36,439 nucleotides of DNA. Source: an uncultured Prevotellaceae bacterium. GTDB lineage: Bacteria; Bacteroidota; Bacteroidia; Bacteroidales; Bacteroidaceae. Location: assembly GCA_900321835.1 (NCBI GenBank), contig ONXQ01000002.1, positions 1 through 36,439 of the forward strand, read 5' to 3'. Each line of letters begins with the position of its first letter. The first letter of the stretch is position 1. Shown in pieces: positions 1 to 36,439 of this stretch. The position numbers and the translations under genes were made by a program. Below the pieces are notes generated by a model. That model was not told the origin of the DNA and searched no databases. It saw nothing but the letters and a program-made list of their open reading frames with translations.

Positions 1-3000
1 GTAGTGCTCATCGCCTCCGAAGGCAAATCCGAAGCAGACGCTGACAACGGTTTCACAACGAAGAACACCAACAGCGGAAGCGAAGTTTATGTACCGGACA
101 GCCAGGCCGATGCAGCAAAGGCATTTGCCACTGGAGCCTACGAGAACGAAGTCACCTTCGTTGTTAGTAACGGAACTGTGAACATCGGTTTCAAAAAGGA
201 CGTTCTCATTGCCAACGACTGGACCTGCTTCGACAACTTCAAACTGATCTACGAAAGTGAAGACGCCCTCGTTGCTCCCGAAATGCCGACCGAGCAGATG
301 TATGCCGGTGCGAAGGCTGAGATGCAGGCTGCGCTTGCAACCTGGACTCACAACAAGAGCACGGACAACTACAATGCACTCGTTGAAAAAATCAACGCTG
401 CCAACCAGAGCGTAGAACTCTACAAGCAGATCAAGGCTCGCCTCGACCTCCTCACGTCGGCAGGCCAGCGCGGTAGCATCAGCGAAGAAGCAGAAAAGGC
501 CATGTCGTTCTACACCAAGTACAGCGACGGTACGGTCAACGAAACTGCCGACGCTACGACAGGTTCCTACACCAGCCTCGACGAAGTGGTTACTGAATAC
601 CAAACCAACATCGCTGCCTACTGGACAGCCAACGCTCCCCAAACAGATGACGACCTCACCGCCCTCATCGCCAACAACAGTTTCGAGTTCGGAAACCTCG
701 ACACTTGGGCACACTACAATGGCGGTGACAGCGATGCCAGGGAGAACGCCAATGCCACATACACCATTGACATTGCCGACGGCAACTACGTCGCCAACTT
801 CTGGAACAACAACAACGCCGTTAAATACATCTTCAAAGACATTGCTCTGCCCAACGGTACTTACGAACTGAAGGCCATCTTCGCCAGTGACGAGGGTGTG
901 ACCATCAACTTCACAGCAGAAAGCGGCATCGGAGCCGACAACAGCATCGGAGAAGTTCGTAACACATTCACCTCTGAAGCAGACAAGGGAGTCGGCGCAG
1001 AGAAGACTCTCGAAGTAGTTGTTCACAACGGAACACTCCGCCTCGGAGCCAACACGACTTCATGGTTCAAGGTCGATAACTTCCGCCTCATCTACAAGAG
1101 TGCTGACGCAACTGTTGCTCCTGCCCTGGCCGAAGGTCAGATGAGCCAGACAGCCAAGCAGGCTATGCTCGACGCTCAGGCCGCACACACTGCAACGCCG
1201 AGCGTAGAAAACTACAACGCACTTCTTGACAAGATTGCCGAAGCCAAGCAGAGCATTGCTGTCTATGAGCAGATTGCAAACACTCTCGCAAAACTCACGG
1301 AGAATGCCAGCCAGCGCGGTGACATCGACGAGGCCACAGAAAAGGCCATGACGTTCTACACCAACTACAGCGCCGGACAGGTCAACGGAGCCGCCGATGC
1401 TACGACGGGTACCTACGAGACGCTCGACGACATGATTGCACAGTACAGAACAGACATCGCTGCCTACTGGACAGCCAACGTGGCTGACGGCAAGGACCTC
1501 ACCGCCTACATCGTTAACCAGGGCTTCGAGTTCGGTAACGTTGTTGGTTGGGAAGAAGAGAACAAGGGCGGTGGCGTTGATGCCGGCGCACGTGATGCCC
1601 ACAACGAAACCTATATATTCTCTGATTCAGAGGGTGACTTCATCTTCAACAGTTGGAACAACAACTGGGCAGAGATTACCCTTACTCAGACACTGAACGG
1701 AGTGCCTCAAGGTACATACGAATTGACAGCCGTATTTGCTGCCGAAGGTTTCAACAACATTGAATTCATCGGTACGAATATCCGCGAAGACGGTACACCC
1801 GATGAGACCGCCGACAAGTTCCGCCCGGTTGACATCAATCAGCGCGCTGACAAGAAGACAGGTCTGACTGACACCATCGAAGTGTTCGTCACCGACGGTA
1901 AGTTGAAGATCAACGGCAACACTTGGGGCTTCTTCAAGGCCGACAACTTCCGCCTCGTCTATAAGAGTGCCACCCTCTCCGATCTTGCCAACGAACCGAT
2001 GAACCGGTACGAGAAGAACGACTATGACGCAGCAAAGGCTGCCTACGAGGAGAATCCTACTCAGGAGAATCTCCGCGAGTTGGCTGCCTGCAAGATTATT
2101 TGTGAGAACAGTATCAAGGCCTACAAGGCTGCCAAGAAGACGCTCGACCACGTGAAGGACATGATGGACCACACCAATGTCTATACCTACGAAGCCTTCT
2201 TCACCATCGACGACATGTACCGCAAGTACGGTCCAGAAGAAGGTTTCTACGGATTCCGAACGCTTGAAGACGACGAGGCTTACGACCTCGAGCGTATGTT
2301 CTTCGGTAACGGTAACTACCGTGATTCGAACAATGAGAATATTCCTGCCGTTCCGTTCATTGCCAGCGCTTGGGACTGCGGTCACAACGGTTACGCATAC
2401 GTTGAGACAGGCCCAGGCAAGGAAGGCACTGAGCCCGGCTCTGACTACTATGGCAACACATGGTCGCGCGAAGGTCTGGACGATGGCACCAACATGCTGA
2501 CTCCGTATCTTGAATACTGGCGCTATGGCGACCAACTGCTCAATCCGCGCGTGTTGACTGCCACTGTCGAAGGTACGCCTAATGCCGAATATACCGTGAA
2601 GATGTTTGTTCGCGTCCGCACGAATGTACAATATGTCGTAGGTGATGACTCGACAAAGCCACACGGCATGACCATTCAGATTGGCGACGGAGCAAAATTC
2701 ACTCCGAACTGGCAATACATTGACAACGAGGGAACTCAGTACGTTCTCAACAACGCACGCCAACTTTGGGTCTGCAACCTCTGGCTGCCCGCGCATCAGG
2801 GTGACGCCAACAACGCTTCGTACTTACTGCCCACAGGTAATGCTGACGCAGATGGTAACTTCAAGATTAAGTTCGAAATCGAAGAAGGCTCTAACGTCAC
2901 ATGGTTGTCGATGAAGGATGTCTATGTGAACTACGAAACTGAAATTCCAGAGACAGAAATGGCAGCCCTGGAGGCTCAGATCAACTATGCCGATGCCCAC

Positions 3001-4650
3001 AAACTCGGCTTCGACTTCAAGGGAGACGAGCACGGAACCGCCGTTGACGAGTATGCTCCTTACAACAACGTTCAGCAACTCATGGCCCTGAAACGTGCCA
3101 AGCAGGTTTACGACTCTCCGCAGAACGTGTTCCTCGTCAGAAATGTGACGAAAGCACTCAAGGCTGTCAACTACGACGACGAGAACATGGACGACCTCCA
3201 TCCTGTTTACAACGAAGCAACTGACCTTTGGACCAAGAACACCGAAGAGATGAACGGCTTCTACTGGAAGAACAACTACACCAACAGTGATGTCGAGCAT
3301 ATTGAATGGTACGAGTACGAAGATGACTGTATCACGCCTTCGGGCTGGGACCTCATCGGACGTAACGACGGTTTCAATACTGGAATCAAGAAACTGGGTG
3401 TCAACACCGAAGACACAGGCATGAAGGCTCTCGAAGACCAGACTGGTCTGCTGACCAAGTACGAAACCGACTACGGTAGGCAGGTAGGTTACACTCTCCC
3501 GCTCAAGAAAGGCGTGAAGTACATCATGACCTTCAAGTATGCCTACATGGGCGAAGGCACATGCACCGAACCCACTGACATCACGTTGACCGTGCCCGCT
3601 GCCGGTGCCTCTGGTGATGATACCACAACCAGTGGACTTGAAGTCACGACATTCACGCCCGAAGGTCAAGGTACTGAAGACCTGGGCAAATGGAAGATGT
3701 ACCGTGCAACCTTCACTCCGACCCTCGAGATTGTTGATGAACATGGTAATCATGCAGCAGATGCCAACTACCTCATCACGTTCGACAAGGACAACGCACA
3801 CGATCCTGTGCCCGTCATGATGGGTGAACTGACCCTCGTACGCTACAAGGAAGCAGCCGCCCTGGGCAACAACATCCTTATCGACGGTACGAACCAGGCT
3901 GGTTACAGTTACACGCCCGACTTCGTCGGTGGTGACTTCAAGGTAACCCGCTCGTGGAACAACGGTGGTGAAACCGCAGACGGTGCTTACAACACGCTCG
4001 TCCTTCCGTTCTCTCTGGACGGCAGCGAACTGAAGACAGCCCTCGGCGATAACTTCAACGGCAAGGTTTACTTCTACACCGGTGCCACCTACACTGGCGG
4101 TGACGAAAACTACACCTTGAACTTCGATGAGCGCGAAAATTCGGGTATCTTCGCCAACGTTCCTGTCCTCATCTGGAACGAAAAGGCCAACTCGATCAAC
4201 AACCTCACCAACTACGAGTTCAAGAACACGGTAACAAAGTATGTCAAGAACAACCTCACCGTTGACCCTGGTTACAATGATGATACGAAGTACAAGTACA
4301 ACTTGGTGGGAACCTACGAAACCATCAAGATTCCTGCAGGCGCTTCCTACATCACAGCCGACAACAACTTCAAGAAGTCAACCGGCAAGGCCAACCTGGC
4401 TGCTACCCGCGCCTACTTCATCCCATTGGACAAGGACGGAAACGTTAGTACGATGGCCAAACTCATGGGCTTCCGCATCAACGACATTCCGACTGGCATC
4501 ATGGCCATCGAAGAGGACGGTGAGATGCACGTGACTTCGGGCAACATCTACACGGTTGACGGCCGTCTGGTTCGCCAGAACGCTACCAGCCTTGAAGACC
4601 TGCCGAAGGGTATTTACATCGTAGATGGTAAGAAATATTTTGTGAAATAA
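1..4650 (+). CDS. Large modular secreted protein, C-terminal 1549 codons (5' end outside window)
   Basis: The reading frame is open from the first base, so the true start lies upstream and the GTG at position 4 is not a credible start. Residues below count from that GTG. The visible part holds two copies of a unit of about 280 residues, at roughly 90-365 and 370-655. Each copy has a helical stretch (AEGQM/PTEQM to 'IAAYWTAN') followed by a beta-sandwich-like module opening with SFEFGNLDTW or GFEFGNVVGW. The latter resembles carbohydrate-binding or galactose-binding-like modules. A different region follows at about 660-1300. Then comes a beta-rich module (about 1310-1500, 'NTLVLPFSLDG' to 'AKLMGFRINDIPTGI'). 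The last 35 residues (NIYTVDGRLV...KGIYIVDGKKYFVK) are a type IX-like C-terminal sorting or anchoring tail. Function is unrecognised. An extracellular glycan-binding or structural role is inferred from the modules. A 67-aa protein begins 27 nt downstream. Confidence 0.85.
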   Translation, partial: VVLIASEGKSEADADNGFTTKNTNSGSEVYVPDSQADAAKAFATGAYENEVTFVVSNGTVNIGFKKDVLIANDWTCFDNFKLIYESEDALVAPEMPTEQMYAGAKAEMQAALATWTHNKSTDNYNALVEKINAANQSVELYKQIKARLDLLTSAGQRGSISEEAEKAMSFYTKYSDGTVNETADATTGSYTSLDEVVTEYQTNIAAYWTANAPQTDDDLTALIANNSFEFGNLDTWAHYNGGDSDARENANATYTIDIADGNYVANFWNNNNAVKYIFKDIALPNGTYELKAIFASDEGVTINFTAESGIGADNSIGEVRNTFTSEADKGVGAEKTLEVVVHNGTLRLGANTTSWFKVDNFRLIYKSADATVAPALAEGQMSQTAKQAMLDAQAAHTATPSVENYNALLDKIAEAKQSIAVYEQIANTLAKLTENASQRGDIDEATEKAMTFYTNYSAGQVNGAADATTGTYETLDDMIAQYRTDIAAYWTANVADGKDLTAYIVNQGFEFGNVVGWEEENKGGGVDAGARDAHNETYIFSDSEGDFIFNSWNNNWAEITLTQTLNGVPQGTYELTAVFAAEGFNNIEFIGTNIREDGTPDETADKFRPVDINQRADKKTGLTDTIEVFVTDGKLKINGNTWGFFKADNFRLVYKSATLSDLANEPMNRYEKNDYDAAKAAYEENPTQENLRELAACKIICENSIKAYKAAKKTLDHVKDMMDHTNVYTYEAFFTIDDMYRKYGPEEGFYGFRTLEDDEAYDLERMFFGNGNYRDSNNENIPAVPFIASAWDCGHNGYAYVETGPGKEGTEPGSDYYGNTWSREGLDDGTNMLTPYLEYWRYGDQLLNPRVLTATVEGTPNAEYTVKMFVRVRTNVQYVVGDDSTKPHGMTIQIGDGAKFTPNWQYIDNEGTQYVLNNARQLWVCNLWLPAHQGDANNASYLLPTGNADADGNFKIKFEIEEGSNVTWLSMKDVYVNYETEIPETEMAALEAQINYADAHKLGFDFKGDEHGTAVDEYAPYNNVQQLMALKRAKQVYDSPQNVFLVRNVTKALKAVNYDDENMDDLHPVYNEATDLWTKNTEEMNGFYWKNNYTNSDVEHIEWYEYEDDCITPSGWDLIGRNDGFNTGIKKLGVNTEDTGMKALEDQTGLLTKYETDYGRQVGYTLPLKKGVKYIMTFKYAYMGEGTCTEPTDITLTVPAAGASGDDTTTSGLEVTTFTPEGQGTEDLGKWKMYRATFTPTLEIVDEHGNHAADANYLITFDKDNAHDPVPVMMGELTLVRYKEAAALGNNILIDGTNQAGYSYTPDFVGGDFKVTRSWNNGGETADGAYNTLVLPFSLDGSELKTALGDNFNGKVYFYTGATYTGGDENYTLNFDERENSGIFANVPVLIWNEKANSINNLTNYEFKNTVTKYVKNNLTVDPGYNDDTKYKYNLVGTYETIKIPAGASYITADNNFKKSTGKANLAATRAYFIPLDKDGNVSTMAKLMGFRINDIPTGIMAIEEDGEMHVTSGNIYTVDGRLVRQNATSLEDLPKGIYIVDGKKYFVK

Positions 4651-4677
4651 TCTAAAGCAAAGAAAGGTTTTGAACTT

Positions 4678-4881
4678 ATGAAAAAGATATATTCTGAGCC
4701 GAAGATGCTCACAAGAAACTGCGATATGGATACCGAACTGCTCGGTGCATCCCTCGACCCCAACAACCCGACCGACCTGCCTGGTGGCACCGAACCCGGT
4801 AAGGACCCGAACCCGGACGAGGATGATGAATGGGGCGGCGCCAAAGGACGCGACGGCTGGGATGCCAACGGTCTCTGGTAA
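4678..4881 (+). CDS. Small acidic protein of 67 aa, MKKxYxxP...LW type
   Basis: The ATG lies 27 nt after the stop of the giant secreted protein, and no terminator separates them, so the two are probably cotranscribed. A strong terminator follows 46 nt after the stop. The protein starts MKKIYSEPKML, has no signal peptide or membrane segment, and carries a Pro/Asp/Glu-rich middle (DPNNPTDLPGG, DPNPDEDDEW). It ends DGWDANGLW. A second protein of the same design (MKKKYIMPQ... ending DFGNLW) sits in the equivalent position behind another giant protein at 33877-34047. From memory, many Bacteroidales genomes hold short proteins opening MKKxYxxP; I know of no established function. Coding status is supported by the position, the conserved ends and the terminator placement. 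No function is proposed beyond a possible link to the preceding exported protein. Confidence 0.75.
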   Translation: MKKIYSEPKMLTRNCDMDTELLGASLDPNNPTDLPGGTEPGKDPNPDEDDEWGGAKGRDGWDANGLW

Positions 4882-4927
4882 GCCAACCATCTGACAAACT
4901 CCGGCAACATGGCCGGACCTACGATAG

Positions 4928-4972
4928 GCAGGGGTGTGGAACACGCGTTCCACACCCCTGCTGCTTTTTTTT
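4928..4972 (+). terminator. Strong rho-independent terminator
   Basis: A perfect 15-bp inverted repeat (GCAGGGGTGTGGAAC at 4928-4942 and its complement at 4947-4961) has a 4-nt ACGC loop and is followed by eight T residues at 4965-4972. It ends the transcript of the first giant gene and its small partner. Confidence 0.93.
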
Positions 4973-5083
4973 GCAGAAATCCCAGATATACGCAGAAAAA
5001 GGTGGTTTTTCATTCCGAAAGAATGCGAAGAAACCGAAAAGCCCGAAAATCATTCGTAACCCCGAAAGGGGGCCAGAATTTAG

Positions 5084-5119
5084 GCAGGGGTGTCAACCCC
5101 TGCTACCACCGCGGTGGTA
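5084..5119. repeat. Hairpin echoing the upstream terminator plus a 16-bp palindrome
   Basis: Positions 5084-5103 form an 8-bp stem (GCAGGGGT, loop GTCA, ACCCCTGC) that reuses the first eight bases of the terminator stem at 4928 but has no T run. It is followed directly by the perfect palindrome TACCACCGCGGTGGTA at 5104-5119. Both lie in the 495-nt non-coding stretch between the small protein gene and the next giant gene. Function unknown. Confidence 0.6.
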
Positions 5120-5136
5120 CGGTCGTTTCGGCGCAG

Positions 5137-5199
5137 TGGTACAGTTGTACCAGTGCGTTGGTACATCTGTACCAACACAGTGAAATAATTTTGGTACAA
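5137..5199. promoter_or_regulatory. Tandem TGGTACA palindromes, candidate operator
   Basis: Two perfect inverted repeats lie in tandem: TGGTACA-GT-TGTACCA at 5137-5152 and GTTGGTACA-TC-TGTACCAAC at 5157-5176. Their centres are 22 bp apart, about two helical turns. A third half-site, TTGGTACAA, lies at 5191-5199. The arrangement suits cooperative binding of a dimeric regulator about 150-190 bp upstream of the promoter-like box at 5325. An alternative is an ordinary intergenic repeat array. No regulator gene is present in the window. Confidence 0.5.
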
Positions 5200-5324
5200 G
5201 GCCCGCATCGTTGCCTATATTATAATAGGTATTGAGTAAAAGGTATAAGGAGGGAAAACGTTAAAGTTTTGGGGGATGGGACAGTTTTTGAAAGAAATTC
5301 GCAGGATATTCGGATTTTTATTCC

Positions 5325-5332
5325 TAACTTTG
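5325..5332 (+). promoter_or_regulatory. Bacteroidetes -7 box for the 1781-aa protein gene
   Basis: TAACTTTG matches the TAnnTTTG -7 consensus of the Bacteroidetes primary sigma factor. It lies 45 nt before the ATG at 5377, implying a short leader of about 35-40 nt. No good TTTG -33 element sits at the usual 19-21 nt spacing, so activation by another factor is possible. Confidence 0.5.
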
Positions 5333-5376
5333 ACGGACTTTTACGAACGTACCCCTACTCTCTCACACGAGACACA

Positions 5377-8300
5377 ATGAAAAAAATGTTTCTCCTTTTG
5401 CTGGGTTTCCTGCCGATGGCAGGACTGGCACAGAGCACTTACGTGAGTCCGACGGAAGGCGTGCTGACGAGCACGTTTGTCGATGAGGCCACGATGAAGC
5501 AGGACCTGCTGCAGATGCTGGCCGACTTCTCGCTCTACATGAAGAATGACTTCCAGTCGGTGGACAACACCTACGGCTATTTCAAAGGCGAAAGCAGCGG
5601 CCAGTCGAACGAGGCTGGCGTGCGCACCAATGCCGACCTCTCAATGATTTGCGCCTTCCTGCTGAAGTATGCGCAGGGCAAGGTGACGCTGCCCAGCGGT
5701 GTGACGTGGGCCGACATCGAGACGATGGCTCGCAAGTCGCTGGCCTGGGCCTACGGCACGCACAAGGCGAACAAACTGCGGCAGACGACGAACTCGGCCT
5801 ACTGGGGCAGCACGTCGAGCAGCGACTATGTGTGGGAGTCGAGCCTGTGGGCCATGTCGGTGGCCTACTCGGCTTTCTTCCAATGGGAGGCGCTGACGGC
5901 TGCGCAGAAGGGATATGTCGAGGCGCTGCTGAAGGCGGAGTGCAACTACGAACTGCAGCGCTCCATCCCGACGGGCTACGCTGGCGACACGAAGGCGGAG
6001 GAGAACGGCTGGGAGGCTGACGTCCTGGCGGCCACGCTGGGTCTGTTCCCCGACGACGCACTGGCCTCGCAGTGGTTCGACCGTCTGCGTCAGTTTGCCG
6101 TCAACAGTTACAGCCATGCCACCGACCTGCAGAAGCAGACGGCACTCGACCCGTGGTACAACAGCCACACGGCTGCCGACCTCTATCTGGGCAAAAACAT
6201 ATATGACGACTATACGCTGCAGAACCACAATATGTTCCACACGTCCTACCTCAACGTCGTGATGCAGGAACTGGGCGAGGCTGCGCTGGCGCTGAAGATG
6301 TTCCAGACGGGCGTCAGCGGCAAGGAGACTTGGCGCACCCGTGCCCTCATGCACAACAACCAGCAGGTGATGGACGAGGTGCTCGACTGGCTGGCCACGA
6401 GCGACGGCGAACTGGCCATGCCGAACGGCAACGACTGGAGTCTCTTCCTCTTCGACCAAATCACCAGTTACTCGACACAGGCTTGTATGCAGCACGATGC
6501 CAATGCCCTGCTGCTGGAGAACCTGGCTTACAAGAACATCAAGGCCCGGCAGACGACAACCAGCGACGGCTCGTGGCTGCTGCGCCCCGACGTCAGTGCC
6601 CGCCGCATGGGTGTGGAGGCTCACCGCGTGATGATGACCTACCTGATGCACGAGTTCTACTCCACTGCCGACCTCGCCCCGACGACGTGGGATGCGTTCC
6701 GCGTTGCTTATGGCAAGACCAAATACTTCCCGGCGCAGAACATCGTCCGCTCGATGTCGAAGGACCGCTTCACCTGTTTCTCCTGGAACACGAGCCTGCC
6801 CGACTACAGCGGCGTCATCGTGCCGAACGACGTGGACAAGGCGAAAATCATGGTGCCCTTCCGCACCCACCATACTGGCAACCTGCTCGGTGTCTATTCG
6901 CGTGCGGACTACTCGCTGAGCAAGGCCGGCCAGTATGCGCTCTACCCCAATGCCTACGCCATGAACGGCGTGGTCAGCGTGAGCGGCATTCCGCAGGCCT
7001 TCTGCCTCTACGCCACGAGCGGCAACGCCGTCATCCTCGTTGACGCCCTCAAGGCTGCAAGCGCCACGTCGGTGTCGAGCGAACAAGGCGGCATGATGGG
7101 CATCTCGGTCGATGAGTTCACCAACACGCAGCGCACCATCTACTATCAGGGCGGCAGCGTGACGACCGACGGCGCCTCGTACAGCACATGGACGTCGCCG
7201 TGGTCGAACATCGACAACTATCTTGGTTTTGTCGTGACGAAACACGGCGAAACCGTGACGGGTGCCTTTGGCGACAAATCGAACAACAACAGCATCATGA
7301 CGGCTAAGATTTACCCGTCGTACAACGGCAGCAGCAGTGCAGTCGGCACGTCGATGAACCACATCCGGGGCTTCATATACTACACCGGCGTGACGGCTGC
7401 GCAGACTCAGACCCTGAGCAGCGCTGTCCAGGACCTGACGACGCTCGCCTCGTGGCCCGAGGGATGGCACGGCGTACTTGTGCCCGACCCCGACGGAACG
7501 TACTACCTGCTGCTGACCAACCTCTTTGCCGACGACTACACGCCGTGGGAGAACCTCAGCGTGACCTGTCCGCTGGGCGCTCCCGTCTTCACCCAGACCA
7601 CAGCCATCGCTGGTGCCAACTCGACCGCCACGTTCTACTGTGCGAAAGACTTTAACATCGCCAACGAACTGAAGGTCTTTGTCAAGGGCGCCACAGCCCT
7701 CAACGCTGTGCAGGCCGATGAAAACAGCCGCGCCGTCTATCTGCAGAACGAGCAGACGTCGGCCCAGAACGTGACGGTCTCTATCATCGACCCGGACGGA
7801 GCGACAAGAAGCGCCAGCATCAGCGTGCCTGCCAACGGATGCGTCCTCGTCCGACTCAACGGCGGTTCCGTCGTTCAGGAAAGTGCGACGTGGCCTGGCG
7901 ACTACCGCAATGTGGCCTTCGGCACGTCGGTTTTGGCCAACAGTTACGACGGATCACACCTGCCCTTCAACTGCATCGACGGCGACGACGCCACCTACTA
8001 TCAAAGCCTCAACACTGCCTCTGCCGGCACGGAGCACCTCACCATAGCCCTGCGCAATCAGTATCAGATTGACAAAATCGTCGTAACGCCACAGCCGGGC
8101 CTGCCTGCTCCGACGAGCATCATTGCCCAGTATGGCGACGACGAAAGTTCGCTGACCGCGCTGCCGAACGTGACCACAGCCAGCGTCGATGGCAACACCG
8201 TCCTCACCTTCGACGCCGTGCCAGCCCGCTTCGTGCGCCTCCAACTGCTCGGTTCGTCGCAGGTGGCTGTCCAGAAAGTCGCAGTCTATGGCTCAGTCAG

Positions 8301-10722
8301 TAATAGCAAGGAAGAAGACCCCAACGACTACACCGGCTACATCACCAACCCGTCGTTCGAAACGGGCGACCTCACGGGATGGACGGTAGCCAGTTCGAGC
8401 GACACAGGAGTGCGTTCGACCACCCACGACACTTATGTCATGAGCAATTCGCACGGCGACTACCTGTTCAACACATGGTGGAAGGGCAACCCCATCACTC
8501 AGACGACGCAGGTGCTGCCCGCCGGCACCTACACACTCTCGGCAGTGGTGGCGAGCGACAACGGCGCACGCATTTTCATGCTCGTCGATGGCGACCACAG
8601 TTCCTATGTTGACCCTGCCGACAAAGGGACAGGCGTCACCCTCTCGCACACCTTCACCCTCGACACAGACAGAGCCGTGACCATCGGCATCGTGGGCGGC
8701 ACGGACGGCAAAGAATACACTGCCGACGGCTACTACTGGTACAAGGTCGATAACTTCCGTCTGAAGAAGGTTGACGACGAAAGTCTGGCAGAAAAGTATT
8801 TCGACAACCCTTCGTTCGAAAAAGATGACATCTCCACGCTCAGCACCGATGCCACACGCGGAGCCTACACCATCACTGCGCCTGCCAACTGGACACTCAG
8901 CGGCAACACACCCGACGTTCACGACATCATGACGGCCTCTGCCACGGCCACCGACAACAACTTCGGCGCTCCGGGCGCACCTACCGACGGCAGCCAGATG
9001 TTCTACCTTCGCGTCGGTTGGTACAACTGGGCCACCACCCTTTCCACCACCTCTTCTCAGGCTTTGCCCGCCGGCAAATACCGCATCAGTTTCGACTACC
9101 GCACAGGCTATGCCCAAAGTGCCGCGTCATCGTTCGTCTTTTCGTGCGCCGGTGTGAGCAACAGCAGCGTGACGTTCAACAAAGGCGGACTGAGCGGCTG
9201 GCAGACAGCATCCATCGAGTTCACACTGACCTCGGCGCAGACCATCACGCCACAGATTGTGCTGACGTGGAAGTCGGGCGGCAGCAGTTTCCTGATGGAC
9301 AACCTGACGCTTGAAGAAATCATCGACGCGACCGACTACTCCGCCCTGCACAAGGAGCAGATGATCCAGAACGGCGGCGATGCGACCTTCCTGCTGCAAG
9401 ACCCCAAGTGCGAGTCGGCTGCAGGCACGAAGTGGACCGGTTCGACAGGTGCCATTTCGCTGCGCGAGCACTGGAGCGGCGAAGGTTTGCTGAACACCTA
9501 CCAGGAGCGCACAGCGTCGGGCACGGTGTCGCAGACGCTCTCCAACATGCCGGCAGGGACGTATAAACTCGTCGCTGCTCTGCGTGCCAACACCGGCTGC
9601 ACCATCACGCCGCGGCTGAACTCAACCAGCGGCGCCACATTCTCAGGCACGGGCAACGGCAGCACCACCGTGGCCCAAATCAACAAGAACGGCGTTCAGA
9701 TGCCTTTCGATGCCGATCGTGGCTTCACCACAAAGGCAACCGGCCGCGGATGGCAGTGGGGTTCCGTGACGGCTACGACCACAGCCGACGGCGACCTCAC
9801 CGTGGCCTTCGACATGACGGGTTCGTCGTGGATGAGTATTGACGACGTTCACCTTTATTACATGAACGACGGAACAACCGACTACTGCGAAAGCATCGAT
9901 GCGGCGGCTGACGTTCTCGAGGTGGAGACGACGGGCAAAACCGTCACGGCTGACATCATCGTCCGCAATCCCAACACCGTCATCCGTTCCGCTTCGCAGG
10001 TGTTCACCGACAATGCCGCTGCCAACAACAACCTCGTGGGCAGCACGACGATGCAGAACCTTGTGCTCTACGACGGCTACGACTTTGGCTGCACAGCCAC
10101 GCAGTTCAGCCTCACGAAAGGCAGTTACCAGCGCACGATGAGTTACAACTCTTCGCTCTCGACCTACGCCGAATGGGGCACCCTGCTGCTGCCCTACCCA
10201 GCCGAGAGCAACGAGCAGGTGCAACTGTACCGCTTGAAAGGCATGACCGACGAGTGGCTGACCTTTGAGAAGGCCGATGCGGTCGGTGCCAACACACCCT
10301 TCGTCTTCCGCTGTCTCAACGGCAACAAAGTCCTGTTCAGTGCGGCGCAGACAACGGCCGTGGGTACCGACCAGCCGCAAAACCCCGACTTCATGTCGAT
10401 TGCCGGCTGCAACGGCGCAGGATTCTACACGGCGCAGGTGATTGCCGACGACAACGCCTACTACATCGCGCAGGACAAGTTCTGGAAAAGCAGCGGAACG
10501 TTGCAGATTCCCGCTTTCCGTTCCTTTTTCCGCACATCAAGCAGCGCCAAGATGCTGGGCATACGCTTCGACGACTCTGTGCCCACAGCCATCAGCCAGC
10601 CGACCGAGAACAACGCTGCTGCCCCCGTGCTGTACGACCTTCAGGGCCGCCGCGTAGCCAACGACAAGCCGCTCCACAGGGGCATCTACGTGGCAGACGG
10701 ACAGAAGATTCTGGTGCGCTAA
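5377..10722 (+). CDS. Secreted multidomain carbohydrate-active-like protein (lyase-like region, discoidin and CBM-like modules, sorting tail), 1781 aa
   Basis: The frame is open from 5269, but ATG 5377 is chosen because it opens a clear signal peptide (MKKMFLLLLGFLPMAGLAQS) and follows a -7 box. Residues about 25-450 look mainly helical, with conserved-looking stretches MPNGNDWSLFLFDQ (about 347) and RMGVEAHRVMMTYLMHEFY (about 410). Residues 450-830 look beta-rich. This helical-toroid-then-beta layout recalls polysaccharide lyases of the PL8 or heparinase II/III kind, but I cannot assign a family. Residues about 842-971 form an F5/8 type C (discoidin, CBM32-like) domain. Three further modules follow at about 986-1128 (starts NPSFETGDLTGW), 1141-1311 (NPSFEKDD) and 1326-1495. 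A beta-rich module with AKMLGIRFDDSVPTAI ends near 1740, and the tail LYDLQGRRVA...GIYVADGQKILVR is type IX-like. Probably surface-exposed or secreted and glycan-acting. Monocistronic by its own promoter and terminator. Confidence 0.85.
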   Translation: MKKMFLLLLGFLPMAGLAQSTYVSPTEGVLTSTFVDEATMKQDLLQMLADFSLYMKNDFQSVDNTYGYFKGESSGQSNEAGVRTNADLSMICAFLLKYAQGKVTLPSGVTWADIETMARKSLAWAYGTHKANKLRQTTNSAYWGSTSSSDYVWESSLWAMSVAYSAFFQWEALTAAQKGYVEALLKAECNYELQRSIPTGYAGDTKAEENGWEADVLAATLGLFPDDALASQWFDRLRQFAVNSYSHATDLQKQTALDPWYNSHTAADLYLGKNIYDDYTLQNHNMFHTSYLNVVMQELGEAALALKMFQTGVSGKETWRTRALMHNNQQVMDEVLDWLATSDGELAMPNGNDWSLFLFDQITSYSTQACMQHDANALLLENLAYKNIKARQTTTSDGSWLLRPDVSARRMGVEAHRVMMTYLMHEFYSTADLAPTTWDAFRVAYGKTKYFPAQNIVRSMSKDRFTCFSWNTSLPDYSGVIVPNDVDKAKIMVPFRTHHTGNLLGVYSRADYSLSKAGQYALYPNAYAMNGVVSVSGIPQAFCLYATSGNAVILVDALKAASATSVSSEQGGMMGISVDEFTNTQRTIYYQGGSVTTDGASYSTWTSPWSNIDNYLGFVVTKHGETVTGAFGDKSNNNSIMTAKIYPSYNGSSSAVGTSMNHIRGFIYYTGVTAAQTQTLSSAVQDLTTLASWPEGWHGVLVPDPDGTYYLLLTNLFADDYTPWENLSVTCPLGAPVFTQTTAIAGANSTATFYCAKDFNIANELKVFVKGATALNAVQADENSRAVYLQNEQTSAQNVTVSIIDPDGATRSASISVPANGCVLVRLNGGSVVQESATWPGDYRNVAFGTSVLANSYDGSHLPFNCIDGDDATYYQSLNTASAGTEHLTIALRNQYQIDKIVVTPQPGLPAPTSIIAQYGDDESSLTALPNVTTASVDGNTVLTFDAVPARFVRLQLLGSSQVAVQKVAVYGSVSNSKEEDPNDYTGYITNPSFETGDLTGWTVASSSDTGVRSTTHDTYVMSNSHGDYLFNTWWKGNPITQTTQVLPAGTYTLSAVVASDNGARIFMLVDGDHSSYVDPADKGTGVTLSHTFTLDTDRAVTIGIVGGTDGKEYTADGYYWYKVDNFRLKKVDDESLAEKYFDNPSFEKDDISTLSTDATRGAYTITAPANWTLSGNTPDVHDIMTASATATDNNFGAPGAPTDGSQMFYLRVGWYNWATTLSTTSSQALPAGKYRISFDYRTGYAQSAASSFVFSCAGVSNSSVTFNKGGLSGWQTASIEFTLTSAQTITPQIVLTWKSGGSSFLMDNLTLEEIIDATDYSALHKEQMIQNGGDATFLLQDPKCESAAGTKWTGSTGAISLREHWSGEGLLNTYQERTASGTVSQTLSNMPAGTYKLVAALRANTGCTITPRLNSTSGATFSGTGNGSTTVAQINKNGVQMPFDADRGFTTKATGRGWQWGSVTATTTADGDLTVAFDMTGSSWMSIDDVHLYYMNDGTTDYCESIDAAADVLEVETTGKTVTADIIVRNPNTVIRSASQVFTDNAAANNNLVGSTTMQNLVLYDGYDFGCTATQFSLTKGSYQRTMSYNSSLSTYAEWGTLLLPYPAESNEQVQLYRLKGMTDEWLTFEKADAVGANTPFVFRCLNGNKVLFSAAQTTAVGTDQPQNPDFMSIAGCNGAGFYTAQVIADDNAYYIAQDKFWKSSGTLQIPAFRSFFRTSSSAKMLGIRFDDSVPTAISQPTENNAAAPVLYDLQGRRVANDKPLHRGIYVADGQKILVR

Positions 10723-10749
10723 ACCTGCGACATTTTTGCGTTTTCTTTA

Positions 10750-10776
10750 AGAGAGGCCGAAAGCCTCTCTTTTTTT
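10750..10776 (+). terminator. Rho-independent terminator of the 1781-aa protein gene
   Basis: AGAGAGGC (10750-10757), loop CGAAA, GCCTCTCT (10763-10770), then an unbroken T run to 10776. It sits 27 nt after the stop codon. Confidence 0.92.
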
Positions 10777-10785
10777 GTGGTATCA

Positions 10786-10920
10786 CGGAAGGGCCGGAGA
10801 TTCCGGAAGGACCGGAATGCCCGGAGATTCCGGAATATCCGGAATATCCGGAATGTCCGGAGTGCACGGAGTTCCCGGAAAATCCGGAGAATCCGGAGAA
10901 TCCGGAATGTCCGGAAAGTC
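10786..10920. repeat. Tandem array of fifteen 9-bp units (CGGARNNYC-like)
   Basis: Fifteen contiguous 9-bp units run without an indel from 10786 to 10920, for example CGGAATATC, CGGAATATC, CGGAATGTC, CGGAGAATC, CGGAGAATC. The CGGA start is invariant and the next five bases vary. Most junctions create the palindrome TCCGGA. Because the period is three codons, both strands read as collagen-like Gly-x-Ser text. There is no plausible start codon, and the array sits just after a terminator, so it is treated as non-coding. Function unknown. Confidence 0.9.
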
Positions 10921-10940
10921 CGGCCCTCCCCCAGACACAC

Positions 10941-11025
10941 CGCAGATGAAAAAAATTTCGTCCGCAGACGATTTTTATTTCGTCCGCAGACGAAATTTTT
11001 TTCGACTGCGGACGAAATTCGCTTC
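10941..11025. repeat. Hairpin cluster 1 (TTTCGTCYGCRGACGAAA family)
   Basis: Three tandem copies of a short hairpin occur at about 10956-10971, 10977-10996 and 11001-11018. The central copy is the perfect form ATTTCGTC-CGCA-GACGAAAT and is followed by T residues. The same family recurs at 17036, 22336 and 27762. It lies between the 9-bp array and the mraZ promoter. Confidence 0.85.
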
Positions 11026-11178
11026 GACTTGACATCCTCTTTTTTGCTCCACCTGCACGGGAAAAGTCGGGCTGTGCCCCACTTCGCGCCCCACTTTCGC
11101 CCACTTTTTATAAGCCCTTGAAAAATAAGCGTTTCAAGTTATCAACATAGGCTGTTGAAAAGTTTTTTGAAAATAATT

Positions 11179-11208
11179 TGAATGAATTGTGGGGAATTGT
11201 GGAGAATT
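11179..11208 (+). promoter_or_regulatory. Candidate MraZ operator: three 10-bp direct repeats
   Basis: Three consecutive 10-mers, TGAATGAATT, GTGGGGAATT and GTGGAGAATT, fill the spacer of the mraZ promoter. MraZ of Escherichia coli is known to bind direct repeats of TGGGN with 5-nt spacers upstream of its own gene. Here TGGGG and TGGAG recur with exactly 5 nt between them. Autoregulation of the cluster by MraZ is inferred from this match and its position. Confidence 0.6.
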
Positions 11209-11219
11209 TTGTACCTTTG
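11187..11219 (+). promoter_or_regulatory. Promoter of mraZ and the dcw cluster
   Basis: TACCTTTG at 11212-11219 matches the Bacteroidetes -7 consensus TAnnTTTG. A TTG lies 22 nt upstream at 11187, one base beyond the usual spacing. The start codon is about 54 nt downstream of the box. Upstream, 11117-11160 contains small inverted repeats (CTTGAAA...TTTCAAG and TCAACA...TGTTGA) of unknown role. Confidence 0.65.
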
Positions 11220-11272
11220 CACTCGATAAGGTGTCTTCACACCGTTTTTACGTCATTAAAGGCTTAAAACTC

Positions 11273-11713
11273 ATGAGATTTATCGGCGATTACATAGCGA
11301 AGACGGACTCGAAGGGTCGCGTGTTCCTGCCTGCTCAGTTGCGCAAGATACTGGAGCAGGAAGGCGAGGAGCGCATGATTCTCCGTCCCGACCTGTTCCA
11401 GCCCTGCCTCGTGCTCTATCCCGAGTCGCTGTGGAACGAGATGCTCGACGACATGCGCAACCGTCTGAACCGCTACAACGCCCAGCACCAGGCCATCATG
11501 CGTCAGTTTGTGGCCGATGCCGAGGTGGTCGAACTGGACAGCAACGGACGATTCCTCATGAACAAACGCAAACTGCAATATGCCGGCATCACGCAGGAGG
11601 TGCGCTTCCTGGCCGTCGACGACCACATCGAGGTGTGGGACAAGACGCGCTGCGAACAGATGCTCGCCTCGGTCAACAACCTGGGCGAACGGCTGCAAGA
11701 GGTGATGCAGTAA
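11273..11713 (+). CDS. mraZ: MraZ, transcriptional regulator of the dcw cluster
   Basis: 146 aa, the usual size for MraZ. ATG 11273 (MRFIGDYIAKTDSKGRVFLP) is chosen over upstream in-frame codons because it aligns with the family start and lies behind the promoter. Two SpoVT/AbrB-like half-domains are visible: DSKGRVFLPAQLRK (residues about 13-26) and LDSNGRFLMNKRKL (about 87-100), both with the D-x-x-GR signature. MraZ family members form ring oligomers that bind direct repeats in front of their own gene, and matching 10-bp repeats are present at 11179-11208. It is the first gene of the cluster. The 82 nt before rsmH contain a GC-rich repeat. Confidence 0.95.
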   Translation: MRFIGDYIAKTDSKGRVFLPAQLRKILEQEGEERMILRPDLFQPCLVLYPESLWNEMLDDMRNRLNRYNAQHQAIMRQFVADAEVVELDSNGRFLMNKRKLQYAGITQEVRFLAVDDHIEVWDKTRCEQMLASVNNLGERLQEVMQ

Positions 11714-11726
11714 AGCAACCCCAACG

Positions 11727-11867
11727 CCCTCTCCCTGTGAGGAAGGGGAGAAAGAAACTGAATCCTTTTCACACTTTACACTTACATATAAATATATGTG
11801 TCCCGCGAACACCCACATACAGTCGGAAGTAACCACTCCCCTCCCTCAAAGGGAGGGAGCGGGGGTG
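11727..11867. repeat. Paired GC-rich intergenic repeat between mraZ and rsmH
   Basis: Two imperfect palindromes flank this stretch: CCCTCTCCCTG...GGAAGGGGAG at 11727-11750 and CCCTCCCT-CAA-AGGGAGGG within 11834-11867. They resemble CCCTCCC...GGGAGGG repeats that I recall as common in Bacteroidetes intergenic DNA. The second copy runs into the N-terminal codons of the rsmH reading frame, which casts doubt on the upstream rsmH start. Confidence 0.65.
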
Positions 11868-12815
11868 GGTCTGCCGGAGGTGGCTCTGACGGGGCAATAT
11901 CACATCCCCGTTCTCCTGACGGAGAGCATCGACGGCCTGGACATCCGTCCGGGCGGCGTCTATGTCGATGTGACCTTCGGCGGAGGTGGACACAGCCGCG
12001 AAATCATGCGCCGGCTGACGGAAGGCGGACGGCTGTATGCCTTCGACCAGGACGAGGACGCTTTCGACCACTACAAATACCAGACCGAAAGTGCTGACTT
12101 CGACGAGGTGCGCTTCACCTTCGTCCACAGCAACTTCCGCTATCTGAAGAACTTCCTGCGCTACTATCGTGAGCCGCAGGCCGACGGCATCCTGGCCGAC
12201 CTGGGCGTGTCGTCCCACCACTTCGACGACAGCGAGCGCGGATTCTCCTTCCGTTTCGACGGACCGCTCGACATGCGCATGAACCAGCACGCAAGCCGCA
12301 CGGCTGCCGACGTGCTCAACACCTTCGACGAACGCCAACTGGCCGACATCCTCTATCTGTACGGCGAACTGAAGCAGAGCCGGCGCCTGGCCGCTGCCCT
12401 CGTGGCTGCCCGCCGCAGCCATCCCTTCGCCACCATTCAGGACCTTCGTGCCGTGGCAGAGCCTTTCTGCGGCAAAGACCGTGAGAAGAAAGACCTGGCG
12501 CGTGTGTTCCAGGCCCTTCGCATCGAGGTGAACCAGGAGATGGACGCACTGCGCGAGATGCTGCAGCAGGCCACCGAGGTGCTCCGCCCGGGAGGCCGCC
12601 TGAGCATCATCACCTACCACTCGCTCGAGGACCGCATCGTCAAGAACCTCATGAAGACCGGCAACTGCGAAGGACACGAAGACAAGGACTTCTACGGCCG
12701 CGTCTCCACCCCCTTCCGCCTGGTCAACAGCCGCGTCATCACCCCGTCGGCCGAGGAGCAGGCACGTAACCCCCGCAGCCGCAGCGCCAAACTGCGTGTG
12801 GCCGAACGGCTGTGA
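11796..12815 (+). CDS. rsmH: RsmH (MraW), 16S rRNA m4C1402 methyltransferase
   Basis: This SAM-dependent enzyme N4-methylates C1402 in the decoding centre of 16S rRNA. From ATG 11796 it has 339 residues. The SAM-binding loop is DVTFGGGGHS (GGGGH at 62-66), followed by DQDEDAF. Further family motifs are ILADLGVSSHHFDDSERGFSF and MRMN, with TYHSLEDR near the C-terminus. The first about 25 residues (including TPLPQREGAGVG) come from a GC-rich intergenic repeat and have no family counterpart. GTG 11865, giving 316 aa and starting 14 residues before YHIPVLL, is a better functional start, though ATG 11796 cannot be excluded. Its stop overlaps a GTG that begins the upstream part of the ftsL frame, so translation is probably coupled. 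Confidence 0.95.
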   Translation: MCPANTHIQSEVTTPLPQREGAGVGLPEVALTGQYHIPVLLTESIDGLDIRPGGVYVDVTFGGGGHSREIMRRLTEGGRLYAFDQDEDAFDHYKYQTESADFDEVRFTFVHSNFRYLKNFLRYYREPQADGILADLGVSSHHFDDSERGFSFRFDGPLDMRMNQHASRTAADVLNTFDERQLADILYLYGELKQSRRLAAALVAARRSHPFATIQDLRAVAEPFCGKDREKKDLARVFQALRIEVNQEMDALREMLQQATEVLRPGGRLSIITYHSLEDRIVKNLMKTGNCEGHEDKDFYGRVSTPFRLVNSRVITPSAEEQARNPRSRSAKLRVAERL

Positions 12816-12832
12816 ACACTTTTTCCAACACC

Positions 12833-13318
12833 ATGCCCATGAAGAAGAACATCAACATAGAAGACGAAGAACTCATCGTCCCCGAAGAGGAGACGGTGGA
12901 GACTGCGCCCGAGGCGGACGAGGAACCGACTGCCGAGGAGAAAGAACTCAGCGAGGCGGTCGAACGCTATGTCTCGGACGAGGACGAAGACGACCTCGGC
13001 GAGGTCTCGTTCAAGAGCATCCTCGGCGGCGACTTGCTGCAGAGCCCCTTCTTCCGCCGTCAGGTGATGTTCATCATCTTCGTGGCCGGCCTCCTGCTGT
13101 TCTACACCGGCAACCGCTACTCCAGTCAGCAGGACATCATCACCATCGACTCACTGAAGGTGCGCCTGCAGCAGGAGCGCTACAACGTGCTCACACAGTC
13201 GAGCGAACTGCTCAACCTCAGCCGCCAGTCGAACATTGAGCAGCAACTCCGCCTCTTCGGCGACAGTGCACTTGCCAACCCCACCACTCCCCCCTATGAA
13301 ATCGAAGTAAAGAAGTAG
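12833..13318 (+). CDS. ftsL: FtsL-like cell division protein
   Basis: 161 aa, with an acidic cytoplasmic N-terminal region (about residues 5-65, rich in Glu and Asp), one membrane segment (about 74-93, MFIIFVAGLLLFYTGN) and a short periplasmic heptad-like region (DSLKVRLQQERYNVLTQSSE). This is the layout of the Bacteroidetes FtsL-like protein found between rsmH and the FtsI gene. FtsL is a bitopic divisome scaffold that helps activate FtsWI. ATG 12833 is chosen; ATG 12839 and GTG 12812 (overlapping the rsmH stop) are alternatives. The stop is one base before the ftsI start. Identification rests on topology and position more than sequence motifs. Confidence 0.85.
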   Translation: MPMKKNINIEDEELIVPEEETVETAPEADEEPTAEEKELSEAVERYVSDEDEDDLGEVSFKSILGGDLLQSPFFRRQVMFIIFVAGLLLFYTGNRYSSQQDIITIDSLKVRLQQERYNVLTQSSELLNLSRQSNIEQQLRLFGDSALANPTTPPYEIEVKK

Positions 13319-13319
13319 C

Positions 13320-15533
13320 ATGGCCAAAAAAGAAAAAAATACGAAGAAAACCGTCAGTTCGGGCAAGTTTCCCCTGATCATCTTCCCCATCATAGCCGTG
13401 TGCATCGGCATCATCTACTGCATGGTGAAGACAATGACCATCGACGCCGACTATTGGGAAAAAGTGCGCAAGGACAACTTCGAGAAAGACAGCGTGGAAC
13501 TGAAACCCAACCGCGGCAACATCCTCTCGTCGGAAGGCGAACTGCTGGCCAGCAGTCTGCCCAACTACAAGGTGCGCTTCGACTTCGGCACCACCGTCAC
13601 CATTCCCATGCAGGTGACCGTCGGCAAGGGCGACAAACAGCGCACCAAGACCAAGTATGTCGTGCTCGACTCCCTCCAGCGAGACTCCTGCATCCTGGCC
13701 AACCTTCCGGCCATCAGCGGAGGCCTGGCCCGCATTTGTCCTGCCCTCGACTCGGCCGGCTACTACCAGCATCTGGCAAAAGGTCTGGAGGAGCACAAGC
13801 GCTACTACGACGTATGCCCCGGCTACATCCTCAACTTCATCCAGTACAACCAACTGCGCGAACTCCCCATCTTCAACATACGCACAAAATACGGCAGTGG
13901 CATCATCGTCGAAGAACGTAACAACCGCAAGAAGCCCTTCGGTTCGCTGGCCCGCCGTACCCTGGGCGAAATGTTCGGTGCCAAAGACAGTGCCCGCAGC
14001 GGACTCGAACTGGCCTACGACTCGCTGCTGCGCGGCCAAAGCGGACTTCTGCACCAGCGCCGCATCCGTTCGAAGAATGTGGACATCGTTGACCAAGAGC
14101 CTGTTGACGGCTACGACCTTGTCTCCACCATCAACGTGTCAATGCAGGACATCTGCGAGACTGCCCTCCGGGAAAAACTGCTGGAGGTGAATGCCGAGTT
14201 CGGCGTCGTAGTGCTGCTGGAGACGAAGACCGGCGACGTGAAAGCCATTGTCAACCTGGCCCGCGACTCGGTGAGCGGCAACTACTACGAGATGCGCAAC
14301 TACGCCCTGGCCGCCCTGATGGAGCCGGGCTCAACGTTCAAGACTGCCTCCATCATGGTGGCGTTGGACGACGGCGAAATCACACTCAACGACAAGGTTG
14401 ACACGGGCTGTGGCGTCTATAACATGCACGGAGCCAAGATGAAAGACTCCAACTGGGCGCGTGGCGGCTGTGGCGTGTTGGACGTGACTTACGCTGTGGT
14501 GCGTTCGTCGAACATCGGCGTCAGCCGTCTCATCGACAGCCACTACCACGACAAGCCTGAGAAATTCATTGAGGGCCTGAAGCGCGTCGGCATCGGTGCT
14601 CCGCTCGGACTTCCCTTCTACGGCATGGCCGATCCGCGCATCTGGGGACCGGAGAACAAGTCGTACTGGTCGGAAGTGGCGCTGCCGTGGATGTCCATCG
14701 GCTACGGCACTCAGATACCTCCCATTTCGACTGTGACATTCTACAACGCCATTGCCAACGGCGGCAAGATGGTTCGTCCGCGCTTCGTCCGCGGCATTTC
14801 GAAGAATGGCGAGATGGTGCGCGAGTTCCCCGTACAGGTCATCAAGGAGCACATCTGCAAGGAATCGACCCTGAAGGACATTCAGGGCATACTCTATAAA
14901 GTGGTGAACGACAAGAAGTTCGGCACAGGCAAGCGTGCAGCCAGCAAGCATTTCAGCGTGAGCGGAAAGACGGGTACGGCGCAGGTGGCCATCGGTGGCG
15001 GTTATCACAACGGCCGCACCGAGCACCTCGTCAGTTTCTGCGGATACTACCCGTCTGAAAATCCGCAATATACCTGCATCGTGGCCATCCGCACCGCTGC
15101 GGGCGGTGTGTCGGGCGGCGGTACGGCGGGCACGGTGTTTGCCAAGATTGCCGAGCGTGTCTATTCGAAAAACGTGACCACCGACATCCGTCGTGCTGCC
15201 GACTCGCTCTCCATCTTCGTGCCCAGCGTAAAGAACGGCGACATGGCTGCAACGACCGCGCTGCTGAAGCAGATGAACATTCCCTACACAGGCGAGGAGT
15301 CGCGGTGGAGTTCGGCCACGCACGACGCAGAGCAGGTGACTTTCGCGCCGCTTGCGACCGACTCGGCCATCATGCCCGACCTGACGGGTATGGGTGCCCG
15401 CGATGCCGTCTATGCCATCGAGAGCCGCGGCATGAAGGCGCGTGTGCGTGGCTACGGTCGGGTGAAGAGCCAGAGCCTGCCTTACGGGAGCAAGGTGCAG
15501 GAGGGCAAGGTTGTCACTTTGGAACTGAACTAA
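13320..15533 (+). CDS. ftsI: FtsI, septal class B penicillin-binding protein with PASTA domain
   Basis: 737 aa. An N-terminal membrane anchor (about 13-37) is followed by a pedestal domain ([16 protein letters not shown] at about 60) and a transpeptidase domain. The three active-site motifs are complete: S338-T-F-K341, S396-S-N398 and K550-T-G-T. Residues about 684-737 form one PASTA repeat ([20 protein letters not shown]). The enzyme cross-links septal peptidoglycan in the periplasm with the glycosyltransferase FtsW, encoded further down. The gene starts 1 nt after ftsL stops, so the pair is almost certainly cotranslated. Confidence 0.97.
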
Positions 15534-15552
15534 AACAACTCTTACGATAGCC

Positions 15553-16998
15553 ATGAAGTTAAACGTATTGACTGAACTTGTTCCGCTGCTCGAAGTGCAG
15601 GGCAGCATGGAACGCGACATAACGGGCGTGAGCATCGACTCGCGCCGGGTGGAGAGCGGACACGTGTTTGTGGCCGTTCGTGGCACACAGGCCGACGGCC
15701 ACCGGTTCATTCCGAAGGCCATCGAGCAGGGCGCTGCGGCCATCGTGTGCGAGGAGATGCCCGAGCAGCGCAGCGAAGGCGTGACCTATCTGAAGGTGGA
15801 ATGTTCGGAGCAGGTGGTGGGCCAGTTGGCCTCCAATTTCTACGGACGTCCGTCGCAGCAGATGCGGCTGGTGGGCGTGACCGGCACGAACGGCAAGACC
15901 ACCATCGCCACCGTGCTCTACAACCTGATGCGCCGCCTGGGCCATCGTGTCGGCCTGCTTTCGACCGTGTGCAACTACATCGACGGCGAGGCGGTTCCGA
16001 CCGACCACACGACGCCCGACCCCGTGACGCTCAACCAGTTGCTCGCCCGCATGGTCGATGCTGGCTGCGACCTCTGCTTCATGGAGGTCAGTTCGCACAG
16101 CGTGGTGCAGAACCGCATCGGCGGACTCACGTTTGCCGGCGGCATCTTCACCAACTTGACGCGCGATCATCTTGACTACCACAAGACGTTCGAGAACTAT
16201 CTGCACGCCAAGCAGCAGTTCTTCGACCGTCTGCCTGCCTCGGCCTTTGCCGTGACCAACGCCGACGACCGCAATGGCATGGTGATGGTGCAGAACACCC
16301 GTGCCGCGGTGAAGACCTACTCGGTGCAGCAGGTGGCCGACTTTCGCGCACGCATCCTTGAGAGCCACTTCGAGGGTATGTACCTCGAGATGGACGGACA
16401 GGAGGTGGGTGTGCAGTTCGTGGGCCGTTTCAACGTTTCCAACCTGCTCGCCGTCTATGCTGCCGCCGTGCTGCTGGGCGAGGAGAAGATGGATGTGCTC
16501 GTCGCGCTGAGCGAGATGAAGCCCGTGAGCGGCCGCTTCGAGGCGCTGCGCTCGCCCGACGGCTACACGGCCATCGTCGATTATGCCCACACGCCCGACG
16601 CGCTGGAGAATGTGCTGCGTGCCATCCACGGCGTGCTTGAGGGCCGCGGCCGCGTCATCACCGTCTGCGGCGCCGGCGGCAACCGCGACAAGGGCAAGCG
16701 TCCGCTCATGGCGCAGGAGGCCGTCAAGCAGAGCGACCTCGTCATCCTGACCAGCGACAATCCGCGCTTTGAGGAGCCGCAGGCCATCCTCGACGACATG
16801 ATGGCGGGGCTCGACAAGGAGCAGATGCGCAATGTGCTCTGCATCGTTGACCGCCGCGAGGCCATCCGCACGGCCTGCCGCATGGCGCAGAAGGGCGACG
16901 TGATTCTCGTGGCCGGCAAGGGCCATGAGGACTATCAGGAGGTGCAGGGCGTGAAGCATCACTTCGACGACAAGGAGGAACTGCGGGCCGCCTTCTGA
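15553..16998 (+). CDS. murE: MurE, UDP-MurNAc-tripeptide ligase (meso-diaminopimelate type)
   Basis: 481 aa. A cytoplasmic ATP-dependent ligase that adds the third residue of the stem peptide to UDP-MurNAc-L-Ala-D-Glu. The ATP loop is G111-T-N-G-K115-T-T, with HTTPDP and the central MEVSSHSV stretch following. The substrate-selecting motif reads D402-N-P-R405; the arginine form is characteristic of meso-DAP-adding enzymes rather than L-Lys ones, which fits a Gram-negative wall. It begins 19 nt after ftsI and is followed by a hairpin cluster and a 206-nt gap before mraY, so it may end a transcription segment. Confidence 0.97.
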
Positions 16999-17035
16999 GC
17001 AGGGACGCCGCTGTCCGTGCAGAAGCGCACCGCAG

Positions 17036-17131
17036 TCGGGCCGAATTTCGTCCGCAGATGAAATTTTTTTCGTCCGCAGTTGAAATTTATTTCGTCCGCA
17101 GACGAAATTTTGTTCGTCCACAGTGCAAATT
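17036..17131. repeat. Hairpin cluster 2 (TTTCGTCYGCRGACGAAA family), murE-mraY gap
   Basis: Four tandem hairpin units, beginning near 17044 (TTTCGTCCGCAGATGAAA), then TTTCGTCCGCAGTTGAAA, TTTCGTCCGCAGACGAAA and a diverged copy (TTCGTCCACAGTGCAAA). The first stem is followed by a T run. About 64 bp of this cluster match cluster 4 after ftsZ with only about two differences, including the order of the variant units. The rest of the gap (17132-17204) is AT-rich, with no consensus promoter that I can defend. Confidence 0.88.
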
Positions 17132-17204
17132 CCGGCACACTGCAGCCTGCCGCCCGGTTTTGTTTGAATTTATCAGTCTATCAACTTTAATATAACTTAA
17201 TCAG

Positions 17205-18470
17205 ATGCTCTACCATCTTTCACAATATCTCGAACAGTTCGACATTCCCGGCGTGGGAATGCTGCCCTACGTCTCCTTCCGTTCGCTCATGGCCCTGATG
17301 ATTTCGCTCGTCGTGTCGATGTGGCTGGGCAAGGGGTTCATCACCTACATGAAGCGCAAGCGCCACCTCGAAAAGGCGCGCGACGCCCAAATCGACCCCT
17401 ACGGCGTGAAGAAAATCGGTGTGCCCTCGATGGGCGGCATCGTCATCATCACGGCCATCGTCGTGCCGGTGCTGCTGTTCAGCAACCTCAGCAACGTCTA
17501 TACCATCCTGCTGCTCGTGACGGCCGTGTGGTTCAGCCTGCTCGGATTTCTGGACGACCGCATCAAACTGCGCGGCAACAAGGACGGCCTGGCGCCGCGC
17601 TGGAAACTGCTCGGCCAGTTCGCACTCGGAGCCTTCGTCGGCATCATGCTGTGGCAAAGTCCCGAAGCCGTGGTCCACGAGACGGTGAAGAAAGAGGTGG
17701 TGAACAAGGAAGTCGTCTATAAGAAAAGTGAGGCACGCAAATCGACCGTGACCACGGTGCCCTTCTTCAAGAACAACAACATCGACTACTACGAAGTGTT
17801 CTCCTTCCTGCCCGACGGCGTGACCAAGCGCATGTGCGCCTGGATCTTCTTCGTCCTCGTGACCACGTTTGTCATCATGGCCGTGTCGAACGGGGCCAAC
17901 CTCAACGACGGCATGGACGGCATGTGCGCAGGCAACTCGGCCATCATCGGCACGGCGCTCGGCATCCTCGCCTATGCCTCGGGCCACATCGAGTTTGCCT
18001 CCTATCTCAACGTCATGTATATCCCTGGCAGCGAGGAGATTGTCGTGTTCATCTGCGCCTTTGTCGGAGCCCTCATCGGCTTCCTCTGGTACAACGCCTA
18101 CCCGGCAAAAGTGTTCATGGGCGACACCGGCAGCCTGGCCATCGGCGGCATCATCGCCGTGACGGCCGTCACCATCCACAAGGAACTGCTGCTGCCCATC
18201 CTGTGCGGCATCTTCCTCGTCGAGAGCATCTCGGTCATGCTGCAAACCTCCTATGCCAAGTATGGCAACAAGCGCGGACTGAAGTTGAGAGTGTTCAAGC
18301 GTGCGCCCTTCCACGACCACTTCCGCGTGCTGCAAAGCGAAATGACGGCCGACCGCTATCTCATCAAGAAACCGGCCACCGTGCTCCACGAGAACATGAT
18401 CACGCTGCGCTTCTGGATTGTCAGCATCCTGCTCGCAGCCATCACCATCATCACACTGAAAATCAGATAA
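17205..18470 (+). CDS. mraY: MraY, phospho-MurNAc-pentapeptide transferase
   Basis: 421 aa polytopic membrane enzyme that transfers phospho-MurNAc-pentapeptide to undecaprenyl phosphate, forming lipid I. Family motifs are present: D117-D118 in LGFLDDR, the NDGMDG stretch with D235, FMGDTGS with D307, and the His-rich FHDHF loop near residue 367. It is longer than the E. coli enzyme (360 aa), mainly through a hydrophilic insert at about residues 155-200 that contains VKKEVVNKEVVYKK. I believe such an insert is usual in Bacteroidetes MraY. It opens the mraY-murD-ftsW segment, 7 nt ahead of murD. Confidence 0.97.
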   Translation: MLYHLSQYLEQFDIPGVGMLPYVSFRSLMALMISLVVSMWLGKGFITYMKRKRHLEKARDAQIDPYGVKKIGVPSMGGIVIITAIVVPVLLFSNLSNVYTILLLVTAVWFSLLGFLDDRIKLRGNKDGLAPRWKLLGQFALGAFVGIMLWQSPEAVVHETVKKEVVNKEVVYKKSEARKSTVTTVPFFKNNNIDYYEVFSFLPDGVTKRMCAWIFFVLVTTFVIMAVSNGANLNDGMDGMCAGNSAIIGTALGILAYASGHIEFASYLNVMYIPGSEEIVVFICAFVGALIGFLWYNAYPAKVFMGDTGSLAIGGIIAVTAVTIHKELLLPILCGIFLVESISVMLQTSYAKYGNKRGLKLRVFKRAPFHDHFRVLQSEMTADRYLIKKPATVLHENMITLRFWIVSILLAAITIITLKIR

Positions 18471-18477
18471 GGACAAT

Positions 18478-19809
18478 ATGAAAAGAATAGTCGTTTTAGG
18501 AGCGGCAGAGAGCGGTGCAGGTGCCGCTGTGCTGGCGAAGAAGAAAGAGTTCGACGTGTTTGTCAGCGACATGTCGGCCATCAAGGACAAGTATAAGGAG
18601 CAACTCGACCAGCACGGCATCGAGTGGGAAGAAGGACAACACACCGAAGCGAGAATCCTTGCGGCCGACGAAGTCATCAAGAGCCCCGGTATCCCCGACA
18701 CAGCGCCCATCATCCAGAAACTCAAGGCGCAGGGCACACCCATCATCAGCGAAATCGAATTTGCCGGACGCTACACCCACGCCAAGATGATTTGCATCAC
18801 CGGCTCGAACGGCAAGACCACGACCACCTCGCTCATCTACCACATTCTCAAAGGCGCAGGCTACAACGTCGGACTCGCCGGCAACATCGGCCGCAGCCTG
18901 GCCCTCCAAGTGGCCGAGGAGAATTTTGACTACTACGTCATCGAACTCTCTTCGTTCCAACTCGACAACATGTACGACTTCCGCGCCGACATCGCCGTGC
19001 TCATGAACATCACGCCCGACCATCTGGACCGCTACGACTTCAAGATGCAGAACTACGTCGATGCAAAAATGCGCATCACGCGCAACCAGCGCCCCGAGGA
19101 CGCCTTCATCTTCTGGAACGACGACCCCATCGTCCGCCACGAACTGGAGAAGTACGACCTGAAAGCACGGCTCTACCCCTTCTCCGAGTTCCACGAAACC
19201 GACGCCATCGCCTACATCGAGGACCAGGAATACGTCATCGAGCGCCCGACCCCCTTCAACATGGAGCAGGAAGAACTGGCGCTCACCGGCAAGCACAACC
19301 TCTACAACTCGCTCGCAGCAGGCATCACCGCCGACATTGCCGGTGTGTCGAACGAGGAGATACGCCGCGGACTGATGAGTTTCACAGGTGTGGAACATCG
19401 TCTGGAAAAAGCCGGACGTGTGCGCGGCGTGGACTTCGTCAACGACTCGAAGGCTACGAACGTCGATGCCTGCTGGTATGCACTCGAAAGCATGAAACAG
19501 CCTACCATCCTCATCCTCGGTGGCGTCGATAAAGGCAACGACTACAGCCAACTGTACGAACTGGTGGAGAAGAAATGCAAGGGACTCGTGTTCCTCGGCG
19601 TGGACAACAAGAAACTGCACGACGCCTTCGACCGCTTCGGCCTTCCGACCGCCGACGTGCGCTCGATGCCCGACTGCATCGCAGCCTGCATGTCGATGGC
19701 CCAGCCCGGCGACTGCGTCCTGCTCAGTCCCTGCTGCGCCAGTTTCGACCTCTTCAAGAACATGGAGGACCGCGGCGAACAGTTCAAAGAATGCGTAAAA
19801 AAACTCTGA
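18478..19809 (+). CDS. murD: MurD, UDP-MurNAc-L-alanine:D-glutamate ligase
   Basis: 443 aa. A cytoplasmic ATP-dependent ligase that adds D-Glu to UDP-MurNAc-L-Ala. The ATP loop is G109-S-N-G-K113-T-T, followed by the ELSSFQLD motif, ITPDHLDRY and the C-terminal VNDSKATN motif typical of MurD. The N-terminal Rossmann region opens MKRIVVLGAAESG. Start ATG 18478 lies 7 nt after mraY, and ftsW begins 4 nt after its stop, so the three genes form a tight unit. Confidence 0.97.
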   Translation: MKRIVVLGAAESGAGAAVLAKKKEFDVFVSDMSAIKDKYKEQLDQHGIEWEEGQHTEARILAADEVIKSPGIPDTAPIIQKLKAQGTPIISEIEFAGRYTHAKMICITGSNGKTTTTSLIYHILKGAGYNVGLAGNIGRSLALQVAEENFDYYVIELSSFQLDNMYDFRADIAVLMNITPDHLDRYDFKMQNYVDAKMRITRNQRPEDAFIFWNDDPIVRHELEKYDLKARLYPFSEFHETDAIAYIEDQEYVIERPTPFNMEQEELALTGKHNLYNSLAAGITADIAGVSNEEIRRGLMSFTGVEHRLEKAGRVRGVDFVNDSKATNVDACWYALESMKQPTILILGGVDKGNDYSQLYELVEKKCKGLVFLGVDNKKLHDAFDRFGLPTADVRSMPDCIAACMSMAQPGDCVLLSPCCASFDLFKNMEDRGEQFKECVKKL

Positions 19810-19813
19810 ACCT

Positions 19814-21127
19814 ATGGGCAAGAAGATCACCGACTTTCTCAGCATCAATGTCTTCAAGGGCGACGTCGGCATTTGGATGATTTACTTTCTCCTCTGCATG
19901 GTGTCGCTGGTGGAGATTTACAGCGCTGGCAGCAACTTGACGTTCAAGAGCGGCAACCACTGGGATCCGCTGGTCAACCAGGCGTTCTTCCTCTCGGTGG
20001 GATTCCTGGTCATCTTGCTGATGAACAACATCCCGTGCAAATATTTCAAACTCATCCCCGTGCTGGGTTTGCCCATCTCGGCAGGACTGCTGGTGTGGCT
20101 GCTGGTGCAGCAGAATGTGGTCAACGACGCGAGCCGCTGGATTGACATTTTCGGCGTGAAGTTTCAGCCGTCGGAACTGGCGAAGTCGATGCTCATCATT
20201 TCTGTGGCCGTCATCATGGCAAAGGTCAACCAGCGCAAACTGCTGCCCGACACGGGTGCCAACCACGAGACGAACCGCGAGAATATGCGCCGTGCCTTCC
20301 TTCATGCCGGTGTGCGCATCCTGATTATCTGCGGCCTGATTCTGCCCGAAAACTTCTCGACTGCAGCGATGCTGTTTGTCGTGATGTTTGCGCTGATGTA
20401 CATAGCGAACACGCCATTCCGGTATTTGCTGAAGACGGTGCTGGTCATCATGACCGTCGGCGCCGTGGCTGTGACCATCGTCTTGTCAACGCCGGAGGAG
20501 GCGCTGGAGGACAACGGGCGTGTGCTGACGTGGAAGCACCGCATCGAGAAGAAACTGCATATTCACTCGGACGAGAACGACAACACGACGATTTCGCTGG
20601 CGAGCGCGAAGGATGCGAACATGGACGAGAACTGGCAGGAGAACGTTTCACACATCGCCATTGCCAACTCCCACTTCATCGGCAAGGGTGTGGGCAACTC
20701 CGACGAGCGCGACTTCCTGCCACACGCTGAGAGCGACTTCATCTACAGCATCATTGTCGAGGAGACGGGATTCATCGGCGGGTTCATCGTCATGATGCTC
20801 TACGTCACCCTGCTCATCCGTGCTTGGCGCATAGCGCGCAAGTGTGACAAGTATTTTCCGGCGTTCCTCGTCGTCGGCCTGTGCCTGATGCTGGTGACGC
20901 AGGCGCTGGTGAACATGGCTGTGGCTGTCGGACTGGCTCCCGTAACGGGCCAGACCCTGCCGCTCATCAGTCACGGCGGCACGTCGATTCTCATCACCAG
21001 TTTCAACATCGGCATGATTCTGAGCGTGAGCCGCTACGCCCAAAAGGTGGAGGCGCGCCAGTTGCAGGAGAAGGCCGCACTGGAGACGGCCGATGCCGAG
21101 TTTGGCAGCAGCGAGGGCATGGATTGA
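19814..21127 (+). CDS. ftsW: FtsW, septal SEDS peptidoglycan glycosyltransferase
   Basis: 437 aa with about ten hydrophobic segments. The SEDS-family motif PVTGQTLPLISHGGTS begins at about residue 376, and FQPSELAKS lies near residue 118. FtsW polymerises lipid II at the septum as partner of FtsI. A soluble loop at about residues 220-290 contains the acidic stretch HSDENDNTT. It starts 4 nt after murD. The gap to murG is 81 nt and contains a consensus promoter. Confidence 0.96.
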   Translation: MGKKITDFLSINVFKGDVGIWMIYFLLCMVSLVEIYSAGSNLTFKSGNHWDPLVNQAFFLSVGFLVILLMNNIPCKYFKLIPVLGLPISAGLLVWLLVQQNVVNDASRWIDIFGVKFQPSELAKSMLIISVAVIMAKVNQRKLLPDTGANHETNRENMRRAFLHAGVRILIICGLILPENFSTAAMLFVVMFALMYIANTPFRYLLKTVLVIMTVGAVAVTIVLSTPEEALEDNGRVLTWKHRIEKKLHIHSDENDNTTISLASAKDANMDENWQENVSHIAIANSHFIGKGVGNSDERDFLPHAESDFIYSIIVEETGFIGGFIVMMLYVTLLIRAWRIARKCDKYFPAFLVVGLCLMLVTQALVNMAVAVGLAPVTGQTLPLISHGGTSILITSFNIGMILSVSRYAQKVEARQLQEKAALETADAEFGSSEGMD

Positions 21128-21146
21128 CATTTTTAGAGAGAAAAAC

Positions 21147-21177
21147 TTGCTGAAAATCAATATTTTTTGTATTTTTG
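21147..21177 (+). promoter_or_regulatory. Internal consensus promoter in front of murG
   Basis: TTG at 21147-21149 and TATTTTTG at 21170-21177 are separated by 20 nt, matching the Bacteroidetes -33/-7 consensus in sequence and spacing. It lies in the ftsW-murG gap, 31 nt before the murG ATG. It suggests murG can be transcribed independently of the upstream genes. Confidence 0.75.
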
Positions 21178-21208
21178 CAGAGTAAGAACCAGACAACGAC
21201 TTCGCAAT

Positions 21209-22333
21209 ATGGAAACAAAGAAGCCTTTGAGAGTGATTGTGAGTGGCGGCGGCACGGGCGGACACATCTTTCCTGCCATCTCGATTGCCAATGCCATCCG
21301 GCAGTTGGAGCCCGACGCCGACATCCTGTTTGTCGGTGCGCTGGGCCGAATGGAGATGCAGCGCGTGCCCGACGCAGGCTACAAAATTGTGGGCCTGCCC
21401 GTGCAGGGATTTGTCAGAGGCAACCTGCTGAAGAACATCCCTGTCGGCTGGAATCTGCTGCGCAGCATGATCAAGGCACGCAGCATCGTGCGCGACTTCC
21501 GTCCCGACGTGGCAGTCGGCGTGGGCGGCTACGCGAGCGGACCGACCCTCCAGGTGGCTGCCTCGATGGGCGTCCCCACCCTGCTGCAGGAGCAGAACTC
21601 GTATGCCGGCGTGACGAACAAGAAACTGGCCAAGAGCGCCCGCAAGATTTGTGTGGCCTACGACGGCATGGAACGTTTCTTCCCGGCCGAGAAAATCATC
21701 AAGACCGGCAACCCCGTGCGCCAGAACCTGCTCGACTCCAAGATTACGAAGGACGAGGCCGTGCGCACCTTCGGGCTCGACCCCCAGCGACGCACCGTCC
21801 TCATCATCGGAGGGAGTCTCGGGGCCCGCACCGTCAACGAGAGTGTGCTCAAGCACCTCGACGCCATCCGCCAGAACCAGCACGTGCAGTTCATCTGGCA
21901 GACAGGCAAATTCTACAGTGAGGAAATCAAGGCTGCGCTGGCCGAGGCTCAGCCCGTGGCCAACCTCCACGTGACCGACTTCATCTCGTCGATGGACGCT
22001 GCCTATGCCGCGGCCGACCTGGTCATCTCGCGTGCCGGAGCCAGCAGCATCAGCGAACTGTGCCTGCTCAGCAAGCCCTGCATCCTCGTGCCTTCGCCCA
22101 ACGTCGCCGAGGACCATCAGACGAAGAATGCCCAGGCACTGGCCACACGGGGCGCCGCCGTCATGGTGCCCGACGCCGAGGCCCGCGAAACCCTCATCCC
22201 CCTGGCCATCCAGACCGTCACCAATCCGGCCCAACTGCTCTCGCTCGGCGAGCACGCCGGCAAGATGGCCTACCACCGCTCGGCCGAAATCATTGCCGAA
22301 GAGGTCATCAAACTGGCCCGAGGCAACCGTTAA
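21209..22333 (+). CDS. murG: MurG, lipid II-forming N-acetylglucosaminyltransferase
   Basis: 374 aa. A peripheral membrane enzyme of the GT28 family that adds GlcNAc to lipid I. The N-terminal glycine loop is SGGGTGGHIFPA (G13-G18, H19). A second loop, IIGGSLGARTVNE, and the UDP-GlcNAc region ISRAGASSISEL and EDHQTKNA are intact. The start is ATG 21209; the in-frame TTG at 21167 would lie inside the promoter. A hairpin cluster follows the stop within 5 nt, so murG is bracketed by its own promoter and a possible attenuator. Confidence 0.97.
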   Translation: METKKPLRVIVSGGGTGGHIFPAISIANAIRQLEPDADILFVGALGRMEMQRVPDAGYKIVGLPVQGFVRGNLLKNIPVGWNLLRSMIKARSIVRDFRPDVAVGVGGYASGPTLQVAASMGVPTLLQEQNSYAGVTNKKLAKSARKICVAYDGMERFFPAEKIIKTGNPVRQNLLDSKITKDEAVRTFGLDPQRRTVLIIGGSLGARTVNESVLKHLDAIRQNQHVQFIWQTGKFYSEEIKAALAEAQPVANLHVTDFISSMDAAYAAADLVISRAGASSISELCLLSKPCILVPSPNVAEDHQTKNAQALATRGAAVMVPDAEARETLIPLAIQTVTNPAQLLSLGEHAGKMAYHRSAEIIAEEVIKLARGNR

Positions 22334-22335
22334 GA

Positions 22336-22425
22336 ACCGTCCACAGTCGGACCAAATTTCGTCCGCAGACGAAAAAAATTTCATCCACAGACGAAATAAA
22401 TTTCATCCACAGACGAAATTCAGCC
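22336..22425. repeat. Hairpin cluster 3 (TTTCGTCYGCRGACGAAA family), murG-murC gap
   Basis: Three units: TTTCGTCCGCAGACGAAA at about 22358, then two diverged copies, TTTCATCCACAGACGAAA, at about 22379 and 22401. The spacers here are A-rich rather than T-rich, so terminator activity on the + strand is less likely than at clusters 2 and 4. The remaining 43 nt before murC show no promoter consensus. Confidence 0.86.
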
Positions 22426-22468
22426 CGACTACCACATTATCCAACCCTACGACACACATCATCAGCCC

Positions 22469-23851
22469 ATGATCAATCTCAACAACATACAGTCAGTCTA
22501 TTTCGTCGGTGCCGGCGGCATCGGCATGAGCGCCCTCGTCCGCTACTTCCTCGCCAAAGGCATGAACGTGGGCGGCTACGACAAGACGCCGTCACCCCTG
22601 ACCCAGCGCCTCATCGACGAAGGCGCACAGATTCACTTCGAGGAAAATGCAGCCCTCATTCCCGACTGCTTCCGCAATCCCGCCGACACGCTCGTGGTCT
22701 TCACCCCCGCCATCCCTGCCCAGCACGCCGAAATGCAGTATTTCCGTCAGGGCGGATTCGAGGTCGTGAAGCGGGCACAGGTGCTCGGCCTGCTCACCGA
22801 CCACATGCAGGGCCTCTGCGTGGCCGGCACACACGGCAAGACCACCACGTCGTCCATGACGGCCCACCTGCTGCGCCAGTCGCACCTCGACTGCAACGCC
22901 TTCCTCGGCGGCATCACGAAGAACTACGGCACCAACTACATCTACTCGGCCCAGAGCCCCTACGTCGTCATCGAGGCCGACGAGTACGACCGCTCCTTCC
23001 ACTGGCTCCACCCCTGGGCCACCGTCATCACCGCCACCGATGCCGACCACCTCGACATCTACGGCACGAAGGAAGCCTATCTCGAATCCTTCGCCCACTA
23101 CACCAGCCTCATCCGCCCCGGCGGCAGCCTCATCCTGCACACCGGCCTGGAGATGAAGCCACAGGTGCAGCCCGGCGTCACCACCTACACCTACAGCCGC
23201 ACCGAAGGCGACTTCCACGCCGAGAACGTGCGCATCGGCGGCGGTGAAATCTTCTTCGACTTCGTCAGCCCCAAAGGCATCCTGAAAGACATCCAACTCG
23301 GCGTGCCCATCGCCATCAACATCGACAACGGCATCGCAGCCATGGCCCTGGCCCAACTCGCCGGCGCCACCGACGACGAACTGCGCGGAGGAATGCGCAC
23401 CTTCCAGGGTGTGGACCGCCGCTTCGACTTCAAGGTCAAGACGGCGAAGATGGTGTTCCTCAGCGACTACGGCCACCATCCCAAAGAAATCGAGCAGAGC
23501 GTGCGCTCCATCCGGCAACTCTACCCCGACCGCCGCATCGCAGCCATCTTCCAGCCCCACCTCTACACCCGCACCCGCGACTTCTACCACGAGTTCGCCG
23601 ACGCCCTCTCGATGCTCGACACCGTCTATCTCTGCGACATCTATCCCGCCCGCGAACAGCCCATCCCCGGCGTCACGAGCCAACTCATCTACGACAACCT
23701 GCGCCCCGGCATCGAGCGCCACCTCGTCCACAAGGAAGACCTGCCCGACATTGCCCGCAACGGACAGTTCGACGTCCTTATCTCCCTCGGAGCAGGCGAC
23801 ATCGAAGACTACGTCCCACAACTCACGCAGATACTCACACAGCGCTCCTGA
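22469..23851 (+). CDS. murC: MurC, UDP-MurNAc:L-alanine ligase
   Basis: 460 aa. The first amino-acid ligase of the cytoplasmic muropeptide pathway. The N-terminal nucleotide fold is YFVGAGGIGMSALVRYF. The ATP loop is G120-T-H-G-K124-T-T, followed by EADEYDRSF (MurC-type) and TDADHLDIYG. DYGHHPKEI and FQPHLYTRTRDF lie in the C-terminal domain. It heads the murC-ftsQ-ftsA-ftsZ segment after hairpin cluster 3. ftsQ starts 33 nt later. Confidence 0.97.
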   Translation: MINLNNIQSVYFVGAGGIGMSALVRYFLAKGMNVGGYDKTPSPLTQRLIDEGAQIHFEENAALIPDCFRNPADTLVVFTPAIPAQHAEMQYFRQGGFEVVKRAQVLGLLTDHMQGLCVAGTHGKTTTSSMTAHLLRQSHLDCNAFLGGITKNYGTNYIYSAQSPYVVIEADEYDRSFHWLHPWATVITATDADHLDIYGTKEAYLESFAHYTSLIRPGGSLILHTGLEMKPQVQPGVTTYTYSRTEGDFHAENVRIGGGEIFFDFVSPKGILKDIQLGVPIAINIDNGIAAMALAQLAGATDDELRGGMRTFQGVDRRFDFKVKTAKMVFLSDYGHHPKEIEQSVRSIRQLYPDRRIAAIFQPHLYTRTRDFYHEFADALSMLDTVYLCDIYPAREQPIPGVTSQLIYDNLRPGIERHLVHKEDLPDIARNGQFDVLISLGAGDIEDYVPQLTQILTQRS

Positions 23852-23884
23852 GCCCCACCTTCACACCCCCACAAGCGAAACCTC

Positions 23885-24661
23885 ATGAAAGTCAGCAACA
23901 TCGTCAAAGGCAGCATCTTCCTGCTCCTCCTCGTCGGAGTGGCAGGCTACATCGCATACTTCTTCATGAACCGCCCCAGCGGCAACCCGCGCGAAGTGTG
24001 TACCGAGGTCTCCCTCGTGGTCGAAGACAACCCCAACGCAGCATTCATCGACAACAAGAAAGTCGAAGACATCCTGCTCTCCGCCCACCTCTACCCCAAA
24101 GGCCAACTCATGGACGACATCAACCCGCAAGCCATCGAGGAAACCCTGCGGCAGAACAACTTCATCGCCAAAGTCGAGTGCTACAAGACCAACAACGGAA
24201 TGCCCGTCGGCAAAGGCAAGGTATGCGTGAAGGTCACACAGCGCACCCCCGTCATCTTCGTCCTGCCTGAAGGACGCGACGGCTACTACGTCGATGCCGA
24301 AGGACTCATCCTCGCCGACAACGGATACGTCAAGAACATCATCACCGCCACCGGCCGAATCACACAGGAATACGCCAGTGAACACCTCGCCGCCTTCGGA
24401 CGCTACCTCATCGACCACCCTTTCTGGGACGACATGATTGAGCAAATCCACATCGAGCCTGATGCCAAAGGAACATTCGTCGCCACCCTCATCCCGCGCG
24501 TCGGCGACCACACCATCTTCCTCGGCACCCTCGACCAACTCGACACCAAACTGCGCCGCCTGCAAATCTTCTACCAGCAAGGACTCCCTCAGGTAGGCTG
24601 GAACAAATACAGCCGTCTGGACCTCCAATACGGCAACCAAATCGTTTGCACCAAGAAATAG
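23885..24661 (+). CDS. ftsQ: FtsQ, divisome protein
   Basis: 258 aa with a short cytoplasmic start, one membrane segment (about residues 10-28, SIFLLLLVGVAGYIAYFF) and a periplasmic part. The region at about 40-125 (VEDNPNAAFIDNKKVEDILL to VKVTQRTPVIFV) has the POTRA-beta layout of FtsQ. FtsQ links early and late divisome proteins and contacts FtsL. Identification combines topology, the RTPVIFV-type stretch and position between murC and ftsA. The stop is 38 nt before the ftsA start. Confidence 0.9.
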   Translation: MKVSNIVKGSIFLLLLVGVAGYIAYFFMNRPSGNPREVCTEVSLVVEDNPNAAFIDNKKVEDILLSAHLYPKGQLMDDINPQAIEETLRQNNFIAKVECYKTNNGMPVGKGKVCVKVTQRTPVIFVLPEGRDGYYVDAEGLILADNGYVKNIITATGRITQEYASEHLAAFGRYLIDHPFWDDMIEQIHIEPDAKGTFVATLIPRVGDHTIFLGTLDQLDTKLRRLQIFYQQGLPQVGWNKYSRLDLQYGNQIVCTKK

Positions 24662-24699
24662 CCCACAACAAGACAAAACAACCAAAACATCACAACTAT

Positions 24700-26313
24700 A
24701 TGGCAGACAACAAAGACACCATCATCGTAGCAATCGAACTGGGGACATCGCACATCTCCGGTATTGCCGGCAAGAGAGTGAACGGCAACATGCAGATTCT
24801 CGCCTACGCCGAAGAGCCCAGCGCCGGATGCATCCGCAGGGGAAAAGTCTTCAACATAGAGAAGACCACCCAGAACATCCGCAATGTCGTCGACAAACTC
24901 CAGAGCACCCTCGGCAAAACCATTGCACAGGTCTATGTCGGCATCGGCGGACAATCCGTGCGCAGCGTACACAACCACGAAACGCGCAACATGGTCACCA
25001 AGTCCTACATCACCGCCGACCACATCGAAGCCCTCCGCAACCAAAGTTTCGAAACGCCCTACCCCAACAGCGAGCGCCTCGCAACCTTTGAGCAGGGATA
25101 CATCATCGACTCCACACCCGTCGAAGAGCCCGTCGGCGTCATGGGCACAAACATCGAAGGCGAATACCTCAACATCATCGCCAACCATCAACTCCGCGAC
25201 AACATCGAGACCTGCTTCGCCAAGACCGACGTCTGCATCGCAGGCACGAAGGTGGCAGCCTACGAACTCGCCCAGAACGTGCTCACCGACCAGGAGAAGC
25301 GCGCCGGAAGCGTGCTCGTGGACCTCGGCGCCGGCACCACCACCGTGGTTGTCTATAAGAACAACATCGTGCGCCACCTCGTCACACTCCCCATCGGATC
25401 GGCCGCCATCACACAGGACCTCACCAACCTCCAAATCGACGAGAACGAGGCAGAGCAGGTCAAAAAGCAGTACGGCAATGCCTTCATCGAAGACACCGAC
25501 GAAGACAACGAATATCTGCAGCAGACCTACACCTCCACCTACTCAACGAAAATCAAGGTGGCCGACATCCAGCACATCATTGAGGCACGCCTCACCGAAA
25601 TCATCGTCAATGTCGAGAACCAGGTCAGCATCTCCGGCTACGAAGACCAACTGCTCGGCGGCATCGTCCTCACCGGCGGCGGCTCGAACATCAAGAACAT
25701 CGAGAAGGCATTCCTCTCGCACATCAAGAACATCGACAAGATACGCACGGCGCACACCCTCAACCAGCCCGTCATCAAGAACAGCACAGTCACCAACCTC
25801 TCCATCGACAACGGAATGGGCAACAACATCATCTCCCTCCTCATGAGCGGCGAAGACAACTGTGTCGGCGACCGCTACAAAGGCAAGGACATGTTCGACG
25901 ACGCCCGTGTCGATGCTGCGAAGGACGCTGCCGAGAAGGCTGCGAAGGAAGAAGCCGAAGTGGTCAAGAAACTCGAGGAATACAAAGACGCCATCCGCAA
26001 GAAGATTGCCGAACTCGACATCGTGCTCGAGGACGTCAAGGACCGCGGCAACGAGAAGAACGCACGCCGGCGCGCCGTCGAGAAGGCCAGTTCGGCACAA
26101 TCCATCCAGGACGAAGGCTACCGACAGGCCATCATCACCCTACAGCCCAAGGAAAAGTACAAGCAGACCATCAGCGAGGCACAGGCACTCTCCACCACCC
26201 TCGCCGACAAGGTCGATGCCGTACGCGACGCCGTCCAGCAGGCCGAGAAGGAGAACAGTTTCGGCAGCAAGTTCAAGAAATGGCTCGAAGACCTCACCGA
26301 CGACAACGACTAA
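24700..26313 (+). CDS. ftsA: FtsA, actin-like membrane tether of FtsZ, with long C-terminal extension
   Basis: 537 aa from ATG 24700 (MADNKDTIIVAIELGTSHIS). The frame is open further upstream, but an earlier start would overlap ftsQ. Actin-fold motifs are clear: IVAIELGTSHISGIAG (phosphate 1), LVDLGAGTTTVVVY (phosphate 2) and GGIVLTGGGSNIKNIE (adenosine). After about residue 395 comes an extension of about 130 residues rich in Ala, Glu and Lys (AAEKAAKEEAEVVKKLEEYK), predicted to be helical or coiled coil. It ends in an amphipathic-looking FGSKFKKWLEDL, a likely membrane-targeting helix. E. coli FtsA (420 aa) lacks such an insert between the core and the helix. FtsA anchors FtsZ filaments to the membrane. 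ftsZ follows after 47 nt. Confidence 0.96.
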   Translation: MADNKDTIIVAIELGTSHISGIAGKRVNGNMQILAYAEEPSAGCIRRGKVFNIEKTTQNIRNVVDKLQSTLGKTIAQVYVGIGGQSVRSVHNHETRNMVTKSYITADHIEALRNQSFETPYPNSERLATFEQGYIIDSTPVEEPVGVMGTNIEGEYLNIIANHQLRDNIETCFAKTDVCIAGTKVAAYELAQNVLTDQEKRAGSVLVDLGAGTTTVVVYKNNIVRHLVTLPIGSAAITQDLTNLQIDENEAEQVKKQYGNAFIEDTDEDNEYLQQTYTSTYSTKIKVADIQHIIEARLTEIIVNVENQVSISGYEDQLLGGIVLTGGGSNIKNIEKAFLSHIKNIDKIRTAHTLNQPVIKNSTVTNLSIDNGMGNNIISLLMSGEDNCVGDRYKGKDMFDDARVDAAKDAAEKAAKEEAEVVKKLEEYKDAIRKKIAELDIVLEDVKDRGNEKNARRRAVEKASSAQSIQDEGYRQAIITLQPKEKYKQTISEAQALSTTLADKVDAVRDAVQQAEKENSFGSKFKKWLEDLTDDND

Positions 26314-26360
26314 TTCCCCCTCCCATCATTCTGAAAACTGAAAACTAAAATACACAAGAT

Positions 26361-27686
26361 ATGGCAGACATCAACGAAAACTATGCTCCCTTTGCATTCC
26401 CCACAGGGAAGAAGAGCATCATCAAAGTCATCGGAGTCGGCGGAGGCGGAGGCAATGCCGTCAACCACATGTACAAGGAAGGCATCCACGACGTCAGTTT
26501 CGTGGTCTGTAACACAGACAGCAAAGCCCTCAACGACTCACCCGTGCCCGTCAAACTCCAACTCGGCAAGGAAGGCCTCGGCGCCGGCAACAAGCCCGAC
26601 AAGGCACGCGAAGCCACCGAAGAGACCCTCGACGAGGTGAAGCGAATGCTCGACGACGGCACCAAGATGGTATTCATCACCGCAGGCATGGGCGGCGGCA
26701 CCGGCACCGGCGCAGCACCCATCATCGCCAAGGCCGCCAAGGAAATGGGCATCCTCACCGTCGGCATCGTCACCATCCCCTTCCTCTGGGAAGGCCCCAC
26801 CAAGATCGACCAGGCCCTCGACGGCGTTGAGCAAATCAACAAGAACGTCGATGCCCTCCTCGTCGTCAACAACGAGCGACTGCGCGCCATCTACCAGGAC
26901 AAGACCCTCAGCGAAGCCTTTGCCCGTGCCGACGACACCCTCTGCAAGGCCGCCAAGAGCATCTCCGAAATCATCACCATGCACGGCCACATCAACCTTG
27001 ACTTCCAGGACGTCAAGACCGTCCTCAAGGACGGCGGCGTAGCCATCATGAGCAACGGATTCGGACAAGGCGAAGGCCGCGTCAGCAAGGCCATCGAAGA
27101 CGCGCTCCACTCGCCCCTGCTCAACGACAACGACATCTTCAACTCCAAGAAAGTCCTCATCCACATCATTGAGCCAGGCCCCGAAGGCGGACAGCCCCTC
27201 ATGATGGAAGAGATGAACGACATCAACGAGTTCATGCAGCACATGCAGAACCGCGAAGTCGAAACCAAGTGGGGACACTCCTACGACCCCAACCTCCAGG
27301 ACAAGGTCAAGGTCACCATCCTCGCCAGCGGATTCGGCATCCAGGACATCCACTCCGAGCAGATGGACGAGCACCTGCAGAAGCGCACCGAAGAAGAACG
27401 CCGTCTCGAGGCCGAACGCCAGGAGAAGAGCGCCATCAACGAGATTCGCCGCAGCAAATACTACGTCGGCACCACCATGAGCGGCCACGTGCGCAAGCCC
27501 ATCTACAGTTACACCTTCGCCGACGACGAACTCGACAACGACGACGTCATCAGCGCCGTCGAGTCGTCGCCCACCTACAAGCGATACAAGAACACCCTCG
27601 CCTTCCTGCACACACGCCCGGCCGAAGCCAGCGAGCCCGCCGCAGGCGGTCCCGTCAAGACCATCACCTTCGGCAGTGCCACCTAA
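26361..27686 (+). CDS. ftsZ: FtsZ, tubulin-like division GTPase
   Basis: 441 aa. The GTP-binding signature G111-G-G-T-G-T-G117 is intact, preceded by KVIGVGGGGGNAVNHM. The T7 loop reads NLDFQDVKTVLKDGG, with the synergy residues for GTP hydrolysis. The C-terminal half is about 120 residues past the GTPase and activation domains. It includes a charged helical linker (QKRTEEERRLEAERQEK) and ESSPTYKRYKNTL near residue 405, which may be the partner-binding peptide. The protein ends VKTITFGSAT, without an E. coli-like DIPAFLRKQ tail. It polymerises into the Z-ring. It is the last gene of the cluster, followed by a terminator hairpin. Confidence 0.97.
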   Translation: MADINENYAPFAFPTGKKSIIKVIGVGGGGGNAVNHMYKEGIHDVSFVVCNTDSKALNDSPVPVKLQLGKEGLGAGNKPDKAREATEETLDEVKRMLDDGTKMVFITAGMGGGTGTGAAPIIAKAAKEMGILTVGIVTIPFLWEGPTKIDQALDGVEQINKNVDALLVVNNERLRAIYQDKTLSEAFARADDTLCKAAKSISEIITMHGHINLDFQDVKTVLKDGGVAIMSNGFGQGEGRVSKAIEDALHSPLLNDNDIFNSKKVLIHIIEPGPEGGQPLMMEEMNDINEFMQHMQNREVETKWGHSYDPNLQDKVKVTILASGFGIQDIHSEQMDEHLQKRTEEERRLEAERQEKSAINEIRRSKYYVGTTMSGHVRKPIYSYTFADDELDNDDVISAVESSPTYKRYKNTLAFLHTRPAEASEPAAGGPVKTITFGSAT

Positions 27687-27718
27687 CGCAGGCAGGCACA
27701 CACCGTACATCCACCCAG

Positions 27719-27762
27719 AACGCACCGCAGTCGAACAAAATTTGCACTGCGGTGCGTTTTCA
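27719..27762 (+). terminator. Terminator-like hairpin at the end of the dcw cluster
   Basis: A perfect 13-bp inverted repeat (AACGCACCGCAGT at 27719-27731 and its complement at 27746-27758) has a 14-nt loop and is followed by TTTT. It lies 32 nt after the ftsZ stop. The left arm resembles the opening of hairpin cluster 2 (GCGCACCGCAGTC), where no right arm is present. Confidence 0.75.
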
Positions 27763-27840
27763 TTTCGTCCGCAGACGAAATTTTTTTCGTCCACAGTTGA
27801 AATTTATTTCGTCCGCAGACGAAATTTATTTCAACTACGC
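27762..27840. repeat. Hairpin cluster 4 (TTTCGTCYGCRGACGAAA family), after ftsZ
   Basis: Three units in the same order as cluster 2: TTTCGTCCGCAGACGAAA followed by a T7 run, TTTCGTCCACAGTTGAAA, and TTTCGTCCGCAGACGAAA, then a half-unit TTTCAACT. The hairpin-plus-T pattern makes it a plausible backup terminator. Confidence 0.88.
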
Positions 27841-27917
27841 TCCATAAAACGCGAGTTCGGTTTAACGCTTGCAGGATGGCTTTGTCTGGTGCGGGGAAGA
27901 CCGATTCCCTAAAAATG

Positions 27918-28014
27918 ACGTGAGTTCGGCGTAAGCAAAGCCTTTTGGAGTCAATCCAGTCCCTTCGGGACTTCATGTGTACCCATCATGCCTTTGCTTA
28001 CGCCGAACTCACGT
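27918..28014. repeat. 23-bp perfect inverted repeat with a 51-nt loop
   Basis: The arms are ACGTGAGTTCGGCGTAAGCA plus AAG at 27918-27940 and the exact complement at 27992-28014. A degenerate third copy (ACGCGAGTTCGGTTTAACG) lies at about 27848-27866. The size and symmetry suggest a small mobile or extragenic palindromic element. No open frame of interest lies inside. Low coding potential is assumed for the overlapping frame at 27945-28301. Confidence 0.8.
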
Positions 28015-28051
28015 TAAAAAAAAGTCAAAACATAAAAAAAAACCAATTATT

Positions 28052-28082
28052 TTTGCCAATCAGAAAGAAATACGTAAATTTG
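28052..28082 (+). promoter_or_regulatory. Consensus promoter of the beta-helix protein gene
   Basis: TTTG (28052-28055), 19 nt, then TAAATTTG (28075-28082): a perfect match to the Bacteroidetes TTTG-N19-21-TAnnTTTG consensus. It lies about 450 nt upstream of the ATG at 28534, so the transcript would carry a long leader. A second start nearer the gene is not excluded. Confidence 0.75.
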
Positions 28083-28086
28083 CAGC

Positions 28087-28533
28087 GCTTACGGGCGGAG
28101 TACGCTCCAATCCGTAAGCCGGAAAGCGTTTTTGCTTTATCCTGTGATATCAAAATCTGGAAAATTTCGAAGAAGAGGATAGAGACAACAAAAGCGCCCG
28201 ACTGTTTGTATATACCCGTAGCCACGACTTTGTTGCCCACGCTATGGATTGTATATACTTTCAGCGTGGGTACAAAGTTGTTTTTGATTCATTCTTCTTA
28301 AGGTTTTTCCAGAGCCTGATATCCGATGAGTCAAACAAGTCTCACGCTTTTTTGTATCTGGAAACACCCCCAAAAAACAAAGACCTGTCACGTTTGGAGA
28401 CTTAGTGACGCCAAGCCGTCAGAGGACTTGCGTGCGTTTTGCGCGTGCGCGTACCTATTATATATTGGCGGCAGCGCGAACCAGAAGAAAAGCAGAAAAC
28501 ACTTCTTTTTTTATTCACAAACTAAATCCAAAC
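28087..28533 (+). promoter_or_regulatory. Long structured 5' leader of the beta-helix protein gene
   Basis: Just after the promoter, GCTTACGG (28087-28094) pairs with CCGTAAGC (28112-28119), enclosing GGAG-TACG-CTCC. A longer imperfect hairpin pairs ACTTTGTTGCCCACGCT (28227-28243) with AGCGTGGGTACAAAGT (28263-28278), and each arm is preceded by a copy of TTGTATATAC. No known riboswitch class is recognised. The last part (28441-28533) contains GCGCGTGCGCGTA and an AT-rich TATTATATATTGG stretch that could itself be a second promoter. No convincing gene is seen. Confidence 0.5.
28441..28453. promoter_or_regulatory. GCGCGTGCGCGTA motif upstream of the beta-helix protein gene
   Basis: This alternating purine-pyrimidine 13-mer is followed by CCTATTATATATTGG. 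The identical 13-mer occurs once more, at 36370-36382 upstream of gyrB, there next to TAATAAAATAAGG. Each copy is therefore followed by an AT-rich tract within about 100 nt of a start codon. Role unknown. Confidence 0.5.
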
Positions 28534-31500
28534 ATGATGAAGAATCTGTCAGAAAACAAAGCGCACAGACCCCATCGCATGAGGTATCTGTGGACGTGCC
28601 TGCTAATGCTCATTGCAGGCACTGGCGTCACCCTGGCCGGGATGCTCGACAGCAATGTCGCAAAAGTCGGTGACACCGAGTATGCAACGATCGAAGAGGC
28701 CGTGGCCGCATGGGGCCCCGGCAAGACCCTCACGCTGCTGCAAAACGTGACGACCACATCGACTGTCACCGTCGAGGTCAATGCCACGAAATCTACCCAG
28801 AACTGGACGCTGAACCTCGGCGACCACACGTGGACAGCCGACGGCTGCAACGCCTTCCAACTCTATGCCGCAGGCGGAACAGTCATGAATCAGAACTACG
28901 GCCTTAAAATCTATGCCAACCAAAACGGCGGAATCACGGCCAGCGGAAAATACTGCATCGAGTGCAAGTACGACGACAGCACAGCCGGCTATCGTCCACG
29001 ACTGGAGATTCATGGCGGAACGTACAATGGCAGTTACATTATCTACTATTATTCGTCCTCATGGAACAACAGCAACATCTCTAATGGTCCATCCACATGG
29101 TTCTACAAGAGCAATGACGGTACAGAGCCGGTCTTTAATGGCAATTTCGGCCTTTTTAAGTGTCCTATCTACTTGTATGCAGGCTATTTCAACGGGACAT
29201 CGTTCAACACCTACCCCGTAAATTCAACGGCTAACACAAATCTCTATGGCGGCCACTTCAAGACCATCAGTGCGTTTCCATCTGCCAGCAACAACAAAGG
29301 CATTGTCTATGGAAACTACAAAGTATTTGTTAATGCTGATGCGAGCATCGATGTTATCAATGGTGCTCCCGCTACGTATGAGGCAAAAGCAACGAAGACC
29401 CTGTTGCTTTCGTCAAACCAATCTGTTAATTACTCAGACTATGTCTATTATGAAAAGGCTGATGATGCCATAAAGAAATACAAATCCGGTACCATCGAAA
29501 TTATCCTTTCAGAAGGTGTAACCGCTACAGAAAGCAAGTCTTTCGGAAGCGGTACACTGACCATCGACACCTCTGCCGAAGGTTCAGACTACACGGGCAA
29601 TATAACCTTAACTGGTAATTATGCAAAATTTACTATTAAGTATCCTGAAGGTGGTGGCCACTATGGCGTAAGTGTAAGCAGTGGTCAACTACACGTTGAA
29701 GAGACTATTGCCGACGGCATCGTGACACGTACCTACTCACGTCTGGCCACCATTTCCGACCCCGAAACCAAAGTCAGCGATACGGGTTACAGCACCGTCT
29801 ATGATGCCTTCTACGCCATCGACGGCACGACCGACAACAAAACCATCGTGCTCCAGAAGGACGTAACGAATGCAGGCATCGTCACCAACGGCACAGCCGT
29901 CAATGCTGCAGGCAAGACCGTCGCCACCTTCGACCTCAACGGACACAGCATCGGCATCGGTAGCGTCGCCTGCGGTAACAACGCCGACTACACGCTGACT
30001 ATCATCGACAGCAGCGAAGGAAAGACTGGCACCGTTACCAACTCCGATGCCTCACTCCTCATCCTTGCCCTCACCGGCATCAACGACTATTCAGGCACAT
30101 ACACCCTCAAGATTCAGGCCGGCACCTGGCAATTCGACCCCTCAAACGTCATTGTCAAGGGCGAGACACACAACCTTGTCGATGAAGGCTACTATGCCCA
30201 CGACAACGAAAACGGAACATGGACCGTCGGCGAGATACCTCCCGTTGCCAAGATTGGCGATGTGAAGTACCAAACCCTCGCAGCAGCCGTAGCCGCCGCC
30301 AACGAAGGCGAAACCATCGAAGTCATCAAGGCTGGCGACTACACCCTGCCCAACCTGCCGAATAACGTAACCATCGAGGGCAAGGCCGACGGCGACGTAT
30401 CTTTCACCTATACGACAGCCAACAGCAGCATCGCCAGTGTGCCCAACGGAGCCACGTTCAAGAACGTCACCTTCAACTGGGGCAATGTCAACTACCACGG
30501 ATTCCAGCACGCAGGCACCATCAACATGGAAGGCTGCACGCTCAACGGCAAGTTCTTCTCGTATGGCAACATGAACTTCACGAACTGTGAATTCAAGAAC
30601 GACGGCGACTATAATATGTGGGTCTATAGCGCAGGCAATGTCGTGTACGACCAGTGTACCTTCACCAACACCACGACCGGCAAATTGCTGCACCTGTACT
30701 GCGAAGGCGCAAACCTGCAGCACACCGTCACTGTGAAGGACTGCAAGTTCGTCAACGGCGGCACGCTGAGCAAGGCTGCCATCAACGTGAAGGCTACCAG
30801 CGGAAGCAACCTCCTGCAGTACGAACTCCATCTCGAAGGCGAGAATACCCTCGAAGGCAACTTCCCAACAGCCCTCGGCGAACAGGACAATGCCGACAAG
30901 ACCTTCATTCTCAGCCCGCTGGCACAGGTGGACGACCGCAAGGCCAGCACCGACAACATCACTGTCTTTGAAGGCGTAAAGCAGATTTATCCCATCATCT
31001 ACGTTGCACAGATTGGCAGCGTGAAATACGAAACGCTGGAGGAGGCTTTTGCCGCCGCTCAAGACGGAGAGACCATCACACTGCTGAAGGACTGCACCGG
31101 CAATGGCATCAAGGTTCCACAGGGCAAGTTCACGACAGGTCTGACGGTTGACTTCGCTGGATTCACCTACACAATGGACGGCGAGATGGTCGGCTCTACT
31201 GGCACACAGACACTGGCCTTCCAACTCTTGAAAGACAACACCATCACCTTCAAGAACGGTACGCTGACAACGGAGAATGCCTACATGCTCATCCAAAACT
31301 ACTGCAACCTCACGCTTGAAGGCATGACACTCACGATGAACAATGCCGGGTACAGTTCGGCCTACACACTGTCGAACAACAACGGTAACATCGTCATCGA
31401 CGGTTCGACCATCAGTGCCAATACAGGCGGCGGCTTTGCCTTCGACGTTTGCCGCTACTCAAGTTATCCTTCTGTCAGCGTAACCGTCAAGGGCGAGAGC

Positions 31501-33810
31501 GTCATCAACGGCGACGTTGAAGTTTCCGCCTCGAAGAGCGATGTCAAGGACGGATTTACGCTGATGCTCGAAGGCGGCAGCATGACGGGCAACATCGTGC
31601 TCGACCAGACCGCCAAGAATGCCATTGAAAGCAATCCCGACAAGGCTCTCGTCGTCAAGAGAAACGACTTTGCGAAGGACGCTCCTGCCGACTACAAGTG
31701 GGTTGACAACGGCGACGGCACCAGCACCCTCGCTCCGAAGGCATACGTTGCTCAGATTGAAGACGGTGCCAAGTACGAAACGCTGCAGGCTGCCGTCGAT
31801 GCCGCCGAGGCAGGTGCCACCATCAACATCCTCACCGACTTCACACTGACAACCATCACAACGAGCCCCAACAACAAGTACAACGTCAACATCAACAAGA
31901 GCCTGACCATCAACGGCAACGGCCATGTCATCACCAGTTCGACAGGCAAGCGTGCCCTGGCCCTGACAGGCGAAGGCAACGAAATCACCCTGAAAGACCT
32001 GACCATTGTGAACAACAAGGCCGACTGGGTAATGGGTATCCTCAACAACCTCACCTGCACACTCGACGGTACAACCATCGATGGTTCTGACTACAAGGGG
32101 TCGTACAACCAGCCCGTCACCATTGGCAGCATTGATGCCGCAGGCTCTGTCACGCTGAATGTGACAAACGGCAGCGTCATCAAGACCAACGACCAGGGCA
32201 CGGCTCACTATGCCGTCATCGCCTGGCATCCCGCCAACATCACAGTGACCGACTCGAAACTCATCGGCTGGGCAAACATCTATCTGAAGCCCGACGCAGC
32301 CGGATCGACAGTCAAGATTGAAGGCAGCGAGATGGTGAGCAAGGGTATTAAAGGCAGCAGCAACAGTTTCTCCGTCATCACCGCGGAGTGTGGCAACAAC
32401 ACTATCGAGGTGAAGGACACGAAGATTACGACCACTCCTGCTGACAACACCTACCAGTCGCTCTTCAACCTGCAGGGTGAAGGCAATGTGGCCAAGTTCC
32501 TCGGAACAACAACCTACGAAACCAGCAACATGACTTACGGAGCAGTGACGTTCAACTGGGGCAGCCTGATGAGCAACATGGTTTACTTCGACGAAACGAC
32601 GAAGGCTGCGTTTGAGCCATACTTCGACGGAACAAACAACGCTGTCATCGCCGATGAGAAGGAAGTGGCTGTCGGTCTCTACCCCGTCAACTTCGTTCCC
32701 GAAGTGCTCTACTACTGGGCTACCACTGAGGGCTACGCAGGCGGCTACTATAAACTTACCGAACCGTTTGGCAACGGCTGGCTGGCCGACGGCGAATTCA
32801 TCGCTCTGCAAAAAGACATTGAACTCACAGCCGACATTGCCTGCTCACTCGGCGACGGCGAATCGTTCAACTTCCTGCTTGGCGAATACAGCGTAACAAA
32901 GGGCGACTTCAGCATTGCGCTCAATCAGGGCGTAAGCGTCTTTACCGACAAGCAGACCGACGTCTTCACTGCTGCGGACGCTGCCTGCACAGTTGTTGAA
33001 GAAGCACTGACCGAAGGCGACTACAACTTCAAGTACACGGTGAAGACACTGGAAGACGCTGGCATCTACCTCCTTATCGACGGAGAACCTTACGAGCGCA
33101 CGACAACGGTGGCTGCAACGGAGGTCACTTACCGTCGTACATTCAAGGACAGCCAAGTAGGCAAGTCTCAGGCATGGTTCGTTCCGTTCGACTACACTCT
33201 CTCGGCCGAAGATGCTGAGAACTTCACATTCTACAAGATCAACTTCATCTCGGCTTCAGCCACACCAGGTGTCATTGAAGACAACACAGCCGTCTTCATC
33301 AACATCGAAGCGCTGTCTGCCGGAAAGACGCTGAAGGGCAACCGTCCGTATCTCGTGAAGCCGACAAAGGCCGACACCTTCGATTTTGTCGCTGAGAACG
33401 TTAACCTGCTGGGCATTGACGAGAGCAGCCGTCTGAAGATGAGCACCTCGGCCTTCGAGTACAACTTCTACGGCAACTACGGCACCTACTCAACCTCTTC
33501 CGACCACGAGTTGCTGGCAATGAACGGAGGTCAAATCTGCTGGAACACGGCGGGTGCCAAACTCGGTTCTTACCGCTGGCTCATCAAGGCCATATCGAAC
33601 TTCGGCGACGACGACTACTCAAAGCTTCGCTTCATCATCATTGGCGATGAAGAGGACAATCTGCCGACAGCCATTGACGACGTCAACACCGTTGACGACG
33701 CAATCGACGCCTACTACACGGTGGACGGCATGAAGTTGGAGTCTCCGACTAAGGGCTTGAACATTGTGAAGTACAAGAGTGGCCGCACAAAGAAAGTTTA
33801 CATTCAATAA
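28534..33810 (+). CDS. Giant surface protein with repeated beta-helix-type modules and sorting-type tail, 1758 aa
   Basis: ATG 28534 (MMKNLSENKAHRPHRMRYLW) is chosen because it precedes a signal-peptide-like segment (LWTCLLMLIAGTGVTLAG). The longer frame from 28405 runs through the leader. At least five copies of a signature VAxIGxxxYxTLxEAVxAAxxGxTIxLL occur at about residues 42, 413, 571, 824 and 1072. Each is followed by repetitive beta-rich sequence (NGATFKNVTFNW, GTINMEGCTLNG), as in pectin-lyase-like parallel beta-helix proteins. Residues about 1500-1715 form a beta-rich module (AWFVPFDYTLS to NLPTAIDDV), and the last 32 (YYTVDGMKLESPTKGLNIVK...) are a type IX-like tail. An adhesin or glycan-interacting surface role is inferred; no catalytic residues are identifiable. 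Codons at about 29030-29700 look more AT-rich than the rest. A hairpin and a 56-aa gene follow. Confidence 0.85.
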   Translation: MMKNLSENKAHRPHRMRYLWTCLLMLIAGTGVTLAGMLDSNVAKVGDTEYATIEEAVAAWGPGKTLTLLQNVTTTSTVTVEVNATKSTQNWTLNLGDHTWTADGCNAFQLYAAGGTVMNQNYGLKIYANQNGGITASGKYCIECKYDDSTAGYRPRLEIHGGTYNGSYIIYYYSSSWNNSNISNGPSTWFYKSNDGTEPVFNGNFGLFKCPIYLYAGYFNGTSFNTYPVNSTANTNLYGGHFKTISAFPSASNNKGIVYGNYKVFVNADASIDVINGAPATYEAKATKTLLLSSNQSVNYSDYVYYEKADDAIKKYKSGTIEIILSEGVTATESKSFGSGTLTIDTSAEGSDYTGNITLTGNYAKFTIKYPEGGGHYGVSVSSGQLHVEETIADGIVTRTYSRLATISDPETKVSDTGYSTVYDAFYAIDGTTDNKTIVLQKDVTNAGIVTNGTAVNAAGKTVATFDLNGHSIGIGSVACGNNADYTLTIIDSSEGKTGTVTNSDASLLILALTGINDYSGTYTLKIQAGTWQFDPSNVIVKGETHNLVDEGYYAHDNENGTWTVGEIPPVAKIGDVKYQTLAAAVAAANEGETIEVIKAGDYTLPNLPNNVTIEGKADGDVSFTYTTANSSIASVPNGATFKNVTFNWGNVNYHGFQHAGTINMEGCTLNGKFFSYGNMNFTNCEFKNDGDYNMWVYSAGNVVYDQCTFTNTTTGKLLHLYCEGANLQHTVTVKDCKFVNGGTLSKAAINVKATSGSNLLQYELHLEGENTLEGNFPTALGEQDNADKTFILSPLAQVDDRKASTDNITVFEGVKQIYPIIYVAQIGSVKYETLEEAFAAAQDGETITLLKDCTGNGIKVPQGKFTTGLTVDFAGFTYTMDGEMVGSTGTQTLAFQLLKDNTITFKNGTLTTENAYMLIQNYCNLTLEGMTLTMNNAGYSSAYTLSNNNGNIVIDGSTISANTGGGFAFDVCRYSSYPSVSVTVKGESVINGDVEVSASKSDVKDGFTLMLEGGSMTGNIVLDQTAKNAIESNPDKALVVKRNDFAKDAPADYKWVDNGDGTSTLAPKAYVAQIEDGAKYETLQAAVDAAEAGATINILTDFTLTTITTSPNNKYNVNINKSLTINGNGHVITSSTGKRALALTGEGNEITLKDLTIVNNKADWVMGILNNLTCTLDGTTIDGSDYKGSYNQPVTIGSIDAAGSVTLNVTNGSVIKTNDQGTAHYAVIAWHPANITVTDSKLIGWANIYLKPDAAGSTVKIEGSEMVSKGIKGSSNSFSVITAECGNNTIEVKDTKITTTPADNTYQSLFNLQGEGNVAKFLGTTTYETSNMTYGAVTFNWGSLMSNMVYFDETTKAAFEPYFDGTNNAVIADEKEVAVGLYPVNFVPEVLYYWATTEGYAGGYYKLTEPFGNGWLADGEFIALQKDIELTADIACSLGDGESFNFLLGEYSVTKGDFSIALNQGVSVFTDKQTDVFTAADAACTVVEEALTEGDYNFKYTVKTLEDAGIYLLIDGEPYERTTTVAATEVTYRRTFKDSQVGKSQAWFVPFDYTLSAEDAENFTFYKINFISASATPGVIEDNTAVFINIEALSAGKTLKGNRPYLVKPTKADTFDFVAENVNLLGIDESSRLKMSTSAFEYNFYGNYGTYSTSSDHELLAMNGGQICWNTAGAKLGSYRWLIKAISNFGDDDYSKLRFIIIGDEEDNLPTAIDDVNTVDDAIDAYYTVDGMKLESPTKGLNIVKYKSGRTKKVYIQ

Positions 33811-33824
33811 AAATACACTCAACT

Positions 33825-33858
33825 GCTCGGGGGCTTTCCTCACAGGAAGTCCCTGAGC
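33825..33858 (+). other. Hairpin between the giant gene and its small downstream gene
   Basis: GCTCGGGGGCTTTCCT, loop CAC, AGGAAGTCCCTGAGC form a long imperfect stem 14 nt after the giant gene's stop. No T run follows, so it is more likely an mRNA-stabilising, processing or partial attenuation structure than a terminator. Confidence 0.55.
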
Positions 33859-33876
33859 CAAATTCATTAACAGACT

Positions 33877-34047
33877 ATGAAGAAGAAATATATAATGCCT
33901 CAGCAGAAAACATCCAACACAGACATTCTCGATTCGTTCATGGAATGGATCAGTCAAGGACCCGACACGGGAGTATTCGACACCAAGCAGCGTGAAGACG
34001 CCGAGCAGGACCCCGACACCCAGAACGACTTCGGAAACCTGTGGTAA
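33877..34047 (+). CDS. Small acidic protein of 56 aa, MKKxYxxP...LW type
   Basis: ATG 33877 opens MKKKYIMPQQKTSN, then DILDSFMEWISQGPDTG and an acidic C-terminal half (REDAEQDPDTQ) ending NDFGNLW. There is no signal peptide or membrane segment. It lies 66 nt after the giant beta-helix gene, with only a hairpin between, and before a terminator-like structure at 34169. It shares its opening (MKKxYxxP), acidity and LW end with the 67-aa protein at 4678-4881, which sits in the same place behind another giant exported protein. The rest of the two sequences does not align well. Function unknown. Confidence 0.7.
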   Translation: MKKKYIMPQQKTSNTDILDSFMEWISQGPDTGVFDTKQREDAEQDPDTQNDFGNLW

Positions 34048-34168
34048 CTCACTTACAAACCTTTTTATCAAATTGGTATATATAGTAGTAGTTAATTTTT
34101 CATCAGTCACGCCCCTGCGTTCTCTTGTCTGTGAAGACAGGAAACGACAGAGGCCTGACACTTAAAGG

Positions 34169-34220
34169 CATCGCCCTGCAACGTCGGGTCGTTCGTACGA
34201 TTCCACGTTGCAGGGCGATG
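34169..34220. terminator. Bidirectional terminator-like hairpin between convergent genes
   Basis: A perfect 16-bp inverted repeat (CATCGCCCTGCAACGT at 34169-34184 and its complement at 34205-34220) has a 20-nt loop containing the palindrome TCGTACGA. It is bordered by AAAGG on the left and CTTTACT on the right. It lies between the 56-aa gene and the end of gyrB on the other strand. The T runs are short, so efficiency is uncertain. A smaller hairpin is visible at about 34124-34142. Confidence 0.65.
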
Positions 34221-34275
34221 CGCTTTACTGTATGTCACACTCCGCTCCTTAGAACGGACTGGGGGAAAGGGGTTT

Positions 34276-36312
<2,037 letters not shown>

Positions 36313-36317
36313 CTATG

Positions 36318-36325
36318 CAAAGTTA
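36318..36325 (-). promoter_or_regulatory. Bacteroidetes -7 box of gyrB
   Basis: On the - strand TAACTTTG matches TAnnTTTG and lies 23 nt before the ATG. The -33 position shows only a partial GTTTCG. Further upstream (36326-36439) the sequence holds the GCGCGTGCGCGTA motif at 36370-36382 and otherwise nothing recognisable. Confidence 0.6.
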
Positions 36326-36439
36326 CGAAAAAGACATGACTTCCCGAAACTTTTCAGCAATTATTTCGCGCGCGTGCGCGTAATAAAATAAGGTCTTTCA
36401 TTTTTTCCTTTACCCAGCAAGAAGAGAACTATCTTAAAT

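Follow-up and report, generated by a model that had tools for sequence, protein, structure and literature searches.

Small acidic proteins encoded behind giant T9SS cargo genes in a Prevotella-like bacterium are most likely members of a family of peptide precursors

Results

Two small genes lie behind giant T9SS cargo genes

We analyzed a window of 36,439 nt, which is one entire contig from the 2.38-Mb, 87% complete draft genome of an uncultured Prevotella-like member of the Bacteroidaceae. Three giant genes on the forward strand, which also carries the small genes and the terminator described below, encode T9SS cargo with C-terminal signals (CTDs) of the short type published for Prevotella intermedia (PMC11969387, 2025). 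The first (1-4650; 1,549 codons in the window) is cut at its 5' end by the contig start and closes with a CTD (4495-4647) that has a PT/GI cleavage consensus, motif B (IYTVDGR), motif D (GIYI), and motif E (KKYFVK). The second lies at about 5377-10722, with its CTD (PTAI) at about 10588-10719. The third (28534-33810) has a hydrophobic N-terminal stretch and a short CTD of the GxN type (PTAI ... GLNIV) at about 33670-33807. The cleavage consensus of the three giants reads PTGI, PTAI, and PTAI, and all three have motif B (YDLQGRR and similar), motif D as GxY or GxN with Ile, and a basic motif E. The pattern PT.I was present in 20 of 62 cargo tails and in 6 of 831 control windows. No match to the general T9SS models TIGR04183 and PF18962 was obtained for the window tails, whose length is below that of the model. 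The host genome has five PorV-family matches, the best at 2.8e-85. A sequence-only reading of the window had described the giant partners as exported; the tail was found on all three, and any signal peptide of the first giant would lie in the 5' part that the contig start cuts off.

Two of the giants are followed by a small gene. The first (4678-4881) encodes a 67-aa protein (MKKIYSEP...DANGLW; MKKIYSEPKMLTRNCDMDTELLGASLDPNNPTDLPGGTEPGKDPNPDEDDEWGGAKGRDGWDANGLW) that starts 27 nt past the stop codon of the tail gene ending at 4650 and is followed by an intrinsic terminator (4927-4970) with a 16-pair stem and a T-run. The second (33877-34047) encodes a 56-aa protein (MKKKYIMP...DFGNLW; MKKKYIMPQQKTSNTDILDSFMEWISQGPDTGVFDTKQREDAEQDPDTQNDFGNLW), with an NLW end, 66 nt downstream of the tail gene ending at 33810. 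We looked for a terminator behind this second gene and found none; behind the cargo gene at 5377-10722 there is a hairpin only and no small gene. The sequence-only reading had noticed both arrangements, the first ORF between a tail gene and a terminator and a second protein of like design behind another tail gene; both were borne out, and the two-ORF observation turned out to be stronger than claimed. Pfam and NCBIfam scans assigned the small proteins to no family, no solved structural relative of the precursor was found, and a literature search for MKKxYxKP strings returned no matches. A sigma-70-like site overlapping the second ORF was dismissed as a promoter, since Bacteroidota promoters follow a different consensus. 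The region between the two cargo-precursor pairs (11189-27686) holds, as judged by eye, an mraZ or division-and-cell-wall type cluster.

The small genes belong to a large family under purifying selection

We then looked across the host genome with a DNA pattern for MKKxYxxP (ATGAARAARNNNTAYNNNNNNCC). It gave eight matches in the 2.38-Mb genome and none in a reversed control, and the small-gene pattern is therefore not due to chance. Seven of the eight matches were acidic small ORFs. Five of these end in LW; in another, LW lies 12 residues before the end, and the last is cut by a contig end. The same pattern found dozens of matches in 12 congeners and almost none in their reversed sequences. 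A profile built from 66 members then hit 21 places in the host genome, about 20 of which are family members, including ones with the variant starts MNKKxY, MKRxY, and MNMNKKxY. Most end exactly in LW.

Looking for MKKxYxxP-type ORFs behind tail genes was a check proposed along with the original observation. For this we used a tail profile trained on other genomes only, with a cutoff of E <= 5e-4. Among the 18 members in the host genome whose context could be read, 16 sit behind a tail gene (E 2e-15 to 4e-4), at distances of -4 to +106 nt; the other two (L123 and L126) have no neighboring cargo gene. Genus-wide, 60 of 62 genes upstream of members carried a motif-D-like tail, in a set conditioned on an upstream ORF within 160 nt. 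Conversely, only about a third of the pattern-matched tail genes carry a small gene, overlapping cases having been added by hand. Tandem precursor pairs behind a single cargo gene were seen at L049:3904-4261 and L096:4056-4418.

The ratio of nonsynonymous to synonymous change, proposed earlier as a refuting test, came out in favor of translation: omega was 0.03 to 0.44 (19 of 21 related pairs where it was computable) and 0.31 when the window gene was paired with its orthologue in G007, which indicates that the small proteins are translated and under purifying selection. All six Leu codons are used before the last Trp, and all four Gly codons are used in GLW. The C-terminal LW, at 4873-4878 in protein 1, is therefore conserved across the family as protein and not as RNA. 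Most likely, the two mini-proteins are part of a large family of bacterial peptide precursors that had not been described before.

The small proteins have a leader-like N terminus and an acidic remainder

Protein 1 consists of a YxxP leader, a hydrophobic patch, a Ser, and an acidic Pro/Gly/Asp core with a GLW end. A Tyr-anchored alignment of 101 nonredundant members gave the same layout, with alternating hydrophobic residues at Y+5, +7, +10, and +12 and a hydrophobic patch at Y+15 to +17. A Ser at Y+18 to +21 was present in 81 of the 101, against 28.1 expected and a maximum of 44 in 2,000 shuffles. The mean charge is +1 on the leader side and -6.5 over the remainder. In 45 of the 101 members, Lys-x-Arg stands ahead of the Trp-rich end (in the window, for example, within 4840-4878) and may serve as a protease site.

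Lasso-type RiPP recognition elements (RREs) bind the YxxP motif (PMC12710340). A YxxP leader is also found in the linear polyphosphorylated peptides (LPPs), RiPPs of Bacillota, described from the lpp cluster of Paenibacillus alginolyticus, in which an HprK-like kinase phosphorylates core Ser3 (Popov and colleagues, PMC13381572, 2026). YSEP in protein 1 (4690-4701) is, on the model of lasso and LPP leaders, a candidate RRE-binding motif; its counterpart in protein 2 is YIMP (33889-33900). Ser25 of protein 1 (Y+20; 4750-4752) may likewise correspond to the phosphorylated core Ser of LPPs, and protein 2 has Ser26 (Y+21; 33952-33954). YxxP is a short motif. Because random ORFs, too, can match a loose YxxP expression near PqqD genes, we counted a sequence only if it had the full layout.

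In two congeners, at L073:4055-5515 (G009) and L092:4082-5503 (G007), the reading frame of a YxxP...GLW precursor behind a cargo gene continues through a signal-peptide-like stretch into a secreted nuclease-like protein (YSRGHLCPSADRL). These are natural fusions of a precursor with an exported protein; the L092 fusion itself ends in EIALW.

These features bear on the idea that each small protein is a dedicated cytoplasmic chaperone or secretion pilot of its giant cargo, comparable to the small acidic chaperones encoded beside secreted substrates. Being small, acidic, and without an export signal, and lying next to cargo in 16 of 18 cases, the proteins have some of the expected properties. However, L123 and L126 stand without a cargo gene, and about two thirds of the pattern-matched cargo tails lack a small gene. 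The small proteins keep the same motifs at both termini although the cargo bodies are unrelated, and their YxxP and Ser pattern is in line with an RRE leader. No known chaperone fold suits proteins so small and so low in complexity. We therefore regard a chaperone or pilot as quite unlikely. The proposal of a dedicated partner stood as far as genomic linkage is concerned; a cargo-specific chaperone or pilot is made less likely by the two solo copies and by an architecture that stays the same behind unrelated cargo.

An RRE, a kinase, and a protease are encoded together elsewhere in the genome

The host genome encodes one discrete PqqD-type protein (89 aa; L211:5890-6156, minus strand; PF05402, E 2.4e-15), whose gene shares an operon with those of an HprK-like P-loop protein and an S24/S26-type protease. 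An AlphaFold2 model of the PqqD protein has the RRE fold (pLDDT 87). The model's best PDB matches were TbiB1 and TfuB1 (TM about 0.75), two lasso RREs whose solved structures include leader peptides, and a sequence profile independently found TfuB1 at 6e-5. The kinase, which adjoins the RRE and the protease, has a remote match to HprK_rel_A at 5.6e-5, below that model's cutoff. The protease has invariant S33, H71, and D100 (alignment A4), which match residues tested in LppS; its structural matches were LexA and signal-peptidase folds, none of them below E 0.001. A second PqqD domain in the host genome (L212:5732-7216) is fused within a radical SAM-like protein of about 494 aa, as judged by eye, and probably serves a separate peptide pathway.

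We also considered that the small proteins are lasso-peptide precursors. The RRE is most similar to lasso RREs, the small proteins have a YxxP leader, and 2 of 66 members weakly match the lasso_cyano model (E 0.0046). Their sequences contain no Thr(-2)/Gly1 arrangement, however, and we rejected the lasso class, because the B2 protease (PF13471) is absent from the host genome and from the 12 congeners (0 of 13). We consider a lasso precursor family very unlikely.

In one-genome-per-species contigs, we found at least 590 confirmed kinase stretches. Both the protease and PqqD lay beside the kinase in 74 of 80 kinase loci from named genomes, among the matches listed; these genomes are mostly rumen Prevotellaceae and also include Hoylesella marshii, Prevotella veroralis, Segatella albensis, and Hallella multisaccharivorax. 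A small YxxP gene was nearby in only 2 of the same 80 loci, again among the matches listed. In this group, as in the window's genus, precursors and machine are encoded apart, in trans. The exception is locus L215 of congener G006: downstream of the operon, and in its orientation, come three tail genes, and behind these lies a YxxP small gene, which adds a connection between machine and small proteins.

The NTP-transferase (PF14907) was not found in the host's own 87% complete genome; it is present in several congeners and adjoins the RRE in G055 and G025. An ABC exporter, a possible counterpart of the MsbA-like exporter of LPPs, follows the operon in L220, L245, L251, and L403-L405; none lies at the host operon, and no exporter dedicated to the pathway was identified. 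In the capsule clusters of G025 and G071, PqqD, NTP-transferase, and kinase genes occur with a small ORF kilobases away, which is suggestive only. Two Bacteroides-like loci (L213 and L214) have a single MKKxYxxP small gene at the end of a capsule or exopolysaccharide-type cluster with NTP-transferase, PqqD, and HprK-like genes, and the lipoprotein-like gene adjoining the small gene ends in NSWDK or AIGWD.

Related small genes lie within the operon in other families

We found YxxP small genes of the same layout inside the operon or next to PqqD at loci from other Bacteroidales families, outside the window's family (L245, L251, L253, L255, L404-L408, L412, and L416). In L245, the row of genes is a small ORF, kinase, protease, PqqD, NTP-transferase, and ABC transporter. 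The small ORF lies between the PqqD position and the kinase in L251, L404, L405, L406, L407, L408, L412, and L416 (the PqqD of L408 was not detected) and directly behind PqqD in L253 and L255. The in-operon leaders resemble KKKNYISPDFEEILIDSSITLIMQS, and 12 of 12 carry Ser or Thr at +18 to +20.

The gene directly before PqqD encodes T9SS cargo in L251, L253, L403, L404, L405, L412, and L416, and TIGR04183 scored above its cutoff in all seven. The link to cargo is thus not peculiar to the genus of the window. As read from the gene order, cargo, RRE, peptide, kinase, protease, and exporter can apparently stand together as one operon. At 12 PqqD loci of other Bacteroidales (L231, L232, L238, L239, L246, L249, L254, L256, L259, L262, L264, and L266), PqqD is followed by an 'IAVTGLNxxDxPGPGV' protein and a protein of about 450 aa. 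The latter begins MExxxYERPxIxKLxxGMPxKFG, which places [YF]xxP at the start of a large protein beside an RRE.

PqqD presence alone was dropped as a marker of co-occurrence, because it is nearly universal in the family and also occurs in unrelated contexts; the kinase took its place. The kinase and the small proteins co-occur across 91 genomes of the family (55/7/13/16; p = 1.7e-5, confounded by phylogeny). Eight genomes, five of them at least 87% complete, have the small family and no detected kinase. A profile of the in-operon leaders separated the family as a group only (mean of 3.7 versus 1.6 bits) and did not single out either window protein, which is the main weakness of the link. In the window's genus, where the precursors are in trans, the connection between machine and precursors runs through motif, analogy, and co-occurrence.

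The small proteins might also be mere neighbors, an acidic family spreading with cargo genes by duplication and unlinked to the PqqD operon. The lack of adjacency between precursors and machine in this genus, with small ORFs in 2 of 80 kinase loci among the matches listed, agrees with this idea. The in-operon small ORFs of the same layout in other families, the co-occurrence, and the conserved Ser argue against it, and we consider it unlikely.

Discussion

The sequences establish the pairing of small genes with cargo genes, the family, the selection on its coding sequences, and its leader architecture, together with the presence and conservation of the three-gene machine and the YxxP ORFs within operons elsewhere. 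The sequence-only reading had offered a chaperone, a secretion pilot, a regulator, or a peptide precursor. Among these four, a peptide precursor is favored by the YxxP leader, the conserved Ser behind a hydrophobic patch, the acidic core, the operon for an RRE, kinase, and leader peptidase in the host genome, and the in-operon relatives. We think it quite probable that the 67-aa and 56-aa proteins are cargo-linked RiPP-type precursors, LPP-like in logic, that are served in trans by one RRE/kinase/protease machine.

About 20 precursor genes, spread over the genome, are the last genes behind T9SS cargo genes; cargo and precursor would be cotranscribed and are probably made together. The leader, with its MKKxYxxP start, alternating hydrophobics, and hydrophobic patch, would then dock on the one PqqD-type RRE protein encoded elsewhere, the HprK-like kinase would modify the Ser, and the protease would free the acidic core ending in LW. 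A shared enzyme set elsewhere in the genome thus probably trims and phosphorylates the precursors. Once mature, the peptide would probably work together with, or next to, its cargo on the cell surface. We infer this binding, phosphorylation, cleavage, export, and function from the gene layouts and sequence features described above.

The PorU sortase normally attaches T9SS cargo to LPS (PMC11969387), and this makes a peptide that helps to anchor, tag, or regulate the cargo an attractive idea. In its fullest form, the idea is a RiPP pathway dedicated to T9SS: many surface-cargo operons would each carry a precursor of their own, and one central machine would turn these into acidic peptides, phosphorylated and ending in Trp, that join the cargo at the surface and serve as anchors, cofactors, or tags. 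We put this form forward tentatively, as one possibility.

The precursors might instead give rise to a secreted signaling peptide or bacteriocin from the same RRE pathway, the T9SS linkage serving coregulation only. This is a subcase of the precursor reading and shares its evidence; the ABC exporters after the operon in L220, L245, L251, and L403-L405, and the Lys-x-Arg that 45 of 101 members have ahead of their Trp-rich end, are in keeping with it. About 20 paralogues sharing a C terminus in one genome would be unusual for such a peptide, though, and no linked immunity or receptor gene was seen. We consider it possible but somewhat doubtful.

If the precursor reading is true, LPP-like RiPPs reach the abundant Bacteroidales of the gut, rumen, and mouth, beyond their stated restriction to Bacillota, and a peptide-maturation pathway is tied to the main surface-protein secretion system of Bacteroidota. 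It would account for many 'hypothetical' small proteins per genome and would represent an architecture of one machine and many precursors. It would also give a lead on the role of LPPs, namely, a cell-surface function together with specific exported proteins.

Comparison with known systems

The window giants share a PT/GI-type cleavage site, motif B, a GxY/GxN motif D, and a basic motif E with the short-CTD cargo of P. intermedia, as set out in the available text of PMC11969387. Here, a precursor lies behind a subset of the cargo, whereas that portion of the source mentions no small partner gene.

The small proteins can also be compared with other known peptides. GG-leader peptides and bacteroidetocins of Bacteroidales have double-glycine leaders and C39 exporters. 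Like ours, they are small peptide precursors, but the double-glycine leader and C39 exporter were not seen here. Paeninodin-like phosphorylated lasso peptides share an RRE, an HprK-like kinase, an NTP-transferase, an exporter, and a Y/WxxP leader with the present system; they differ from it in that we found no B2 protease and no sign of macrolactam architecture.

A close resemblance of parts is seen with LPPs, which combine a YxxP leader, a discrete RRE, an HprK-like kinase, an archaeal-type SpI-like leader protease that needs the RRE, an NTP-transferase, and an exporter (PMC13381572). LPPs are stated there to be restricted to Bacillota, with their role unknown, and 'Bacteroid*' is absent from the main text. 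Several differences set the present system apart. The host is a member of the Bacteroidota, the precursors are in trans at about 20 per genome, they lie behind T9SS cargo and not in capsule loci, and they end in LW. Of the full LPP leader consensus, YxxPxVLxHQxIxFETxxS, the hydrophobic alternation and the Ser are present, and HQ and FET are absent. Because HQ and FET are missing and no NTP-transferase was found in the host genome, we file the system as LPP-like and not as LPP. What it has in common with LPPs is a YxxP leader on a precursor within the range of 35 to 200 aa, a Ser near position Y+18, a discrete PqqD-type RRE, an HprK-like kinase, an SpI-like Ser-His-Asp protease, and the lack of a cyclase; an NTP-transferase and an ABC exporter would be optional parts.
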